Assembly: GCA_002282015.1 (NCBI GenBank)
Contig: NCIJ01000003.1
Location: 124,001-188,000 of the forward strand
Source of the DNA: Sulfuricurvum sp. 17-40-25
GTDB taxonomy: Bacteria; Campylobacterota; Campylobacteria; Campylobacterales; Sulfurimonadaceae
Length of the DNA stretch: 64,000 nucleotides
Reading direction: 5' to 3'
Positions 1 to 64,000 of the stretch are shown here, one piece after another (position 1 is the stretch's first letter; every line of letters starts with the position of its first letter). The translations under genes and the position numbers were made by a program. The notes below the pieces were generated by a model, which did no database searches, had not been told where the DNA came from, and saw only the letters and a list, made by a program, of their open reading frames with translations.

Positions 1-568
1 GAGCAATATCACGATAAAAAACCGCCCCTTTTGGTTTTCCCAATCGATCATATAAGGCTGCAATTTGATCATTCAATGTCGCCTTTGCCAACTCCAACTG
101 CGTCTCCATAGTATTGACTAAGGGCATATAGATTGAATAAGGGTAGTTTTGCTTAAAAGCCAGTGCTCCTTTTAGTGTTTCGTCAATCAACCCCTGATCT
201 CGTCCAGGATGAGGAAGTGCTAAAAACTTAGCTTTTATTTTCAAAAACTCCGAGTACTCTTTACCTGCACCCGTTGCGTAGCGGCGATTGTACTCGTCTA
301 AAAAATGTTCCGCAAGCAAATACTCTTCGTACGCCATGTGTGCTTGTGCCATAATCAAGGTTCCCTCATTCAATAATGGAGAAGCCACATGCTCACTTTG
401 CAATGAACTAAAATAGCCATCTGCTTTTTCTAAATTTCCATCCGCAACAGCAGTAACCATTTTTCCGTACCAATAATCAGCAGGCTTGTTGTATTCCTCG
501 ACCTCTTTTGAGCATCCGCTTAAAAAAAGTATACTCACTACTGCCATAATTACGATTCGAATCATCAT
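1..568 (-). CDS. bamD: Outer-membrane assembly lipoprotein BamD, C-terminus cut by the window edge
   Basis: Partial gene running off the left edge; about 189 residues are visible. It starts with a lipoprotein signal peptide (hydrophobic stretch ending in the lipobox LSGC, Cys at about residue 19), so the mature protein should be anchored in the outer membrane. The visible mature part is rich in TPR-like helices with aromatic and Ala/Leu spacing typical of BamD (ComL/YfiO), which holds BamA during beta-barrel insertion. The start may be either of two consecutive ATG codons (565 or 568). It is divergent from fliW; bamD next to fliW and proC is, from memory, also the order in Campylobacter. The BamD call rests on lipobox, TPR character and neighbours. 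Confidence 0.8.
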   Translation of the reverse strand, partial: MMIRIVIMAVVSILFLSGCSKEVEEYNKPADYWYGKMVTAVADGNLEKADGYFSSLQSEHVASPLLNEGTLIMAQAHMAYEEYLLAEHFLDEYNRRYATGAGKEYSEFLKIKAKFLALPHPGRDQGLIDETLKGALAFKQNYPYSIYMPLVNTMETQLELAKATLNDQIAALYDRLGKPKGAVFYRDIA

Positions 569-651
569 TTATCGTGTCCATTTTCTGTTAAGTTAGAACC
601 ATTTTACCAAAAAGAAATTAATATAAAGTAGCTATTTACCCAAGATCTCGG

Positions 652-663
652 GTGAATATTCAC
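652..663. promoter_or_regulatory. 12-bp perfect palindrome upstream of fliW
   Basis: GTGAATATTCAC reads the same on both strands. It lies about 30 bp upstream of the proposed fliW -10 box and about 85 bp upstream of the bamD start, in the divergent region. It could be an operator for either gene; no known regulator site is recognised. Confidence 0.3.
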
Positions 664-669
664 TCTATA

Positions 670-699
670 TGACTTTTTTTATAGTTCATGTGTTAAAAT
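670..699 (+). promoter_or_regulatory. Putative sigma-70 promoter of fliW
   Basis: A TAAAAT -10 box lies at 694-699 and a weak TGACTT -35-like element at 670-675 (18 bp spacing). The start codon at 731 follows after a short leader with a GTGAGG ribosome binding site. No sigma-54 (GG-N10-GC) element is seen here. Confidence 0.4.
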
Positions 700-730
700 C
701 GTGAACAATCCTTAACTTTGTGAGGCTATT

Positions 731-1120
731 ATGCAGTTTACTCTACAACTTCCAATGCTTGGTTTCGAGTCGGTGACTCATATGGAACTTAAAAAAATTG
801 ATGACATTTTTATGCGTCTTGAAAGCGTGGATGACGGCCCTTCATTTACCCTTATCAATCCTTATGCTTTACGTGAATATTCTTTTGATATCCCGACATC
901 GTTGCAAGCTGCAATGCAGATCACTGAGACTACCAATCTACTCATCTTTAATATTGTTATTTTAAGCAGTACCATTGAAGACTCAACTATCAATTTTGTC
1001 GCTCCCTTGATTTTTAACACTGACAATCAAAGTATGGCGCAAGTCATCATCGATAACCGTACTGATTTTGCAATTGCTGAACCTATCCGCAACTATCTCA
1101 AAGGTGACGCCAATGAATAA
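731..1120 (+). CDS. fliW: Flagellar assembly factor FliW
   Basis: 129 residues, the usual FliW size. FliW binds flagellin in the cytoplasm and also antagonises the translational repressor CsrA, linking flagellin mRNA translation to filament export. The N-terminal strand-rich start with LGFE, the central block around Asn-Pro (FTLINPYALREY) and the segment IFNIVIL followed by the conserved-type stretch APLIFN are all typical of the family. The ribosome binding site GTGAGG precedes the ATG. Its stop overlaps the start of proC by 8 nt (ATGAATAA), so the two are translationally coupled. Confidence 0.92.
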   Translation: MQFTLQLPMLGFESVTHMELKKIDDIFMRLESVDDGPSFTLINPYALREYSFDIPTSLQAAMQITETTNLLIFNIVILSSTIEDSTINFVAPLIFNTDNQSMAQVIIDNRTDFAIAEPIRNYLKGDANE

Positions 1121-1877
1121 ACCACTCATTACGTTTATCGGCAATGGAAAAATGGCTCTTTCCATTGCTAAAGGGCTAGAAGAGACTTATTCGATTGAAG
1201 TTATAGGACGCACTAAAGAGAAACTGGATCAGTTTGAAACTGCTCTAGGGTGCAGTATTCAAAAAACACTTTATGAAGAATCAAACTGCGAGAGAAAAAC
1301 GATTATTCTATGTGTCAAACCGTATAATCTTCCCGAAATCTCAACCCGTTTACGTGGTAAAGCAAAAGCTCTTTACTCCGTACTAGCAGGAACACCGTTG
1401 TCCTCACTGCACTCTATCAGTGCTGTAAGCTATGTACGCGCAATGCCAAACCTTGCTGCTGAAGTGAGTCTGTCTATGACATCACTTGTGGGGGATGCTT
1501 CTTTGAAAGAGGAAGCGGTTGCATTGTTTACTTCAATCGGTAAAACCTTATGGCTTGGAAGTGAAAAAGAGCTTGATATTGCAACTGCTCTTGCGGGCAG
1601 CGGCCCTGCTTATCTGACTCTCATAGCAGAAGCCCTATGTGATGGTGCCGTACGTGAAGGGCTCAAAAGAGACGATGCTATGAGCCTCATGCGAGGACTT
1701 TTCCAGGGATTTGGAACACTCATTCAAACCTCTCATCCTGCGTTACTCAAAGACAATGTGATGAGTCCAGGAGGGACAACTGCTGCAGGCTATGGAGCAC
1801 TCGAAAAGTTTGGCGTACGTCACGGATGCATGGAAGCTATCCGTTTGGCATACGAAAAGGCTAAAAGTTTTAAATAG
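1113..1877 (+). CDS. proC: Pyrroline-5-carboxylate reductase
   Basis: 254 residues. Catalyses the last step of proline synthesis, NAD(P)H-dependent reduction of pyrroline-5-carboxylate, in the cytoplasm. The N-terminal Rossmann motif is GNGKMA (residues 9-14), and the ProC signature region follows near residues 165-240 (LAGSGPAYL, then the substrate-binding loop MSPGGTTAAGY). The ATG at 1113 is chosen because it puts the Rossmann strand at the N-terminus; an in-frame ATG at 1068 would add 15 unrelated residues inside fliW. The gene overlaps fliW at its 5' end and the convergent unknown gene by 8 bp at its 3' end. Confidence 0.95.
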   Translation: MNKPLITFIGNGKMALSIAKGLEETYSIEVIGRTKEKLDQFETALGCSIQKTLYEESNCERKTIILCVKPYNLPEISTRLRGKAKALYSVLAGTPLSSLHSISAVSYVRAMPNLAAEVSLSMTSLVGDASLKEEAVALFTSIGKTLWLGSEKELDIATALAGSGPAYLTLIAEALCDGAVREGLKRDDAMSLMRGLFQGFGTLIQTSHPALLKDNVMSPGGTTAAGYGALEKFGVRHGCMEAIRLAYEKAKSFK

Positions 1878-2391
1878 CGTTACGATGAACTTTCATCGTG
1901 AAAGATGATTTGATTCTATCCCCTTCACGCTCAAAATAAATAGGAAAATTAACCGCAATAATCCAGTCACTTGTGTTGATCTTCTCAAGGAACTGATAAA
2001 AGATCTGCGGTGATGTAATCTTCGTAGTAGCATTTACTTCATAGACTTTAAATGAGCCGTTATGATCTCCCATCTCTATTTCTGTTAAATAAAGGTCTTC
2101 AAAGTCTTTATGATTGTTTTTTGTGAATTTCTTTGGATCAAACGCCGTACTAAATGCTGTCATCGTATGCGCATTTTTGCTCTTTAACGTTTGCAATTTT
2201 TCTTGTGCTTTATCGTATTTTGCTTGTTCTCTTGCAATTAACTGCTGCTCTTTTTTACTTTCCAAGCGTAATGTACGATACTCTTTACCCTTAGGAATCA
2301 AGAAAAAAACGGAGAAAATCACAATACCTGTAAAGAGAAATAACGATATAAGTACCAGATACAAGGTCCGGTGATTTTTGCGTTTACTCAT
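1870..2391 (-). CDS. PilO/GspM-like bitopic membrane protein
   Basis: 173 residues: a basic N-terminus, one membrane segment (about residues 10-31), then a charged coiled coil (about 35-70) and a small C-terminal alpha/beta domain. This layout is that of PilO or GspM, which form an inner-membrane platform dimer with PilN/GspL in type IV pili and type II secretion. It is the last gene of a three-gene set (with 2388-2918 and 2915-3949), all overlapping by 4 nt. The assignment is by architecture and operon order, not by a diagnostic motif. It may serve the DNA-uptake (transformation) apparatus of Campylobacterota, but that is inference. Confidence 0.5.
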   Translation of the reverse strand: MSKRKNHRTLYLVLISLFLFTGIVIFSVFFLIPKGKEYRTLRLESKKEQQLIAREQAKYDKAQEKLQTLKSKNAHTMTAFSTAFDPKKFTKNNHKDFEDLYLTEIEMGDHNGSFKVYEVNATTKITSPQIFYQFLEKINTSDWIIAVNFPIYFEREGDRIKSSFTMKVHRNAI

Positions 2392-2918
2392 TCAATCACC
2401 TCTACTTCAGTCGAATCATCATCCAAATAATTCGTCGATGTAAAACGATACCAGCCATTTTTATCTGGGTAATAGCTCGTATAGGTTCGATGAAAAATAG
2501 AGCGTAAAGGGGCTTGTAATAAAAATTCATACGTCTCTTTACTGGGAGTAATTCCCGAGAGGACTAACGACTTTTCCCCTAGTTCTGCCCGTGTCAATGT
2601 TATTTTATCGGGAACCAGATCAAAAAGATTACGAATACTATCTCTCATCACGATGTTATTGGTGGCGATATTCTCGTGTGTCCCAACTGCTATTTCGACA
2701 TTTTTAATATTTATTTCTACACTACGAGTATTCTCATTTAACTTTTCTATTCTTGTTCCTATAGTCGCATGTTGGGATTTGAACTCATAGGTCTTATAGC
2801 TCAAAAATACATACGTCCCTACAACCATTGCAATACTCACCATAAAGAAAAATACAGCAAGCTTAAGCTCACCACTGATAACTTTTTTAGCGCGAGGGGT
2901 AATTAGACTGTGTTTCAA
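2388..2918 (-). CDS. PilN-like bitopic membrane protein
   Basis: 176 residues with one membrane segment at about 18-38, a periplasmic coiled coil (about 40-80), and a C-terminal domain containing an alternating strand-like segment where the pattern ITLTRAELGEKSLVLSG resembles the PilN/GspL ferredoxin-like domain ('I.lt.i...g..l.l.G'). The gene overlaps both neighbours by 4 nt, so the three proteins are made together. Known biology of the PilM-PilN-PilO family would make this the partner of the 1870-2391 protein in an inner-membrane alignment complex. The function here is not demonstrated by sequence alone. Confidence 0.5.
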   Translation of the reverse strand: MKHSLITPRAKKVISGELKLAVFFFMVSIAMVVGTYVFLSYKTYEFKSQHATIGTRIEKLNENTRSVEINIKNVEIAVGTHENIATNNIVMRDSIRNLFDLVPDKITLTRAELGEKSLVLSGITPSKETYEFLLQAPLRSIFHRTYTSYYPDKNGWYRFTSTNYLDDDSTEVEVIE

Positions 2919-3949
2919 CGTCCCTCCTCCTCTTGAATTGCAAGTGCATTCATCGTTTCAAGAATATCAATTTTACGTACTAAAACATTCAAAAACAGTT
3001 CTTCTTCTAAATAACGTTTTAGTTCTTCACTGTTACCTTGAGAATCCGCTATACACACTGTTTCAACAAAACGGTCACGGCAATCTTCCGTGCTGTAAAA
3101 CTGTTGCAATGCCTTTTGAATGTAATTAAAGTGCCCATAATCCTCTGCAGAATCATCCATAGTCCCTTTAATCATCGAGTGTTCTTTAGACAAACGCTTC
3201 TCTTCATTCGTAGGCATGTCTTCACTAAACTCATGAACTTCTTCAAGTTCATTAAGGTCATCAATATCACTCAAAGAATCTAAATCATCAATGATATCAA
3301 GATCTTCAAGTCCCTCAATATCATCCAGGTTAATCAGCCCGTCTTTGTCCTCTTCTTCATCCACATGTGAGGTAAAATCCATGGGCAATGTTTCTGATGA
3401 ATCTTCCATGACAGGACTTTTTTGCTGCGCATAATAATGGGCATACTCAAGTGTACCACTATCAAAAATGGCAACCGCAAAGATACCAGGCATCGAAAAT
3501 GCATACAGTCCAAAGGTATCCTTGATCTTATCTGCAAAAGAGTGCTCGAGAATGGAAAATGGAGAAAAAATAAAATCAAGACCTACTACGTTATAGTCAT
3601 ACATTATCGAATGCAAATCATCCAAAGAAGCATAAAGGGTCCATGTTTTATTTCGACACACTTCACTTACGCGTGTATCGTCACTGTGCTGAGTCTTTGC
3701 GTTATTGCCGCAGCCTCTATGTGCACCTTGGTGGGCTTGAGTATTTAGGGTACTGATGTAGTAGATAGGAGAAGCATCGATAGCTTCTTGAATGTAACGA
3801 TTCATCGCAGTTGAAGGTTCACTTCCCTCAAAATGGCGGTGTTCTTTATACAAAACTTTTTTGTTTTTAAGAGCAACCGTTAATATTTCATGACCCTCTT
3901 CAACAGGGACAATGGAAACAAATATTTTTTGAAATAGTCGCTCTAGCAC
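2915..3949 (-). CDS. PilM/GspL-like cytoplasmic protein with acidic insert
   Basis: 344 residues, no signal peptide or membrane segment. The N-terminal part (residues 1-185) has the strand pattern of an actin-like PilM/GspL cytoplasmic domain, with a VGLDFIFSPF segment followed by an 'AIFDSGTLEYAHYY' strand pair like the PilM 'G.l...r.' hairpin. Residues about 190-255 form a very acidic, low-complexity stretch with repeated DDL/LED units. A short helical C-terminus follows. It heads the PilM-N-O-like set and overlaps xerH by 7 nt. PilM identity is inferred from operon position and fold pattern; the acidic insert is not usual for PilM. Confidence 0.45.
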   Translation of the reverse strand: MLERLFQKIFVSIVPVEEGHEILTVALKNKKVLYKEHRHFEGSEPSTAMNRYIQEAIDASPIYYISTLNTQAHQGAHRGCGNNAKTQHSDDTRVSEVCRNKTWTLYASLDDLHSIMYDYNVVGLDFIFSPFSILEHSFADKIKDTFGLYAFSMPGIFAVAIFDSGTLEYAHYYAQQKSPVMEDSSETLPMDFTSHVDEEEDKDGLINLDDIEGLEDLDIIDDLDSLSDIDDLNELEEVHEFSEDMPTNEEKRLSKEHSMIKGTMDDSAEDYGHFNYIQKALQQFYSTEDCRDRFVETVCIADSQGNSEELKRYLEEELFLNVLVRKIDILETMNALAIQEEEGR

Positions 3950-4788
3950 TCTTTATCCTCTGTTTTGTGACATAAAGGGTGCGACTTGAGGTAATGATCC
4001 ATTTTCAACGCATTTCCCAACTTGGTATAAATCTGTGTGGTTGCCATACTCGAATGACCTAGCAATTCGCTAACATCGGCAATCCTGGCGTTATTGTTTA
4101 ATAATTCCGTTGCGTATGCATGTCGAAGCTGGTGAGGGGTAACATGCAATCCAACCTCTTTAAAAACCTTCATAATGGAGTATCTTAGACTATTTTCGCT
4201 TAATTTTACTCCGTTTGACTCAAAGAGAAATTCCCCTTCGCCCATTTGAGCTTTATACTGGTTGATTGCTTCATACACGTATGCCAAAACCGGAACATCA
4301 CGCTCTTTAGACCCTTTACCCATTACCCGGCACCACTGTTCTCCCACAGCTGCTGTGCGTAACATTGCCAATTCACTGATTCGCAGTCCCATGGTATACA
4401 GCATTAAGATGGCTAAGCGCTCCATCATTGGGGCCTGGGAAAGTGCGCTTAAAATATGGTCATGGGAGACTGGCTTTGGAAGTGTTTTAGGAACTTTTAT
4501 ACTCTCATCAGCTTTTAAAAAAACCGTCATCCCCTGATCGCGAAGATATTTAACAAAACTGCGAACCGCACTTAACTTACGCGCAATTGTTTTGGCTTTA
4601 AGCACCGAAATTTTTAGCCGTAAAGGGATCAGATTAATGTGAATCTCTTCTCCTATAGACTCGATATCAGCGTATTGAATCATCTGCGTTATAGACTCAT
4701 CATAGCTGCTAATGGTCAAAGAAGAGTAGCCTTTAAATCCCTCACAATGTTTAAGAAATGCTTCTTTTTTGTGATGTAAAGCAATCAT
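3943..4788 (-). CDS. xerH: Tyrosine recombinase XerH, chromosome dimer resolution
   Basis: 281 residues. All catalytic residues of the family can be placed: Arg136 (GLRISEL), Lys158 (GKGSKER), His219 and Arg222 (PHQLRH), His245 (LGHSS) and the nucleophile Tyr254 (QIYTKL). Residues 1-105 are the core-binding SAM-like domain, 108-281 the catalytic domain. Campylobacterota normally have one Xer protein acting at a single dif site with FtsK, rather than the XerC/XerD pair; the length and the lack of a second xer here fit that, though the rest of the genome is unseen. No dif site was recognised nearby. It overlaps the downstream PilM-like gene by 7 nt and the upstream acyltransferase by 4 nt. Confidence 0.9.
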   Translation of the reverse strand: MIALHHKKEAFLKHCEGFKGYSSLTISSYDESITQMIQYADIESIGEEIHINLIPLRLKISVLKAKTIARKLSAVRSFVKYLRDQGMTVFLKADESIKVPKTLPKPVSHDHILSALSQAPMMERLAILMLYTMGLRISELAMLRTAAVGEQWCRVMGKGSKERDVPVLAYVYEAINQYKAQMGEGEFLFESNGVKLSENSLRYSIMKVFKEVGLHVTPHQLRHAYATELLNNNARIADVSELLGHSSMATTQIYTKLGNALKMDHYLKSHPLCHKTEDKEC

Positions 4789-5411
4789 GTCAGGGCATGA
4801 AGCATCAATGCTTTATGCAATAGTTCTTTTGCTTCATTTATCTCTAATCCCATCAGATCGATCGGCTCAGAAGCATAAAAATTCAGCACTCCAAATGGCT
4901 TTGGAATCACAAAACGATCCCAACTCCCAAGCTGCCAATAGGAGCTTGGAACACAACTGTAGACAATCACCTTGGCTTGACGTTTTTGAGCCATAATCAC
5001 AACCCCGTCACTCACCGTATAACGAGGTCCTTTTGGACCATCAGGAGTAATGCCTATATCGTACCCCTCTGCTAAGGACTTCAACCCTTGGATCAATACT
5101 TTTGCACCGCCACGAGTAGTGGAACCGTGAATCGTCCCTAAACGAAAAAACGTCATGATACGTGCAATGATCTGTCCGTCGAAATGATCACTGATCAATA
5201 CTTTTGCTTTGGGTGTCTTTCGAAATTGATAATAAAGATACGGCTGAAGCAGCAAATCACCGTGCCAAAAAGCAAAAACAACGGGCTCTTGCGGAATAAC
5301 TTGAGGCATATGAAACTGTTTTCGTGAGGTAAAATAAATAAAGCGAATAAGAAATGCCCCGATAAAAGGGACTAATGTAAGAGCAAGGGTGCGTAAAAAA
5401 CGTTTACGCAA
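4785..5411 (-). CDS. DUF374 lysophospholipid acyltransferase-family protein
   Basis: 208 residues. An N-terminal hydrophobic segment (about 8-28) is followed by AFWHGDLL, the DUF374 version of the acyltransferase HxxxxD region, then [16 protein letters not shown] and [10 protein letters not shown], all family hallmarks. It is expected to be a membrane-associated acyltransferase; the substrate (lipid A or a lysophospholipid) cannot be read from sequence. It overlaps miaB by 8 nt and xerH by 4 nt, forming one transcription unit with miaB and the HP0268-type gene; the same neighbourhood occurs in Helicobacter and Campylobacter (recalled, not searched). Confidence 0.88.
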
Positions 5412-6705
5412 GGATTTCTCCGTATTGAACCATACGGGAAACCTCTGTGATCTTTACTTTAACGATTTGTCCAAGTAACTCTTCGCTTCCCTTGACTTTG
5501 ATCATGATGTTGTTATCACTGCGTCCTGCTACATAACCATCATTTCGAAGCTCTTCAAAATAGACCTCTACGACTTTTCCAAGATTGGTCACCTTGAGGT
5601 CATCCAAAATAGAATCGTGATACGCTTGAAGGGTATTTAAACGTTCAGATCCAATTTCCGAGTCAATAATATTAGTAAAGGACTCCGCTTCGGTCAGAGG
5701 CCTTGGAGAGTATTTAAAACTAAATACCTGTTCAAAACGCACCTTTCGTACCACATCCATCGTGTGTTCAAAATCTTCATCGCTCTCACCTGGGAAAGCG
5801 ACAATAATATCGGTACTGATACTGACATCCGGAACCATCGCGCGCAGCTTTTCAACACGGTTCAAAAACCATTCTTTGCTGTACCCACGCTTCATTGCTT
5901 TGAGGATCTCTGTTGATCCGCTTTGCAGAGGCATGTGCATCGACTTACAGATCTTAGGATTTTTGGCAAACTCTTCGATAAACTCATCGTCCATATGAAG
6001 CGGATGAGGAGAGGTAAATCGAATCCGTTCTACTCCCTCAACGGCACTTACACGACGGAGCAGTTCCGTAAAATTGACCTTATCGTGCTCACCTGAAAAA
6101 CGGCGTCCGTAGTTGTTGACGTTTTGACCCAGTAAAAAGATCTCTTTAACACCGTTTTGAGCTGCTTTTGCAGCTTCCGCCACGATCAAATCTGAGGGAA
6201 TCGATATCTCTTCTCCGCGTGTTTTTGGGACGATACAAAACGTGCACTGTTTATCGCACCCAATAGAGATGTTGATATACGCTTTATGCCCGCTGGTGCG
6301 AAAATCTTTGAATGCAAACTGGGATTCATCGTAGTCGATGTCAATTTCTACTGCTTTGTCTCTATGGATAACATCTGTGATTTTTGAGACATTACGTGCT
6401 CCCAGTACAAAGTTGACATAGGGAGCTTTTTTGATGATCTCTTTACCCAAATGCGATGCCGTACATCCAGTAACGCCGATTTTTGCACCCTCTTTTTTAA
6501 GTCGGTTAAAAACACCCAATTCTGAAAAAAGTTTGTGTACCGGTTTCTCACGAACCGAACAGGTATTGATCATGATAAGATCCGCTTCACTTGCATCGCT
6601 TGTAAGCTCATACCCCTCATGCGCATTGAGCTCGGCGATCATGTGCTCTGAATCGCGAACGTTCATCGCGCATCCCAGAGTCTCAATAAAAAGCTTTTTA
6701 GACAT
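5404..6705 (-). CDS. miaB: tRNA-2-methylthio-N6-dimethylallyladenosine synthase
   Basis: 433 residues. Radical-SAM methylthiotransferase that adds a methylthio group to i6A37 of tRNAs reading UNN codons; it acts after MiaA, whose gene is at 22063. The N-terminal UPF0004 domain carries its iron-sulfur cysteines at 12, 49 and 81. The radical-SAM cluster is Cys150, Cys154 and Cys157 (GCDKQCTFC). The C-terminal TRAM domain occupies roughly residues 370-430. The start ATG overlaps the stop of the upstream gene by one base (TAATG), so translation is coupled. Confidence 0.97.
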
Positions 6706-6947
6706 TATAAAATGTGGACCTCATACATGTATTCATTCGCAGAAAGTCCAAAACGAACTTCACGCATGTAAAAGCTTTTTCCAATACCTTCAAAATGGTC
6801 TTGCAATGCCAAAAGATCTTTGTGAGAGTTTTCGCGGTCAAAATAAAAGATCAAAGAGTTGCTCTTCTCAACCATCTCTGTCATTTTTTTGAGGTCGATT
6901 TTTTTCGGTTTAGCATCGGTGTCGTTGCGTGCTACTTTAAGTTCCAT
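6705..6947 (-). CDS. HP0268-type small nuclease-like protein
   Basis: 80 residues, the same size as Helicobacter pylori HP0268, which also precedes miaB. HP0268 has been described as a small nicking endonuclease/purine-specific ribonuclease with a Smr-like alpha/beta fold; that is family knowledge, not visible here. The sequence shows a basic N-terminal strand and linker ([16 protein letters not shown]), a LIFYFDREN strand, and a C-terminal strand [10 protein letters not shown]. It is the first gene of the miaB operon and is divergent from nusA. The family is restricted to Campylobacterota as far as I know. Confidence 0.8.
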
Positions 6948-6989
6948 GTGTCTACCCCTTGTATTATTTGAGTTCTTGATTAATAGGGG

Positions 6990-6995
6990 ATTATA
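6990..6995 (-). promoter_or_regulatory. -10 box of the HP0268-type/miaB operon
   Basis: On the minus strand the hexamer is a perfect TATAAT, 42 bp before the start codon at 6947. No strong -35 is visible, as is common for the vegetative sigma factor of Campylobacterota. Confidence 0.5.
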
Positions 6996-7034
6996 TCGGT
7001 GTTACAATAAATATCCCATTAAGTGAATTTGGTG

Positions 7035-7040
7035 TATAAT
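7035..7040 (+). promoter_or_regulatory. -10 box of nusA
   Basis: Perfect TATAAT preceded by TGG TG (extended -10-like). The start codon is at 7114, giving an mRNA leader of about 67 nt. The promoter faces away from the HP0268/miaB promoter about 40 bp to its left. Confidence 0.6.
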
Positions 7041-7113
7041 CACACTTCTTCATAAAAAAGCTCCCTTTATTACTCTTTATTTTTTATGATATACCCTAAA
7101 CAAGGACATTCCC

Positions 7114-8235
7114 ATGGAAAATATTTTAGACATTATTGATTCAATAGCCAATGAAAAAGGGCTAAGCCAAGAGAATGTAAAAGAGGCCATCAAGACCTCT
7201 TTTATCCAAACAGCAAAACGTATCATCAACCCAACTTTTGCATTTGAAGCAGATATTGATGACGACATAAAAGGTGTTAAATTACGCCAAGTCATCACCG
7301 TTATCGCTGATGACTCTCCAGAATTAGAGGGTGAATCCGCCGGTGCTTACATGAGTATCAGTGCTGCAAAAGAGATCGATGATGAAGCCGAAATCGGTGA
7401 TCAGCTCCAAATGGAACACGATATCGAGACCTATGGGCGAAGCGCATTCGCAACTTTGCACCGTGAGATCGAATTTCACATCCAGCGTCTCGTTGAAAAT
7501 GACCTCTATGACAAATACAAAAGCAAGATCAACCAAATCGTATCAGGGCGTGTTACACGTGTAGACAATGACCAAAACACCACCATTGAAATCGATGAGA
7601 TTCGTGCCGTGCTACCAATGAAAAACCGTATCAAAGGTGAAAAATTCAAAGTCGGTGATGTCGTAAGCGCCATCGTTCGCCGTGTACAAGTCGAAAAAAG
7701 TACCGGTATTTCCATGGAGCTTTCACGTACTTCTCCTAAATTTTTAGAAGAACTTCTTGCCCTCGAAGTCCCTGAGATCAAAGACGGTATCGTTATCATT
7801 GAAAAATGTGCCCGTATCCCAGGAGAGCGTGCCAAAATCGCCCTTTACACTATCCGACCTCAAATCGATCCTATCGGTGCAACGGTTGGCGTACGTGGTG
7901 TACGTATCAATGCTGTGAGTGAAGAACTATGCGGTGAGAACATCGACTGTATCGAGTATAGTGCTTCTCCTGAACTCTTTGTCTCACGAGCAATGAGCCC
8001 GGCGATTATCAGCTCAGTAGTGATCATTGATGAAGAGGGTGAAGAGAAAAAAGCCATTATTACTTTGCCAAGTGATCAAAAATCAAAAGCAATCGGAAAA
8101 AGCGGAATCAATATCCGTCTAGCATCGATGCTAACAGGCTACATCATCGAGCTCAAAGAGCAAGGTGAGTCTGCAATAGGAGCTGAAGAGAAAAAAGAGG
8201 GTATCAACTCTCTAGAAGCACTGTTCGGAAATTAA
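7114..8235 (+). CDS. nusA: Transcription termination/antitermination factor NusA
   Basis: 373 residues. Binds RNA polymerase and nascent RNA to modulate pausing, termination and antitermination. Domains in order: N-terminal polymerase-binding domain (about 1-125), S1 domain (about 135-200, starting SGRVTRVD), then two KH domains (about 200-345; IPGERAKIAL and the GxxG-type loop GKSGIN in KH2). It lacks the acidic AR repeats of the longer E. coli protein, which is normal outside gammaproteobacteria. Unlike many bacteria, no rimP or infB gene is next to it; it stands alone and ends 6 bp from the convergent ABC permease gene. Confidence 0.97.
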   Translation: MENILDIIDSIANEKGLSQENVKEAIKTSFIQTAKRIINPTFAFEADIDDDIKGVKLRQVITVIADDSPELEGESAGAYMSISAAKEIDDEAEIGDQLQMEHDIETYGRSAFATLHREIEFHIQRLVENDLYDKYKSKINQIVSGRVTRVDNDQNTTIEIDEIRAVLPMKNRIKGEKFKVGDVVSAIVRRVQVEKSTGISMELSRTSPKFLEELLALEVPEIKDGIVIIEKCARIPGERAKIALYTIRPQIDPIGATVGVRGVRINAVSEELCGENIDCIEYSASPELFVSRAMSPAIISSVVIIDEEGEEKKAIITLPSDQKSKAIGKSGINIRLASMLTGYIIELKEQGESAIGAEEKKEGINSLEALFGN

Positions 8236-8241
8236 AAATTC

Positions 8242-9195
8242 TTACCGCTTAACAAACGGATTAAGCTTCAATAATACCGCATCGGCAATCTGGTTGCCGA
8301 TCAGCGTCAAAAACGCACTCATCATCAAAATCCCCATAATCACCGGATAATCCCGGCTCATAGCACTCATGTAAAATAACTGCCCCATCCCCTCAATCCC
8401 AAAAATAGATTCGAGTATCACCGATCCTCCGATCAATCCCGGCAAAGATAGCCCTAGCATCGTTACGATTGGCGGTAAAAGATTGGGAAGGATAAAATAA
8501 CGAATCAGTTGTCGTTCCTTAATCCCACGTGCTCTCGCAAAATAAACATAATCACTTTTGAGGATTTCCAGCGTCAGTGAACGTATGTACAATACCAAAC
8601 TCCCAACACCTACAAATACCATCACCCCAATAGGCAATACAAGATGCCACGCCATATCTATATAATAGCCAAACCCTAGCGGTGGTTCAAGCGAATGCAA
8701 TCCCGCAATAGGAAACCATCCCAGCATGACGCTCAGCACCATCATTAGCACCAATGCCAAATAGTAGGATGGCATTGCGAAACTCAGCAATGAGATCTGT
8801 GTGATCAGATGATCCATTTTTTTCTCATACGCCATAGCCGCTTTTATACCCATCCACAGAGATACTACAAAAGTGACAAAAAGAGCGATGATGTTCATCC
8901 ACAGTGTTACAGGAAGACGATCTGCTACTGCAGCGCTAACTTGCTGACCACTGACAAAGGATATTCCAAAATTTAGCTGTGAAAGATTGAGAACCCAATC
9001 AAAGTACTGTGTCCACAACGGTTTATCCAAGCCATAAATGGCTTTGAGCTGAGCAATCGCTTCGGGGGTCATGTTGGGATTAAGTTCACCGCTCATAAAA
9101 CTGTTGGGGGCCATATGAATTGCTCCAAATGAGAGAAGTGAAATTAACAAAAGCATTAACAATGTATAAGATAAAGATCGGAGTAAATATTTCAT
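8242..9195 (-). CDS. DppB/OppB-type ABC transporter permease, without adjacent partners
   Basis: 317 residues with six predicted membrane segments, the first at 8-30. The N-terminal block before the second segment (AIAQLKAIYGLDKPLWTQYFDWV) and the inner-membrane EAA-like loop (YVYFARARGIKERQLIRYFILPN) are diagnostic of the first permease (DppB/OppB/NikB type) of peptide/nickel ABC importers. The LPN-LPP helix pair and the C-terminal 'NQIADAVLLKLNPFVKR' end are also typical ('DpR' replaced by NPFVKR). No DppC, ATPase or binding-protein gene is adjacent: nusA lies on one side and a porin on the other. The substrate is unknown. The start is chosen by the promoter noted at 9202-9207. Confidence 0.9.
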   Translation of the reverse strand: MKYLLRSLSYTLLMLLLISLLSFGAIHMAPNSFMSGELNPNMTPEAIAQLKAIYGLDKPLWTQYFDWVLNLSQLNFGISFVSGQQVSAAVADRLPVTLWMNIIALFVTFVVSLWMGIKAAMAYEKKMDHLITQISLLSFAMPSYYLALVLMMVLSVMLGWFPIAGLHSLEPPLGFGYYIDMAWHLVLPIGVMVFVGVGSLVLYIRSLTLEILKSDYVYFARARGIKERQLIRYFILPNLLPPIVTMLGLSLPGLIGGSVILESIFGIEGMGQLFYMSAMSRDYPVIMGILMMSAFLTLIGNQIADAVLLKLNPFVKR

Positions 9196-9201
9196 AAAAT
9201 C

Positions 9202-9207
9202 ATTATA
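9202..9207 (-). promoter_or_regulatory. -10 box placed for a leaderless ABC permease mRNA
   Basis: Minus-strand TATAAT followed by only six bases (GATTTT) before the ATG at 9195. Transcription starting 6-7 nt after the -10 box would begin at the start codon itself. There is no Shine-Dalgarno sequence in those six bases. Confidence 0.5.
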
Positions 9208-9244
9208 ACAAAAGGGTTTATGGGAGTCAAGAAAGAGAGATTAA

Positions 9245-9269
9245 CCCCTTTTGTCATTTACAAAAGGGG
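9245..9269 (-). terminator. Intrinsic terminator after the first porin
   Basis: Perfect 10-bp stem (CCCCTTTTGT paired with ACAAAAGGGG) and a 5-nt loop, 83 bp downstream of the porin stop. On the minus strand it is followed by a pyrimidine-rich run (TTAATCTCTCTTTC). Confidence 0.7.
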
Positions 9270-9351
9270 GTGAAGCTTAACCATGTAAGTGCGACGAAAC
9301 AAAAACCGGTTAATTCCTTGCTTAAGGATTAAAATTTAAATGTCTACCCTC

Positions 9352-10602
9352 CTAGAAGTGAAGAGTAAAAAGTGTTTGGAATGTCTCGTAACGTTTACCA
9401 GCATTTTGATCTGTAGCATCTGCTGAGATTAACTCCAATAAGACGTCTAATGGACCAAATGATTTAAATGCAGTCAATGTGGCTTCATTCATTTTTACAT
9501 CTTTAGCTGTATTCTTGACATCTGTGTATTGTGCATAAAGCTTCACAAAACCAGCATCATACTCCGTACTCAATGTAACAGTGTCTGCACCTGCAGCCCC
9601 TACATACCCATAATTCCACCATTCTTCTGTGTATAATTTACTTTGCGCACCAAATTTACCATCACCTGAATATCTTCCTGTGTTATCCGTTGCTACGTTT
9701 GCAATTTTATAATATCCATCATCATCTACGCTAGAATAAGCAGCAGTGAGCTTTAAGTTTTCAATACCCTCATATGCCACTTTAAACGCATACGCACTTG
9801 AATCTGCTTGAGCACTCGAAGCACCTTTTGTATTCATACTCGCATATTGAGCACCAAGCTTTACATTTTTAACCAACTGGCAATCCCAATCTGCTTGCAA
9901 CCAATACGCATTCATCATATCTTTTACATCGAAATACCATGCTTGAGCAACCAATGGTTTGAATGAATTATTAATAGCTCCTACTGTATAGGCTCCATCT
10001 GCAGCAAAAGTTCCAAAACTACCGCCACTGGCCATATAATCCCAACCCGCTGTAGAACTGTTTGCACTTCCACCAACGTTAAGCCCATTTCCCTGGCCAA
10101 CATATGCACCGATCAATGTAGTATCCGCGATATCGGTATTTGTCAAAACTGCAGCGGTAAATGTGTTTGGAACAACTGACCATTTTTCAGAGAAGATGAA
10201 TGGGGAATCGAACTCCATACGACCTACTTTTGCAGTCGTTTTAGCCACTTTTCCTTCCATCCACAAGTCTCCGATCCATACAGCATCATCTATTTTATTT
10301 CCAGTTTTATCTCTGTTAGCCCATGAGCCTGTAACAATCTCTCTTTCTAACCCAAGAGTGGATACAATATCTCCGCCGATCCCAAAAGAGAGATTCTCCA
10401 TGATATCACCCGTTACGTTCAAACGAAGTGCAGTATCACCTATGCTAGTCTCTCGATCAAATAAACCATCTTTTCCTTGACCATCAAGATTATCTGTATT
10501 ATAATACAATTCAAGATTACCGGTTACTTTTAGATTATCAATCGCAAATGCGCTCGCACTCATTAACATCGCACACGCAAGACTCATTTTTACTAATTTC
10601 AT
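9352..10602 (-). CDS. MOMP-type outer-membrane porin, copy 1
   Basis: 416 residues. A Sec signal peptide (residues 1-20, cleavage after ASAFA) leads into alternating beta strands; the last residues end in an aromatic-rich strand with terminal Phe (FTLHF), the signature recognised by the BAM complex. The N-terminus (MKLVKMSLA...) and the later block 'NNSFKPLVAQAWYFDV..YWLQADWDCQL' resemble the Campylobacter major outer-membrane porin family. It is a paralogue of the gene at 11616-12851, sharing long segments such as GKVGRMEFD/GKVGRMELD type stretches. A very strong AGGAGG ribosome binding site precedes the ATG, and an intrinsic terminator follows. General diffusion porin is the likely role; solute preference is not readable. 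Confidence 0.88.
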   Translation of the reverse strand: MKLVKMSLACAMLMSASAFAIDNLKVTGNLELYYNTDNLDGQGKDGLFDRETSIGDTALRLNVTGDIMENLSFGIGGDIVSTLGLEREIVTGSWANRDKTGNKIDDAVWIGDLWMEGKVAKTTAKVGRMEFDSPFIFSEKWSVVPNTFTAAVLTNTDIADTTLIGAYVGQGNGLNVGGSANSSTAGWDYMASGGSFGTFAADGAYTVGAINNSFKPLVAQAWYFDVKDMMNAYWLQADWDCQLVKNVKLGAQYASMNTKGASSAQADSSAYAFKVAYEGIENLKLTAAYSSVDDDGYYKIANVATDNTGRYSGDGKFGAQSKLYTEEWWNYGYVGAAGADTVTLSTEYDAGFVKLYAQYTDVKNTAKDVKMNEATLTAFKSFGPLDVLLELISADATDQNAGKRYETFQTLFTLHF

Positions 10603-10769
10603 TGTTTCCTCCTATTGACCATTTCTGTGTCTATAAAACTTTAACATTTTTGGAGATATAAGCATCAGCATAACTGCTTAATTTTTAATCAGTATAGTAA
10701 AATATGTTTCCTTCCTTGAATTGCTGCACAATTAAATGCGCATTTACTTTACATTCACCATTATATATT

Positions 10770-10775
10770 TATACT
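10770..10775 (+). promoter_or_regulatory. -10 box placed for a leaderless small-protein mRNA
   Basis: TATACT, then six bases (ACGATT), then the ATG at 10782. No Shine-Dalgarno sequence is present between them. Same layout as at 9202, 22050 and 44972. Confidence 0.45.
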
Positions 10776-10781
10776 ACGATT

Positions 10782-11057
10782 ATGAAGACAGTAACACTTG
10801 CAGGGCTTATAATACTTCTCATTACTTTTCTAGCTGTAAGTGAACTTAATTGGTCATTATCTACACAACAAGAATTGGTTAGTGAATCTGTAATTGTATT
10901 AGAAAATTCTGAAAATGAATTTGACTGTGCTGTAGCATTCCTCACTAAAAAAATACCGTTACTATCTGTAGAGCCTAAAAATTTGCATGACTATAAAAGT
11001 GACTCTATTTTATTTGATATATCCAAGGATCTTTTTCGTCCACCTTCTCTCGCATAG
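10782..11057 (+). CDS. Small unknown protein with N-terminal membrane/signal segment
   Basis: 91 residues from the ATG at 10782; an upstream in-frame ATG at 10704 would add 26 residues across the proposed promoter. Residues 4-20 are hydrophobic (LAGLIILLITFLAVS), either a membrane anchor or an uncleaved signal. The rest is acidic and has no recognised motif; a single Cys lies at about residue 48. It is followed 52 bp later by a lipoprotein gene on the same strand, and both sit between two porin genes on the other strand. I do not recognise the family. Confidence 0.5.
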   Translation: MKTVTLAGLIILLITFLAVSELNWSLSTQQELVSESVIVLENSENEFDCAVAFLTKKIPLLSVEPKNLHDYKSDSILFDISKDLFRPPSLA

Positions 11058-11109
11058 TTTCCTCACCTATATTAAATATTAAACACAAATATAACCAATA
11101 AGGAAAACT

Positions 11110-11568
11110 ATGTTAATCAAAAATATGCGTAACACACTATTTATCGCCACATTCATTTCATCAACAATAGCAATATCTGGTTGTGCCAATTCGCTAGCCT
11201 TAACGCCCATATCAAAAGTTCAGAAAGATTTTAAGAACGTTTTTGATGTCAAAGTATTAAATCAAGCCATAGCAAATGCCGCAAAAGAAAAGAATTGGGA
11301 TATTGTTAATCAAACACCCACATCAATGAGCCTAAAAAAAAGATACCAAACACAAACCTATTTATCTCCAATAGAACGCTGGAAAAGAGTTACTGTAAAT
11401 AATGATATCTATGCCAATGTAGAGATAAACCCAAAGTTTTTTAAGATCAATCTTGCAGATAAAAGTGAACAATCATTGAAAACGGATAGCGATCGAGAAC
11501 TTTTAAATGAAGATATTAAAAATCTTGAAAAAGCGATTTACGGAGAATTAACAGAAAAACTACTATAA
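11110..11568 (+). CDS. Unknown lipoprotein
   Basis: 152 residues. Signal peptide with lipobox ISGC (Cys at about residue 25), so it should be lipid-modified. The mature part has the pattern 'AIANAAKEKNWDIVNQTPTSMSLKKRYQ ... VNNDIYANVEINPKFFKINLAD', resembling small lipoproteins in which an amphipathic helix with a conserved Trp precedes a four-stranded sheet; this is a pattern resemblance only. The ribosome binding site AAGGAAA precedes the ATG. It ends 48 bp before the convergent second porin, with a hairpin between them. Function unknown. Confidence 0.65.
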   Translation: MLIKNMRNTLFIATFISSTIAISGCANSLALTPISKVQKDFKNVFDVKVLNQAIANAAKEKNWDIVNQTPTSMSLKKRYQTQTYLSPIERWKRVTVNNDIYANVEINPKFFKINLADKSEQSLKTDSDRELLNEDIKNLEKAIYGELTEKLL

Positions 11569-11579
11569 AGTGGAAAAGG

Positions 11580-11600
11580 TTCACCCCACTAGGGGGTGAA
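11580..11600. terminator. Hairpin terminator between convergent genes
   Basis: TTCACCCC pairs with GGGGTGAA around a 5-nt loop. It lies between the lipoprotein (+) and the second porin (-). On the minus strand it is followed by CCTTTTCC, so it best fits termination of the porin mRNA. Confidence 0.55.
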
Positions 11601-11615
11601 AGAAGAAATAAACTC

Positions 11616-12851
11616 TTAGAAGTTAAGAGTTAAATATGCATTGAGAGTATTAAACTGTGATCCTACATTTTGATCATCAGCAGTCGTCGAAATATATGCT
11701 AATTTTGTATCCAATGGTCCGAATGACTTAGAAACTGATAATGCGATCTCATCAAGGTTCTTATTGCTTGCCATTTTATCATTTTCAACATTTGTATACG
11801 ATGCACAGACTTTTACCAAATCTTTGACATCATACGATGCTTTTAAATTCCATGATTCAGCACCAGGAGCACTTACGTAACCGTAGTTGCTTCCACCCCA
11901 TGCGGCTTCAGTATAAAGCTTAGACTGTGATGCAGTACCTGTTGCAACATTTGCTACATTAAGAATCCCATCATTATCTACATCAGAATATGCTGTAGAA
12001 AGTTTCAAATTTTGAATCCCTTCATAAGCAACCTGAACTGCGTATGCACTAGAATCCTTCGCAGCTGTCCCCAAAATACCTTTTGGATCCAAATTGGCAT
12101 ATTGAACACCAATTTTTACATCTTTTAGCAATTGGCAATCCCAATCCGCTTGTAACCAGAAAGCATCGGCAACATTAGATACATTGTAATACCATGCCTG
12201 TGCTACCAATGGTTTGAATGAGTTATTGATGATAGCTGCTGCATAAGCACCTTCATTTACAAATGAATTAAATGTAGCGCCAGAATTAACTACACCACCA
12301 AAACCAACAGCACTACTACCACCATTACCTTTTCCAATCCATGCACCTACTAATGTTGTGTCCTGGATATCTTGGTTAATTAGCACTGCACCTTCAAAAG
12401 TATTTGGAGCAATATTCCATTTTTCAGAGAATACCAATGGTGTATCAAGCTCCATACGACCAACTTTAGCCGTTGTTTTTCCCACAGTTGTTGCCAACCA
12501 TGCTTCACCGATCCATGCCTCATCATTTACTTGAAGACCGAGGCCTGATGAATTGTTAGTAGTACCGTGAGCTCCTGACCATACATTATTGACAAGATTA
12601 TTTTCAAGACCCAATGAACTAACGGCATAACCTGTTACACCAAAAGAAACACCTTTTAAAAGATCCCCTGTAACACCGAGACGTAATGCTGTATCAGCCT
12701 CAGATTCAGCTTTATCAAATAGATTAGCTCCATTATCATCACTTGTACTATAATATACTTTTGCATCACCATTAACTTTTACATTGTCAATTGCGAATGC
12801 GCTAGCACCCATTACCATTGCAGCCACGAGGCTCATTTTAACTAATTTCAT
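11616..12851 (-). CDS. MOMP-type outer-membrane porin, copy 2
   Basis: 411 residues. Signal peptide of about 20 residues (ends ASAFA), then beta strands ending with a terminal Phe (YLTLNF). It is clearly a paralogue of the porin at 9352: the signal peptides differ at few positions and the blocks 'NNSFKPLVAQAWYYNV', 'FWLQADWDCQLLKDVKIGVQYA' and 'SYGPLDTKLA'-like ends correspond. The loops between strands differ in length and composition, as expected of surface-exposed parts. An AAGGAG ribosome binding site lies 6 nt before the ATG. It is likely a general porin; which copy is the major one cannot be told from sequence. Confidence 0.88.
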   Translation of the reverse strand: MKLVKMSLVAAMVMGASAFAIDNVKVNGDAKVYYSTSDDNGANLFDKAESEADTALRLGVTGDLLKGVSFGVTGYAVSSLGLENNLVNNVWSGAHGTTNNSSGLGLQVNDEAWIGEAWLATTVGKTTAKVGRMELDTPLVFSEKWNIAPNTFEGAVLINQDIQDTTLVGAWIGKGNGGSSAVGFGGVVNSGATFNSFVNEGAYAAAIINNSFKPLVAQAWYYNVSNVADAFWLQADWDCQLLKDVKIGVQYANLDPKGILGTAAKDSSAYAVQVAYEGIQNLKLSTAYSDVDNDGILNVANVATGTASQSKLYTEAAWGGSNYGYVSAPGAESWNLKASYDVKDLVKVCASYTNVENDKMASNKNLDEIALSVSKSFGPLDTKLAYISTTADDQNVGSQFNTLNAYLTLNF

Positions 12852-13067
12852 TTATTCTCCTTAAGCTAAGCTTGACTTTATTGGATTTTACCCCATAGAT
12901 TGTTTCGTCGAAATCATTGTAACTCTGCAATTCTTAAAGAAAGCTGTAATAATATTATTCTACTTTACTTATCAATATTTTCTCACAAGTCCCTGCATCA
13001 TGCTCTTTGATATTTTTGTGATTTAATTTTTAGCCATGTGCTTTGTAAAATTTAGACTCAATTATGT

Positions 13068-13073
13068 TATAGT
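13068..13073 (+). promoter_or_regulatory. -10 box of the 13113 lipoprotein gene
   Basis: TATAGT with an upstream TG (TGTTATAGT), and a TTGTAA element at 13043-13048. The leader is about 33 nt with an AAAAGGA ribosome binding site before the ATG at 13113. The 261-bp region 12852-13112 otherwise holds only the divergent porin promoter region. Confidence 0.45.
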
Positions 13074-13112
13074 TCAAATTAGTCTTAACTCTTCAGAAAA
13101 GGATCTATTTTT

Positions 13113-13529
13113 ATGCGTTTATCATTATCAATCATTATTTCCGCTTTTACCCTGGCAGGATGCGCCACAAATGCCACTACACCTCCATCACAAAATAGCT
13201 CATTAAATGCTGTTTCACCAAACACTGCTGCAGTATCCCAAGGTGGTGCAATGCAAAGTTCATTGGATTCATGGCTAAAAGAGGATTGGGTTCCCAATAG
13301 TGCATCTGGAGCATCTACTGCCTCGTCTTCCACCTCTAAGGGTACTTCAGCAGCTACTTCTGCCTCGATAGAACCAACCGTAGTAAGCGATGAAAAGCCG
13401 TTTACATTACAAAGCTATGCCGATAAATGGAAAGCGTATCATGAGAATAAAGAGAAGATGAATGAAGGGAAGCCAAAAGAGGCTTCGCATATTGATGCAG
13501 TAAATGCACTGCCGGTTATTGGAAAATAG
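13113..13529 (+). CDS. Unknown Ser/Thr/Ala-rich lipoprotein
   Basis: 138 residues. Signal peptide with lipobox LAGC (Cys at residue 17). The mature N-terminal two thirds is a low-complexity Ser/Thr/Ala/Pro stretch (about 18-95), probably disordered; a short charged C-terminal region follows (FTLQSYADKWKAYHENKEK), the only part likely to fold. It ends 3 bp from the convergent fabI. No family is recognised. Low-complexity linkers of this kind often hold a small domain away from the membrane, but that is inference. Confidence 0.6.
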   Translation: MRLSLSIIISAFTLAGCATNATTPPSQNSSLNAVSPNTAAVSQGGAMQSSLDSWLKEDWVPNSASGASTASSSTSKGTSAATSASIEPTVVSDEKPFTLQSYADKWKAYHENKEKMNEGKPKEASHIDAVNALPVIGK

Positions 13530-13532
13530 AGA

Positions 13533-15079
<1,547 letters not shown>

Positions 15080-15088
15080 GCATACTCC

Positions 15089-16282
15089 TTATTTCATCAA
15101 AGGTTTAACGCCAGGAAGTACTTTTCCCTCTAACAGCTCAAGAGACGCTCCGCCGCCAGTAGAGATAAACGTCATCTCTTCATCCAAACCGATACGCTGG
15201 ACTAAATCAGCAGTGTCCCCACCACCTACAACTGTTATAGCATCTGAGTCCGCGAGAAAATGGGCCAGCTTATTGGAACCCTTTGCAAAGCGCTCCATCT
15301 CATAAACACCCATCGGACCATTCCACAAAATGGTTTTGACATCTTGCAAAACTTCTCCATACAGTTCAATACTCGCAGGTCCGATATCCAATCCCATCCA
15401 TCCAGTTGGGATCTCTTGAGTACTGACCGTTGTGCTGTTCGCATCGGCACTGAACTCTTCAGCAGCTACGACATCCACAGGTAGGTAAAACTTTACTCTA
15501 AGACGCTTTGCCTCATTCATGATCTTATCGGCTTCCTCGATCAGATCATCTTCAACGAGAGAATTTCCGACATCGTATCCCATGGCTTTGAGAAACGTAA
15601 ATGCCATCCCACCGCCAATGAGGATCTTATCCACACGAGGTAATAGATTTACCAAAGCTTCAAGCTTCCCTGATACTTTACTTCCTCCAACAATTGCTGC
15701 AAACGGTCGCGCAGGGCTTTCCAACAAGGTATCAAAAAACTCGATCTCTTTGAGTAGTAAAAAGCCTGCTCCCTTGTGCTCGCGATCAAAATGCTTTGTA
15801 ATCCCCTCGACCGATGCGTGTGCACGGTGACTAACCCCAAAGGCATCATTGATATAGAAATCGGCTAAGGTTGCCAATGCAGCACTCAATTCAGGATCAT
15901 TTTTGGTTTCACCCTTCTCAAAACGCAAGTTTTCAAGTACCAGTACTTCACCTGATTTTAGCTCTCGTGCTAACTTTTGAGCATCTTCACCCACAACATC
16001 TTTAGCTAGCTTAACATCCATTTTTAACAGCTGCTGTAAACGAAGTACAACTGGTGATAAGGAATCCTCTTCACTAAAAACACCTGCCATAGGACGACCA
16101 AAATGGGATGCTAGTATAATCGCACACTCTTGATCAAGACAATATTTGATACTCGCAAGTGCTGAACGGATACGACGATCATCTGTGATATTGCCAAATT
16201 CATCCATAGGAACATTAAAATCACATCGAATAAATACTTTTTTGTCGTGCAGATCACACTCTTTAATGCTTAATAGTTTCAT
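15089..16282 (-). CDS. pgk: Phosphoglycerate kinase
   Basis: 397 residues, normal length. Transfers phosphate between 1,3-bisphosphoglycerate and ADP. Seen motifs: [10 protein letters not shown] near the N-terminus, the substrate-binding SHFGRP, the hinge block VGGSKVSGK, and the nucleotide-binding GGGDTADLV with the terminal GGGASLELL. It overlaps gap by 4 nt, so the two enzymes are coupled; together with tpiA they form the lower-glycolysis/gluconeogenesis operon. Confidence 0.98.
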
Positions 16283-17295
16283 TTTTGTCCCTCATAATGT
16301 GTAATAAAAAGTGCCATTTCGATCAGGCGATTAGAATAACCCCACTCGTTGTCATACCATGCCATTATTTTAACCAAGTTACCATCAACAACCTGCACCA
16401 AATCAGCCGCGACGATAGCACTGTGACTGGATCCAACAAAATCCTGCGACACACGATAACGCTCGTCTACTTCCAGTATTCCCTTTAAGTCACTTCGTGC
16501 ATGTTCTTTGAACCGCGCTACAATCTCTTCTTTCGTCACATCTTTACGTACTAGCACATTCAGATCTACCATCGAAACATCCGGCGTCGGAACCCGTACG
16601 CTTTGTCCATGAAGCTTTCCTTCCAGTGTAGGTAAGACTAATGATATTGCTTTGGCGGCACCCGTAGTTGTAGGGATCATGTTCTCTGCAGCTGCACGCG
16701 AACGGCGCATATCCGTACCGTGAGCTGAATCAATAATCGCTTGTCCGTTAGTATAGGCATGAATCGTGGTCATCAACCCCTTCTCGATTCCATACGCTTC
16801 ATCGATGATTTTAGCAATGGGTCCCAAACAGTTGGTCGTGCAAGACGCATTTGAGATAATATCTTGCCCCGCATACAGATGGTGATTAACACCCAATACA
16901 AAGGTGGCTGTCTCTTCATCTTGCTTTGGGGCAGAAATAATTACTTTCTTAACCCCTTTTGCAAGATGATGACGCGTGGACTGGGTCGTTAAAAATAAAC
17001 CGCTGCATTCGAAGACCACATCTGCCCCGCAAGCTCCAAAATCAAGTTTCTGTGGATCTTTATGCGAAAAGACCGCAACGGTTGCTGACCCAATTTTGAG
17101 ATGATCATTATCAATAATGGAAACTTCCTCGTTAAAAGGGCCATGCACAGAATCATTTTGCAACAAATACTGCATCATTTCAATCGATGCCATGTCATTT
17201 ATTGCCACGAGCTCAACGTCACTGCGTGAGGTAATCAATCGTGTAACACAACGGCCGATTCTACCAAATCCATTGATAGCGATTTTTAGCGCCAT
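16279..17295 (-). CDS. gap: Glyceraldehyde-3-phosphate dehydrogenase, type I
   Basis: 338 residues. NAD-binding start INGFGRIGR; the Asp of AINDMAS suggests NAD preference. The catalytic Cys is in SNASCTTNC, and the helper His lies in the stretch after the [11 protein letters not shown]-containing C-terminal domain is positioned as usual. It is the first gene of the four-gene operon. A minus-strand TAAAAT at 17329-17334 can serve as its -10 box, 34 bp before the ATG, and GAGGA is the ribosome binding site. Confidence 0.98.
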
Positions 17296-17346
17296 TAAAC
17301 TATTTTCCTCTTCTACAGTAATAAGGGGATTTTACCAAAATTCGGT

Positions 17347-17352
17347 TATAAT
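17347..17352 (+). promoter_or_regulatory. -10 box of nadD-rsfS
   Basis: Perfect TATAAT, 28 bp before the TTG start of nadD, back to back with the gap promoter (minus-strand TAAAAT at 17329-17334). Confidence 0.55.
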
Positions 17353-17380
17353 TTCGATTAAAATCAAGTGAAGGTAAACG

Positions 17381-17923
17381 TTGCTAGCACTTTATGGCGG
17401 AAGTTTCGATCCACCCCACGCAGGTCATGTACGTGTTGCCCTAAAAGCACTTGAAATTTTGGATATTGACAAACTCATTATTGTCCCTAATTTTCGAAAT
17501 CCATTTAAGTCGTTGCAGTGTGCCGATGGTACTCAACGCATCAAATGGTTACAGCAGATATTTAAGTCGTATGAAAAAATCGAAATCAGTGATTTTGAAG
17601 TCAATATGCATCGAAGTGTCCCTACGATTGAAACCGTAGAACATTACGCATCCAAAAATGAAAAGCTCTATGTGATCATCGGAGCCGACAATTTGCCCTC
17701 TTTAGAACAATGGCATAACTACGAACAACTTGCCCAAAAGGTCATTTTTGTAGTTGCCACTCGCGACAACATTGCCATTCCCTCAGGGATGATAACGTTA
17801 GAGGTACATGAAGAGAGCCGATCAACGTATTTTCGAGACCGATACTCCCCATTGGGACTTGAGGAAACACTCGAAAACGATATTATTACTTACTACAAGG
17901 AACACAATGAACCCAAGAATTGA
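17381..17923 (+). CDS. nadD: Nicotinate-nucleotide adenylyltransferase
   Basis: 180 residues, starting at TTG (17381) after a GAAGG ribosome binding site. Makes nicotinate adenine dinucleotide from nicotinate mononucleotide and ATP in NAD synthesis. The nucleotidyltransferase motif GGSFDPPHAGH is at residues 5-15. The second motif, usually ISSTxIR, appears here as RSTYFRDR. The stop overlaps rsfS by 17 nt. No in-frame ATG lies upstream of the catalytic motif, so the TTG start is well supported. Confidence 0.95.
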   Translation: MLALYGGSFDPPHAGHVRVALKALEILDIDKLIIVPNFRNPFKSLQCADGTQRIKWLQQIFKSYEKIEISDFEVNMHRSVPTIETVEHYASKNEKLYVIIGADNLPSLEQWHNYEQLAQKVIFVVATRDNIAIPSGMITLEVHEESRSTYFRDRYSPLGLEETLENDIITYYKEHNEPKN

Positions 17924-18236
17924 AAAAATCAGTCATGTATTAGACATGAACAAAGCCGAAAATATCGAAGTATTTGATCTTATCGGATCGGATTATTTCG
18001 CAGATTACGTTGTTATCGCAACCTCTTTGGGTGAGCGTCACACGTTTGCTCTACTTGATCACCTGAAACGAAATCTAAAACCGGAAGAAGAGTTTTTAGC
18101 AATCGATGAGAGCGGAGACTGGATCGCTATTGATTTAGGCGATATTCTTATCCATGTTTTAACTCCTAATTATCGTAGCATCTACGATTTAGAAAGTTTC
18201 TTACGCGAAATCGCTGCACGGAAGAACAAAGACTAA
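17907..18236 (+). CDS. rsfS: Ribosome silencing factor RsfS
   Basis: 109 residues from the ATG at 17907. Binds ribosomal protein uL14 on the 50S subunit and blocks subunit joining in starved cells. The family core is clear: ENIEVFDLIGSDYFADYVVIATS, the central GDWIAIDLGDILIHVL and the C-terminal YDLESF. An earlier in-frame ATG inside nadD (17808) would add 33 unrelated residues. It is coupled to nadD and runs directly into the next gene. Confidence 0.95.
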   Translation: MNPRIEKISHVLDMNKAENIEVFDLIGSDYFADYVVIATSLGERHTFALLDHLKRNLKPEEEFLAIDESGDWIAIDLGDILIHVLTPNYRSIYDLESFLREIAARKNKD

Positions 18237-19001
18237 ATGTTTTTGATCAAAAAATACATTTCGTCTTTTTTGATGCCTTTTCCCATTTTTCTTTTCCTTC
18301 TTGGAATAGGACTCTACTTTTTATATCGCGGAAATATCAAACGTTCTAAAGTATGGATTCTCGGTTCCATCATTTGGATCAGCATGCTCTCCTACTCTCC
18401 TTTTGCAGCATTGTTGCTTCTGCCATTAGAAAGTACTTACTCAAAAGTCGAACTTACCAGTACACCGCCCAAATACATCCATGTACTTGGAAATGGGCAT
18501 ACCAGTAACCCACGTCTTCCGCTGTCTTCTGAAATAGCACTTGTCTCTCTTGCTCGTATCACTGAGGGGGTTTCACTCTACAAAGCACATCCCAATATGA
18601 AACTTATCTTTAGCGGCTATGGTGGCTATGATCCTGTCTCTAATGCCCGAAAAAACAGCCAAATGGCGATTGCACTTGGTGTTAATCCAGCCGACATAAT
18701 TCTTCTTGAAACTCCCAAAGACACTCACGAAGAAGCAATAGCCTCTAAAAAGATTGTCGGGGATGAGCCGATTATCCTTGTCACCTCAGCATCCCATATG
18801 GTTCGAGCTTCTGCTTTATTTCGTAAAGAAGGTATCAACATCATACAGGCACCTACCGATTTTCAAGTAAAAGCCGACAGTAACTTATGGCAATTTCCCT
18901 CAGCAGATGGATTAGTACGCTCCGAAGCCGCTTTTCATGAATACCTAGGTCTGGCATGGGAAAGAGTAAAAAGTATGTTAAAGAAAGTTGCTGAGCTATA
19001 A
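18237..19001 (+). CDS. YdcF/ElyC-type DUF218 membrane protein
   Basis: 254 residues. Two membrane segments (about 12-30 and 38-60) are followed by a cytoplasmic or periplasmic DUF218 domain (about 78-240) with the family pattern: strand YIHVLGNG, then 'SGYGG', 'DTHEEA' and 'LVTSASHMVRA'. ElyC in E. coli affects peptidoglycan and envelope integrity; the exact reaction is not settled. Its ATG overlaps nothing but begins straight after the rsfS stop, so it is in the nadD-rsfS transcription unit. It ends 18 bp from the convergent SoxZY fusion gene. Confidence 0.85.
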   Translation: MFLIKKYISSFLMPFPIFLFLLGIGLYFLYRGNIKRSKVWILGSIIWISMLSYSPFAALLLLPLESTYSKVELTSTPPKYIHVLGNGHTSNPRLPLSSEIALVSLARITEGVSLYKAHPNMKLIFSGYGGYDPVSNARKNSQMAIALGVNPADIILLETPKDTHEEAIASKKIVGDEPIILVTSASHMVRASALFRKEGINIIQAPTDFQVKADSNLWQFPSADGLVRSEAAFHEYLGLAWERVKSMLKKVAEL

Positions 19002-19019
19002 ACTATTACTAAGATACCC

Positions 19020-19805
19020 TTAACCAGAGCAACCCCCGCCAACAGAAAGATAGACTTGTTTTTTTGTTGTGTAAAACTTCCCATCTTCCCCTTGAACAAC
19101 AATCATGAGAATACTTGCAGATGAACCATCAACGACAAGAGTATTTAAATTTATCTCGACAGAATAATCAATAATACTGTGGTCACTGATCTGCCATTGA
19201 CAAATTAATTTCATCTGTGCATTTTCTTCTATTGCAAAAAGTGTCACAGATTTGGCTTTGATATCTGAATATACATCAACAGGAAAAGCTCTACCATAAA
19301 GTGCATTAGCAGATGTCCTTAGCTGAATTTTATCGGTATTGATAAGCTCAATATCCCCCAAGGTCTCTTTAACAGCAGGAATATTCACACGATAAGGCTC
19401 CTCTTCTTTTCCTGCATTTTTATTTTTGGTTAGGGGAATAGGGCCAGAGTCTACTGCAATCCTTTGGGTCAAATGATTTTTGTGGTTATTATTGTCAATG
19501 ACTTTTATGTTCAAAGCTGATGCGCCTGTACTTTTATAAGCGAACGTTAGACTAGGATTTTTGGAAAGGTACTCACTGCCAATAAGATCAAATACGGTCT
19601 TATTATCTTCTTTGGCAACGATTCTAGTCAGAAACTCGTCCTTAAAGCCTCTTCGGCCCGCTTCTTTAGTACTTAACCTCAGACTTTTTATCATTATATC
19701 TGCGTAAACCGTACCATTTAAATTACGTTTCACTTTCATATCTATTGAGTCTTGTTCGGCATTTAGCCCAAGACATAAGAAGAGTATAACTAACACTTGT
19801 TTCAT
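19020..19805 (-). CDS. Periplasmic SoxZ-SoxY fusion, putative sulfur-compound carrier
   Basis: 261 residues. Sec-type signal peptide (1-16). Residues about 20-118 resemble SoxZ: a RRGFKDEFLTRI segment, 'KTVFDLIGSEYLSKNPSLTF' matching the SoxZ 'G..V......saNP.lsF' block, and a final 'VIDNNNHK' strand. After a charged linker (119-155), residues 156-261 match SoxY: 'KSVTLFAIEEN', an '..DGKFYTTKKQVYLSV' strand pair, and the extreme C-terminus GGGCSG, where Cys259 occupies the place of the sulfur-carrying Cys in SoxY's GGCGG swinging arm. SoxYZ is normally a dimer of two proteins and SoxY is usually exported by Tat; here order is Z-Y in one chain. No soxA, X, B, C or D is nearby. The function (thiosulfate or another sulfur compound) is inferred. 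Confidence 0.75.
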   Translation of the reverse strand: MKQVLVILFLCLGLNAEQDSIDMKVKRNLNGTVYADIMIKSLRLSTKEAGRRGFKDEFLTRIVAKEDNKTVFDLIGSEYLSKNPSLTFAYKSTGASALNIKVIDNNNHKNHLTQRIAVDSGPIPLTKNKNAGKEEEPYRVNIPAVKETLGDIELINTDKIQLRTSANALYGRAFPVDVYSDIKAKSVTLFAIEENAQMKLICQWQISDHSIIDYSVEINLNTLVVDGSSASILMIVVQGEDGKFYTTKKQVYLSVGGGCSG

Positions 19806-19874
19806 GTCATAACCTTAATTGTAAAGTACTGTTTTTTATGTGATAGTGGCATAGTGTTTATTTTAAAAAAGTTC

Positions 19875-19880
19875 ATTATA
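19875..19880 (-). promoter_or_regulatory. Putative -10 box of the SoxZY-fusion gene
   Basis: Minus-strand TATAAT lying between the tRNA-Arg 3' end and the SoxZY start, giving a leader of about 60 nt with AAGG near the ATG. A second candidate, TACAAT, is at 19818-19823. Read-through from the tRNA gene is also possible. Confidence 0.4.
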
Positions 19881-19895
19881 AAGGGAGTTAATAGA

Positions 19896-19972
19896 TGGTG
19901 CGCCCGAAGGAATTCGAATCCCTGACCGCCGGTACCGCAAACCGGTGCTCTATCCAGCTGAGCTACGGACGC
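19896..19972 (-). tRNA. tRNA-Arg (anticodon GCG)
   Basis: 77 nt including an encoded CCA. The cloverleaf folds cleanly: 7-bp acceptor stem (GCGTCCG with CGGGCGC, one G-T pair), D stem GCTC/GAGC, anticodon stem CCGGT/ACCGG with loop TTGCGGT, and T stem AGGGA/TCCTT with loop TTCGAAT. The anticodon GCG reads CGC and CGU arginine codons. Most bacteria instead use an ACG anticodon deaminated to ICG. It is transcribed toward the SoxZY gene. Confidence 0.95.
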
Positions 19973-20013
19973 ACATTTAAAGAGAACGAAATTATACCTT
20001 TTCAAGCTTATAA

Positions 20014-20532
20014 CTATCTGAGTTGATTGATTTTAAGAACGAACTCTACTTCTGGTTTTGAGAGGCGCAGCTCTTTGGCTATGAGATCCACTTCCATCCC
20101 CTGATTGTATCGACTAATTACTTTTTCATCATCCATACCACTGATCGAGGTTGGAAGCGATAGATTTCGTATTCGCTCTTCTAGATAGCGTAAACGATTT
20201 TCAGTCTTTTCTTTGTATGCGGTAAACGTCCCTTCAATATGGACCAGGGCGTCCATAATCGGTACAGACATCTCACTCATGTCTTGATCCACTTTAGCAT
20301 TTGTCATACGTGCTGCTTCAGGAACTGTTTCTTGAAGTGACGTTACGATTTCCAACTCTTGAGTCACGCGCTTATCCAATTTATAAATCTCTCGGTGTAG
20401 TTCTTCTACTACGTGAGCAATAGCACGTATCTTAGTATTTACTTCGTTCTCTTTATTCACCGAATAATAGGTCAACCCCAAGATTAACACAGCAAGTGCA
20501 ATAATGACCAGTTCAATTCCCATATTAGACAT
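20014..20532 (-). CDS. Unknown membrane-anchored coiled-coil protein with a C-terminal HTH-like segment
   Basis: 172 residues. One N-terminal membrane segment (about 6-24), a long coiled coil (about 30-125), and a C-terminal helix-turn-helix-like stretch (about 135-172: ISRYNQGMEVDLIAKELRLSKPEVEFVL) like that of DUF6115-type proteins of Gram-positive bacteria. The HTH resembles those that count or sense rather than a classic repressor domain; DNA binding is not shown. It overlaps the upstream gene by 8 nt and is followed by the tRNA-Arg gene. No function is known to me. Confidence 0.6.
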   Translation of the reverse strand: MSNMGIELVIIALAVLILGLTYYSVNKENEVNTKIRAIAHVVEELHREIYKLDKRVTQELEIVTSLQETVPEAARMTNAKVDQDMSEMSVPIMDALVHIEGTFTAYKEKTENRLRYLEERIRNLSLPTSISGMDDEKVISRYNQGMEVDLIAKELRLSKPEVEFVLKINQLR

Positions 20533-21046
20533 TTCCTTTTAGCTGACGTATCTGCATGCGCTCTTTGGCTCTCATGTAGGCACCCCATTCTTTTTCATCT
20601 CTTGAGTGCACTTTAACTATCTTTGCCAGGGTAGTACTTTGCGCTTCAAAATACACTGGAACCACTTTTTTATTTTGTAAAGGTAATACAATACGCCCAT
20701 AATACTGTTTTGATTCTTGAAATAATGGCTCACTGATTTCAAAGTGCTCAAATCCGATTCGGCTGATGGCTACTTTTTGCGCCAAAGGAAAGTACTGTGG
20801 TACATTGTTGGTTATGATTTGTTCCAATCGATCTATTTTTCGGTAAAGTTCAACGATAAGATGTAATACCACGGGATCGCTATCGCTCGTTTCCCCCTTG
20901 GCTTTTGCAACTCTCAGCCATTGTCCTATCGCATCATCATCGCTTTCACCAATGGTGTCGTATTCTCTCTCAAAGTTTTGAGGGTCAACTTCTGCACTGT
21001 CAAATTCAACATCTAGAGGAACTTCAATCAAATGTACTTCACTCAT
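20525..21046 (-). CDS. Unknown, possible PilZ-like domain protein
   Basis: 173 residues, acidic N-terminus (about 1-50), then a helical segment (HLIVELYRKIDRLEQII) and a C-terminal beta-rich part (about 85-160) with the pattern 'VAISRIGFEHFE....YYGRIVLPL' that resembles PilZ domains ('isxxGl.f'). The RxxxR and (D/N)xSxxG residues that bind c-di-GMP are not evident, so c-di-GMP binding is doubtful. It overlaps the prenyltransferase gene by 4 nt and the coiled-coil gene by 8 nt. A similar small gene lies beside ubiA in Campylobacter (recalled). Confidence 0.5.
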   Translation of the reverse strand: MSEVHLIEVPLDVEFDSAEVDPQNFEREYDTIGESDDDAIGQWLRVAKAKGETSDSDPVVLHLIVELYRKIDRLEQIITNNVPQYFPLAQKVAISRIGFEHFEISEPLFQESKQYYGRIVLPLQNKKVVPVYFEAQSTTLAKIVKVHSRDEKEWGAYMRAKERMQIRQLKGNV

Positions 21047-21903
21047 CCCATTACCTTATCTACAATAATACAGCCAAAAAAAACAAATCCCAAATACCCG
21101 TTAACGGTAAAAAAAGCTCTGTTTATTTTTGTAAAATCCAAACGAACCAAATAATGTTCGTAGCCTAACATAAGCGTCGAAAATACGATAGCAAAATACG
21201 CAACCATTCCTAATGCAGCCTCGTACACAAATAAAGACCAAAAAATGATGGTCAACGCATGAAATACCAATGAGATGCGAAGCGTTATCGTGCTTCCGTA
21301 TCGTGATGGAATCGAGTGAAGTCCACGGGTACGATCAAACTCCATGTCCTGAAGTGAATACAGCAGATCAAATCCTGCAACCCAAAAGACCACTCCCGCT
21401 GAGAGCCATAGTGACCATAGCGGTATCGTTGCATTGACTGCAATGGCTCCAGCAATCGGTGCAAGTCCCAATGAGATTCCCAATACGATATGCGCCATCG
21501 AACTAAAGCGTTTAAAATACGAATAACTTAACAATACAAACAACACAGGTATGCTCACATAAAATGCTAAATCATTAATGAGATACGATACCCCTATAAA
21601 GACCAGTGCATTCACGGCTGTAAATATAGCAATGGAAATGCCACTAAGCCTGCCATCTACACTTGGGCGTCCTGCGGTTCTTGGATTCATTCCATCAAAC
21701 GAACGATCCACATAGCGATTAAACCCCATGGCAGCATTACGGGCACTGATGGCAGCCAAACCACCCAGCAATAACAGTTTAAATCCAAACCATCCTTGCG
21801 CCGCTACAATCATTGCTATAAAAATAAAAGGGAGTGAAAATACCGAATGTTCAAACATAACCAGTTCATTAAAATCTCGGAGTCGTTTTGCAAGGCGTTG
21901 CAC
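21043..21903 (-). CDS. mqnP: UbiA-family prenyltransferase, probably MqnP of the futalosine menaquinone pathway
   Basis: 286 residues with about eight membrane segments and the two Asp-rich motifs of the UbiA family: NAAMGFNRYVDRSFD (first) and DLLYSLQDMEFDRTRGLHSIPSRYG (second). It attaches a polyprenyl chain to an aromatic ring at the inner membrane. Campylobacterota make menaquinone by the futalosine route, so the substrate is probably the naphthoate intermediate rather than 4-hydroxybenzoate; that is inference from lineage. The start is a GTG at 21903 with an AAGGA ribosome binding site. The quinone would feed the complex I encoded downstream in this window. Confidence 0.88.
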   Translation of the reverse strand: MQRLAKRLRDFNELVMFEHSVFSLPFIFIAMIVAAQGWFGFKLLLLGGLAAISARNAAMGFNRYVDRSFDGMNPRTAGRPSVDGRLSGISIAIFTAVNALVFIGVSYLINDLAFYVSIPVLFVLLSYSYFKRFSSMAHIVLGISLGLAPIAGAIAVNATIPLWSLWLSAGVVFWVAGFDLLYSLQDMEFDRTRGLHSIPSRYGSTITLRISLVFHALTIIFWSLFVYEAALGMVAYFAIVFSTLMLGYEHYLVRLDFTKINRAFFTVNGYLGFVFFGCIIVDKVMG

Positions 21904-21962
21904 AGGCTTCCTTATTCATTTTAGTATCATTTAATTCTATTTTAGCGTAATTTCTCTTTGTG

Positions 21963-22051
21963 ATACCTCTACAAGGTACCATCCTAAAGCTTCAGGGTAC
22001 CTCATTAGAGGTTCTTGTACCCTGCAAAGCCTCCTTTAGGGCTTCAGGGTA
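21963..22051 (+). repeat. Two tandem imperfect palindromes in the miaA promoter region
   Basis: The 11-mer GCTTCAGGGTA occurs at 21989-21999 and again at 22041-22051. Each copy is preceded by a sequence starting TACC that can fold back on it. The second copy forms TACCCTG-AAGCC / GGCTT-CAGGGTA (22018-22051; 2-nt bulge, 8-nt loop). Its last two bases are also the first bases of the miaA -10 box. Confidence 0.65.
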
Positions 22052-22055
22052 TAAT
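22050..22055 (+). promoter_or_regulatory. -10 box placed for a leaderless miaA mRNA
   Basis: Perfect TATAAT, then seven bases (ACTGTTT), then the miaA ATG at 22063. No Shine-Dalgarno sequence is present. Confidence 0.55.
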
Positions 22056-22062
22056 ACTGTTT

Positions 22063-22956
22063 ATGAAACAGTTAGCAATTATCGGTTCTACCGCTTCTGG
22101 AAAAAGCAATCTTGCATTAGAGTTGGCGCTTACACGCAACGCTATCATACTTTCTATTGATTCTTTATCCATCTATACCGATATTAATATCGCATCCGCC
22201 AAACCAACAAAAAAAGAACTTGCTCTTGTTAAGCATTTTGGCATTGATGTTCTTCGTCCGGACCAAACTGCCAGCGTTTTTACCTTTATAGATGAATACC
22301 ATCGCGCATGTGCCTATGCCCATAAACATCACAAAAACCTTATCATTGTTGGCGGAAGCAGTTTTTATCTCAAAAGCATGATTGATGGACTTTCCCATAT
22401 TCCCATCATTACCGATTCAGTTCGAGCAGAAGCCTCACTTTTACTGGAAGATGTTCAAAAGGCACACGCGTTTTTAACCAATGTCGATCCGCATACCATG
22501 TCCTCTATTACCACTAACGACAGCTATCGCATTGAGAAAATGCTGCATCTGTATTTGCAAACCAAAACTCCCCCATCACAATGGTTTGCCATGCATCCAC
22601 CCCTTAGTGTCATTACGCAATGCCCTATTTTAAATATTGATATCGAACGTATCCTTTTACGAGAAAGGATTGCTTTACGCACGCAACTGATGATACAAGA
22701 GGGATTGATTGATGAAGTAGCACAGTGTGAACAATTGTATGGACGCCAACCTAACAGTATGAAAGCGATCGGTATGATCGAAACACTGGACTACCTGGAT
22801 GGGAAATGCTCGAGAGAAGAGTTGCATCAACTCATTACAACGCATACGGCGCAATTAGCCAAACGTCAGCAGACCTTTAACACGCACCAATTTACCCTAA
22901 CAGCAAATCAAAACGTTAAAGAGCTACACGCTATTGGAAAAAATCTTTTACAGTAA
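22063..22956 (+). CDS. miaA: tRNA dimethylallyltransferase
   Basis: 297 residues from the ATG at 22063. Adds the dimethylallyl group to A37 of tRNAs reading UNN codons, the substrate later methylthiolated by MiaB (5404-6705). The P-loop is GSTASGKS (residues 7-14); ILSIDSLSIYTDINIASAKP carries the Asp that starts catalysis (usually D-S-x-Q-x-Y; the Gln is replaced by Leu in SLSIY here). GGSSFYLKSM and the 'SMKAIGMIE' near the C-terminus are family motifs. An upstream in-frame ATG (22015) lies inside the palindromic repeats and is rejected. It overlaps the convergent pflA by 9 bp. Confidence 0.94.
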   Translation: MKQLAIIGSTASGKSNLALELALTRNAIILSIDSLSIYTDINIASAKPTKKELALVKHFGIDVLRPDQTASVFTFIDEYHRACAYAHKHHKNLIIVGGSSFYLKSMIDGLSHIPIITDSVRAEASLLLEDVQKAHAFLTNVDPHTMSSITTNDSYRIEKMLHLYLQTKTPPSQWFAMHPPLSVITQCPILNIDIERILLRERIALRTQLMIQEGLIDEVAQCEQLYGRQPNSMKAIGMIETLDYLDGKCSREELHQLITTHTAQLAKRQQTFNTHQFTLTANQNVKELHAIGKNLLQ

Positions 22957-25305
22957 TCCCAATGCATCTTTGGCAAGTTTACCCCATGCAGATTTTGCAT
23001 CTGCTTTTATGCTTGTCGTAAATGCTACTTTAGCTTCCGCTTTTTTACCAAGTTTCATAGCCAATGATCCTATCAAATATTGTTGACGTGCTCGTTTTTC
23101 AGCAGTCAGATTACGTGCGTTTAACGTTTTAAGGACTTGCAGTGCATCATTGTTTTTCTCTTGATTAATAAATGATTGTGCCAAGGTAAACTCAATAAAT
23201 GGTGATTGGGTATACGTTTTCGTACGGTTTTGCAAGGTAACCACACGGTTGGCATAGTTTTGTACAATGACTTCATCTTTTCGTTTTAACCCAACACTGA
23301 CCATTTTAGTGTAACGTTCAATGTCTGCGAAATTTGTACCAAAGGAACTCTCACACCCTTTTATATAGTCAATCATCTTCAGATCATCACCCAGACGCTC
23401 TGCCGCATCAAAAAGTGTTCGATAGACTTCATTAAGGGATGGATTTTTTTGTGCTTCCAATAAAGTAACGGCTTCATCACCTGCACGTATCGTTTCTTTG
23501 TACTCACCAAGATGCAAGTGCATTTTTGCCAATCGTGATAACCAAAGTTGACGCTCAGCAATTGTTGAAGCTTTTAAATGCGGTGTGGCAATCTTTTTTG
23601 CCACTGGAAAATTACCCATACGCAGTGCGCAATTAAACGTCAATCCATCCCATTGCGGTAGTAGTTTTATTCGATACATTTTATGCAATGTCATCGCTTC
23701 TGCACATTTTAGTACTTTGAGTTTTTGTTTAGTCAATTCAATAGCACTTTTAGAAATAATCGTATTAACATCCGGGAAATCTTTCGTATTTAATCGATAT
23801 AAATCACTCTCAATATCAAGAACTTCTTGATACTTTTCTTCTTTTAGTAGGAGCTGCGCTTTTTTATACAGTGCTTGTTGACCAACACTGTCATTTCCAT
23901 ATTGATCAATCAAATCATTGTACTTCTTTAGACCCTCAGACCCTTTTGGTTCACTTGTTTCAAAAAATAACCCATCTTTGGCATGCTTTACCTCAGGGGC
24001 TCCAGCAGCATTAGGATAGAGTTTAAGATACTCATCAAATCGAGTCAATGCTTTTTCTTTCTCTCCTGCAGAAGCGTAAAGTAATCCCAAGTTTTTAAGT
24101 AATGATTGATGTTCATCCGATTTTGGAAGACTCTTATCCAATAAACAGAGTGTTATTTTTGCTGCTGTTTTGGGATCTTTATTTTCAGTGTATGTATCTA
24201 TCATACTTAACGATTTTTCTCGAACCTTAGTGAAATAACCAGGATTAGCACGGGCAATTTGATCTATATATGTTTTTGCGTTCTCTAAACGGCCTAATCC
24301 AATCTCAATATTTGCCAATCTAAATGCTGAGGAAGATGCCAGATCTACATCCTTGGTTGTCTCCAACACTTGGCGATAAAGTTTAGATGCCGGTTTTGGA
24401 TTTCCTGTAACTTCTAATTGCTGCGCTTTTAAGAACATACCTTTCATGGCAAAGTCCGTGTCTGAGTATTCAGAAAATAGACGCTTATAAAAATAATCAG
24501 ATTCCCCTATTTGACCTATTTTACTGTAAGCATCACCTGTATAGGCTAATACTTCTGCGATGGCCTGATCTCCTGAATACTGACGTATGAACTGTTTTGC
24601 TAGCGGTATAAGTTGCTCATTTTTATCCATGAAATGCAATGCACGGATTTGATACAGCAAAAGCTCATTTTTGAATATTGTGTTTGGATATTTATCAAGT
24701 GTTTGTTTGGCCAATGACAATGTTTTGGCATAATCCTCATTCATATATGCTTTTTTAAGTTCCATATAGTCATTAACGTCTTGAATCCGATTCATCTTAA
24801 TCGGATTTCCTTTTAAATCCAAACCTCCAACATAGGGATAGGTCTCTTTTGCACTAGGTATAGGTAGATTAAGGGCATTAGGATTTGCTTCTCCTGAACC
24901 GATCAATGGTATGGTATCGCTGTACCCAATCACACTCCAACGCTTTGTAGGTTTGAGAGAAGAAACGTATATTTGCGGTACTTTGCGTAAATCAAAGCTA
25001 TCGGCATACAATGCTATTTTTGTTTTTGGAGTAATGAAGATTTTATACGATGAAGCAGATGCTTTATGCTCTACTGTGAAATGGGCATTATGAATGGGTG
25101 AAAATTTAGAGGTTGACGTCTTGGGAATATCACATTCAATGCGTATAATTTCATTATAATCGTTGCGAATTGGCAAACAGGTAAAATCATTCGCATCGCT
25201 TAGATGTAAAATACTGTACGGCTTTTTATCTTCTTTACCGCTTTGGATTGATAGATCCAAAGCACATAAAGGCAGCCACAGGGAAAGTAGTAACCAATGC
25301 TTCAA
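22948..25305 (-). CDS. pflA: Paralysed-flagella protein PflA, periplasmic TPR motor-disk component
   Basis: 785 residues. Sec signal peptide (1-16), an N-terminal beta-rich region (about 17-165), then about 600 residues of TPR-like helical repeats (for example DYAKTLSLAKQTLDKYPNTIF, EKALTRFDEYLKLYPNAAG). Length, domain order and the position directly after nuoN match PflA of Helicobacter and Campylobacter. In those bacteria PflA forms part of the medial disk of the flagellar motor with PflB and is needed for rotation but not for filament assembly. It follows nuoN by 20 bp and is probably co-transcribed with the nuo operon. Confidence 0.88.
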   Translation of the reverse strand: MKHWLLLSLWLPLCALDLSIQSGKEDKKPYSILHLSDANDFTCLPIRNDYNEIIRIECDIPKTSTSKFSPIHNAHFTVEHKASASSYKIFITPKTKIALYADSFDLRKVPQIYVSSLKPTKRWSVIGYSDTIPLIGSGEANPNALNLPIPSAKETYPYVGGLDLKGNPIKMNRIQDVNDYMELKKAYMNEDYAKTLSLAKQTLDKYPNTIFKNELLLYQIRALHFMDKNEQLIPLAKQFIRQYSGDQAIAEVLAYTGDAYSKIGQIGESDYFYKRLFSEYSDTDFAMKGMFLKAQQLEVTGNPKPASKLYRQVLETTKDVDLASSSAFRLANIEIGLGRLENAKTYIDQIARANPGYFTKVREKSLSMIDTYTENKDPKTAAKITLCLLDKSLPKSDEHQSLLKNLGLLYASAGEKEKALTRFDEYLKLYPNAAGAPEVKHAKDGLFFETSEPKGSEGLKKYNDLIDQYGNDSVGQQALYKKAQLLLKEEKYQEVLDIESDLYRLNTKDFPDVNTIISKSAIELTKQKLKVLKCAEAMTLHKMYRIKLLPQWDGLTFNCALRMGNFPVAKKIATPHLKASTIAERQLWLSRLAKMHLHLGEYKETIRAGDEAVTLLEAQKNPSLNEVYRTLFDAAERLGDDLKMIDYIKGCESSFGTNFADIERYTKMVSVGLKRKDEVIVQNYANRVVTLQNRTKTYTQSPFIEFTLAQSFINQEKNNDALQVLKTLNARNLTAEKRARQQYLIGSLAMKLGKKAEAKVAFTTSIKADAKSAWGKLAKDALGLL

Positions 25306-25325
25306 GCTTCCCCCTAATATGTAAC

Positions 25326-26831
25326 TTAGTAACCGCTATTATACACGAATAATGTAATGATTTTTAGAAGAGGGTTAACCGCCACTACAGCGAAGATTGT
25401 CCCAATAGCTGCAATCCCGATAATTGTTTTTAAAGAAAGTGACGCATTGACTAAATAAAATTTTTCATATCCGACTACAGGTTCTTTCATAAACATAAAT
25501 ACAATCAATTTAAGATAATAATACGCCGCAAGAGCTGAATTAAGTGCCATGATAAGGGCAAGAACCGTATATCCACCTGTTACCGCAGAGGCAATGATGT
25601 ATATCTTACCCCAAAACAGTCCAAATGGTGGAATACCTGCAAGGGAGAGCATAAACAATCCCATCATAATCGCAGCCATAGGCATGGTTTTAATCAAACC
25701 TGAGAACTTTTCAAACGGATGATCTGAACTTTGTCCAGCAAGCAGATTTTTTTGTCGACTGACCCACAGCATTGCAAATGCTCCAAGATTGGTAAAACTA
25801 AAGAGCGCCCAATACAAGAAAAGCGCTGTGTTGGCTTGTGTTGTTCCGATCAAAATAGCAGCCATGACAAAACCGGCATGGGATATAGAACTGTACGCTA
25901 ACATACGCTTAACATCGGTTTGAACCATAGCCCAAATATTGGATGCCGTCATGGTAACTACTACCGTAATATAAAGAATGACTTGAAGCCATACAACACC
26001 GCTGTGAACCAAAAATTCAAACAAACGCATGGCAACAATAAACCCTGCAATCTTAGGGACAATGGACATATACCCAGCCAGTGCAGCACTGGATCCCTCA
26101 TATACATCTGGAGTCCATGTATGAAAAGGTACCATTGAGAGTTTAAAACCAAACGCTGCTAGCATAAATGATACTGCAACAAGGACATATCCGATATTCG
26201 CATAATGATCAGCCGCTAATACGGATCCAATTTGATTGATCTCAATCGATCCCGTGATAGCATACAAGATCATTGAACCAAAGGCAAAAAAGCCTGCCGC
26301 TAATGCACCCATTGTGAAGTACTTAACCGCAGCCTCAAATGACTTGGATCGATTATGCAATGCGATCAATGCATACAATGCCAAAGATGCTGTTTCAAGT
26401 CCGACAAAGATCAAGATCAAATTGTCGGTTGCAACCATAAACTGGAATCCTGCAATCATAAACAAAAAGAGAGCGAAATACTCGGGATAATTGTATTCAT
26501 GAAAACGCTTAGACGTTAATGCCAATGGAATAAACAACATCGACCCGCCTACTATGATGACTTGACCCATAATAGCAAGACCATCAATGAGCATCATATC
26601 AAACATACCCGTAACAGGCCCATTTTCTATAAATACATTACCAAAATCGACAACGACTCCTAGATCAACCAATAAGAAGAGCAAGCTTATCATGACATAG
26701 AGGGACTTGTGCAACCCTCCTTTGATCAAATCAATACAAAGAATGGTAAGAGCACCGATGATGGCAATTAGCATTGGTGCTAATGTTGTGACGTTCAGTG
26801 ACGCTAGAGAAACATTTATTGGTTCTAACAT
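25326..26831 (-). CDS. nuoN: NADH-quinone oxidoreductase subunit N
   Basis: 501 residues, about 14 membrane helices; antiporter-like proton-pumping subunit of complex I. The conserved region with Lys in a broken helix is seen (FKLSMVPFHTWTPDVYEGSS), as is the Glu-bearing helix 'FVGLETASLALYAL'. It overlaps nuoM by one base (stop/start), typical of this operon, and is the last nuo gene before pflA. Confidence 0.97.
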   Translation of the reverse strand: MLEPINVSLASLNVTTLAPMLIAIIGALTILCIDLIKGGLHKSLYVMISLLFLLVDLGVVVDFGNVFIENGPVTGMFDMMLIDGLAIMGQVIIVGGSMLFIPLALTSKRFHEYNYPEYFALFLFMIAGFQFMVATDNLILIFVGLETASLALYALIALHNRSKSFEAAVKYFTMGALAAGFFAFGSMILYAITGSIEINQIGSVLAADHYANIGYVLVAVSFMLAAFGFKLSMVPFHTWTPDVYEGSSAALAGYMSIVPKIAGFIVAMRLFEFLVHSGVVWLQVILYITVVVTMTASNIWAMVQTDVKRMLAYSSISHAGFVMAAILIGTTQANTALFLYWALFSFTNLGAFAMLWVSRQKNLLAGQSSDHPFEKFSGLIKTMPMAAIMMGLFMLSLAGIPPFGLFWGKIYIIASAVTGGYTVLALIMALNSALAAYYYLKLIVFMFMKEPVVGYEKFYLVNASLSLKTIIGIAAIGTIFAVVAVNPLLKIITLFVYNSGY

Positions 26832-28384
26832 TAGTATGTCTCCTGTTGTGAATTCTTAGCTACTGGATTACTAAGATTCGGGATACGAGCTTGTGCTTCC
26901 GGTGTTTGTGCCTTATCGTGCATGAGCTGCACTATGGATTCAACACTGTTGCTTATAGGCTCTAGAATTGGTTTTGGGTAAACACCTAACCAAATCGTAA
27001 TAATGACCAATGGAACCAATGCTATTAGTTCAGTTCGATTTACATCTTTTAAATTTTTATTTTCTTCTTTGGTCACATTTCCAAAAAACATTTTTTTATA
27101 CGCACTAAGCATATAAATAGCACCTACGATAATAGCTGTTCCAGCAACGAGGGTAAATGAATGTGATTGTTTGTAAAACCCAAGAAGACTCAAAAATTCT
27201 CCGACAAAGTTAATGGTCAATGGTAATCCAACAGAGGCCATCATCATGATTCCAAAAATCGTTGCATAACGTGGCATTACGGATGCCAGTCCACCAAATT
27301 CAGACATTAGTTTTGTATGACGGCGATCGTAGATCACCCCTACAAGCAAGAACAATGCACCCGATACGACACCGTGTGCGATCATCAAGAAAATTGATCC
27401 GCTGATACCCTCAACGTTAAGAGCAAACGTACCAAGAACAATGACACCCATATGCGATACCGAACTGTACGCTACGACTTGTTTAATGTCTTCTTGCGCA
27501 TAGGCCACCATTGCCGTATAGACAATCATTATAATCGCGAGTGTCGCAATTGGAAACATAAAGAACACAGACGCATCTGGAAACAATGGAAGTGAAAAAC
27601 GTACAAATGCATACGTACCCATTTTAAGCAAAATAGCCGCAAGGATAACCGAACCGATTGTTGGTGCTTGTCCATGTGCATACGGTAACCATGTGTGAAA
27701 TGGAAACATCGGTACCTTAATCGCAAATCCGATGAAGAAGGCCGCAAACAACCACAGTTGGAAATTAAGAGGAAGGATCAAACGATACCATTCGAGAAGT
27801 GAAAAACTCCACTGCCCTGTTGCTTGATAGTAAAAATACGCCATAAACAGCATACCCACCAACATGACGAGTGAACCGGTGAATGTGTACAAGAAAAACT
27901 TGACGGATGCGTAAATACGAAGTGGTCCGCCCCATGCACCAATGATGTACAACATCGGAATCAATGAAAGTTCCCAAAATACGTAGAAGACAATCGCATC
28001 CAACGCCGCAAAAACACCAACCATCGTCATTTCTAAAAAGAGTAATGTGATGATAAGGTCTTTTACACGACGTGTTTCAGTCAATGATGCAATACCTATC
28101 ATTGTGAAAAAAGTGGATAATACGATGATGAATAATGAAATTCCATCAATACCCACTAAGTAATTAATACCAAAAGCAGCGACAAGCGGTGCCTTTTCCA
28201 TAAACTGCATCCCAGATGTCATTGGATCATAAATATTCCACAACCACAAAGAGAGTAAAAATTCAATAGCAGCAACGGTAATACCATAGGCACGTGCGCT
28301 GTCTTTATGAACGATAAATCCAAGCATTGCTGCCAATGCCGGAAAGAAAATTAAGATCGATAAAATGTGTTCTTGCATCAGCAT
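26831..28384 (-). CDS. nuoM: NADH-quinone oxidoreductase subunit M
   Basis: 517 residues. Antiporter-like membrane subunit. The conserved proton-path segments are present: 'YVFWELSLIPMLYIIGAWGG' (Glu), 'AIKVPMFPFHTWLPYAHGQAPT' (Lys) and 'YSSVSHMGVIVLG' (His). It lies between nuoL (4-bp gap) and nuoN (1-base overlap). Confidence 0.97.
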   Translation of the reverse strand: MLMQEHILSILIFFPALAAMLGFIVHKDSARAYGITVAAIEFLLSLWLWNIYDPMTSGMQFMEKAPLVAAFGINYLVGIDGISLFIIVLSTFFTMIGIASLTETRRVKDLIITLLFLEMTMVGVFAALDAIVFYVFWELSLIPMLYIIGAWGGPLRIYASVKFFLYTFTGSLVMLVGMLFMAYFYYQATGQWSFSLLEWYRLILPLNFQLWLFAAFFIGFAIKVPMFPFHTWLPYAHGQAPTIGSVILAAILLKMGTYAFVRFSLPLFPDASVFFMFPIATLAIIMIVYTAMVAYAQEDIKQVVAYSSVSHMGVIVLGTFALNVEGISGSIFLMIAHGVVSGALFLLVGVIYDRRHTKLMSEFGGLASVMPRYATIFGIMMMASVGLPLTINFVGEFLSLLGFYKQSHSFTLVAGTAIIVGAIYMLSAYKKMFFGNVTKEENKNLKDVNRTELIALVPLVIITIWLGVYPKPILEPISNSVESIVQLMHDKAQTPEAQARIPNLSNPVAKNSQQETY

Positions 28385-28388
28385 CTCC

Positions 28389-30278
28389 TTACATCGCCCG
28401 CATTGTTACTGCGTTGTATCCAACAGTAAATGCGATAGCTAGTACCAATAAAACCACTAAACCAATAACCATCCAGCGTAACATACTTGAAAGGTTACCA
28501 TTTTGCATGGTATGTGTTTTTTCACCTGTACGATAGATGACATTCGCAATTCCGTCCACCGTTGCATCAACGATTTTAAGATCAATTTGTTTCCATGCAA
28601 GCTTTGAGAGCTCACGATACGGCTTGGAAAATAACTCATCATACAGTTTAGGAATATAGTATTGGTTGTACAGCAATTGATACAAAAAGCCTGACTCGAC
28701 TTTTGCATCCACTTTTACCGCTTTAGCGTATTTTTTATACGCATACGCAATAGCCGCGATAACAAATAACTGTGTCCCAATCGTCATGATCCAAAACGTC
28801 GTATGGTTATGGATATGGTATTCGATAGCCGGTAATAGATGAGTAACCATTTCATAATACGGTGTTTTGAAAACCATACCGGCAATCACTGCCAATACTC
28901 CCAATGGCGCCATTGCATACAACATAAAGTTGTACGCTTCATGAGGGTGAATTCCGTGTTCTAGATGTCTTTCATCTCCATGGAAGATCAATGCGACAAG
29001 ACGGAATGAATAAAAGGCGGTCAAACCGGCAGTCGCTAGCAATACACTATATAGAATGTAATGCTGCTCTACAAATGCAACCTCTAAAATAAGATCTTTT
29101 GAGAAAAAACCGGCTAGTGGATAGATACCCGCCAATGCGACCGATGCTAACGTCATAAGGATCCATGTCCACTTCATCGGTTTTTTCAAACCACCCATTT
29201 TAAACGGATCCAACTCATCGTGCATAGCATGCATTACATTACCTGCACCTAGGAACAACAAGGCTTTAAAGAAAGCGTGTGCCATAAGGTGGAACAATGC
29301 TACCCAGTATGCTCCCAAACCTGCGGCAACAAACATATAGCCCAACTGTGACAATGTTGAATACGCAATAATACGCTTCATGTCGCGGTTGACCAATGCC
29401 ATAGTCGCTGCAAACATTGCTACAAATGCACCCAATGAGGCAATAACAGTACCAACCTCTGGAATCAGATCATAAATCGGATTTGCACGAACGACTAAAT
29501 AGACCCCAGCTGTTACCATCGTTGCTGCATGGATCAATGCGGATACAGGTGTAGGACCTTCCATCGCATCTGCAAGCCACGTATGCAATGGAAATTGCGC
29601 TGATTTACCCATTGCCCCGATAAAGAGGAAAATCCCGATCCATGTGATAATCGGCATCGGTAAATTAGCAATTTGAGAAAATACCACGTCATACTGTAAT
29701 GAACCAATATTCCAATAGATAATAAAGATACCGATCAACATTGCCAAGTCAGCAATACGGTTCATAATAAAGGCTTCATTAGCAGCCCATGTAGCTGATT
29801 CTTTATGATACCAAAATCCAATTAGGAGCCATGAACACAATCCAACCCCTTCCCATCCGATAAACAGGCCCAGAAAGTTATCACTCATAACCAAGACCAT
29901 CATTGAAAACACAAAGGCCGAAAGGTACGAGAAAAATCGGTTGAACCCTTTGTCATGATCCATGTATCCGATTGAATATATGTGGACTATGGTTGAGACA
30001 ATACTCACAACCATCATCATAACAACACTGACTTGATCAACCACAAATCCAAACGGTATGTAAAGATCTCCAGAAGCAATCCATGTCATCATCTCAACGT
30101 GAACGGTATGTCCTGCCATTACATAATTAAGTAATATTACACTGCTCACAAATGATGTGAACAACAATCCTGAAGCGACGATTCCCGTTACGCTTGTTTT
30201 AGGAGAAGCCGCAAAAAGTGCAGCAAACAGTGAACCTGTTAACGGCGCAAAAAGTGCGATGTATAAATATATTTCCAT
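28389..30278 (-). CDS. nuoL: NADH-quinone oxidoreductase subunit L
   Basis: 629 residues, the largest antiporter-like subunit, including the C-terminal lateral amphipathic helix that runs along the membrane arm (about residues 500-600). Key segments: 'FIGWEGVGLCSWLLIGFW' (Glu), 'GAMGKSAQFPLHTWLADAMEGPTPVSALIHAATMV' in two parts (Lys and following helix) and 'YSTLSQLGYMFVA'. It is 3 bp from nuoK. Confidence 0.97.
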   Translation of the reverse strand: MEIYLYIALFAPLTGSLFAALFAASPKTSVTGIVASGLLFTSFVSSVILLNYVMAGHTVHVEMMTWIASGDLYIPFGFVVDQVSVVMMMVVSIVSTIVHIYSIGYMDHDKGFNRFFSYLSAFVFSMMVLVMSDNFLGLFIGWEGVGLCSWLLIGFWYHKESATWAANEAFIMNRIADLAMLIGIFIIYWNIGSLQYDVVFSQIANLPMPIITWIGIFLFIGAMGKSAQFPLHTWLADAMEGPTPVSALIHAATMVTAGVYLVVRANPIYDLIPEVGTVIASLGAFVAMFAATMALVNRDMKRIIAYSTLSQLGYMFVAAGLGAYWVALFHLMAHAFFKALLFLGAGNVMHAMHDELDPFKMGGLKKPMKWTWILMTLASVALAGIYPLAGFFSKDLILEVAFVEQHYILYSVLLATAGLTAFYSFRLVALIFHGDERHLEHGIHPHEAYNFMLYAMAPLGVLAVIAGMVFKTPYYEMVTHLLPAIEYHIHNHTTFWIMTIGTQLFVIAAIAYAYKKYAKAVKVDAKVESGFLYQLLYNQYYIPKLYDELFSKPYRELSKLAWKQIDLKIVDATVDGIANVIYRTGEKTHTMQNGNLSSMLRWMVIGLVVLLVLAIAFTVGYNAVTMRAM

Positions 30279-30281
30279 TGC

Positions 30282-30587
30282 TTACCCTCGCATCGATGTC
30301 ATAATATCTAGATCGATCTTGCCTGTACGCTTGTACATAACAATCAATAAACCCAGTCCAACTGCAACTTCAGATGCAGCGATCGCAATAATAAAAAAGG
30401 CAAACATTTGTCCTGTTAAATCATTGTGAAAATGGGCAATGGCTGCAAAACCGATATTCGTTGCATTTAATAATATTTCCGTAGCAAAAAAGAGCATAAG
30501 CAAGTTCTTACGACGCATTACCCCAATCAAACCAATAGCAAATAGTACACTTGAAAGTACTAAGTAGTGCGCTAATGTTATTTCCAT
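30282..30587 (-). CDS. nuoK: NADH-quinone oxidoreductase subunit K
   Basis: 101 residues, three membrane helices. Contains the two conserved membrane glutamates of NuoK in 'LFFATEILLNATNI' and 'IAIAASEVAVGLGLLI', which belong to the E-channel linking quinone reduction to proton pumping. Overlaps nuoJ by one base. Confidence 0.97.
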   Translation of the reverse strand: MEITLAHYLVLSSVLFAIGLIGVMRRKNLLMLFFATEILLNATNIGFAAIAHFHNDLTGQMFAFFIIAIAASEVAVGLGLLIVMYKRTGKIDLDIMTSMRG

Positions 30588-31174
30588 CAGTGTGCTCCTT
30601 CTTGACTGTCTGGCTTAGCTTCATTTGCACCCATTAGTGCAATCTCTTCTTCTGCCATCAACGTCAGTGATTTATCCATCTTTTTACCTGCTAATACAAT
30701 ACCTGCAATCATAGCAACCAATAGCATAACCGCCGCGACTTCAAACGGAACCAAAAACTTGGTAAATAAAATCATCCCGATAGCTTGCGAGTTACCTGAT
30801 GCCGCTTCGAGTGGATATTGCGTTTCCAAATGAGTTGAAATGATAGGTGAAATGAATATAAAGACCACTAATGTAGCGGCTAAGACACCCAAGATAAAAA
30901 TGGTTCTTGGATTTTCACGTTTTTCGACCATCGTACGTGTTGTATCAAAAAACATCATACCAAAAGCATATAATGCCATTACGGCACCTGTATAAACAAT
31001 AATTTGGACTACACCTAAAAAGTCTGCCCCTAGCATAAAGAAAAATGCTGAGATAAAAATCATACCAGCAGCCATCGCTGTTAGTGCGTATAACGCCTGT
31101 GATGTCATCACAGTAATTGTGAACATAGCAATCGTTAATGCCGCAAATAGATAAAAAGCAACTACTTCAAACAT
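30587..31174 (-). CDS. nuoJ: NADH-quinone oxidoreductase subunit J
   Basis: 195 residues, five membrane helices. 'LGVVQIIVYTGAVMALYAFGMMFF' is the conserved third helix with the Tyr and the pi-bulge region. The C-terminal cytoplasmic tail is longer and more acidic than in E. coli. Coupled to nuoK by a one-base overlap. Confidence 0.96.
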   Translation of the reverse strand: MFEVVAFYLFAALTIAMFTITVMTSQALYALTAMAAGMIFISAFFFMLGADFLGVVQIIVYTGAVMALYAFGMMFFDTTRTMVEKRENPRTIFILGVLAATLVVFIFISPIISTHLETQYPLEAASGNSQAIGMILFTKFLVPFEVAAVMLLVAMIAGIVLAGKKMDKSLTLMAEEEIALMGANEAKPDSQEGAH

Positions 31175-31184
31175 TCATGTCTCC

Positions 31185-31805
31185 TTAATAGGCAAGCGGT
31201 GTTTTAGTAACACGCTCGTCCTCATGTGGGGTAATTGCACCAAAACCTGGGTACTCTTTTTGCTGTCCTGCAGTTAAGAAATCAAGAGGGGTGAGCATAT
31301 CGTCTTTGATGACGAAGTGCGCACGCTGCTCAGATGCATTTTCATAACGGTCACCATGTACGATAGCTAGTTCCGGACATACTTCAGCACAGTATCCACA
31401 GAAAATACAACGTCCCAAATTGATGCTGTATTCGGTTACTTCTTTGCGGCTTTCTTCATCTATACGTGTGTCCATACGAATACAGTCAGAAATACAGATC
31501 TTTTCACACAAACCACATCCGATACAACGCTCAAAACCTGATTCCCATAATCGTAATAGTTTGTGAACGGCACGGTAACGTGGCCCGATTGGCAGCTTTT
31601 CTTTCGGATACTGTACCGTGTGAATATCAAATTTGATCATCTCACGCATAACGACCCAAAGACCTACAAAAAGCTCTCCCTTTAGAGAACGCTTTACAAC
31701 TTGTTTAAACTTACCCCATCCTGTTTGTGGATATTCTCCCATATCAACATAGTAATAAGCACTTTGCTCACTTACGTTACGATCTGTAAACGGATCTACG
31801 TGCAT
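31185..31805 (-). CDS. nuoI: NADH-quinone oxidoreductase subunit I
   Basis: 206 residues from the ATG at 31805. Carries two 4Fe-4S clusters (N6a/N6b) in the peripheral arm next to the quinone site: CIGCGLCEKICISDC and CIFCGYCAEVCPE. The ATG at 31805 overlaps the nuoH stop by one base (TAATG), and a longer in-frame reading that begins inside nuoH is rejected. Electrons pass from NuoG through NuoI to NuoB. Confidence 0.97.
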   Translation of the reverse strand: MHVDPFTDRNVSEQSAYYYVDMGEYPQTGWGKFKQVVKRSLKGELFVGLWVVMREMIKFDIHTVQYPKEKLPIGPRYRAVHKLLRLWESGFERCIGCGLCEKICISDCIRMDTRIDEESRKEVTEYSINLGRCIFCGYCAEVCPELAIVHGDRYENASEQRAHFVIKDDMLTPLDFLTAGQQKEYPGFGAITPHEDERVTKTPLAY

Positions 31806-32812
31806 TACATGCCTCCTTGAGTTTGAATCAAAATAACTACACCAGTTACAATAACATTGAGCACCGCGATTGGCATCAATACCTTCCAGCACAACCACAT
31901 CAACTGATCGGGACGAACATCAGGCCATGCCGCTCGTGTCCATAAAAAGAAAAAGAAAAAGAAAGCAACTTTTAAAAGTAATTGCAATGCTCCTGCGATT
32001 GAACCATCACCGTATCCACCCAAAAAGATAAGAGCCATTACAAAAGATATAAAGAACATATTGGCATATTCACCAATGAAAAATAAGCCCCATCTCATTC
32101 CTGAATACTCTGTACCAAATCCATCGATAATCTCATGATCATTCGCTACAAGGTGAAACGGCGTACGTCCTGTTTCTGCAAACGCTGCAATCCAAAACAA
32201 GATGAAAGCAACCGGTTGAGACCATGCAATCCAATGGGTAATTCCAGCAGATTGATAGTTATTGATATCTATCAAAGACAATGAACCAACCATCATCAAT
32301 GGTGCCAATAACGCAAGTCCTGTAATAACCTCATACGAGATAAATACCGCAGCACTACGCGCAGCAGAGATCAATGAAAACTTATTAGCGGATGCCATAC
32401 CGCCAAGCAGTGGTCCATAAAGACCAATTGCCATAACTGCCATGACGTATAAGATACCTACATTGATGTCCGATACGATAGGATGAACCGTGTAACCTAA
32501 AACGGTAAATTCAGGCCAAAATGGAATGGCTGCCGCTGCCATAAACGCTGTAGCTGCTGTTATGACCGGTGCTAATTTAAAAATCGGTTTAACCACGTTT
32601 TGTGGAATAATATCCTCTTTTGTAAATAACTTGATCCCATCTGCTGCTACTTGGAGCAATCCATAAGGGCCAACGTGCATTGGCCCCAAACGACGCTGCA
32701 TAAACGCAAGAATCTTACGCTCGAAGTAGGTTCCAAAACCCGCAAGGGCTGAAAAAACCAATAAGATCACAACAATTTTTACAACTGTTTCGATGATAAA
32801 TGCTAGATCCAT
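31805..32812 (-). CDS. nuoH: NADH-quinone oxidoreductase subunit H
   Basis: 335 residues, about eight membrane helices. The quinone-site loops are recognisable: 'ERKILAFMQRRLGPMHVGPYG' and 'FAETGRTPFHLVANDHEIIDGFGTEYSGM' (quoted in parts), rich in Glu and Arg. It forms the quinone tunnel with NuoB and NuoD. Two bp separate it from nuoG. Confidence 0.97.
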   Translation of the reverse strand: MDLAFIIETVVKIVVILLVFSALAGFGTYFERKILAFMQRRLGPMHVGPYGLLQVAADGIKLFTKEDIIPQNVVKPIFKLAPVITAATAFMAAAAIPFWPEFTVLGYTVHPIVSDINVGILYVMAVMAIGLYGPLLGGMASANKFSLISAARSAAVFISYEVITGLALLAPLMMVGSLSLIDINNYQSAGITHWIAWSQPVAFILFWIAAFAETGRTPFHLVANDHEIIDGFGTEYSGMRWGLFFIGEYANMFFISFVMALIFLGGYGDGSIAGALQLLLKVAFFFFFFLWTRAAWPDVRPDQLMWLCWKVLMPIAVLNVIVTGVVILIQTQGGM

Positions 32813-32814
32813 AC

Positions 32815-35301
32815 TTACACCTTTTGAATTGATACATTTGCAAAACGGTAACCGTCAAACAATGCACCAGAATTGATTTGCGTGTCAAATGTTGGAAGAT
32901 ATGGAATCTCACCCTCGATTTTTCCATCAGCGATCACGTTAACAACGATTTCACCTTGTGCCGTTTTGACACGTACACGATCTCCCTCAATCACCCCATT
33001 AGCACTCATGAAAGCAGTCGAAGCGTACAGTCCGCCTGACTCTTTGAGCTGATGTGCTTTTGCCGTAAATGGCGTAAACTGTAATACTGGATTTGCAAGA
33101 TACACCAGTGCATTGCTCATTGCGTTCTTTTCATCAAACGCTATGACGCTTTCATCTCCATTAATCGATACAGATTGAGTTTTAAGGACGTAACCACGTA
33201 CTTCTACCCCTGCATTCGTGTAGTGGTTTGGCAAGCTGTCAAATTCTACACTTTCAAACCCAGCGTTAACTGGAAGCTGTTTTGTGTAGTTAATGGTCAA
33301 TGATTCATTAAACCCAAGTGCATTCGCAATATCGTTAAGTATGTAACCGCCAAATCCTACTGCTGCATTGGTTGGATTAACACGCTTATCAATACTGGTT
33401 AACGTCCCCTCTTGCTGATTAAGAGCAGGCATATCCAAGTCACCATCACCCAGTGCGCTTAATGTGAAGTTCCCGGTTGTGTTATATCCAATCGTGTAGC
33501 TTCCTGCAGTTGTATCTAGATCACAGATCAATGCTGCTCCTAAGGTATTAGAGAGATTAGGAATCATCGTTACATTAAAAGCTGTGTATTTTTCAATCAA
33601 AGCAACAAGACGAGCACAATTGTCAGCATTTGGATGGCTGTACAAATCAGGGCCTACCATCAATGCAAATTTCTCTTTTTTAGCCAAATACTTCGTCAAT
33701 GTATCTGCAAAACCAGCCGGTGCATTCAAAAGATCATAAAGACGGTTATCGTCTACTTCTACTTCTTTGGATACTTTTTTCTTAACTGTTTTTGTGACTT
33801 CTTCACTCACTTCTTCTTCAATGCCGGTTTCTTCGTTTAGAACTTTTTTCACAACCGTTTCAGTTACTTTCTCATCGATTGTTTCTTCTATAGTGACTGT
33901 TTTAGTCGAATGAAAAGTTGCCAGGTAGTCAACGATTTGAGATGGCATTGCCGTTTTGTCACCAAACAAATCTAGCATCAAATACAATGCTGCTTCTTCC
34001 ATCATTGCGGCATGATTAAACTGCGTCACATTTTTAGACATATCATTGATAACAGGATCATTGATTGGGTGGAAATAAAGCCCAGCCCCTTTGTTCATCG
34101 AAATCGCATTGTTCATCGCAAAGCGGGCATTTGGATTATCAGTTTTCAATGCACTCCCGATTGAAACTACAAAATCACTGTCATGGACTTCTTTTAAGTT
34201 CCCGCTGTAAAGTGATTGACCACTAATTGCGCTGTAAGAATTTAAAAATGATTTAAAGATTCTTGCTTCTTCATTGATCAAACGGTAACCGAATTTTTCT
34301 TTGAGGCGCTGTAGGATCATTGCCTCTTCATTCGTGATGGTTGATGTGAAGCTAATCGTATCTGCTTTTTTAAACGCTGCGATTGCCGCGTTAAATTGTC
34401 CTGCATCTTTAGTTACATCGCTGTTTTGGAAATCGTACCCGTAACGTCCAGATCCGCATAATGAAACATAGTTCCATTCGTTCTTAACACGATAGATTTT
34501 ATCCTCAGGATCTTCAACGCTCGTATGCTTGATATCGTAACTGATTTGACACCCTGCACTACAGTGAGTACATGTGGCAGGAACTTGGTGAAGCTCCCAC
34601 GCATTTGATGTGTATTGAAAATCAGTACTGACCAAAGCGCCTACCGGACAAACAGAAGTACACTCCCCACAGTTTGTACAATCAAGTGTAGTGCCTGCAT
34701 TTGGTGCAATCAAAGATTTATTGAGTTTATTCCACATTGCGTAGGCATCTTTTGGCATTGACTCTTTGAGCGCTGGATCAATAGCATCACCACCACGTGC
34801 AACTGTTGAAAGTGCGCCATCTCCGATCATGTCTTTACAGACCGTAATACAGCGCTCACACATAATACACAGTGCCGGATCGTATTTAATCAAGCCCCAA
34901 TCTTGTACTGGTTTGAAGGTATCAGGAATGGAATAGGATTGTGAATCAACCCCTAGTTCTAACGTATAGTTTTGTAGCTCACATTCACCTGACTGATCGC
35001 ACACACCGCACTCTAATGGATGATTTACATCATAAACTTCCATAATCGCACGTTTTTCGTCTTCGATAGTGGATGTAGTCGTGACAACATTCATCCCCTC
35101 TTTTGCTTTTGCATTACAGGCATAGACTTGTTTTCCATCCGCTTCTACTAAACATATACGACATGCCAACGTTGGCGAACAGCGTGACAGGTAACAAATA
35201 GCAGGAATAAAAACTCCATTGGCACGCGCCGCATTTAGGATAAACTCACCCTCTTGCGTTTGAACCGCTTTTCCGTCTATCGTTATTGTTATTTCATTCA
35301 T
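32815..35301 (-). CDS. nuoG: NADH-quinone oxidoreductase subunit G
   Basis: 828 residues. N-terminal 2Fe-2S domain (Cys pattern around residues 36-62), the His/Cys cluster HPLECGVCDQSGEC, two 4Fe-4S motifs (CIMCERCITVC; CTNCGECTSVC), then the start of a molybdopterin-oxidoreductase-like domain with a further CTHCSAGC cluster. That domain has lost its cofactor role in complex I. An unusual Lys/Glu/Val/Thr-rich repetitive insert of about 54 residues (466-519) interrupts it. In Campylobacterota NuoG is the entry subunit because NuoE and NuoF are absent; the electron donor may be a flavodoxin or ferredoxin rather than NADH (literature on Helicobacter and Campylobacter). Confidence 0.96.
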   Translation of the reverse strand: MNEITITIDGKAVQTQEGEFILNAARANGVFIPAICYLSRCSPTLACRICLVEADGKQVYACNAKAKEGMNVVTTTSTIEDEKRAIMEVYDVNHPLECGVCDQSGECELQNYTLELGVDSQSYSIPDTFKPVQDWGLIKYDPALCIMCERCITVCKDMIGDGALSTVARGGDAIDPALKESMPKDAYAMWNKLNKSLIAPNAGTTLDCTNCGECTSVCPVGALVSTDFQYTSNAWELHQVPATCTHCSAGCQISYDIKHTSVEDPEDKIYRVKNEWNYVSLCGSGRYGYDFQNSDVTKDAGQFNAAIAAFKKADTISFTSTITNEEAMILQRLKEKFGYRLINEEARIFKSFLNSYSAISGQSLYSGNLKEVHDSDFVVSIGSALKTDNPNARFAMNNAISMNKGAGLYFHPINDPVINDMSKNVTQFNHAAMMEEAALYLMLDLFGDKTAMPSQIVDYLATFHSTKTVTIEETIDEKVTETVVKKVLNEETGIEEEVSEEVTKTVKKKVSKEVEVDDNRLYDLLNAPAGFADTLTKYLAKKEKFALMVGPDLYSHPNADNCARLVALIEKYTAFNVTMIPNLSNTLGAALICDLDTTAGSYTIGYNTTGNFTLSALGDGDLDMPALNQQEGTLTSIDKRVNPTNAAVGFGGYILNDIANALGFNESLTINYTKQLPVNAGFESVEFDSLPNHYTNAGVEVRGYVLKTQSVSINGDESVIAFDEKNAMSNALVYLANPVLQFTPFTAKAHQLKESGGLYASTAFMSANGVIEGDRVRVKTAQGEIVVNVIADGKIEGEIPYLPTFDTQINSGALFDGYRFANVSIQKV

Positions 35302-35304
35302 AAT

Positions 35305-36198
35305 TCAACTACCCACCCTCATAAGTTTAATTTTTTCAAAGCGATACCCACAATTGGACTCTTCATTAAGTACATTCAGGGCAATTGTCCCCTTAAGTGT
35401 CTCATCAACCACAAACGTTTTAGTACCCTCATACCCATCAATAGTAACAAGCTCACCGCTATTCAAACGTGCTGCAATCGCAAATTGCGCTGAACCGCGA
35501 AGCGTATCGTTATCGGATTGTTTATTGGGATAACATTGATAAACAATAGTTCCGTTGTATTGCGGTAACGGTGAAACAGGATCAAGAACACCCTTTTTCC
35601 TGACATCCAACATCTCAACACTATTACCATCACTGTACTTTGGAGCGATAACCACCGAAAAAGTAGTGACGCTATCTATAACTCCGCATATTTTTGCGAT
35701 ATTAGAACTATTTTTATGATTGAAGAGATCCAAGCCAACTACTAAGGTTTTTTGATGGCTCACAGCAGCTGTCTCAAAAATTGATCTAAATTCTTCATCA
35801 CCAACATTGGACTCAGCGCACAAATATCCCTCATCCAAGTCGTCCAAAAATTGTTGCACAACATCACTTGTCTCACACCCATCCAACAGTGTTTTAGCCA
35901 ACATCGCCACAACACCCTCTTCTGAACCTGCTTCATACTTAACCATCTGCGTAATAATGCCATCCATCAACACATCCTCAAGAGGGTGCATATAGATAAC
36001 TTTTGCACCATTATTACTAGCACTTACAACAGCATCGTAAACTGCCTCATTATCGCAACTTACTCTTCCGCCCAAAACAATAATCATATCGCTTTGCGCA
36101 ATAGCATCACAAGAGCCACTAAAGCCACTTTTACCACCCATACTACTATAGGAAGCTATAAAAGATTGATAAGCCAGCGTCTCTTGATTCACCATCAA
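35305..36198 (-). CDS. NuoF-position protein (HP1265/Cj1574-type), NuoG-like paralogue
   Basis: 297 residues. It stands where nuoF would be but has no FMN- or NADH-binding motif and no 4Fe-4S cysteines. Instead it aligns by eye with the molybdopterin-like half of the adjacent NuoG: 'SFIASYSSMGGKSGFSG' versus 'SFLNSYSAISGQSLYSG', then 'SDMIIVLGG....DN' versus 'SDFVVSIGS....DN', and 'GAKVIYMHPLED' versus 'GAGLYFHPIND', followed by 'VVGLDLFNHKNSSN' versus 'MVGPDLYSHPNADN'. It is thus probably a duplicated and trimmed NuoG domain acting as an adaptor. It overlaps the preceding 76-residue gene by 4 nt. Confidence 0.85.
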   Translation of the reverse strand: MMVNQETLAYQSFIASYSSMGGKSGFSGSCDAIAQSDMIIVLGGRVSCDNEAVYDAVVSASNNGAKVIYMHPLEDVLMDGIITQMVKYEAGSEEGVVAMLAKTLLDGCETSDVVQQFLDDLDEGYLCAESNVGDEEFRSIFETAAVSHQKTLVVGLDLFNHKNSSNIAKICGVIDSVTTFSVVIAPKYSDGNSVEMLDVRKKGVLDPVSPLPQYNGTIVYQCYPNKQSDNDTLRGSAQFAIAARLNSGELVTIDGYEGTKTFVVDETLKGTIALNVLNEESNCGYRFEKIKLMRVGS

Positions 36199-36425
36199 TC
36201 CTTACTTTTGACCACTATGGTCCAGTCCGCTTCGTTAAATTTTAACGAATTCATTAGCTCGAAGCCTTGTTCTTTTACCAAGTCGGCACTTTTTTGAATC
36301 GGTGTAAAATCACCAATTTCGAATAAAAAAATCAACACTTCTTTCGTTGATGTCTCTTCTTTCATAATCTCACCCATACGGTCGTAAAAAGCACCTTTAA
36401 GGTGACGTAAATCATAACGTTTCAT
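36195..36425 (-). CDS. NuoE-position protein (HP1264/Cj1575-type)
   Basis: 76 residues. Occupies the nuoE position but lacks the NuoE thioredoxin-like fold and its four cluster cysteines; in fact it contains no Cys. A small alpha/beta sequence (RYDLRHLKGAFYDR, then VLIFLFEIGDF, ending FNEADWTIVVKS) matches what I recall of HP1264 of H. pylori, a subunit implicated in the alternative electron input of the Campylobacterota enzyme. It overlaps the next gene by 4 nt. Confidence 0.85.
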   Translation of the reverse strand: MKRYDLRHLKGAFYDRMGEIMKEETSTKEVLIFLFEIGDFTPIQKSADLVKEQGFELMNSLKFNEADWTIVVKSKD

Positions 36426-36435
36426 AAGTCTCCTT

Positions 36436-37662
36436 CTAACGGTCTACTTCACCGAAGACGATATTAGTCGTCCCGATGATGGATACTACGTCTGGGATAT
36501 AGTGCCCAGGCAACAAGTCAGTCAAAATTCCCGTGTGCCAAAACGATGGAGCACGTAATTTTAGACGGTACGGGTACGGTCCGCCTTGGCTATTGATGTA
36601 ATACCCAAGCTCTCCTTTAGGAGATTCTGTCGGGATATAGACTTCACCTACCGGTGGACGCATACCTTGCGTAACCAGTACAAAGTGCTGCATCAAGGCA
36701 TAGTTTTGCGTCATAATCTCTAATTTTGGTGCTGAGATGTATTGTGGAGCATGCGCCATAAGTTCAGTCGACGTTCCCTCGTACATATCTGCAACTTGAT
36801 ACAAGATTTTTGCCGATTCGCGCATCTCTGCCATGTAGAGTTTATAACGCGCATAGTTATCACCCTTATCTGAAACAGGGACATTAAACTCTACTTCATC
36901 GTACAGTTCATACGGCTCTTCTTTACGGATATCCCACTGGACACCTGATGCACGTAACATAACACCTGAACAACCCCAGCTCAAAGCCATCTCTTTAGAG
37001 ATCACACCGACATTTTCCATACGCATCAACCAAACACGGTTTTTATCCAAAAGATCTTCGTAATCTTTGATATTCTCTGGTACCTTGTCCAAAAATTTGC
37101 GTAAATCAGTCATGAAGTTATCCGGTAAGTCTAATGGAACACCACCGATACGGATTGCTGCGTGTGTCAAACGTGCACCACAGTAATCTTCAACCAAGTC
37201 CATCAAATACTCACGCTCACGAAACGCGTATAAAAATACAGTCATAGCACCGATATCAAGAGCGGTTGTCGCTAACCAAAAAAGGTGTGACATCAAACGA
37301 TTCACTTCCAAAAGAAGCATACGGATAACTTTTGCACGACGAGGAACATCAAGACCGATCAATTTTTCAACCGCAAGGGCAAAACCATAGTTGTTTGAGC
37401 TTGAAGCGATATAGTCCATACGGTCAGTCGTTGGCATGAACTCATTGTAGATCATGTTTTCTGCCATCTTCTCCATACCGCGGTGAAGATAACCGATATC
37501 CGGATGAGCTTTCGTGATTTGTTCTTGTTGCAAATGCAGCATAAGGCGTAATTGCCCGTGTGCTGATGGATGCTGAGGCCCGAAGTTTAGGACTAACTCA
37601 TTGTCTTCACGATCAAATGAGATGTTTTCAAAAAACGGTCTAAGACGATTGGATTGTTGCAT
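36436..37662 (-). CDS. nuoD: NADH-quinone oxidoreductase subunit D
   Basis: 408 residues, the 49-kDa subunit forming the quinone-binding site with NuoB. Signature N-terminal block '[17 protein letters not shown]' with the quinone-site His, '[25 protein letters not shown]', and the C-terminal '[37 protein letters not shown]' (seen in parts) all conserved. Related to the large subunit of NiFe hydrogenases but without metal ligands. Not fused to NuoC. Confidence 0.97.
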
Positions 37663-37672
37663 TCATGTCTCC

Positions 37673-38479
37673 TTAACGCTGGCGATCAGAGATCACAACG
37701 GATTTCTCTGCATCAAATTTTTCTACCATGAATACACCCTCTTGCTCTTGATACACAAGAGGAGTGTCCGGTTCGCCTTGACTGATATCCGTACCAAATG
37801 GTACTTCATGACCTAAACGTGAAAAACGCTGTGTGTCGTATCTGTCAATACGGGCAGGATCACGATTTTCAGGCCCGATGATCTCTCTGGCTTCTTTACC
37901 AAAGATTTTATCGACTTCGTACCATGCTGCGAACTCATCCCCTTGTAATGGATACGTTTTACGCAATGGGAAACCTTCCCAGTCATCTGGCATCAAAATA
38001 CGTTTCATGAATGGATGATTGTTGACCACAACCCCAAACATGTCGTACATCTCACGCTCAGACCAATCCGCACTACGGAAAAGTTTTTCAACACTTTGGA
38101 TCGCTTCATTTTCATCAATCTTACATTTGATACGGACACGCTTACGTTTTGTCATACTCAACATTTGATAGAAAATTTCAAATTTCCCCTCAGTTGCCAA
38201 CCAGTCAATAGCGCTCATCTCTGAAAGTTGTGTGTATTCGCATTCATTTTTCAGCAATTCAAGAACGGCATAGTTATCTGCTGCATTGATCACAACAACC
38301 ATTTGTTCTACTTGAACGTACGCATCCAAAACATCAAATTTTGCTTTGATAGCTGCTAAATCTGCTGTGAATACGGCATCGTCACTCACTTGAGATTTTG
38401 CAACTTGTGGTGCTACCCAAAAACGGTCTGTGTAATACGATTTTGCTTGGACGTTGTCTTTAGGAGTATAGGCTCTCAT
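37673..38479 (-). CDS. nuoC: NADH-quinone oxidoreductase subunit C
   Basis: 268 residues, the 30-kDa subunit of the peripheral arm. The family core 'ERMYDMFGV' appears as EREMYDMFGVVVNNHPFMKRILMPDDWEG in sequence (residues about 138-165), followed by PLRKTYPLQGDE. It has an extra N-terminal region of about 60 residues and a C-terminal tail compared with E. coli-type NuoC domains. Overlaps nuoB by one base. Confidence 0.96.
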   Translation of the reverse strand: MRAYTPKDNVQAKSYYTDRFWVAPQVAKSQVSDDAVFTADLAAIKAKFDVLDAYVQVEQMVVVINAADNYAVLELLKNECEYTQLSEMSAIDWLATEGKFEIFYQMLSMTKRKRVRIKCKIDENEAIQSVEKLFRSADWSEREMYDMFGVVVNNHPFMKRILMPDDWEGFPLRKTYPLQGDEFAAWYEVDKIFGKEAREIIGPENRDPARIDRYDTQRFSRLGHEVPFGTDISQGEPDTPLVYQEQEGVFMVEKFDAEKSVVISDRQR

Positions 38480-38988
38480 TACATCAACCTTTTTGGTTTT
38501 TGTGAACGAGATGCTGGCTCTTTACGAATTTTTTGCTGAAGCATCATCACCGCATACTGTAAGGTTTCCGGACGAGGTGCACATCCCGGAAGATACAAAT
38601 CCACAGGAATAACACGGTCAACCCCTTGAACGGTTGCATAGGTATTAAACATACCGCCGGTATTGGCACATGAGCCCATAGAGATAACCCATTTTGGCTC
38701 TGTCATTTGATCGTATAAACGTCGAATAAACTCTGCGTGTTTTTTGGTCAATGTTCCTGCTACAACCATCAGCTCAGCTTGACGAGGAGATGCACGAAAG
38801 ATCGTACCAAAACGGTCAAAGTCATAACGTGATGCCCCTGAAGCCATCATTTCAATACCGCAACATGCCAAACCATAAGTTAACGCCCAAATAGAATTTG
38901 AACGACCCCAATTTACGACTTTATCAATTGTCGTTAAAGCTACGGGAAGCCCGCCGTCTTTTAGATAATTTACTTGATGTTGTGCCAT
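38479..38988 (-). CDS. nuoB: NADH-quinone oxidoreductase subunit B
   Basis: 169 residues. Holds cluster N2, the last electron carrier before quinone. Ligands visible: the adjacent Cys pair in [10 protein letters not shown], the Cys of MGSCANTGG and the Cys of LPGCAPRPE. Overlaps nuoA by 19 nt and nuoC by one base. Confidence 0.98.
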
Positions 38989-39359
38989 TCAAGTGCTCCT
39001 TTTTTCCATGCATAAACAAAACCGATTGCTAACAATAAAATAAACGTTAGCATCTCAACAAAACCAAACCAACCCAGCAATTTAAAATCAATTGCCCATG
39101 GAAACATAAAAACGATTTCTACATCAAAAAGTAAAAATAAAAGTGCAAACAGGTAAAACTGCGTTGAAATACGATTTGGCTGGCGAGTAACCTCTGGACC
39201 ACACTCGTAAGGTGAAAGCTTCAATTTTTCTGTATCTTTAGCCGCCAATGCACGGCTGGCTAAACGTGCTAATACTGTCGTCGCATAAAATGCTCCAAAC
39301 GTAATAACAAACAGTACAAATACCCCAAAATAAGGATTTGTGACGTTGTAATGTTCCAT
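38970..39359 (-). CDS. nuoA: NADH-quinone oxidoreductase subunit A
   Basis: 129 residues, three membrane helices. The conserved loop '[13 protein letters not shown]' (usually YECG with Pro-Glu) and the helix '[12 protein letters not shown]' identify NuoA. It is the first gene of the operon; the ribosome binding site AAAAGG precedes the ATG. The operon continues without a gap larger than about 20 bp to pflA. Confidence 0.97.
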
Positions 39360-39645
39360 AGTTTTACCTTTTCATGGTTGATGTAGTGTCTGACTGTAAA
39401 ATGTACTTGTAGTCACACACCGCTTTTTTATAGAAATAGTTGCTGAACTATAGCAAAAAGTGTGTTAAATAATCCTCAAAAGCATCTGTATTTACAAGGT
39501 GGTGTTACTTTTATAAACACCCATACGTACGCATTTCATCATAAGTGTTCTTTATAGAAACAACTCACGATTATGTCTTGGAAACTGAAAGTAATGATTT
39601 TTTTTAGAAGATACGGATACTAGAAAAAGAGTGACACAGTCACCC
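39360..39645. other. Intergenic region upstream of the nuo operon
   Basis: 286 bp with no gene. It contains the terminator of the AAA+ gene at the right end, an inverted repeat GGTGTT/AACACC (39501-39521) around an AT-rich loop, and a minus-strand TATAGT at 39447-39452 that may be the nuo -10 box (leader about 80 nt). The inverted repeat is upstream of that box and could be an operator; no known regulator is recognised. Confidence 0.4.
39621..39645 (-). terminator. Intrinsic terminator of the AAA+ ATPase gene
   Basis: On the minus strand GGGTGAC, a 3-nt loop and GTCACTC (7 bp, one G-T pair) are followed by TTTTTC. The hairpin starts directly after the stop codon. Confidence 0.75.
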
Positions 39646-41382
39646 CTAATTGTTTAAAAAGCCCATTGATTTTTCGGTATCAAAATTTCCTTGACGCTCT
39701 TTGTTGATTTCATTGATAAAATCTTCCAAACAAAAGTTTGGCTCTTTTCGTGTTGCCACTGTATACGCTGTATTTTTAACGATCAAATTGATCTGTCCTC
39801 CGGTTAAAGGATACGATAATAATTTTTCGACGTCAAATCCCTCTTCATAGGGTGCATTCTTTGGAAGCATCATGTTCCATAATTTTAGACGCTGCGCCTT
39901 GTCCGGTTTTTTAAACTCAATTTTGTAGTTAAAACGACGTGAAAAAGCTTGATCAATGTTTTCTAAGAGATTGGTGGTAGCAATCAATATTCCTTGAAAC
40001 TTTTCAATCTGTTCTAAAAAAATATTTTGCATCTGATTGTGCATCTGATCTGCTGATGTGCCTGCACCTTGAGAACGTGATGAAAGGAACTGATCCGCTT
40101 CGTTGAGCAAAAGAATCGGTTCGGTCTTGGTCTGTTTGGTCAGATCTGCATAGGTGTCAAATATTTTACGGACATTTTTTTCTGACTCTCCCACATACAT
40201 TGAAAGGATCTTAGAACAGTCAAAACTCAATACCTGCCGTTTTAGTGAACGTGAAAGTGAGTGTGCTGTAAGCGTTTTACCCGTTCCAGGAGGACCGTAA
40301 AAAATAATGCGTGCATCGATTCCCGCTTTTTTATCTTTGATTCCCCATTCATGAAGTTTTGCAATGACTTCACGATCAAGCTGATGCATCAAGTTATCAA
40401 GCGTCTTTTCCGTCGCAGGATTAAGGACCACATTTTCCAAAGAAGTAAGGGGTTCAATAAGCTCAAAAATCTCCTGCTCTTTAATAAGCATATCCAGCTT
40501 TATTTTACGCGTTTTTTTCTTTTTTTGCGGATGCATAATAGACTGCAGTACCTCATCAACAATGTAAAAAGCTCTACTGATTCCCCCAAAAGGATTGAGC
40601 ATCTCTTCATAATCAATAACATCATCATTAATAAGACGCGATCCGTCTTCAAGTAAGGCACGGTTTTTGATTCGCTCATAATCATCAAAACTGACAAGAT
40701 CAATAAGGGTATTCATCTCTCGTAAACTACCCTCGGTCGAACTGTATTCTTCTTTGAGCAGGGCCAAAAATATGACCTGCTCTTTTGGCTCCAACTTTTT
40801 TTGTTTGAAAAAACGATCCAGTACTACCTCATGAGAAGTTTGGGTAATCCGCTCTTCAATACGTTTTTCTAACAAATCAAGCTTGCTTTGAATACGGTTG
40901 ATCCCTAACGAATGCCCATTTCCATTATTACGAATAACCGACATCTTTTGGTACAGTTCTATACGAAAAAACTGATCTTGCAAATATTCCAAATGATCCG
41001 CGTACGGTTTGATCTCAGGCAATGTCATCTCTAAAGATCCTTCTTCAAGAAGCTTCATAAAGATGGTCGTCAACGCAATAGGAGTATTGAACAATTCCAA
41101 CTGTGAGAGTTCACTCATCTTGATCGGAGTAAAAGAGTGGTGTGTGATCCATCCAAGCTCTAAGAGTGTTTTTACCTCTCCAAAATGGCTGAGATAGGAA
41201 TAATCGTCGGGACCGTACAGTTCTTGAAGCAGTTCTGCTACGACCACATCCTCTTGAGACTGCAAAAATTTGCGTGTCAACAGTTGTAAGACCTTCCCCT
41301 CATCAACAGTACATTTGAGCTGTGAAAAAATCTCTGACTCCTCAATTGAGGGGTTTTCTAAAAAATCGATCAAATATTTCAA
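39646..41382 (-). CDS. AAA+ ATPase, Campylobacterota-specific type
   Basis: 578 residues. The N-terminal 280 residues are helical and match no family I recognise. The AAA+ module is at about 350-560: Walker A GPPGTGKT (near 364), pore/substrate loop region SMYVGESEKN, Walker B LLLLNEADQF (near 426, with Asn in place of the usual Asp before Glu), sensor-1 ATTN, and arginine-finger region FSRRFNYKIEF. The module is close to the Cdc48/FtsH/SpoVK group. A similar protein occurs in Campylobacter jejuni (Cj0377, recalled). Substrate and role unknown; no protease domain is present. Confidence 0.85.
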   Translation of the reverse strand: MKYLIDFLENPSIEESEIFSQLKCTVDEGKVLQLLTRKFLQSQEDVVVAELLQELYGPDDYSYLSHFGEVKTLLELGWITHHSFTPIKMSELSQLELFNTPIALTTIFMKLLEEGSLEMTLPEIKPYADHLEYLQDQFFRIELYQKMSVIRNNGNGHSLGINRIQSKLDLLEKRIEERITQTSHEVVLDRFFKQKKLEPKEQVIFLALLKEEYSSTEGSLREMNTLIDLVSFDDYERIKNRALLEDGSRLINDDVIDYEEMLNPFGGISRAFYIVDEVLQSIMHPQKKKKTRKIKLDMLIKEQEIFELIEPLTSLENVVLNPATEKTLDNLMHQLDREVIAKLHEWGIKDKKAGIDARIIFYGPPGTGKTLTAHSLSRSLKRQVLSFDCSKILSMYVGESEKNVRKIFDTYADLTKQTKTEPILLLNEADQFLSSRSQGAGTSADQMHNQMQNIFLEQIEKFQGILIATTNLLENIDQAFSRRFNYKIEFKKPDKAQRLKLWNMMLPKNAPYEEGFDVEKLLSYPLTGGQINLIVKNTAYTVATRKEPNFCLEDFINEINKERQGNFDTEKSMGFLNN

Positions 41383-41394
41383 TAAAATCCTTAA

Positions 41395-42246
41395 TTACTT
41401 GGTTTCAAAACTGTATAACAGTTCAATCTCTTGTGCCCAAATCGTTTCGTCAATGGTTTCCAATACGAGAGGAATATTATCCATTCGTGGATCATTCATC
41501 AAAAATCGAAAGCTATCAAGCCCTATCTTCCCTTGACCCAATGAGTCATGCCGATCCACATGACTCCCTAGATCAGGCTTTGAATCGTTAATATGCATCC
41601 CTCGCAAGTAGTGGAATCCGATAACACGATCAAATTCTGCCCACGTCGCATCATAGGTCTCTCGTGTGCGTATATCGTATCCTGCTGTGAACATATGACA
41701 GGTATCGATGCAGACCCCAACCCGTGATTTATCTTCGATACGTTCAATAATAGCACCAATGTGCTCAAACTTCCAACCCAGATTGCTCCCCTGCCCTGCT
41801 GTGTTCTCAATCGTCAGATTTACACCCTCCGTCACTTTGATCGCATGGTTCATGCTCATAGCGATACGGTCGATACACTCTTCTTCACTGATCTGTTTGA
41901 GATGGCTACCCGGATGGAAGTTCAGACGATCCAATCCCAACTGCTCACATCGCTGCAACTCATCGATAAAAGCTTCGAGTGATTTTTCGCGCTTCTCCTC
42001 TTCGGGATGTCCGAGGTTAATGAGATACGAATCGTGCGGAAGAATATGACACGGTTGTATACCGCTTTTGGCAAGATTGTCTTTGAACAATCCGATTGTC
42101 TCATCATCGAGTGGTTTTGCAACCCACTGTTTTTGGTTTTTAGTAAAAAGAGCAAATGCTTTCGCCCCTATTTTCATCGCATTGAGCGGAGCGTTAAAAA
42201 CTCCGCCGCTAGCAGATACGTGTGCACCGACAAATTTATTAGACAT
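41395..42246 (-). CDS. nfo: Endonuclease IV
   Basis: 283 residues. Cleaves DNA 5' of abasic sites in base-excision repair. TIM-barrel enzyme with three zinc ions; the motifs GAHVSASGG at the N-terminus, '[14 protein letters not shown]' (Glu ligand), '[16 protein letters not shown]' (Asp/His ligands) and 'HINDSK....[12 protein letters not shown]' are all there. It follows the aminotransferase gene in the same direction (29 bp) and has an AGGAA ribosome binding site. Confidence 0.97.
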
Positions 42247-42275
42247 AATGGTTTCCTAGTTTTAATTGCGTTATT

Positions 42276-43424
42276 TTAACACAGCTTACGTATACGCATT
42301 GCCGCATCTTGAAGTACATCCAACGGTTTAGAATAACAAAAGCGCGCCATATTTTTTCCTGCGTCATCGTGATAAAAGGCACGTCCAGGTACGGATGCCA
42401 CGCCTGTTTTTTTCAATATAGCCATCACTTTTTCAAAATCATCATCCCCCGCTATCGAACCAATATCGGTCATCACATAATACGCTCCGCTAGGGACACT
42501 GGGATTGAACCCGGCATCACGTAATGCATCGCAAAACAGATCACGCTTCATCTGATGCACACTTGAGAGTTCGCGATAATACTCATCCCCCAGTTTTTCA
42601 AGACCCTCTGCGGCACCCATTTGCAACGGTGCAGCGGCACACACATAGATCAGGTCATTGAACTGTGCCATGGCCTCGATAATCTCTAGTGGTGCTATGG
42701 CATAGCCCAAGCGCCACCCCGTGATACTGAATACTTTTGAAAAACCGGACAAGGTCACGCAACGATTTTTGAGGCTTTCAATAGAAAGGGCAGGAATATG
42801 CTTCACCCCATCGTATAAAAAATGTTCGTACATCTCATCAGAAAATACAATCAGATCATGCTCTTGGGCAAACGCACCGATTTGTTCCAGTTCCTCTTTG
42901 GTAAATACTTTTCCGCTAGGATTTGCAGGATTACAAATTACCATTGCACGCGTTTTGGAAGTACATACCGACTTCAGGGCATCCATATCAAGCGTCCATT
43001 GTGGTGCTTCAAGACGAACAAATTTAGGAACTGTCCCAAGAGAAAGAAGCGTTGAGCGATGGTAACCGTAATAGGGTTCAAACAATATGACCTCATCACC
43101 TGGATTGAGCAAAGCCATACACGCCGTATAAAAAGCCCCCGTTGCCCCATCACTGACCAATACTTGGCTCGCATCGATGGGTAGATCATAAAAGCGTTTC
43201 ATCTTCGTAGCGATCGCTTCACGTAACACGGACAACCCTTCGGTTGGTGTGTAAATATTGATGCCCTCATCCATAGCTCTCTTCGCTGCATCAATGACCA
43301 CGCTTGGGACTTCAAGATCGCAGACACCTTGTGCCATATTGATTCCCTTTAACGCATTACACGCTCTGGTCATAGAACGTATTTCTGATTGAGCGATAGT
43401 ACCGCTTCGATCACTTAGTTTCAT
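42276..43424 (-). CDS. Class I/II PLP-dependent aminotransferase
   Basis: 382 residues. Fold-type I aminotransferase of the aspartate/methionine aminotransferase group. The PLP Lys is in SGFSKVFSITGWRLGY; the Asn-Pro and Asp that hold the cofactor are in ICNPANPSGK and VFSDEMYEHF; the carboxylate-binding Arg is near the C-terminus in ARFCYSKP. The exact amino acid substrate (aspartate, methionine or aromatic) cannot be told. It overlaps the lipoprotein gene by 14 nt. Confidence 0.9.
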   Translation of the reverse strand: MKLSDRSGTIAQSEIRSMTRACNALKGINMAQGVCDLEVPSVVIDAAKRAMDEGINIYTPTEGLSVLREAIATKMKRFYDLPIDASQVLVSDGATGAFYTACMALLNPGDEVILFEPYYGYHRSTLLSLGTVPKFVRLEAPQWTLDMDALKSVCTSKTRAMVICNPANPSGKVFTKEELEQIGAFAQEHDLIVFSDEMYEHFLYDGVKHIPALSIESLKNRCVTLSGFSKVFSITGWRLGYAIAPLEIIEAMAQFNDLIYVCAAAPLQMGAAEGLEKLGDEYYRELSSVHQMKRDLFCDALRDAGFNPSVPSGAYYVMTDIGSIAGDDDFEKVMAILKKTGVASVPGRAFYHDDAGKNMARFCYSKPLDVLQDAAMRIRKLC

Positions 43425-43911
43425 TGGTATCCTCTATATCGTTGATCTTGATCATAAGGCCATTTAGCCTGTCTTTAAATAGTATTTCATTGTCTTTGCG
43501 CTGGTACATGATGTCCATGTCGTCATTGCGAATAAACTGACACACCGCACCTGAGCATGTTTCATCTCTGCCTATTCCGCCAAAGATCGGCGTACCTTGC
43601 AAAACACGCCGCATCGTATCACGCGGGTAATATTCAGACAGATATTCTTTTACAAATGCTTCTTCGCTCATGCACCCTGCACTCACGCACACTTTTTCAT
43701 CAATAGAGATTTTCTCTACCGCTACGCCCGCTGTGAAAAGTTCGACTTGTACGGCATCTCCCTCATACCGTATGTAACCGGTATCCGAAAATTTGAGTTT
43801 GGGACTTTTGATCGTGATGACTTTTGGACTGCTGATCGAATAATGTTTAACCGAACATCCTCCCATAAAAAGGATGAGGGTACTAGCCCATAGGATAGAG
43901 AATTTTTGCAT
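43411..43911 (-). CDS. Unknown lipoprotein
   Basis: 166 residues from the ATG at 43911. Signal peptide with lipobox MGGC (Cys about residue 18). The mature part contains strand-like segments and a Cys pair in KVCVSAGCMSEE and ETCSGAVCQF (periplasmic disulfides likely). The ATG at 43911 puts the signal peptide at the N-terminus; an earlier in-frame ATG at 43944 would add 11 residues. It overlaps the aldo/keto reductase gene by 29 nt. Similar lipoproteins are found in Campylobacterota; function unknown to me. Confidence 0.7.
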   Translation of the reverse strand: MQKFSILWASTLILFMGGCSVKHYSISSPKVITIKSPKLKFSDTGYIRYEGDAVQVELFTAGVAVEKISIDEKVCVSAGCMSEEAFVKEYLSEYYPRDTMRRVLQGTPIFGGIGRDETCSGAVCQFIRNDDMDIMYQRKDNEILFKDRLNGLMIKINDIEDTNETK

Positions 43912-44899
43912 GTACCGCGTCCAAATCTTTGAGTATTTCTGCATTTAATGTCACATCCATCGCCGCCAACGAAGCATCCAGCTGCTCAGGTGTTGTCGCT
44001 CCAATGATGGTAGAAGCCACAAAATCAAACTGCTTACTCCACGCGATCGCCATCGTAACTGGATTCAGTCCGTGAGTAGACGCTATTCGCAAATACTCCT
44101 GTGTCGATGCTAAGGTTTTATCGTTTAAAAAGCGTGCTGCCATAAGGCGTTGACGTTTATTGGTTGAATTGATGTAATCGCTAAAGCGTCCTTGAGCACT
44201 TGTGGCTTGATTGTATTTTCCGCTCAAAACGCCTCCGCCCAATGGTGAATACGGAAGAAGCGATATTTTTTCCTCACGACACAGTGCACCGATTTCCGTC
44301 AAATCACGACGATTAAGCAGTGAGAAATTATTCTGAATTGACTCAAAACGGGCTAATTTTTCATATTTACTCACCATGAGTGACTTCATCGTCCCGCGAG
44401 CGGTATCGTTGGATGTACCGATATAACGCACTTTTCCACTTTGCACCAGTGCATCCATTGCCTTCATCGTCTCTTCGATAGGGACAATCGTGTCAGGCCA
44501 GTGCATCTGATACAAATCGATGTAATCCGTCCCCAACCGTTTAAGTGATCCCTCGATCGCGCGCTCTATATGAAACCGATCACACGCCGTAAATCCGTGA
44601 CGAACCGGCGGTACGAACCATCCTGATGCGGCTCCTGCTACCTTCGTCGCCAAAATCAAACTCTCGCGCGGCTTAGTCTTCAACCATCGACCTACCATTT
44701 CTTCGGTAAGTCCCGCGAGTTTAGCGCTTGGAGGAACAGGATACAACTCTGCCGTGTCAAAAAAATTCACCCCATTATCATAGGCTTTATCCATGATAGC
44801 AAAGGCGGCTTTTTCATCGCATTGCGCGCCAAAAGTCATCGTCCCCATGCAAATCGGAGAGACCCGTAATCCTGTGCGACCGATATAACGGTATTCCAT
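43883..44899 (-). CDS. Aldo/keto reductase
   Basis: 338 residues. NADPH-dependent oxidoreductase TIM barrel. The catalytic tetrad is visible: Asp in FFDTAELY, the Tyr of that same segment (TAELYPVP), Lys in ILATKVAG, and His in LYQMHWPD. The C-terminal 'IIGATTPEQL' is the cofactor-binding end. It resembles the Tas/YajO-like general aldo/keto reductases; physiological substrate unknown. The ATG at 44899 follows a GGGGGA ribosome binding site; a TTG at 44914 is the alternative. A minus-strand TACAAT at 44926-44931 is a possible -10 box. Confidence 0.92.
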   Translation of the reverse strand: MEYRYIGRTGLRVSPICMGTMTFGAQCDEKAAFAIMDKAYDNGVNFFDTAELYPVPPSAKLAGLTEEMVGRWLKTKPRESLILATKVAGAASGWFVPPVRHGFTACDRFHIERAIEGSLKRLGTDYIDLYQMHWPDTIVPIEETMKAMDALVQSGKVRYIGTSNDTARGTMKSLMVSKYEKLARFESIQNNFSLLNRRDLTEIGALCREEKISLLPYSPLGGGVLSGKYNQATSAQGRFSDYINSTNKRQRLMAARFLNDKTLASTQEYLRIASTHGLNPVTMAIAWSKQFDFVASTIIGATTPEQLDASLAAMDVTLNAEILKDLDAVHAKILYPMG

Positions 44900-44971
44900 C
44901 CGATTTTCCCCCAAATTTTTGCCATATTGTAGCGAATTGCCATATTTTGTCTCTTAGGTTGTAAATCGCTT

Positions 44972-44977
44972 TATACT
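44972..44977 (+). promoter_or_regulatory. -10 box placed for a leaderless polymerase mRNA
   Basis: TATACT with TTGTCT at 44948-44953 (18-bp spacing), then six bases (CCCATT) before the ATG at 44984. No Shine-Dalgarno sequence lies between. Confidence 0.55.
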
Positions 44978-44983
44978 CCCATT

Positions 44984-46249
44984 ATGAAAATACACATCGA
45001 TCTCGATTGCTTCTTTGTATCCGCGCAACGTACCATCGATCCCAATTTGCTTGGTAAATCTGTTGGGATTGGCGGCAGAGGTGACCAATACATTTTTTCA
45101 CATGAAAAATCCAATCAGGAATTGCTACTGGACAACAGCGGCTCTTTTGTGGGCAGTTTTGTTCATCGTTATACGGGTGATGACCTGAGCCAATTTATCG
45201 ATGCCGATGGGCGTATACGCGGAATCTTAACCACAGCTAGCTATGAAGCCAGAGCGTATGGTATCAATACGGGGATGAGCATTCGTGAAGCACTCCTACG
45301 CTGTCCAGACCTTATTATCAAAGGCCCTGATATGCAGCTGTATCATCGACTCTCCCATGAACTGCACCAGTTTTTACAAGAACGTATTCCCCTCATAGAA
45401 CAAGCAAGCATCGATGAGTTTTACGGGGATTTAGAGGGGTGGATAAGTGAAGCAGAAATCCCTGCGTTTATCGATCACCTTCGCCATGAGATCAAACGTC
45501 AACTCAACCTCCCCGTCTCCATCGGTGCCGCCAATTCCAAACATATAGCCAAACTCGCAACCGAAAGTGCCAAACCTTTTGGCTGTAAAACAATCTTCGA
45601 CCATGAAGTCACTGACTTCGTGTCTACTATCGCGGTTCAAAAGTTTCCGGGAATCGGTTCGAGCATGCAGCGACGATGCGCCCAATACCATCTTAAGACA
45701 TTAGGCGATTTATTGCGCGCTAAAAATTTGGTACGCTCATGGGGACCCTATGCACAGTCTCTGTATGAACGTGTCTGTGGCAATGATTTAGGAGAGCTTA
45801 CGGTCAATGCTCCTCGCAAATCGATCGGCATCTCACGTACATTTGACCCTATCACCGATCGCGATGAGATCAGACGCCGTGTCTCGATCCTCTCTCGTCA
45901 TCTCGCCTACGCCATTACCAAACTCGAAGTAAATCCTACTACTTTTAGCTTGTCCCTGTATTATCAGCATCATCCAAAATCACATAGCGCCCTAAGTGAA
46001 TCTCGACTCTTCAACGAACAGCGTTTTCGCCAACTGTGCCGTGAGCTTTTAGCAAAATCCGATTGTTATACCAATGGAGCAATCACCCATCTAGGGATCA
46101 GTGCATCGGCATTTAGCGTCCATTCACGTAGGACGTTATCACTAATTGATTATGAAGAGGATGTAAAGGCACAAGATTTTGATAAAAAGAGTCGTGCCAT
46201 CCGTGATAAATACGGATGTGACGCATTAAAATGGGGAAGTGAACTGTAA
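44984..46249 (+). CDS. Y-family DNA polymerase (DinB/Pol IV-like)
   Basis: 421 residues. Translesion DNA polymerase. The first active-site motif is DLDCFF (residues 6-11) and the second is SIDEF (142-146, Asp144 and Glu145). Little-finger domain at about 245-370. Compared with Pol IV, an insertion of about 48 residues (31-78) separates the first strand (VGIGG) from the RGILTTASYEARAYG segment. No canonical C-terminal beta-clamp motif (QLxLF-type) is obvious. A LexA system is uncertain in this lineage. It is divergent from the aldo/keto reductase gene. Confidence 0.92.
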   Translation: MKIHIDLDCFFVSAQRTIDPNLLGKSVGIGGRGDQYIFSHEKSNQELLLDNSGSFVGSFVHRYTGDDLSQFIDADGRIRGILTTASYEARAYGINTGMSIREALLRCPDLIIKGPDMQLYHRLSHELHQFLQERIPLIEQASIDEFYGDLEGWISEAEIPAFIDHLRHEIKRQLNLPVSIGAANSKHIAKLATESAKPFGCKTIFDHEVTDFVSTIAVQKFPGIGSSMQRRCAQYHLKTLGDLLRAKNLVRSWGPYAQSLYERVCGNDLGELTVNAPRKSIGISRTFDPITDRDEIRRRVSILSRHLAYAITKLEVNPTTFSLSLYYQHHPKSHSALSESRLFNEQRFRQLCRELLAKSDCYTNGAITHLGISASAFSVHSRRTLSLIDYEEDVKAQDFDKKSRAIRDKYGCDALKWGSEL

Positions 46250-46269
46250 GGCTGATTGAAGAATCAGCC
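46250..46269. terminator. Hairpin between convergent genes
   Basis: Perfect 8-bp stem GGCTGATT/AATCAGCC with a 4-nt loop, spanning the gap between the polymerase stop and the J-domain gene stop. No U-run follows on either strand, so it may only weakly terminate. Confidence 0.4.
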
Positions 46270-47052
46270 AGCCGCTTGCAATGCGCCGTACGCTTCTTGC
46301 AGCAGTTTAAATTTTTCCGTATATTTATTAATAATTTCAGGGCTTTTGCTGTTCACACGGTCAGGATGATACCGCTTTGCCAACTGGCGATACCGTTTCT
46401 TTAGATCTTCGAGTTTACTGCCAACAGGAAGATCAAATATCGCATGATAACGAATCATCTTATCGATTTCATCGTTACTGTGTCCCCATCCTTTGTAGCT
46501 TCCATATAACTTGCTCATAAACTCATCGTCATAATTGTAGTTAATCACATAATGGAGTACTTCACGACGGTTTAGCGCTTTTTCCAAACGTGCTTTGGCT
46601 GCGATTGAACTAACATCGATGTAAATTTGATTCGAAGTGTGACTGGTTACCAGAGACGATAACTGCTGTTTAAGATAGCGCATAATCCATCGGTTTTCTG
46701 TTAAAAAGGTTAGCTTAACACGATTAGGACCAAAAGCAAAAAGCTCGACATCCACTTTCTCTGATTTTCGAAAAGGGATTTCAATACGCACGGCAGCACT
46801 TTTACATTTACGTAATGAACGGCGATAAAACGGACTTGAAAGTTCATTAGCTGTGGTGTAGCAATCACTAAGTGTGTCTAAAAAATCTTTTTTTTGCTCT
46901 GAAGAACCTTCATTATTCAATACCAATACCCCATTATCTAAAAAGAGGGTATTGTGAATATGGTGATCAAAAAAGTCTTCCATCCAAGGCTCTTCGAGGG
47001 TTTTAGACCCACCTTGAACGAAAATAGCATTATTGCGTAAAACGACTCTCAC
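46264..47052 (-). CDS. J-domain protein with unknown N-terminal domain
   Basis: 262 residues. The C-terminal 65 residues are a J domain with the HPD tripeptide (KRYHPDRVNS) that activates DnaK-type chaperones. The N-terminal 190 residues are of unknown type, mixed alpha/beta with a TFLTENRWIMRYLKQQL segment; no membrane segment is visible. This type, J domain at the C-terminus behind a lineage-specific region, is also known from Campylobacter. It is not DnaJ itself (no Gly/Phe or zinc-finger region) and probably targets an Hsp70 to a specific client. Confidence 0.85.
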   Translation of the reverse strand: MRVVLRNNAIFVQGGSKTLEEPWMEDFFDHHIHNTLFLDNGVLVLNNEGSSEQKKDFLDTLSDCYTTANELSSPFYRRSLRKCKSAAVRIEIPFRKSEKVDVELFAFGPNRVKLTFLTENRWIMRYLKQQLSSLVTSHTSNQIYIDVSSIAAKARLEKALNRREVLHYVINYNYDDEFMSKLYGSYKGWGHSNDEIDKMIRYHAIFDLPVGSKLEDLKKRYRQLAKRYHPDRVNSKSPEIINKYTEKFKLLQEAYGALQAAG

Positions 47053-47108
47053 GGAAACCCCCGCTCATAGATTATTTACGTAACAAAAGCAAATACTATT
47101 CCGTTTAT

Positions 47109-47957
47109 CTATTTTTGGGTAATTTCCCCATAGCACTCAGGACGACGGTCACGTATCAATCCCCAATAATGACGATGTTCACGATTGGCCAGCACATCAA
47201 ATTCGCTGTACACAATTTCTTCTTTATCTCTTGAAGCTTCGGCTACCTTTTGTCCCGTATGATCTGTAATAAATGAGCTGCCGTAAAATGTCAGGGTGCA
47301 GCTCTCTCCTACTTCCTCACCAATACGATTGGCGGCTATAACAGGGATAATATTGGCGGCACTGTGTCCCATTTGCACACGTTGCCAGTGCGATGCCGAA
47401 TCGACACCGATTTCCGGCTCACTGCCTATGGCGGTAGGATAAAAAATCATGTCCGCTCCCATAAGTGTCAAACAGCGTGCCGTCTCAGGAAACCACTGAT
47501 CCCAGCATATACCCACCCCTACATTTCCAAAAGCTGTTTTCCATACTTTGAATCCCGTATCCCCAGGTTCAAAATAAAACTTTTCTTCGTATCCAGGACC
47601 ATCAGGGATATGCGTTTTTCGGTAGTTATCCATAACCGTTCCATCCGCATCGATCATTACTAAGGAGTTAAAATAGCGCTCACCCGCTTTCTCAAAATAA
47701 CTCAGAGGGATTACCACCCCAAGCTCTTTTGCCAATCCACTAAAACGCGCGATCATTGGGTGTCCCTCACGCTCATTTGCCCATGAAAAATAGTCATGAT
47801 CCATGTCTTTACAAAAGTAGAATCCCTCAAACAATTCTGGAATCAAGATAATATTAGCACCATTTTTTGCGGCTTTACGAACCATCAACTGCGCTTTATG
47901 GATATTGGCGTCCTTATTCACACTCATCTGCATTTGTATCGCGGCTACTTTTACCAT
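47109..47957 (-). CDS. Carbon-nitrogen hydrolase, probable N-carbamoylputrescine amidase
   Basis: 282 residues. Nitrilase superfamily with the Glu-Lys-Cys triad: Glu in LIPELFEG, Lys in YRKTHIPDG and Cys in VGICWDQWFPE. The segments 'DGPGYEEKFYFEPGD', 'YPTAIGSEP' and 'HWQRVQMGHSAAN' are typical of AguB, which makes putrescine from N-carbamoylputrescine in the agmatine route. The partner agmatine deiminase is not in the window. It follows no close neighbour and has its own upstream region. Confidence 0.85.
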   Translation of the reverse strand: MVKVAAIQMQMSVNKDANIHKAQLMVRKAAKNGANIILIPELFEGFYFCKDMDHDYFSWANEREGHPMIARFSGLAKELGVVIPLSYFEKAGERYFNSLVMIDADGTVMDNYRKTHIPDGPGYEEKFYFEPGDTGFKVWKTAFGNVGVGICWDQWFPETARCLTLMGADMIFYPTAIGSEPEIGVDSASHWQRVQMGHSAANIIPVIAANRIGEEVGESCTLTFYGSSFITDHTGQKVAEASRDKEEIVYSEFDVLANREHRHYWGLIRDRRPECYGEITQK

Positions 47958-48015
47958 ACCAACTCCTATTGCTTCTTCCTAAAATTATAGCTAATGACTT
48001 ATAAAATCTTAAAAG

Positions 48016-48029
48016 GGAACGTGATATGC
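48016..48029 (+). promoter_or_regulatory. Sigma-54 promoter of the FlaC-like gene
   Basis: GG at 48016-48017 and GC at 48028-48029 are 10 nt apart (GGAACGTGATATGC), matching the -24/-12 pattern of RpoN promoters (consensus TGGCACG-N4-TTGC). The start would be near 48041, just before the AAAGGAG ribosome binding site and ATG at 48063. Class 3 flagellar genes in Campylobacterota often use RpoN. Confidence 0.7.
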
Positions 48030-48062
48030 TATACCATATAGATACATCCAAAAGGAGTTATC

Positions 48063-48761
48063 ATGAAGCTCAACACACAATATCAAGCTCTTCCTCAGAT
48101 AAACGAGCAAAATATTAAACAAAACAAGGCATTGGAAAAAATTGCAGCCGCCATCCAGTTGAATATGGAGGATAGCGCATCACGTAGTATCGCCTCTCAG
48201 ATGCAAAATCAAATTGGTACCTATTCCCAAGAGTTGATGAACACTAATGACAGTATTGCAATGACGCAAATTGCCGATGGAGCACTTTCAAACCTCTCAC
48301 AGCAAGCGCAGACGCTTAGCAATTTAAGCATTCGCAGCAACAGCGCTGTTCTAAACAGTTCAGATCAACAAGCCCTGCAAGCTGAGTTTCAACGTACACA
48401 AATATCAATGCAAAACATTGTGAATACCACATCGTACAATGAAAAACCATTGCTAGACAGCAGTGTATCCCCTCAGAATCTCACCCTTGGTAATCAGGAG
48501 GGTATTTCTACTTATATGGATACACTATCCTCTGCACAAAGTGATATAGGTGCTTCTGCTAATAACTATGTCAGTCATGCTAATACGTTGCTAAACCAGA
48601 TCACACAAACATCTTCGGCCAAAAGTCAAATAGCGGATACCGATATGGCAAAAGTAATCAGTGATTTCCAAAGTAGTAATAGATTATTGGACGCTTCTGT
48701 TCTTGCATCTGCACATCAAACACAGTTCTTACGTGAATCGATCGATCGTTTATTGGGGTGA
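48063..48761 (+). CDS. Short flagellin-like protein (FlaC type)
   Basis: 232 residues. It keeps the conserved flagellin ends that form the D0/D1 helices (N-terminal 'LEKIAAAIQLN....ASRSIASQMQNQIGTYSQELMNTNDSIAMTQIADGALSNLSQQAQTLSNLSIRSNS' region and C-terminal 'IADTDMAKVISDFQSSNRLLDASVLASAHQTQ', seen in short parts) but almost lacks the central surface domain. In size and layout it matches FlaC of Campylobacter, a flagellin-like protein secreted through the flagellar apparatus that does not build the filament. Preceded by a sigma-54 promoter. Convergent with argS. Confidence 0.85.
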   Translation: MKLNTQYQALPQINEQNIKQNKALEKIAAAIQLNMEDSASRSIASQMQNQIGTYSQELMNTNDSIAMTQIADGALSNLSQQAQTLSNLSIRSNSAVLNSSDQQALQAEFQRTQISMQNIVNTTSYNEKPLLDSSVSPQNLTLGNQEGISTYMDTLSSAQSDIGASANNYVSHANTLLNQITQTSSAKSQIADTDMAKVISDFQSSNRLLDASVLASAHQTQFLRESIDRLLG

Positions 48762-48773
48762 TTTAAGTGTGAG

Positions 48774-48800
48774 TAAAGATCGAATTACATTCGATCTTTA
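48774..48800. terminator. Bidirectional hairpin between the FlaC-like gene and argS
   Basis: Perfect 12-bp stem TAAAGATCGAAT/ATTCGATCTTTA with a 3-nt loop. The argS stop codon lies in the loop region, so the last argS codons form one arm. Confidence 0.6.
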
Positions 48801-50365
48801 GCCTCGATGCCTAATAGAGAGAGCCCTGTTTTAAGAGAAAGAGCAACAACAAGAATCAGCTTTAAAAGCTTCGCTTCGTCTTCGTTGCCTATGATTTTGG
48901 TATCGTAGTAGAATTTATGCAGTTTAGCCGCCAGTGCTTTGAGATAGTCAGGGAGCTTCTGTGCCTGACGTGATTCAAATGCGTCATCGATGATTTCCGG
49001 CAACAACAACGCTTCAAATAGTAACCCATCAGCATCCGCACTTAAACCATGCAGCTTAGCGGCCATGATAGTATCCATATCCATCTCACTTTTTGCAATG
49101 AGCGTTTGAATACGGGCATGAGCATATTGAACGTAGTACACAGGATTTGAACTGTCTTGACGCTTTAGCTCTTCGATATCAAATTCCAGTGCAGTATCGC
49201 ATTTTTTAGATGCAAACATAAATCGAAGCGCATCTGAACCGATCTCTTCAACCACATCACTCATAAGTATCACTGTTCCAGCACGCTTTGACATCTTAAA
49301 CGGCTCACCGTCTTTGAGCAGACTAACCATCTGAGAAAGTAATACTTCGAGTTTCTTTGAATCATATCCTAAGAAAGTGACCGCTGCATTTACACGGGCA
49401 ATATAACCATGATGGTCAGCACCCCAAATATTGATATAGTGATCGTAAGAGCGTTCAAACTTCTGGTTGTGATAGATGATATCCCCTGCGAGATAGGTCG
49501 GACGACCGTCTTCACGTACCACAACACGGTCATGGTCATCGCCAAACTGCGAAGACTTAATAAATGTTTTTCCCTCATTGAGATAAACACTGTCTCCCAT
49601 TTTGACCATGACACGATCCCATTCATTGTACAATGAGGCTTCTCCGACAAAAGTATCAAAATGAACTTGTACACTGGCTAAATCATCTACGATGAGTGCT
49701 AATATCTTATCTTTTGCCCAAAGCGCCAACTCTTTTTGACGACTTTCATCACGCAATGCATCTTCACCAAATACCGTTACGACTTCTTTTGCTAAATCAG
49801 TGAGATAATCACCACGGTAATATTTTTCAGGCCATTCGATGTTCTCGCCCAATAGTGAGCTACGCCCTTCAAGCTGTAATGAGACTCCGAGGAGATCAAT
49901 CTGATTTCCAGCATCATTGACATAATATTCTGCTGTGATATCGTATCCTAAGTGACGGCCGAGACGCAGCATCGTATCACCATAGACAGCACCACGAGCA
50001 TGTCCTATATGCAATGGACCTGTTGGATTGGCACTCACAAATTCCAAGAGAATAGAACCTTGCTTATCACTGCTTCCAAACTGCTCACCATGAGACAAGG
50101 CCCACGAAGCATATTCATCTAAGAATGTTTCAGAGAGCCTAAAGTTAATGTACCCCTGAACCGATTCAACTGCTGTAAAAATAGCGTCCTGCCCAAATGA
50201 AGATGCTATTTCTTGAGCAATAACCATTGGAGATTTTCGAAGTTCTTTTGCGAGGGAAAAAGCGATAGGAGTGGCAAAATGGCCAAAAGAACGATCTTTT
50301 GGCTTCTCGAGGATAACGTCGTAATTTAATTTATCGCGTAAAAACGCAGCTACTTTTTGCTTCAA
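48785..50365 (-). CDS. argS: Arginyl-tRNA synthetase
   Basis: 526 residues. Class I synthetase: the HIGH motif is HIGHARG (near residue 115) and the KMSK motif is FKMSKRAG. The N-terminal add-domain and C-terminal alpha-helical anticodon-binding domain (DALR) are both present. It charges tRNA-Arg, one gene for which is at 19896. It is the last gene of the acidic protein-gmk-tatA-argS unit, 3 bp after tatA. Confidence 0.97.
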   Translation of the reverse strand: MKQKVAAFLRDKLNYDVILEKPKDRSFGHFATPIAFSLAKELRKSPMVIAQEIASSFGQDAIFTAVESVQGYINFRLSETFLDEYASWALSHGEQFGSSDKQGSILLEFVSANPTGPLHIGHARGAVYGDTMLRLGRHLGYDITAEYYVNDAGNQIDLLGVSLQLEGRSSLLGENIEWPEKYYRGDYLTDLAKEVVTVFGEDALRDESRQKELALWAKDKILALIVDDLASVQVHFDTFVGEASLYNEWDRVMVKMGDSVYLNEGKTFIKSSQFGDDHDRVVVREDGRPTYLAGDIIYHNQKFERSYDHYINIWGADHHGYIARVNAAVTFLGYDSKKLEVLLSQMVSLLKDGEPFKMSKRAGTVILMSDVVEEIGSDALRFMFASKKCDTALEFDIEELKRQDSSNPVYYVQYAHARIQTLIAKSEMDMDTIMAAKLHGLSADADGLLFEALLLPEIIDDAFESRQAQKLPDYLKALAAKLHKFYYDTKIIGNEDEAKLLKLILVVALSLKTGLSLLGIEAKDRM

Positions 50366-50368
50366 GAC

Positions 50369-50617
50369 TTACGCTTGCTTGGTAGTTTCTTGAACAGGCT
50401 CTGCGTTAACGGTAGTTACATTTTCTACTTGTTTTGGAGGTTCAGGAGTTACGTCAGCCGTAGGAGGCGGTGCTGTATCCTCATCCTTCATCTCTTTTTT
50501 GAATCCGCGGATCCCTTGTCCGATACTTTTAGCAAGATCGGGGATTTTCTTCGCACCGAAAAGCAACACAACTATTCCGAAAATTAACAGTAATTCTGAT
50601 CCACTAGGCATTGCCAT
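50369..50617 (-). CDS. tatA: Sec-independent translocase protein TatA
   Basis: 82 residues from the ATG at 50617, which has an AAGGA ribosome binding site 9 nt before it; a longer in-frame reading into gmk (50710) is rejected. A short membrane helix (ELLLIFGIVVLLFGAKKIPDLA with the TatA hinge Phe-Gly) is followed by the amphipathic helix (AKSIGQGIRGFKKEM) and a Pro/Glu-rich tail. It forms the pore for folded Tat substrates. No tatB or tatC is nearby; Campylobacterota often carry tatA separately from tatBC. Confidence 0.94.
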   Translation of the reverse strand: MAMPSGSELLLIFGIVVLLFGAKKIPDLAKSIGQGIRGFKKEMKDEDTAPPPTADVTPEPPKQVENVTTVNAEPVQETTKQA

Positions 50618-50691
50618 CTTCAGACATCCTTCTCTAAAAAATTTAATGGGATAGTATAACTGCACATTGCTGTAATCGTCCTTATATTTGA

Positions 50692-51315
50692 CTAGGCTTG
50701 TGCTTCCCACATTTGAATAAATTCATTAATATGCATGGTTGGAATTTTCATCCGTGCTGCTTTTGCAATGGAGACTAAAATCTCAGCCGCATGATCCAAG
50801 TCATCATTAACAATCAAATAATCATACTCGCTAATACGCTGAACCTCTCGCTTAGCCATCTCCAAACGATTTACGATCACTTCGGCACTGTCTGTTGAGC
50901 GGTTTAAAAGCCGCTCTTTGAGTTCCTTTAGCGTGGGAGTGGTAATAAAAACGGAGGTGGTAATGTCTCCTAATCTGCTTTGTACTGCATCATTTCCTTG
51001 TACGTCAATATCAAAAATAACCAGTTTACCCTCTTTGAGCGCTTTTTTAACAGGCCCCAATGAGGTCCCGTAATGATTCCCATGAACCACTGCATATTCT
51101 AAAAACATCTCTTCTTCAATCTCTTGCTTAAACACTTCTTCGCTTACAAAATGGTAATGAACACCATCTTTCTCACCCTCACGTATAGGACGAGTAGTCG
51201 TTGAAATTGAAAAATACGTCGGTCCTATGTCTTTGATGATTTTATTGATCAAAGAACTTTTCCCAGCACCGCTAGGGCCGGATAATACTAAAACAGCACC
51301 ACTTTTTAGATTCAC
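50692..51315 (-). CDS. gmk: Guanylate kinase
   Basis: 207 residues. Phosphorylates GMP to GDP. P-loop GPSGAGKSS at residues 13-21; the GMP-binding 'STTTRPIREGEKDGVHYHFVS' block follows (given in part), then the LID region. Overlaps the acidic-protein gene by 4 nt and precedes tatA. Confidence 0.97.
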   Translation of the reverse strand: MNLKSGAVLVLSGPSGAGKSSLINKIIKDIGPTYFSISTTTRPIREGEKDGVHYHFVSEEVFKQEIEEEMFLEYAVVHGNHYGTSLGPVKKALKEGKLVIFDIDVQGNDAVQSRLGDITTSVFITTPTLKELKERLLNRSTDSAEVIVNRLEMAKREVQRISEYDYLIVNDDLDHAAEILVSIAKAARMKIPTMHINEFIQMWEAQA

Positions 51316-52790
51316 TTTTCGTTCCCAAAATTGATATTAATATTAATACTAAGACCCTTGAGTGTCTTGGCAACTTCTTCATTTGAAAGCGCTTTAAGAA
51401 GTGCTTGAAGTGCATCCATTCCCTCAGCTGGTGTTCCATGATGTCCTTGTACCGGTACACTCATCGTCTCTAAATCCATCTCACTGTTTTCATCTTCATC
51501 ATCTAGCTCAACCATTGCCATGGCTTCACCCAGTGCTTCTGCATTCAATGATGCATGTTCACCCTCTCCTGTACGTACTTCAAGCTCTTCTTCTTCGACT
51601 TCTTCACCAATAGCGAGCTTTATGTCTCTTTCACTCAAGCTGTCTAAATCACCAAGTCCTTCAAACTCATCCATATCCCCTAGCTCAAGGCCATCAAGCC
51701 CTTGTTCCAGATCTTCAATCCCCAACTCTTCTACCGCTTCTTGTATTTGCTGCTCAAGTTCACCAAATTCATCATCACTTAATGCATCATCGACTGATTC
51801 CAAAGATGACAATGCTTCATCCTCATCCATATCGGCTATGTCATCCAATGAAAGCGCATCAAAATCTTCTACTTCTTCATCCATTACAGGTGTTTCTTCA
51901 CCTGTTTCTTCCTCGTCTACCAGTCCAACTAAATCGTCTAACTCATTGTCATTTTCCAGCTGGCCTTCAGAGGAGATCTCTTCGTCATCAAGTGCCAGTA
52001 AGTCATCTAAAGATCCCAATAAATCTTCGTCATCAAAGCTCTCATCGATTGGCTGATCTAATTTGGATTCAGAGGCCAACAGATCTTCATCAAAATCAAA
52101 TTCTTCCATTGCTTCTAATTCATTCTCTGCACTTTCAACGGTATTTTGACCTTCAAGCGCTTGTAATATATCGTCGTCTAATGATTCTAAAAGATCATCA
52201 TTATTCGTAACATCACCTGAATCTGTCATCTCCGTATCTTCCATAAGATCGTCCAATGATAATTCGTCGTCAAGCTCAAAACTATCCGTATCATCAAGTA
52301 GATCTTGCAGTTCTTGGACCTCTTCATGGTCTAACACATTTGTTTTAGCTGCCATCTCATGATCGTCTTCGATATCAAAATCATCTAAATTGATATTTTC
52401 ATCATCTTCAGCAGCATCGTCAAGCACTATATCTTTTCTCGTATCACTACTCTTCTCTTCAGACACAACACTCAGGCTCTGGGAAATTTGCGCAAATAAA
52501 TCGACCAAGTCTGTCGGTAAAAAAGGTTTATTAATGACTTTATCAAATCCACTTGGGGTAGCATTTCCACGCGTGGCCATCAATAAAGAGGTTTTGTATT
52601 GAATTTTTTCTTTTAACGCGGCCATAGATTCATCGCTGTAGTGGGCATCATCCACTATAAGCAAGTCATAACCGCCATCTTCAACTTCATCAACAGACCA
52701 AATAACGCTCAAATCATCTTTGGTTTTTTGCGCACTCAACGCTACTAGTTTGCGTACAACCGGATTATCATTCAACAACAAAATTTTCAT
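51312..52790 (-). CDS. Receiver-like domain fused to a long acidic region
   Basis: 492 residues. Residues 1-110 resemble a response-regulator receiver: LLIVDD with the candidate phosphoacceptor Asp, LLMATRG for the conserved Thr, and NKPF for the conserved Lys, although the Lys is followed by a normal Pro-Phe. Residues about 115-430 are extremely Asp/Glu-rich with recurrent units such as 'DDEDLLGSLDDLL' and 'DEDLLAS'. A short conserved C-terminal domain follows (about 445-492: GMDALQALLKALSNEEVAKTLKGL). The Campylobacter 'highly acidic protein' and Helicobacter 'poly E-rich protein' lie in the same place before gmk (recalled). No output domain is seen. Function unknown; it could be a scaffold or sequestration protein. 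Confidence 0.7.
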   Translation of the reverse strand: MKILLLNDNPVVRKLVALSAQKTKDDLSVIWSVDEVEDGGYDLLIVDDAHYSDESMAALKEKIQYKTSLLMATRGNATPSGFDKVINKPFLPTDLVDLFAQISQSLSVVSEEKSSDTRKDIVLDDAAEDDENINLDDFDIEDDHEMAAKTNVLDHEEVQELQDLLDDTDSFELDDELSLDDLMEDTEMTDSGDVTNNDDLLESLDDDILQALEGQNTVESAENELEAMEEFDFDEDLLASESKLDQPIDESFDDEDLLGSLDDLLALDDEEISSEGQLENDNELDDLVGLVDEEETGEETPVMDEEVEDFDALSLDDIADMDEDEALSSLESVDDALSDDEFGELEQQIQEAVEELGIEDLEQGLDGLELGDMDEFEGLGDLDSLSERDIKLAIGEEVEEEELEVRTGEGEHASLNAEALGEAMAMVELDDEDENSEMDLETMSVPVQGHHGTPAEGMDALQALLKALSNEEVAKTLKGLSINININFGNEK

Positions 52791-52842
52791 AATACGCCAA
52801 ACCTCTCTTGCTTTACTATTGCATCACTGTGCACTACATGGT

Positions 52843-52848
52843 ATGATT
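52843..52848 (+). promoter_or_regulatory. -10 box of the PLD-like secreted protein gene
   Basis: TATGAT, followed 19 bp later by the ATG at 52868; no Shine-Dalgarno sequence precedes the start (AAATAAA only). Confidence 0.35.
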
Positions 52849-52867
52849 GTAACTAAAAATAAATAAA

Positions 52868-53350
52868 ATGATAAAACTAATAGCCCTACTTTTTACAATT
52901 AGCGTTGCAAATGCTAACATTTTTCCATTTTTACTCCCGGATGAGGGGAGTTCTTTTAATCATTATCTTCAAACATTGATCAAAAATAGTCATAGTGAGA
53001 TCATTATTGTCACTTCTAGTATGAATTATCCATCATTAACCAAGAGTATTACGTATGCACTCTCTCATGGAGTACATCTAAAACTCATTGTTACTAAAGT
53101 CTCTAACGATCCTCTTCGTTATATCGCGTATCAGGGAGTTGATTTGTCCAATTATACCCCCCGAGCTATCGATGACACCCTCATACTGATCGATAACACC
53201 TATGTTTGTCATACATCTGGAGCATTAAATGAAAAAAACATGGGCAACAGCGTATCTACTTCATGGTGTACTGATGAACTTACGCTCATCACAAAAACAC
53301 AACAAAATATCCATCGATTATTCCAACGTTCTTCCCCTTATTTACAATAA
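52868..53350 (+). CDS. Secreted, degenerate phospholipase-D-like protein
   Basis: 160 residues with a Sec signal peptide (1-16). The rest follows the PLD half-domain pattern: 'FNHYLQTLIKNSHSEIIIVTSSM', a helix 'LTKSITYALSHGVHLKLIVTKV', then 'LILIDNTYVCHTSGALNEKN', which is where active enzymes carry HxKxxxxD....GSxN. The His and Lys are missing (DDTLILID), so a phosphodiesterase reaction is unlikely. It may be a pseudo-enzyme or binding protein, possibly derived from a NucT-like nuclease. Overlaps the convergent fliR by 9 bp. Confidence 0.55.
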   Translation: MIKLIALLFTISVANANIFPFLLPDEGSSFNHYLQTLIKNSHSEIIIVTSSMNYPSLTKSITYALSHGVHLKLIVTKVSNDPLRYIAYQGVDLSNYTPRAIDDTLILIDNTYVCHTSGALNEKNMGNSVSTSWCTDELTLITKTQQNIHRLFQRSSPYLQ

Positions 53351-54106
53351 TTTCTCCAAAAAATTATAAGCACTTTGCATCTGCGATCCCACAATCATCA
53401 TCATTGCAGAAAGCGTTGCCATGAGCACTAAAAATGCGACCCCGATCTTGATAGGCATACCGATAACCAATAAGTTAAATTGCGGCATTGTTTTCATCAA
53501 CATTCCAAAAATGACATCTGCAAGCATCGACAAAGCTGTTATGGGAAAAGCAATCATGAACCCGACCACAAACATGTTTAACATCCCATGCATGATATAG
53601 CGAAACAATTCAGGAGTAACCATAAACCCCCCTAATGGAACCGTTGCTATGGATGCAGAAGCCAACAGTATGATCCAGTGATGCAAATCTAACGCAAGTA
53701 ATATCATCAACGCTACAAGAGACAAAAACTGATTAATAATCGGCATAGAGACCCCTGATTGTGGATCGATAGCCGAAGCCAAAGAAAAACCCATCATAAA
53801 GGATATCTGCCCGCCTGCAAAGGTAATAACATGATAGGCTAATTGCAAAATAATCCCCACAGTCAATCCAAACAGCATCTCTCCCAAAATAGCAACCGTC
53901 ATCGTCATCGTATCGGTTGGGATTTGTAACGTGGGTAAAGAGTCATAAAAAATGACCGTAAAAAAAAATGCCATCGCGGCTTTAAGCGACATGGGGATAT
54001 TCGCATGAGAGAAAATAGGAACTGCCATAAACAAGGAACTAAAACGGACGAACAGTAAAATAAAAGCAGCCGTTCTTCCTTCACTAAACAGTTCTGCCCA
54101 CTCCAT
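53342..54106 (-). CDS. fliR: Flagellar export apparatus protein FliR
   Basis: 254 residues, about six membrane segments, core component of the flagellar type III export gate with FliP and FliQ. The typical N-terminal 'LLFVRFSSLFMAVPIF', the conserved 'LRVGIPLLLL'-like region (here 'GLTVGIILQLAYHVITFAGGQISFMMGFSLASAIDPQSG', seen in parts) and 'PQFNLLVIGMPIKI' near the C-terminus identify the family. It is next to the LolD-like ATPase gene, as in Campylobacter. Related to SctT of injectisomes, but other flagellar genes here favour FliR. Confidence 0.92.
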   Translation of the reverse strand: MEWAELFSEGRTAAFILLFVRFSSLFMAVPIFSHANIPMSLKAAMAFFFTVIFYDSLPTLQIPTDTMTMTVAILGEMLFGLTVGIILQLAYHVITFAGGQISFMMGFSLASAIDPQSGVSMPIINQFLSLVALMILLALDLHHWIILLASASIATVPLGGFMVTPELFRYIMHGMLNMFVVGFMIAFPITALSMLADVIFGMLMKTMPQFNLLVIGMPIKIGVAFLVLMATLSAMMMIVGSQMQSAYNFLEKLL

Positions 54107-54107
54107 C

Positions 54108-54752
54108 TTATTTGACCTTAGTTAATATACCATCGTGCATACGATAAATATGATTGCATTGAGACGCCAATGACTCATCATGTGTCACTAAAACCATACC
54201 CGCATCATGTTCTTGAAGATAATTAAAGAAAATAGTCATGACTTCTTGTGCCGTTGCATGATCCAAATTCCCTGTTGGTTCATCTGCAAAAATAAGTTGT
54301 GGTTTTTTCGATAATACTCGTGCTATCGATACTCGTTGTTGTTGCCCACCCGAGAGTTCAGTCACTTTTTGATGACAAACCTTATCGATTCCCAAAGACT
54401 CCAGTAGGCTGTTATCAATGGTCTGATTCGCCATTAGGGCTGCTACTTCGAGATTCTCATATCCGCTAAAGCCTTTGAGCAAATAGTGACTTTGATAGAT
54501 GAGTCCTAATCGATAACGACGTAATTCAACCAATTCTTTCTCATGTAAGCGATAAATATCCTCTCCAAAAAGCTCAACCCTGCCTTTGTTGGGTACCAAC
54601 ATCGAAGAAAGAATATGCATTAAGGTCGATTTTCCGCTTCCACTGACGCCGATAATGGCCATCGATTCCTTAGCCTTAAGCTCCAAAGAGATCTCTTCAA
54701 AGAGTGGGTATTCAAATGCGTGCGATAAAGAAGTTGCTGTTAAAAGATTCAT
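54108..54752 (-). CDS. LolD-like ABC transporter ATP-binding protein
   Basis: 214 residues. ABC ATPase: Walker [10 protein letters not shown], signature LSGGQQQRV, Walker [13 protein letters not shown], switch His in VTHDESLA. Such short ATPases pair with MacB/LolC/FtsX-type permeases; the lipoprotein-releasing LolD is one option. No permease gene is adjacent. It sits between fliR and tsf, the same order as in Campylobacter (recalled), and is separated from tsf by an intrinsic terminator. Confidence 0.88.
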
Positions 54753-54790
54753 ACAGAGATTATAGAGAAAAAGAGGTTAAAAAGAAGGGC

Positions 54791-54817
54791 TAAAAAAGCG
54801 AAATATTCGCTTTTTTA
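54791..54817 (-). terminator. Intrinsic terminator of rpsB-tsf
   Basis: Perfect 12-bp stem TAAAAAAGCGAA/TTCGCTTTTTTA with a 3-nt loop, ending in a T run on the minus strand, 4 bp after the tsf stop and before the LolD-like gene. Confidence 0.85.
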
Positions 54818-54820
54818 GAG

Positions 54821-55888
54821 TTACGCCATTTGTGCAGCTACTTCAGCAGCAAAGTCATTGACTTGTTTTTCAATACCTTCACCGACTTCGTATTTCACAA
54901 ATTCAACGATTTGGGCAGTTCCACCATGAGTTGCAGCTTCTTTCGCAAGAGCTTGAGCAACCGATAATGTATCCTCCATAACGAAGTTTTGATCCAACAA
55001 TGCCAACTCTTTATCTAAAGTAGTATTGTCTGCTACGAAACGAGCTAATTGACCAGGGATAATGTTTGCCCAAATTTTTTCAGGTTTTCCATCCGCTAAT
55101 AATTTAGCTTTGATTGCTTCTTCAGCAGTCGCCATAACTTCAGGAGTCAATTGCATCATAGAGATGTACTGAGGAACGTTCTTAAGAGGTTTTTTCAAAC
55201 GTGAAAGTTCTTCATTCTCAGTTTTGATCGCTTCAATACGTCCAATTGTCTCTTCAGCTACAAACTTAGCATCAAAGTCTTGGTAGCTCATCGTAGTTGG
55301 TTTCATAGCCGCTGCGTGCATTGCGATGTTTTTAACAAACGGTGCCATAGCATCAGCTGTTTTTTGTGAATCACATGTGATTGCTACCAAAACACCAACA
55401 CGGCCGTTTGAGTGAACGTAACCGTTTACACAGCCATGTTCGCCAGCATTAAGAGTCACAAAACGACGAGTAACAATCTTTTCACCGATACGAGCAACTT
55501 GGGCTGTAAAGTATTCAGAGAATGTACCTGTCTCATATGAAGTTTCATTCAACTCTTCAACCGTACTAACACCCGTTGTAAATACATGCGCCGCTGTATT
55601 GCCAACAAGAGCCATAAAGCCATCATTTTTTGCAACGAAATCGGTTTCAGAATTGATCTCTACCAATGAAGCAGACGCAAATGTTTCAGAAACTTTAAGA
55701 CCCAAAAGTCCTTCAGCTGCAACACGGTCTGCTTTTTTAGCAGTTTGTGACATACCGCGATCACGTAAAAACTCTTTTGCTTTCTCCATGTCGCCATCAC
55801 ACTCAGTAAGTGCTTTTTTACAATCCATCATAGGGGCATCAGTTGCCGCTCTGAGGTCTTTTACCATAGCTGCTGTTACATCTGCCAT
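54821..55888 (-). CDS. tsf: Elongation factor Ts
   Basis: 355 residues, longer than the E. coli protein (about 283), as usual in Campylobacterota. Guanine-nucleotide exchange factor for EF-Tu. N-terminal UBA-like domain with '[31 protein letters not shown]' (seen in parts), followed by the TDF motif in '[14 protein letters not shown]' that contacts EF-Tu. It follows rpsB by 2 bp and is closed by the terminator at 54791. Confidence 0.97.
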
Positions 55889-55890
55889 GA

Positions 55891-56661
55891 TTACGCTTCC
55901 TCTGCTGCTTCTTCAGATGCTGCTGCTTCAAAAACTTCTTCAGCAGTTGTTTCTTCGGCTATCGCATCGTCGCTTCCGCTGTTACGAAGGGCTTTACCTT
56001 CGTTGATAGCTTCAGCCATTTCTTTACAGAAAAGTTGGATTGAACGGATCGCATCATCATTTCCAGGGATTGGAATGTCAATAACGTCCGGATCACAGTT
56101 AGTATCAAGAGGTGCAACAATACGAATACCAAGGTTACGAGCTTCTTGAACGGCGATGTGCTCTTTAACTGCATCAACAACGAACATCATGTCAGGTAAA
56201 GTTTTCATTTGACGGATACCACCAAGATAAGCGATTAGCTTCTCTTTTTGACGATTCATCATCAATGCTTCTTTTTTTGTCAAAAGACCCATTTGACCAT
56301 TTGCTTGCATCTCTTCGATGATGTCAAGTTTACGGATTGATTTTTGGATTGTTGGGAAGTTTGTCAACATTCCACCCAACCAGCGATTATCAACATATGG
56401 CATACCACAAGAGATTGCAGCATCACGAACAGCAACACGTGCTTGTTTTTTAGTTCCTACAAAAAGAACCGTTTGACCTTCTGCAGCTGCATCAAGAACT
56501 TGCTGATACGCAGCACGGAAAAAACGCAATGTTTTTTGTAGATCGATAATATAGATATTCTTACGAACGCCAAAAATGTATTTCTTCATTTTTGGATTCC
56601 AACGACGTGTTTGGTGACCGAAGTGAACACCGCACTCCAATAAATCTTTCATAGTTACCAT
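55891..56661 (-). CDS. rpsB: 30S ribosomal protein S2 (uS2)
   Basis: 256 residues from the ATG at 56661, which has an AAAGGAG ribosome binding site; a longer in-frame reading to 56754 would include the leader and is rejected. Family motifs: '[25 protein letters not shown]', '[10 protein letters not shown]', '[10 protein letters not shown]' and '[23 protein letters not shown]' (short parts). A Ala/Glu-rich tail follows residue 235. First gene of rpsB-tsf, preceded by a long leader. Confidence 0.98.
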
Positions 56662-56810
56662 GAAAAGACTCCTTTTAAAATAAAATATTTGTTCTTCGTT
56701 TACTTGGGCGATTCTGGTAACAGAGCCGATGATGCATCGGATGCACGAAAACAAGTTTAGATTCGCTTGCGAATTTTTTCACGCGACTTTAAATAAGTGG
56801 AGAGAAAATC
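56662..56810 (-). promoter_or_regulatory. Long structured 5' leader of rpsB-tsf mRNA
   Basis: If transcription starts about 7 nt after the TATAAT at 56817-56822, the leader is about 149 nt. It contains ATTCGC-AA-GCGAAT (56761-56774) and, closer to the gene, the hairpin CCGATG-CAT-CATCGG. Ribosomal operons commonly autoregulate through such leaders; an S2-binding leader is known in enterobacteria. Confidence 0.45.
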
Positions 56811-56816
56811 GAGCGA

Positions 56817-56822
56817 ATTATA
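56817..56822 (-). promoter_or_regulatory. -10 box of rpsB-tsf
   Basis: Perfect minus-strand TATAAT, preceded by GTTTAG. The segment GTTTAG-TATA-ATTCGC at the promoter recurs inverted in the leader (GCGAAT-CTAAAC, 56755-56766). Confidence 0.65.
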
Positions 56823-56986
56823 CTAAACGAAGTCTTTAATTTCTCTTTTGTATCTTTATCACCATGCAATTATGCTAAATTCATCATTTTTTGTTATTTT
56901 TAAATTCTTTTTATATTAACTTTGCTAATATCAGTGCGACAATAGTAAGCTTATTACATATGTATTGAAAATTATGAGGAGTTAGA

Positions 56987-58561
56987 ATGAAGCACCGATT
57001 TTTAGGTTCCGCTGTCGCAGCGGCTCTTATGTCAACCACATTAATGGCCGAAGGTACGATGTTACAACGGTTTGAAGCTATGGAAAAAGAGATGAATGCA
57101 CTCAAAGCAGAACTGGCTGCAATGAAATCACAAAGCACGGCACCTGTCGCTGCTAAAAAAGTATCTGTAAAAGATGATGACGATGAAGATGACAAGCCGC
57201 CAAAAGCAACTGCTGGAAAATCCAAACTGGTTATGGTAAAAAGTAATGAGAAAAAAACGGTTGCTGAAGAATTTGAAGATATTCACGATCAACTATCCAC
57301 GCTCAACAAAAGAACGAATGGTAACGCTATCAAGTGGGATGTTGATTTCCGTACCAGTATTGATAACCTCAGCTATACAATGGCAGATGGATCAAAACAA
57401 AAAAATGACGCGCTTTTCACCAATCGTTTGTGGCTGAATATGAACTATGCTGCTACTAAGCATCTTAGTTTTACAGGTCAACTCGCGTATAACAAATTAT
57501 TTGGACAACGAAGTATGACTGGGAATAATCCTTCTGGAATGGAAGGATTTGACTGGGTAAGCAGTGAAGCCGCTTATAACGATACCTTACGTGTTCGCTC
57601 GGCGTATTTCTATTACCAAGACGATGAGTTTTTAGGATTGGATATCCCGTGGACCGTTAGTCTCGGTCGTCGTCCCTCTACCAATGGACATCTCATTAAT
57701 TTACGCGAAAATGATCAGGCATCATCGCCATTGGCGCATACCATCAATGTAGAGTTTGACGGTGCCAGTGCAAAATTTGGAATGGAAGAAGTAACTGGGC
57801 TAACCGGGTCTTATTTCAAACTTTGTGCCGGTCGTGGAATGACGAATGCAGAACCACGCTTCAGTGCTGCTCCTTATAGTGGGCAAGATGCTAAAGCCAA
57901 TGACATCGATATGGCCGGTATCATCCTCGTTCCATATGATGATAAACAATACAGCGTTGGAATGCAGTATACCTATGCTAATAATTTGATTGATAATAAT
58001 CAAACAACTTCTGGTGCTGTTTTAGAAACAGTTGGTGGCCTTCATACCGCAACAGCATTTGCAATGATCAATGGTATCGGTAATGGTTGGAGTTACTTTT
58101 TGGACGATACATTGATTTTTGTGAGTGGGGCTATGTCTAAAACGGATCCTTATACTGGAACTGGTAAACAAGGAATGCTTGGCTCATCCGAGAGTAAAAC
58201 AGGATACAGCTATTGGATCGGTACACAGTTTCCATCTTTGATCAGCGAAGAGGGTCGATGGGGGGCTGAGTTTAACCACGGTTCAAACTTCTGGCGTCCT
58301 ATCACCTATGCTGAAGACACTATGGCCGGTTCAAAACTCGCAGCACGTGGTAATGCGTATGAGCTTTATTTCACAGAGCCATTAGTTGATGATATTTTAA
58401 CGTTCCAACTACGCTATACGTACATCGACTATGATTACAGTGGTAGTAATGGGTTCTTTGGAAGTAACTCTGGGACACCAATGAATATTGCGTCAACACC
58501 TAATGCACAAATTGTTGATAAAGCCCAAGATATTCGCGCTTATATTCGTTATAGATTTTAA
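56987..58561 (+). CDS. DUF3373-family outer-membrane protein
   Basis: 524 residues. Signal peptide of 21 residues (ends LMAEG), a coiled coil (about 25-50: MEKEMNALKAELAAMK), an acidic/Pro-Lys linker (about 65-80) and then a beta-barrel of about 400 residues ending in a Phe (YIRYRF). This is the layout of DUF3373 proteins of Campylobacterota and other Proteobacteria; the coiled coil probably forms trimers or contacts peptidoglycan. The solute is unknown. A GAGGAG ribosome binding site precedes the ATG. It is followed by a palindromic repeat region at 58571. Confidence 0.85.
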   Translation: MKHRFLGSAVAAALMSTTLMAEGTMLQRFEAMEKEMNALKAELAAMKSQSTAPVAAKKVSVKDDDDEDDKPPKATAGKSKLVMVKSNEKKTVAEEFEDIHDQLSTLNKRTNGNAIKWDVDFRTSIDNLSYTMADGSKQKNDALFTNRLWLNMNYAATKHLSFTGQLAYNKLFGQRSMTGNNPSGMEGFDWVSSEAAYNDTLRVRSAYFYYQDDEFLGLDIPWTVSLGRRPSTNGHLINLRENDQASSPLAHTINVEFDGASAKFGMEEVTGLTGSYFKLCAGRGMTNAEPRFSAAPYSGQDAKANDIDMAGIILVPYDDKQYSVGMQYTYANNLIDNNQTTSGAVLETVGGLHTATAFAMINGIGNGWSYFLDDTLIFVSGAMSKTDPYTGTGKQGMLGSSESKTGYSYWIGTQFPSLISEEGRWGAEFNHGSNFWRPITYAEDTMAGSKLAARGNAYELYFTEPLVDDILTFQLRYTYIDYDYSGSNGFFGSNSGTPMNIASTPNAQIVDKAQDIRAYIRYRF

Positions 58562-58570
58562 CTCTTTTTT

Positions 58571-58642
58571 CGTTCGTGGTGAGCCTGTCGAACCATGTGC
58601 GAAAACCGTTTACCCTTCGATAAACTCAGGGCGAACGGTTTT
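58571..58642. repeat. Paired REP-like palindromes, also acting as terminator
   Basis: Two related stem-loops lie side by side between convergent genes: GTTCG/CGAAC (58572-58593) and AAAACCGTT/AACGGTTTT with an inner CCCT/AGGG (58602-58642). The cores GGTGAGCCTGTCGAACC and CCCTTCGATAAACTCAGGG look like inverted copies of one another. I recall near-identical short palindromes as dispersed repeats in many unrelated bacterial genomes. It probably ends both converging transcripts. Confidence 0.7.
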
Positions 58643-58645
58643 ATA

Positions 58646-59113
58646 CTACGCTTGAAGCTTCGCTAGTTCTTCTTTTACTTTAGCCACGTGATCTTTTACT
58701 CTCACATTATTCCATACCGCTTTTACAATCCCTTTTGGATCGATGATGTACGTTGATCGTACTATCCCCATGTACTCTTTACCATAGTTCTTTTTCATCG
58801 CCCAAACACCATACGTTTGCATCATCGACGTCGTTGGATCACTCAGTAAGGTAATACCTAAGTTTTGTTTTTCTATAAAGTTACGATGTGCTTTGGTACT
58901 GTCGGCGCTCACACCCAAAATAATCGCACCCATATCGTCGTACTCATCCTGAGCTGCTGTAAACTCACATGCTTCTGTCGTACATCCTGGGGTTGAGTCT
59001 TTTGGGTAAAAATACAATACGATCCATTTACCGCGTAGATCACGCGCACAGATCTCTACATCATCTTGATTACTCAAACAAAAATCGGGGGCAGTGCTTT
59101 CTAGTTCTAACAT
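58646..59113 (-). CDS. bcp: Thioredoxin-dependent thiol peroxidase Bcp
   Basis: 155 residues. Atypical 2-Cys peroxiredoxin. The peroxidatic Cys is in DSTPGCTTEACEF; the second, resolving Cys is five residues later (EAC). The N-terminal LELESTAPDF and the Arg of IVRSTYIID are typical of the family. Protects against lipid and hydrogen peroxides with thioredoxin as donor. It is 21 bp after the aldehyde dehydrogenase gene and is closed by the REP-like hairpin. Confidence 0.95.
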   Translation of the reverse strand: MLELESTAPDFCLSNQDDVEICARDLRGKWIVLYFYPKDSTPGCTTEACEFTAAQDEYDDMGAIILGVSADSTKAHRNFIEKQNLGITLLSDPTTSMMQTYGVWAMKKNYGKEYMGIVRSTYIIDPKGIVKAVWNNVRVKDHVAKVKEELAKLQA

Positions 59114-59134
59114 ATATTTTCCTTTAGTATCTTT

Positions 59135-60556
59135 TTAAAGTATAACGATTGATTTAATTTCGGTCATTTCTTCTATAGCAAAACGAGGACCCTCACGACC
59201 AACACCGCTTAGCTTCACTCCGCCATACGGCTGAATATCAAAACGAAGTGTCGGCATATCGTTGATGACGATACCGCCTGCGTCCAACTCATCAATCGCT
59301 TTATTCGCATGCGATAGATTATTCGTAAAAATCGAAAACTGCAACCCGTACGGTGAGTTGTTCATCTTCTCAATCGCCTCGTCCAAAGTCTCCACTTTGA
59401 CCAGACTCACAATAGGAGCAAATACTTCTTCACACACGATCTTCATCGACTCGGTTACATCTGCCATAACGCACGGATAAAACAATCGTCCATCACTACG
59501 AGGAGGGGTTAATGCACGCGCACCCTCGGCAATCGCGCTTTCCACCCAACTCATCGCTCGAGTAACTGCATCATCATCAATAAGCGGCCCTAAAAATGTT
59601 TTCTCATCATAAGGTGAACCAACGACTAGGTTGGCTGTAGCCTGCGCCATTTTTTGTGCAAACTCATCATAAATTCTACTGTTCACATAAATACGCTGTA
59701 AAGAGATACATACCTGACCCGAATTGGCAAAAGCTCCTATCGCACAACGTGATGCCGCATAGTCCAAATCAGCACTCTCATCGATATAGGTTGCGGCATT
59801 GCCACCCAGTTCCAAACTCACTTTTTTAATCCCGGCACTTTTGGTGATGATAGCACCCACGGGAACTGACCCTGTAAAACTGATCACTCTAGGGATATCA
59901 CTGCCTACAAGAGCACTTCCCACCTCAGCATCACCATAAACAACGCTCAAAGCATCCTTAATGGCATACGGGCTTTGAATAAATAACTTTGCCAATTTAT
60001 ACGCACAAAGCGGTGCTTCAGGTGTTGGTTTTAATACAACCGCATTTCCTGCCACCAATGCAGGAGCCAATTTATGAGCAACAAGATTCAGCGGAAAGTT
60101 AAACGGGGTAATTGCAACCACAACACCACACGGTTCACGACGCCAAAAAGAGAGGGCTTTACGTCCGCTTGGCATAGCATCCGTATTGATCGTTTCACCG
60201 TGCATGGTTCGCATTGTCTCTGCGCTTAGAGTAATTGTCTCTACACACCGATCAACTTCAATACGTGCATACGTTAGCGGTTTTCCCACCTCATCACACA
60301 ATGCTTGCGCAAAATCTTCACGCTGCTCTTTTAGCTTTGCAGCTACATCTAGTAGCCATGCACATCGTTGATGCAAAGGGGTTTTTTTGGCATCTTTAGC
60401 TGCTATTTGGGCAATTTTGAGTGCTTTATACGCATCAGCAGCACTACAAACAGCTCCTTTTGACGCTACTCTTCCGTCGTACGGGCTCAAACGCTCAGAA
60501 TATTGGTCTGCCTTAATTTCAAGCGATCCCATCCATATATGTGCGTCCATAGCCAT
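59135..60556 (-). CDS. NAD(P)-dependent aldehyde dehydrogenase
   Basis: 473 residues. Catalytic Glu in SLELGGNAA and nucleophile Cys in NSGQVCIS; the cofactor loop is SFTGSVPVG. The C-terminal 'GGVKLSGVGREGPRFAIEEMTEIK' is typical. It is close to the lactaldehyde/GAPN-like group (as are the Campylobacter ald genes), but the substrate is not readable. It precedes bcp in one transcription unit. Confidence 0.9.
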   Translation of the reverse strand: MAMDAHIWMGSLEIKADQYSERLSPYDGRVASKGAVCSAADAYKALKIAQIAAKDAKKTPLHQRCAWLLDVAAKLKEQREDFAQALCDEVGKPLTYARIEVDRCVETITLSAETMRTMHGETINTDAMPSGRKALSFWRREPCGVVVAITPFNFPLNLVAHKLAPALVAGNAVVLKPTPEAPLCAYKLAKLFIQSPYAIKDALSVVYGDAEVGSALVGSDIPRVISFTGSVPVGAIITKSAGIKKVSLELGGNAATYIDESADLDYAASRCAIGAFANSGQVCISLQRIYVNSRIYDEFAQKMAQATANLVVGSPYDEKTFLGPLIDDDAVTRAMSWVESAIAEGARALTPPRSDGRLFYPCVMADVTESMKIVCEEVFAPIVSLVKVETLDEAIEKMNNSPYGLQFSIFTNNLSHANKAIDELDAGGIVINDMPTLRFDIQPYGGVKLSGVGREGPRFAIEEMTEIKSIVIL

Positions 60557-60640
60557 CTCCTAGAGTAAATTATGTTTCAATTATACAAATCATCACCTAA
60601 AAGTAGATAGAATACCCCAAATCAAACAAGGATATTTACG

Positions 60641-61087
60641 ATGAATTTAACCATTAGCGAAGCCCCTTTCGGTGTTAGACCTCCTGTTACAAAACCCCTT
60701 CCAAGCTTTTTACCCGCACTTGGGGAAGAACGTTTTCGAAAATTAGTAAGTGACCACTACGAACTTTTACGTACCAGCGATATTTCACATTTGTTTCCCA
60801 TTAACGATGAAGATGAGTTTAAAGCCGCCAAAAAACATGCAGCCGATTTTATGATCCAAATATGCGGCGGGCCTGCGTATTTTAATCAATCTCGCGGTGA
60901 ACCACGTATGGTCGGTCGTCACGCACCCTTTCGCATTGATGCCGCAGCACGACGTCGTTGGTTGGGGTTTTACGCCCTCTTGATTACCGAACTTGAAGCT
61001 GAGGGTATTAATCCTGAGTATCTACAGTCTTATTGGAATTATCTTGATATTTTTTCTATTTGGATGGTCAATACACCCACACAATAA
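60641..61087 (+). CDS. Truncated haemoglobin (group II-like)
   Basis: 148 residues, 2-on-2 globin fold. The proximal His is His94 in GRHAPF; Trp107 (RRRWLGF) is the G8 Trp of groups II/III; Tyr40 is a candidate B10 ligand-stabilising residue. 'CGGPAYFNQSRGEPRM' is the group II pattern. An N-terminal extension of about 25 residues is Pro-rich. It probably binds O2 or NO, for example in nitrosative stress. AAGGA ribosome binding site. A CCCCT/AGGGG hairpin at 61100-61114 follows. Confidence 0.85.
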   Translation: MNLTISEAPFGVRPPVTKPLPSFLPALGEERFRKLVSDHYELLRTSDISHLFPINDEDEFKAAKKHAADFMIQICGGPAYFNQSRGEPRMVGRHAPFRIDAAARRRWLGFYALLITELEAEGINPEYLQSYWNYLDIFSIWMVNTPTQ

Positions 61088-61099
61088 AGAACTTCCAAC

Positions 61100-61114
61100 C
61101 CCCTGATCTAGGGG
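61100..61114 (+). terminator. Hairpin after the haemoglobin gene
   Basis: CCCCT pairs with AGGGG around a 5-nt loop 13 bp after the stop codon; no clear T-run follows, so termination may be partial. Confidence 0.4.
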
Positions 61115-61197
61115 AGTTATAAACTACTTAATCAATGTTAAATCCCAACTGCGCTAAAATCACCTACTTTATTATTATTTTCACTGGAGAAACCCCC

Positions 61198-62118
61198 ATG
61201 AATGAAGCCAAACTTATTTGGATGAACGGTAAACTAATACCTTGGAATGACGCAAAGATACACGTCCTTTCTCACACCCTCCACTATGGCAACGGTGCTA
61301 TCGAGGGGACAAAAGTATATAAAACCCCTAAAGGGTATGCTATTTTTCGTCTCAATGACCATACCAAGCGTTTGATTGAATCGGCAAAGATGACACTTAT
61401 TACGGTTCCCTATACACTTGAGGAACTCAATAAGGCGCAAATCGATCTTATTAAATCGAATGATTTTACAGGTGAAAATGTCTACTTACGCCCTATCGTC
61501 TATCTTGGATACGGCGTTATGGGTATTTATCACAAAGAAGCACCGGTTGAAGTCTCAATAGCTGCATGGGAGTGGGGTGCATATTTGGGTGAAGAAGGGA
61601 TGAAACGCGGAATTCGTCTCAAGATCTCTTCTTTTAGCCGACCGAATAACAAGTCCAATATGGGTAAAGCCAAAGCAGTCGCCAATTACCTAAACTCTCA
61701 AATGGCAAAATACGAAGCAGTTGAAGCGGGATACGATGAAGCACTGCTTTTGGATGATGAGGGATATGTTGCGGAAGCAAGCGGTGCCTCTTTTTTCATG
61801 ATCAAAGACGGTGAGATCATCACCCCTCCAAACGATAACTCTTTGGCATCGATCACTCAAAAAACGGTTATCGAAATGGCCGAAAAAATGGGGCTAAAAG
61901 TGACTCGCAGACGCATAAGCCGTGAAGAAATCTATATTGCGGATGAAGCATTCCTAACAGGAACAGCAGCAGAGCTTACCCCTGTTCGCGAAGTAGATGC
62001 TCGTGTTTTAGGTGCAGGTGGACGTGGTCCAATCACTGAAAAACTGCAAAGCGGCTATTTTGACATCGTATACGGACGTAATCCTGATTACGATCATTAT
62101 TTAACCTACATCAACTAA
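61198..62118 (+). CDS. ilvE: Branched-chain amino acid aminotransferase
   Basis: 306 residues from the ATG at 61198 (CTGGAG ribosome binding site); a longer in-frame reading to 61135 is rejected. Final step of Val/Leu/Ile synthesis. Fold-type IV PLP enzyme; PLP Lys lies in the SNMGKAKAVANY segment, and 'GYDEALLLDDEGYVAEASGASFFMIK' plus 'SITQKTVIEMA' are the family signature in parts. A TAAAAT at 61155-61160 is a possible -10 box. Confidence 0.96.
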   Translation: MNEAKLIWMNGKLIPWNDAKIHVLSHTLHYGNGAIEGTKVYKTPKGYAIFRLNDHTKRLIESAKMTLITVPYTLEELNKAQIDLIKSNDFTGENVYLRPIVYLGYGVMGIYHKEAPVEVSIAAWEWGAYLGEEGMKRGIRLKISSFSRPNNKSNMGKAKAVANYLNSQMAKYEAVEAGYDEALLLDDEGYVAEASGASFFMIKDGEIITPPNDNSLASITQKTVIEMAEKMGLKVTRRRISREEIYIADEAFLTGTAAELTPVREVDARVLGAGGRGPITEKLQSGYFDIVYGRNPDYDHYLTYIN

Positions 62119-62127
62119 AGGGACATT

Positions 62128-63168
62128 ATGGCAAGCGATATGAACGATTATTTTCAAAAAAAGAAAACTGAAAATCAAAAAAAGAATGACTCACAAGGGC
62201 CTAAAATGCCAAAATTTGACTTCAATATGAACAGTCAAAAAGCGGGAACATTATGGCTTATCGGAGGAGTCATCTTGTTGCTCATCTTAGCAAAGCCGTT
62301 TGTCATTATCACCGAGGGTGAACGCGGTATTCTTTCAACGAATGGGAAATATGAAGAACGGGCTCTTATGCCTGGTCTGCATTTTTTAATCCCTGTGATT
62401 CAAAAAGTGTATCTGGTGGATACCAAAGTCCGAATTATCAATTATGCGGACAAGGTGGATCGTGCATCAACAGCTGGCGATGGAATTCTCCTAAAACCGG
62501 CGATTACCGTGCTTGATAAACGTGGATTACCTGTCTCAATCGATATGACCGTTCAATATCGCCTTAATGCTGAACTTGCCGCTCAAACCATCTCTAATTG
62601 GGGATTTAGCTGGGAAGATAAGATCATTGACCCTGTCGCACGTGATGTGGTTCGTAATGTCGTAGGTCAATACGATGCAGAAACATTACCGATTATGCGC
62701 AACACGATTGCTCAAAAAATCGAAGCGGGTATTCGTAATAATATGGATCGTCAAAAAAATGGTCCTGCAGATCTACAATCCATTCAATTACGTGAAATCG
62801 GTCTTCCTCAAAAAGTAAAAGATCAAATCGAACGTGTACAAGTAGCCAAACAAGAAGTAGAAAAAGCGCAGCAAGATGTTGAGCGTGCTAAACAAGAAGC
62901 ATTCAAGAAAGAGACAGAAGCTCAAGGAACTGCAAATGCACTCACCATTGAGGCACAAGCACAAGCAAAAGCAAATCACCTTGTAGGCGCATCCCTGAGT
63001 CCTGGATTACTCAAACTTGAGCAAATAAAAGTGCAGGGTAAATTTAACGAAGCACTCAAAGAAAATAAAGATGCGAAGATCTTTTTAACCCCTGGCGGAT
63101 CAACTCCGAATATCTGGCTTGATACCAAAAGCGGTGACAGTCAAAAAATAAGCTCAATAGGCAAATAA
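62128..63168 (+). CDS. SPFH/prohibitin-type membrane protein
   Basis: 346 residues. A single membrane segment at about 43-62 (LWLIGGVILLLILAKPFVII), then the SPFH (band 7) domain (about 63-235) starting TEGERGILSTNGKY, and a coiled coil (about 235-280) rich in Gln/Ala/Lys. Topology suggests a cytoplasmic N-terminus and a periplasmic SPFH domain, as in HflK/HflC and prohibitins that enclose the FtsH protease. No hflC or ftsH is adjacent. It lies 9 bp after ilvE and 3 bp before hisIE; ilvE next to this gene is also the Campylobacter order (recalled). Confidence 0.88.
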   Translation: MASDMNDYFQKKKTENQKKNDSQGPKMPKFDFNMNSQKAGTLWLIGGVILLLILAKPFVIITEGERGILSTNGKYEERALMPGLHFLIPVIQKVYLVDTKVRIINYADKVDRASTAGDGILLKPAITVLDKRGLPVSIDMTVQYRLNAELAAQTISNWGFSWEDKIIDPVARDVVRNVVGQYDAETLPIMRNTIAQKIEAGIRNNMDRQKNGPADLQSIQLREIGLPQKVKDQIERVQVAKQEVEKAQQDVERAKQEAFKKETEAQGTANALTIEAQAQAKANHLVGASLSPGLLKLEQIKVQGKFNEALKENKDAKIFLTPGGSTPNIWLDTKSGDSQKISSIGK

Positions 63169-63171
63169 ACG

Positions 63172-63846
63172 ATGAATCTTAATCAAATCGATTGGGCAAA
63201 ATCCGAGCTTCTGCCGGTTATTGTTCAAGACTCTACGACATCAGAAGTCCTAATGATGGCGTACATGAATCGTGAAGCGCTTGAACTTTCCCTTTCTACC
63301 CGCATTGCCCACTACTTTTCACGTTCAAAACAGCGTCTATGGAAAAAAGGTGAGACAAGCGGTCACCTACAGCATATCCAGCGTTTTTTACTCGATTGCG
63401 ATAATGATACCTTGCTCATCATGGTTCAACAAGAGGGTGTAGCCTGCCATACAGGCCGTAAGTCCTGCTTTTTTACCGATATCGAATCAGGTGATGCGAT
63501 TAGCGAACCTCAAATAGACACTACCGCTGCTTATGGAATCATAGATGAGCTGTACCATACCATTCTTTCTCGAAAAAATGCAGATCCCCAAACGTCATGG
63601 ACTGCAAAACTACTAAGTAAAGGAGATAATGCAATCCTCAAAAAAGTAGTCGAAGAAGCAGGTGAGTTTTCATTTGCGATCAAAGACAATGATGAAGATG
63701 AAATTATTTATGAATGTGCCGATTTAGTCTATCATGTCCTTGTCGCATTAGGACACAAAAATATTTCTCCCGATCGTGTTAAACAAGAACTCGCCCGCCG
63801 TTTTGGGATGAGTGGTATTGCGGAGAAGAACGCTAGGACAAAATGA
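63172..63846 (+). CDS. hisIE: Phosphoribosyl-AMP cyclohydrolase/phosphoribosyl-ATP pyrophosphatase
   Basis: 224 residues, the usual fused histidine-pathway enzyme (steps 2 and 3). HisI domain at 1-115 with the metal-binding Cys of EGVACHTGRKSC; HisE domain at 125-215 with 'KKVVEEAGEFSFAIKD' and 'ECADLVYHVLVAL', giving the NTP pyrophosphatase fold. The stop codon overlaps the next ATG (ATGA). Confidence 0.97.
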   Translation: MNLNQIDWAKSELLPVIVQDSTTSEVLMMAYMNREALELSLSTRIAHYFSRSKQRLWKKGETSGHLQHIQRFLLDCDNDTLLIMVQQEGVACHTGRKSCFFTDIESGDAISEPQIDTTAAYGIIDELYHTILSRKNADPQTSWTAKLLSKGDNAILKKVVEEAGEFSFAIKDNDEDEIIYECADLVYHVLVALGHKNISPDRVKQELARRFGMSGIAEKNARTK

Positions 63847-64000
63847 GAACACACATTATCGACTTTTTACATGCATTAAACCTGTATGATTACCTCCTAT
63901 TTGGAGGGATTATCTTCTTATTCTTATTCTTGATGATATTAGCAATACTCTTTCGACACAAACAAACGCTTGCCCTTGTTCTTATTATCTTAGCCCTTAT
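63843..64000 (+). CDS. Unknown membrane protein, cut by the window edge
   Basis: First 52 residues only. Starts MRTHIIDFLHALNLYDYL and then a hydrophobic stretch (about 19-37) with a second one beginning at about 43. The ATG overlaps the hisIE stop by 4 nt, so it is co-translated. The rest is outside the window; no function can be assigned. Confidence 0.6.
   Translation, partial: MRTHIIDFLHALNLYDYLLFGGIIFLFLFLMILAILFRHKQTLALVLIILAL

Follow-up and report, generated by a model that had tools for sequence, protein, structure and literature searches.

The window, which is the whole 64,000-nucleotide stretch that was analysed, contains on its reverse strand a gene in which a SoxZ domain and a SoxY domain are joined in one chain (the soxZY fusion). 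The open reading frame coincides exactly with the one given in the initial annotation; it starts with ATG, an RBS-like AAGG lies 7 nt upstream of this codon, and the protein ends in ...LSVGGGCSG. The features of the locus are as follows.

19020–19805, reverse strand: soxZY fusion gene, 261 aa (open reading frame, Pfam, NCBIfam and relatives' profiles)
19758–19805, reverse strand: Sec-type signal peptide, residues 1–16 (MKQVLVILFLCLGLNA), from the sequence, with a predicted cleavage site
19452–19748, reverse strand: SoxZ domain, residues 20–118 (Pfam SoxZ, 7.4e-7; model strands at 20–115 with high pLDDT)
19380–19451, reverse strand: charged linker, residues 119–142 (from the sequence; lower model confidence)
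19044–19379, reverse strand: SoxY domain, residues 143–254 (Pfam SoxY, 2.5e-6; structural match to SoxY 2nnc)
19023–19043, reverse strand: C-terminal arm VGGGCSG, residues 255–261 (aligned with the SoxY2 tails GGCEG/GGCGG; pLDDT below 50 at 259–261)
19029–19031, reverse strand: TGC codon of Cys259, the presumed sulfur-binding residue (sequence and tail alignment)
19896–19972, reverse strand: tRNA-Arg (gcg), adjoining the fusion upstream on the same strand
18237–19001, forward strand: DUF218 (YdcF/ElyC-like) gene, converging on the fusion (neighbour comparison)

The Pfam SoxZ family matched residues 50–110 (E = 7e-7) with 29.2 bits, above its gathering score of 25, and the Pfam SoxY family matched residues 146–259 (E = 2.5e-6) with 28.1 bits, just under the cut-off of 28.4; in a genome-level search, the SoxY match exceeded the cut-off. 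Using profiles built from relatives, with the query itself among the profile sequences, the Z and Y halves matched at 1e-28 and 9e-33. Both halves match the families that the initial annotation had proposed for them, in the Z-then-Y order that it had read. The SoxY and SoxZ equivalogs TIGR04488 and TIGR04490 were not reached (25.7 vs 125 and 29.7 vs 76 bits, respectively). The NCBIfam family TIGR04557, the quinoprotein dehydrogenase-associated SoxYZ-like carrier, has a cut-off of 140 bits and gave 42.1, split over two stretches of permuted order, the best of which placed residues 52–109 on profile positions 167–224, as expected from the reversed domain order. Membership in TIGR04557 was rejected because the score is under the cut-off and the order is Z-Y, not Y-Z. 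A chance open reading frame was rejected on the basis of the two domain matches and the structure model. The gene is one open reading frame without sox neighbours, not a pair of subunit genes in a sox operon.

The usual SoxYZ is a heterodimer of two subunits, in which SoxZ hitch-hikes on the Tat-exported SoxY, and native SoxY bears a glycine-rich Cys arm at its free C-terminus. The signal of the soxZY fusion is of the Sec type by sequence, as had been noted, and has no Tat RR motif, whereas SoxY2 of the same genome begins with the Tat-like MERRKFLG. The SoxY motif A-x-NGG-x-VPV reads NALYGRAFPV in the fusion. At the C-terminus, Cys259 (GGGCSG) aligns with the sulfur-binding Cys of SoxY (GGCEG in SoxY2), in line with its noted placement.

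An AlphaFold model of the fusion was built on an alignment of 57 sequences and reached a mean pLDDT of 88.6 and a pTM of 0.85, with low pLDDT in the signal peptide, the linker and the last residues. Apart from the low-confidence tail the fold is confident, and, with pLDDT below 50 at residues 259–261, the model gives no sign that Cys259 would be buried. In fold re-ranking, the best solved match of the Y half was SoxY 2nnc (Z 10.3, 2.2 Å over 106 residues), and Paracoccus SoxYZ chains matched it at Z 9.6 to 9.9. The Foldseek matches include Paracoccus 2ox5_C and 2oxg_C (target TM-score 0.81), which are presumably SoxZ chains.

The neighbours of the fusion are tpiA/pgk/gap, nadD, rsfS, the DUF218 protein, the tRNA, a UbiA-family protein and miaA. 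These are housekeeping genes; no sox gene, quinoprotein dehydrogenase or SoxH-like hydrolase was found among them, and both the tRNA-Arg neighbour and the isolation from sox genes that had been described were confirmed. In eight genus relatives without the fusion, an empty spacer of 3 to about 130 bp separates the 3′ end of the DUF218 gene from tRNA-Arg; in the source genome the distance is 894 bp, so the fusion is an insertion at a site that is empty in these relatives. In the closest relatives (DUF218 protein 72–78% identical), other genes come after the DUF218 gene. The DUF218 protein of the source genome is 5–6 residues longer than that of most relatives. A 9-base direct repeat, GCTGAGCTA, is present at 18990–18998 (the end of the DUF218 gene) and at 19957–19965 (inside tRNA-Arg). 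Integration directed by the tRNA was not convincing, since only this 9-base repeat was found and an integrase was not seen nearby. Spread by phage or plasmid was also rejected: the fusion had no match in phage or plasmid collections and no relative among viral contigs.

A full-length match to the fusion was present in 1 of 41 genus genomes (several of the genus relatives are listed as Sulfuricurvum), which indicates that the gene is dispensable. Profile searches detected ZY fusions in 5 of 228 family genomes, namely the source genome, G043, G055, G013 and G527; the survey of order and neighbours suggested by the initial annotation thus shows such fusions to be rare. G043 carries two ZY genes and G013 at least three, some of them cut by contig ends, and G043 and G055 are listed as Helicobacteraceae MAGs. 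At the limits applied, a sample of 397 phylum genomes yielded no further ZY fusion; a scan of named genomes revealed one in the isolate S010_26. A scan of genome contigs with the single protein as query returned no relative, a later query found relatives, and no close homologue of the fusion was found. Single-frame fusions of the TIGR04557 type in the same phylum, and also in the genus (G051, G070), run Y then Z, so the earlier statement that known fusions have this order holds. The phrase "SoxZY fusion" was not found in the open literature searched, though the term SoxZY occurs there, and no name for the ZY fusions of g8, g14 and S010_26 was found in that literature.

The g8/g14 ZY fusions are often tandem. 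In G043, G055 and G013, a protein with a metallo-beta-lactamase fold, akin to the SoxH-like families TIGR04558/4559, is encoded next to the ZY genes, and the g8/g14 fusions and the SoxH-like metallohydrolase stand away from other sox genes. About 30 family genomes encode related hydrolases (mostly 38–45% identical), and at least two of these genomes have the gene 2–3 kb from soxY2Z2. One ZY protein each in G043 and G055 begins with a cytochrome c domain; at L033:12568-13755 and L034:8694-9872, cytochrome c is fused to a SoxZ-SoxY without the Cys, and a SoxH-like hydrolase lies alongside. The ZY fusions at L114:2563-3639 and L035:6142-7140 have an extra N-terminal region of about 90–120 residues, to which neither Pfam (L114) nor NCBIfam (L035) gave a name. 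The search for SoxB gave only a weak match in G013 and none in G043 (82% complete) or G055 (89% complete). Among the ZY fusions seen, the tail Cys is kept only in that of the source genome; the tails of the others read GGGGV, GGGEV, RNMGG, GGN, TNI, GGGEA and GGSEG, and the SoxY2 tails seen keep the Cys. Since all of its ZY fusion relatives have lost the Cys, the role common to them may be one that does not depend on covalent sulfur. The G527 protein (L107:7968-9026) combines SoxZ-SoxY with a Sel1-repeat region, has no Cys at the expected place, falls outside the ZY clade in the Y and Z+Y trees and is probably an independent fusion. In two genomes, a SoxY domain with an intact GGC motif is fused to a VWA/YfbK-type domain (L039:6739-8688 and L188:5776-7755).

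In the Y-domain tree, the soxZY fusion groups with five ZY domains of g8/g14 (100/99), apart from SoxY1. In the concatenated Z+Y tree, the ZY fusions other than that of G527 form a set with support of 85/75 that is placed on the SoxY2Z2 side (100/100), whereas the tree of the Z half alone leaves the fusion unplaced. In the Z+Y tree, the fusion sits on a very long branch of 2.54 changes per column, so its exact place there is unsure. As judged from these sequence trees, the ZY fusions belong to the SoxY2Z2 (soxCD-type) side of the family.

The fusion resembles SoxY2Z2 (soxCDY2Z2 in Campylobacterota) in having both domains, the fold and a C-terminal GGC arm, and differs from it in being one chain with Z first, in its Sec rather than Tat signal and in its location outside sox operons. 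It shares with TIGR04557 the single-chain SoxY/SoxZ carrier and the GGGC motif; in TIGR04557, the order Y then Z places this motif within the chain and not at the C-terminus. The Z-then-Y order is shared with the g8/g14 and S010_26 fusions, and the Y-domain clade with the g8/g14 members. Unlike the soxZY fusion, these proteins lack the Cys, those of g8/g14 adjoin the SoxH-like hydrolase, and several have extra N-terminal parts, including cytochrome c.

Ordinary sox genes are located elsewhere in the source genome: contig C35 carries soxXYZAB with soxH, contig C5 soxYZB, and contig C7 SoxY2, SoxZ2, a SoxC above its cut-off and, in the SoxD position, a cytochrome c. Besides the fusion, the genome therefore has three SoxYZ pairs, two SoxB genes and SoxX, A, C and H. 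The two soxYZ-soxB loci lie on different contigs (L071, L072), and a third SoxB-like gene, under the cut-off, is found at L071:6354-8045. With these genes present, the fusion is an extra carrier and not a substitute, and a replacement for a missing sox pathway was rejected.

We consider it likely, with a probability of roughly 0.6, that the soxZY product is a self-contained periplasmic carrier of the SoxYZ kind, auxiliary and acquired by one lineage. The Sec signal would export the single chain, which would free the SoxZ part from dependence on a Tat-exported SoxY, and the two domains would pack like the usual heterodimer. With SoxY last in the chain, the glycine-rich Cys259 arm sits at a free C-terminus like that of native SoxY, and the Z-Y order is chemically sensible for this reason. 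Cys259 would be loaded with sulfane or polysulfide sulfur, which may be passed to the SoxCD of the cell, with sulfate release via SoxB or SoxH; the fusion is thus probably auxiliary to SoxCD/SoxB/SoxH. Growth of Sulfurovum indicum on S0 raises soxCDY2 and a soxH2 gene (PMC10045233), which would agree with the fusion being auxiliary in the SoxCD branch. The lack of an operon partner, the long branch, the altered SoxY motif and the sub-cut-off equivalog scores count against the carrier reading, as do the loss of the Cys in the other ZY fusions and the restriction of the gene to 1 of 41 genomes of the genus.

It is rather unlikely, though conceivable, that the fusion acts outside the Sox cycle. 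The fusion would then have a different partner, for instance an organosulfur/alcohol dehydrogenase or a module with a SoxH-like hydrolase, in line with what has been proposed for Y-Z fusions, and its arm would bind another sulfur ligand or only dock. The Y-Z fusions SoxYZ-S2/S4 are located near PQQ alcohol dehydrogenase and soxH (PMC11237559), and the g8/g14 fusions next to the SoxH-like metallohydrolase also favour such a partner. However, the soxZY fusion has no such neighbour, the only SoxH of its genome is 28% identical and belongs to the soxXYZAB locus, and the fusion keeps the Cys that other ZY fusions lost; moreover, the protein is on the SoxY2Z2 side and the genome encodes SoxXA, SoxB, SoxC and SoxH. 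That the fusion is a recently acquired gene, decaying or unused and without a current role, appears less likely still. Its presence in 1 of 41 genus genomes, its long branch, its isolation and its G+C content of 0.37, compared with 0.41 for the window, would suit this explanation, but the frame is intact and the start site, the signal, both full-length domains and the critical Cys are kept. A binning or assembly artefact with a foreign piece joined in is very improbable: although the draft genome comprises 50 contigs, the gene sits within a 228-kb contig and both of its flanks show the gene order of the genus.

The favoured reading makes the protein a variant of a known carrier, rare and recently arrived. 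More tentatively, the ZY fusions may form a separate Campylobacterota branch of SoxYZ-like proteins in which the arm was left free; most would have given up the Cys and, paired with a SoxH-like hydrolase of their own, serve as docking or redox modules, in one lineage with a built-in cytochrome c, and the soxZY fusion of the source genome would have kept covalent carrying. If this is true, the ZY set would be a natural series that separates the carrying and docking roles of SoxYZ. The role of SoxH is still open (PMC11237559, PMC10045233), and the Cys-less ZY relatives beside a SoxH-like hydrolase offer a testable lead on it. If the soxZY fusion is active, work on the Sox cycle would gain a simple one-chain construct, in place of a heterodimer, for loading, labelling and crystallisation.

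Follow-up and report, generated by a model that had tools for sequence, protein, structure and literature searches.

The gene between the 76-residue E-position gene and nuoG in the complex I operon of a Sulfuricurvum genome (G000; 2.3 Mb, 50 contigs) is very probably the trimmed remnant of a full second NuoG, and this remnant (g2) likely has a role beyond complex I. The window, i.e., the whole analysed stretch of 64,000 nucleotides, carries on its minus strand an operon with the order nuoA-B-C-D, E' (76 aa), g2, nuoG and nuoH to nuoN. The E' gene (PF16514), followed by g2 before nuoG, has the arrangement of the 'nuoXY' pair. The following features were recognized:

35305..36195, minus strand: g2, probable C-terminal remnant of a second NuoG (model match, BLASTP, comparison of relatives' starts, hhalign)
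36195..36425, minus strand: E', the 76-aa E-position protein (PF16514; homologue of HP1264, PDB 2lxr)
32815..35301, minus strand: nuoG, the paralogue retaining the Fe-S domains (Pfam and NCBIfam matches)
36436..39359, minus strand: nuoD, nuoC, nuoB and nuoA (open reading frames; order conserved across the annotated loci)
25326..32812, minus strand: nuoH to nuoN (open reading frames; H to L conserved across the annotated loci)
22948..25305, minus strand: 785-aa gene past nuoN, presumably PflA-like, which in nuo-less genomes marks the former nuo locus
39646..41382, minus strand: AAA-ATPase-like gene before nuoA, directly upstream of orphan g2 in three genomes of family f9
36186..36198, minus strand: putative deletion junction, with the E' stop (36197-36195), a start codon matching the F* start of siblings and the G2 interior (compared with L001-L003 and the untrimmed L070)
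35794..35937, minus strand: G2/g2-specific block YEAGSEEGVVAMLAK...LDEGYLCAESNVGDEE (alignments; loose pattern count)

The open reading frame of g2 as listed covers 35305-36198 on the minus strand (297 aa) and begins with TTG, which is not the likely true start. The ATG at 36195 (296 aa) was found only in the window among the four close relatives compared, and the GTG at 36192 (295 aa) is conserved in all four, the window counted in.

A preliminary description of this DNA had pointed to four blocks shared by g2 and the adjacent NuoG. All of them were found and are co-linear (ASYSSMGGKSGFSG / NSYSAISGQSLYSG, SDMIIVLGG / SDFVVSIGS, GAKVIYMHP / GAGLYFHP and VGLDLFNH / VGPDLYSH), two fitting the proposed patterns only loosely. 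BLASTP of g2 against the neighbouring NuoG gave two separate co-linear blocks (3e-11 and 4e-07), and the NCBIfam model of Campylobacterota NuoG matched g2 with an E-value of 2.1e-32. The profile-profile comparison that had been proposed as a check (hhalign, 15 diverse g2 against 8 NuoG proteins) gave a probability of 99.5 and an E-value of 5.4e-23, and the match spans the whole of g2 and columns 373-849 of the NuoG alignment, i.e., the C-terminal half. A chance or compositional likeness is excluded by the two separate BLAST blocks together with the profile-profile match. Model match, BLASTP blocks and hhalign thus agree with the earlier view of g2 as a trimmed NuoG paralogue. As had also been described, g2 shows no Fe-S, FMN or NADH motif, and the Pfam search gave no match above the cut-off.

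In the family-model search, g2 matched formate dehydrogenase families weakly. Its fold model, built from eight sequences, is of low confidence (mean pLDDT 57), with residues 1-185 moderately confident (mostly pLDDT 60-80) and the remainder weak; its PDB matches were formate dehydrogenases and E. coli NuoG (best E-value 9e-06, NuoG 5e-05). Along its entire length, g2 is homologous to the C-terminal molybdopterin-like half of NuoG/Nqo3 and shares its fold family, but it is devoid of the N-terminal Fe-S domains and of about 120 internal residues, and has the G2-specific block where NuoG carries a charged insert. With molybdopterin oxidoreductases such as formate dehydrogenases, g2 has a Rossmann-type domain in common (PDB match of the fold model), whereas the Fe-S cluster and any sign of a bound molybdenum cofactor are absent and the fold is partial. 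The insert in the NuoG of the window (32815-35301) occupies residues about 455-525; it is charged and repetitive (EETIDEKVTETVVKKVLNEETG...) and is missing from g2.

The origin of g2 became apparent from close relatives. The first homologue search covered 60 genomes, with a match in 58; 37 were Sulfuricurvum. In 33 of the 37, the homologue is a long protein, G2 (746-842 aa; one of 477 aa is cut by a contig end), and the short g2 was found only in G000, G010, G023 and G031. G2 contains the Fer2_4, NADH-G_4Fe-4S_3, Fer4_Nqo3 and Molybdopterin domains and is therefore a complete NuoG. Residues 2-187 of g2 align with residues 338-524 of the G2 of L013, and residues 191-297 with 646-767; therefore, g2 lacks the Fe-S part at the N-terminus and about 120 residues from the interior. 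In the protein tree, g2 groups with G2 and not with NuoG, and it has the G2-specific block.

In these relatives, a protein of about 681 aa, here called F*, is encoded between E' and G2. It combines the NuoF C-terminal Fe-S domain (PF10589) with GltD-like Fer4_20 and Pyr_redox_2 (FAD/NAD(P)) domains, and the Pfam domain search found no match to the NuoF FMN domain. F* resembles GltD/NfnB-like flavoproteins in its Fer4_20 and Pyr_redox_2 part and NuoF in its C-terminal Fe-S domain, without a match to the NuoF FMN/NADH domain, but differs from both in that the fusion is encoded within the nuo operon beside the second NuoG. The NuoF-family search in Sulfuricurvum detected F* in 32 of the 33 untrimmed genomes; the four trimmed genomes gave no match. 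In G033, the sole untrimmed genome without an F* match, G2 lies near the contig start, so the F* gene may be cut off.

In the trimmed genomes (the window, L001, L002 and L003), the E' stop is followed by GTG AAT CAA GAG. In the untrimmed sibling L070, it is followed by the F* start, GTG AGC AAA, and AAT GAA GAA occurs inside G2. The simplest event for the clade of the window would be one in-frame deletion of about 3 kb, which left the F* start codon in place and joined it to mid-G2. Such a deletion would have taken F* except for this codon, together with the first ~335 residues of G2 (the Fe-S half); the loss of about 120 internal residues need not belong to the same event. The idea that g2 was born by duplication of the molybdopterin-like half alone does not fit these data, since an entire second NuoG appears to have come first and been trimmed later. 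Nor does g2 stand in the place of NuoF as a replacement, as had been suggested, because the NuoF counterpart is F*, which relatives encode in the gap between E' and G2 and which this clade no longer has. No match to TIGR01959, the NuoF family model, was obtained anywhere in G000, and g2 had no NuoF-family match. An identification of g2 as NuoF is ruled out by the lack of any NuoF family or FMN/NADH domain match.

Across Campylobacterota, 96 loci were annotated (the window and 95 fetched), and 93 could be judged for F*/G2 pairing. F* and long G2 occur together in 40 loci (in two, G2 is cut by a contig end), and the 53 loci without F* comprise 52 short g2 and one form of 483 aa (G047). The remaining loci are G038, with neither F* nor G2/g2, and G025 and G057, cut by contig ends. 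Hence, each of the 93 judgeable loci has either both F* and the Fe-S half of G2 or neither of them, with zero exceptions. The N1b/N5 Fe-S patterns were found in 39/39 long G2 and 0/75 short forms, the latter including two contig-cut long forms; short g2 proteins range from 209 to 361 aa. As shown by comparison, the common operon plan appears to be nuoABCD - E' - F* - G2 - G - HIJKLMN. A survey of 397 genomes (completeness at least 90%) showed that several entire families and portions of others lack F* and long G2, absence being called from six-frame searches of assemblies, some of them fragmented. All genomes compared represent one phylum.

Several loci deviate in other ways. In L037 (G038), E' lies directly before a 767-aa NuoG, both G2 and F* being gone. 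The F* of L111 (G093) and L112 (G205), from two genera of family f14, differs in its N-terminal part; the frames are of 733-735 aa, and the query matches from about residue 150 onward only. At G382:C43:62721-64955 and G231:C5:141303-143552, G2 lies within open frames of 1418 and 1432 aa, where it is perhaps fused to a neighbouring nuo gene. In L114 (G213), NuoG is in two frames (315 + 538 aa), and F* and long G2 are retained.

Two trees were used to estimate the number of trimmings. The first was built from nine Nuo proteins, concatenated, of 77 genomes (2424 columns); it requires nine changes between the long and the short state. The second, of G/G2/g2 proteins, has 109 rows and 300 columns and excludes six Sulfuricurvum G2 as well as G045, G391, G025 and G057, which are cut by contig ends; here, g2 requires seven changes. 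These counts alone carry no direction. In the protein tree, NuoG forms one clade (100*), the g2 of the window is nested in Sulfuricurvum G2 (99*), and the g2 of family f14 goes with the f14 G2 (95*); starred branches force at least three changes. The short forms of families f9, f11, f13, f16 and f20 cluster (support 94), so a shared trimming is possible for them. Since FastTree was used for both trees and some of their branches are long, at least three trimming events is the safe count. The reverse order, with a short g2 ancestral in the phylum and F* and long G2 gained later and perhaps moved between families, would accord with this cluster, which may reflect early shared trimming or gene exchange, and with the f16 genomes, which have short g2 only. 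It is nevertheless very unlikely: the alignment places g2 inside G2 (itself a complete NuoG homologue), the Sulfuricurvum and f14 short forms are nested among long ones, and the junction in the window uses the F* start codon.

The occurrence of g2 was then compared with that of complex I. Genomes with a weak or empty NuoG search were tested for NuoD and g2. There were 50 genomes without a NuoD orthologue (NuoD bearers show 64-100% identity), and g2 was tested in 48 of them, G069 and G343 being left out. It was present in 39 of these 48 genomes without epsilon-type NuoD, and the rule that g2 occurs only where epsilon-type complex I is present thus fails. Seven of the 39 (G044, G082, G154, G304, G065, G156 and G336) encode a fused NuoC-NuoD of 36-39% identity, which we read as canonical NADH-type complex I, and therefore 'without complex I' holds in the strict sense for some of the 39 only. 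No NuoD-like match whatever was obtained in 18 of the 39, others having hydrogenase-like matches. In the remaining nine of the 48 (six of genus g39, G101, G172 and G043), g2 was not found, and some of these bacteria can therefore do without it. The occurrence of E', by contrast, parallels that of complex I, E' being present in 10/10 nuo-bearing genomes tested and absent from 37/38 nuo-less ones. In G136 (L140), which has no NuoD, a 50-aa E' fragment lies beside an intact g2 (4084-4932, minus strand), and this genome may represent a loss of complex I caught midway.

Reading frames are intact in all 34 orphan g2 loci. The PflA-like gene lies within about 1 kb in 21 of them, the AAA-ATPase gene directly upstream in three, and neither flank gene is present in 10. 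Orphan g2 beside the old nuo flanks indicates that the nuo genes were removed around it in many genomes. As a clue to function, the neighbourhood was uninformative, as the neighbours are old nuo flanks or unrelated genes, depending on the family. For nine close pairs of orphan g2 (dS under 0.4, out of 29 pairs computed), omega was 0.11-0.23, which indicates purifying selection. The other 20 pairs (dS 0.5-1.2, omega 0.18-0.94) are mostly inter-family and saturated; they include G044/G082, with an omega of 0.67 at a dS of 0.52. In the clade of the window, omega of g2 is 0.10-0.26 and that of NuoG 0.04-0.06; the constraint on g2 is thus relaxed, its omega being several times that of NuoG. After trimming, g2 has reached a dN of 0.396 relative to the sibling G2, and NuoG a dN of 0.062.

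The accelerated change after trimming, the relaxed omega, the very variable length (209-361 aa) and the loss of g2 in genus g39 and others are what would be expected of a functionless, decaying remnant on its way to being lost. We regard this as highly improbable, given that omega is well under 1 in 15 close pairs, that the frames are intact in all orphan loci and that g2 was retained after the surrounding nuo genes were removed. The preliminary description had g2 cap complex I as a pseudo-dimer partner of NuoG and receive flavodoxin. As a purely complex I subunit, g2 would be expected between E' and nuoG wherever the operon is present and F* lost, as is observed; a natural fusion of E' and g2 in one 352-aa frame exists (L098:4208-5263, plus strand), and a passage in PMC4178425 reports that Cj1574c of C. 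jejuni mediates flavodoxin input. Against this stand the 39 of 48 NuoD-less genomes that keep g2 under purifying selection, and long-chain flavodoxin was not detected in the genome of the window or in f16. In the species of the window g2 may cap complex I, but capping can hardly be its sole function, because g2 persists in those genomes, and a role confined to complex I is therefore unlikely.

Based on the above results, we suggest, as an overall explanation that is somewhat more likely than not, that g2 is a second-NuoG remnant acting as a cofactor-free adaptor with a pseudo-molybdopterin fold, with a role that extends beyond complex I. The proposed action as a docking or scaffold protein is much more tentative. 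By any motif seen, g2 would carry no electrons itself. Docking could take place through the conserved YExxSEEGVxALLAK / LDxGYLSAESNxGEEE face and the C-terminal barrel. In a loose pattern search, this block was found in 97/115 G2/g2 and 0/79 NuoG, and in alignments it is what the shortest g2 forms retain. In cells with complex I, g2 and E' might be located at the distal end of this enzyme, where electrons would be delivered by reduced ferredoxin (or by flavodoxin in genomes that encode it). The two proteins probably touch where both exist, because L098 encodes them fused. Since a passage in PMC6269979 reports that HP1264, the E' homologue, binds FMN, a flavin at the entry might be carried by E' and not by g2. 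In L127 (6530-7114, plus strand), E' has a long C-terminal tail rich in lysine, alanine and glutamate (195 aa). It is also proposed that g2 interacts with a partner in the cytoplasm that is present even in cells lacking complex I; this would account for the retention of g2 after loss of the nuo genes. A 2-oxoacid:acceptor oxidoreductase or its carrier is a plausible candidate. The oxidoreductase itself was found in 46/46 genomes tested, with or without g2, and being universal is uninformative as a discriminating partner.

Concerning the carrier, the electron donor had been expected to be flavodoxin. The model of long-chain flavodoxin (TIGR01752, the type that the search covered) had no match in the genome of the window or in 4/4 f16 genomes tested, and it matched in the trimmed Sulfuricurvum G010 and in 6/6 genomes of the g2-less genus g39. 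Long-chain flavodoxin does not track g2 and was rejected as its universal partner. As the genomes of the window and of f16 have no TIGR01752 match, flavodoxin is not required for the existence of g2. Ferredoxin would be the likelier carrier in Sulfuricurvum, and a passage in PMC4585668 argues likewise for Sulfurospirillum.

The E'/g2 pair is described in passages of PMC4178425 and PMC6682613 as the NuoEF replacement in Campylobacter and Helicobacter. The second gene of 'nuoXY' there, Cj1574c (C. jejuni)/HP1265 (H. pylori), lies like g2 between the 76-aa gene and nuoG, is similar to g2 in size and likewise lacks a cofactor motif, and, judging by operon position, the short forms of f11 and f14 would correspond to it. 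In the literature found, these proteins are termed NuoF-like, electron acceptors or NuoX/Y, whereas g2 is here regarded as a NuoG remnant, and the g2 of Sulfuricurvum differs from them in arising by a separate, more recent trimming. None of the literature passages found states that Cj1574c/HP1265 are NuoG paralogues, and these passages contain no mention of a second NuoG, F*, trimming or the survival of g2 without complex I. According to a passage in PMC6682613, A. butzleri has canonical nuoEF in place of nuoXY. Judging by the orphan g2 of the f9 genomes, the second nuoXY gene may remain in bacteria of this kind. In a TraDIS study, according to a passage in PMC10077673, Cj1575c proved essential in two species, C. 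jejuni and C. coli, and not in C. lari.

It is also conceivable, though rather improbable, that the ancestral complex I of Campylobacterota had two NuoG subunits together with F*, an NAD(P)H flavoprotein of the Nfn/GltD type, as a second input arm beside the ferredoxin entry, possibly bifurcating or confurcating. This arm would have been dismantled repeatedly by like trimming, and its cofactor-free tip, g2, co-opted for a cytoplasmic function that is conserved, may be essential and outlives complex I. Weerakoon and Olson reportedly found in 2008 that Cj1574c is essential and the nuo genes dispensable. Such a result would fit g2 outliving complex I, and the co-option of g2 would explain it.

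The literature found states no origin for the NuoF-position proteins of Campylobacter and Helicobacter, and their reading as second-NuoG remnants supplies one. This reading predicts a fold and an interface and points to relatives, in Sulfuricurvum and its family, in which the input module is still complete. Furthermore, annotation of g2-type genes as NuoF is unwarranted, and their presence is not proof of complex I. The occurrence of g2 without complex I splits the question of what feeds the epsilon-type complex I into two separable ones, namely the substrate of F*-G2 and the own job of g2.
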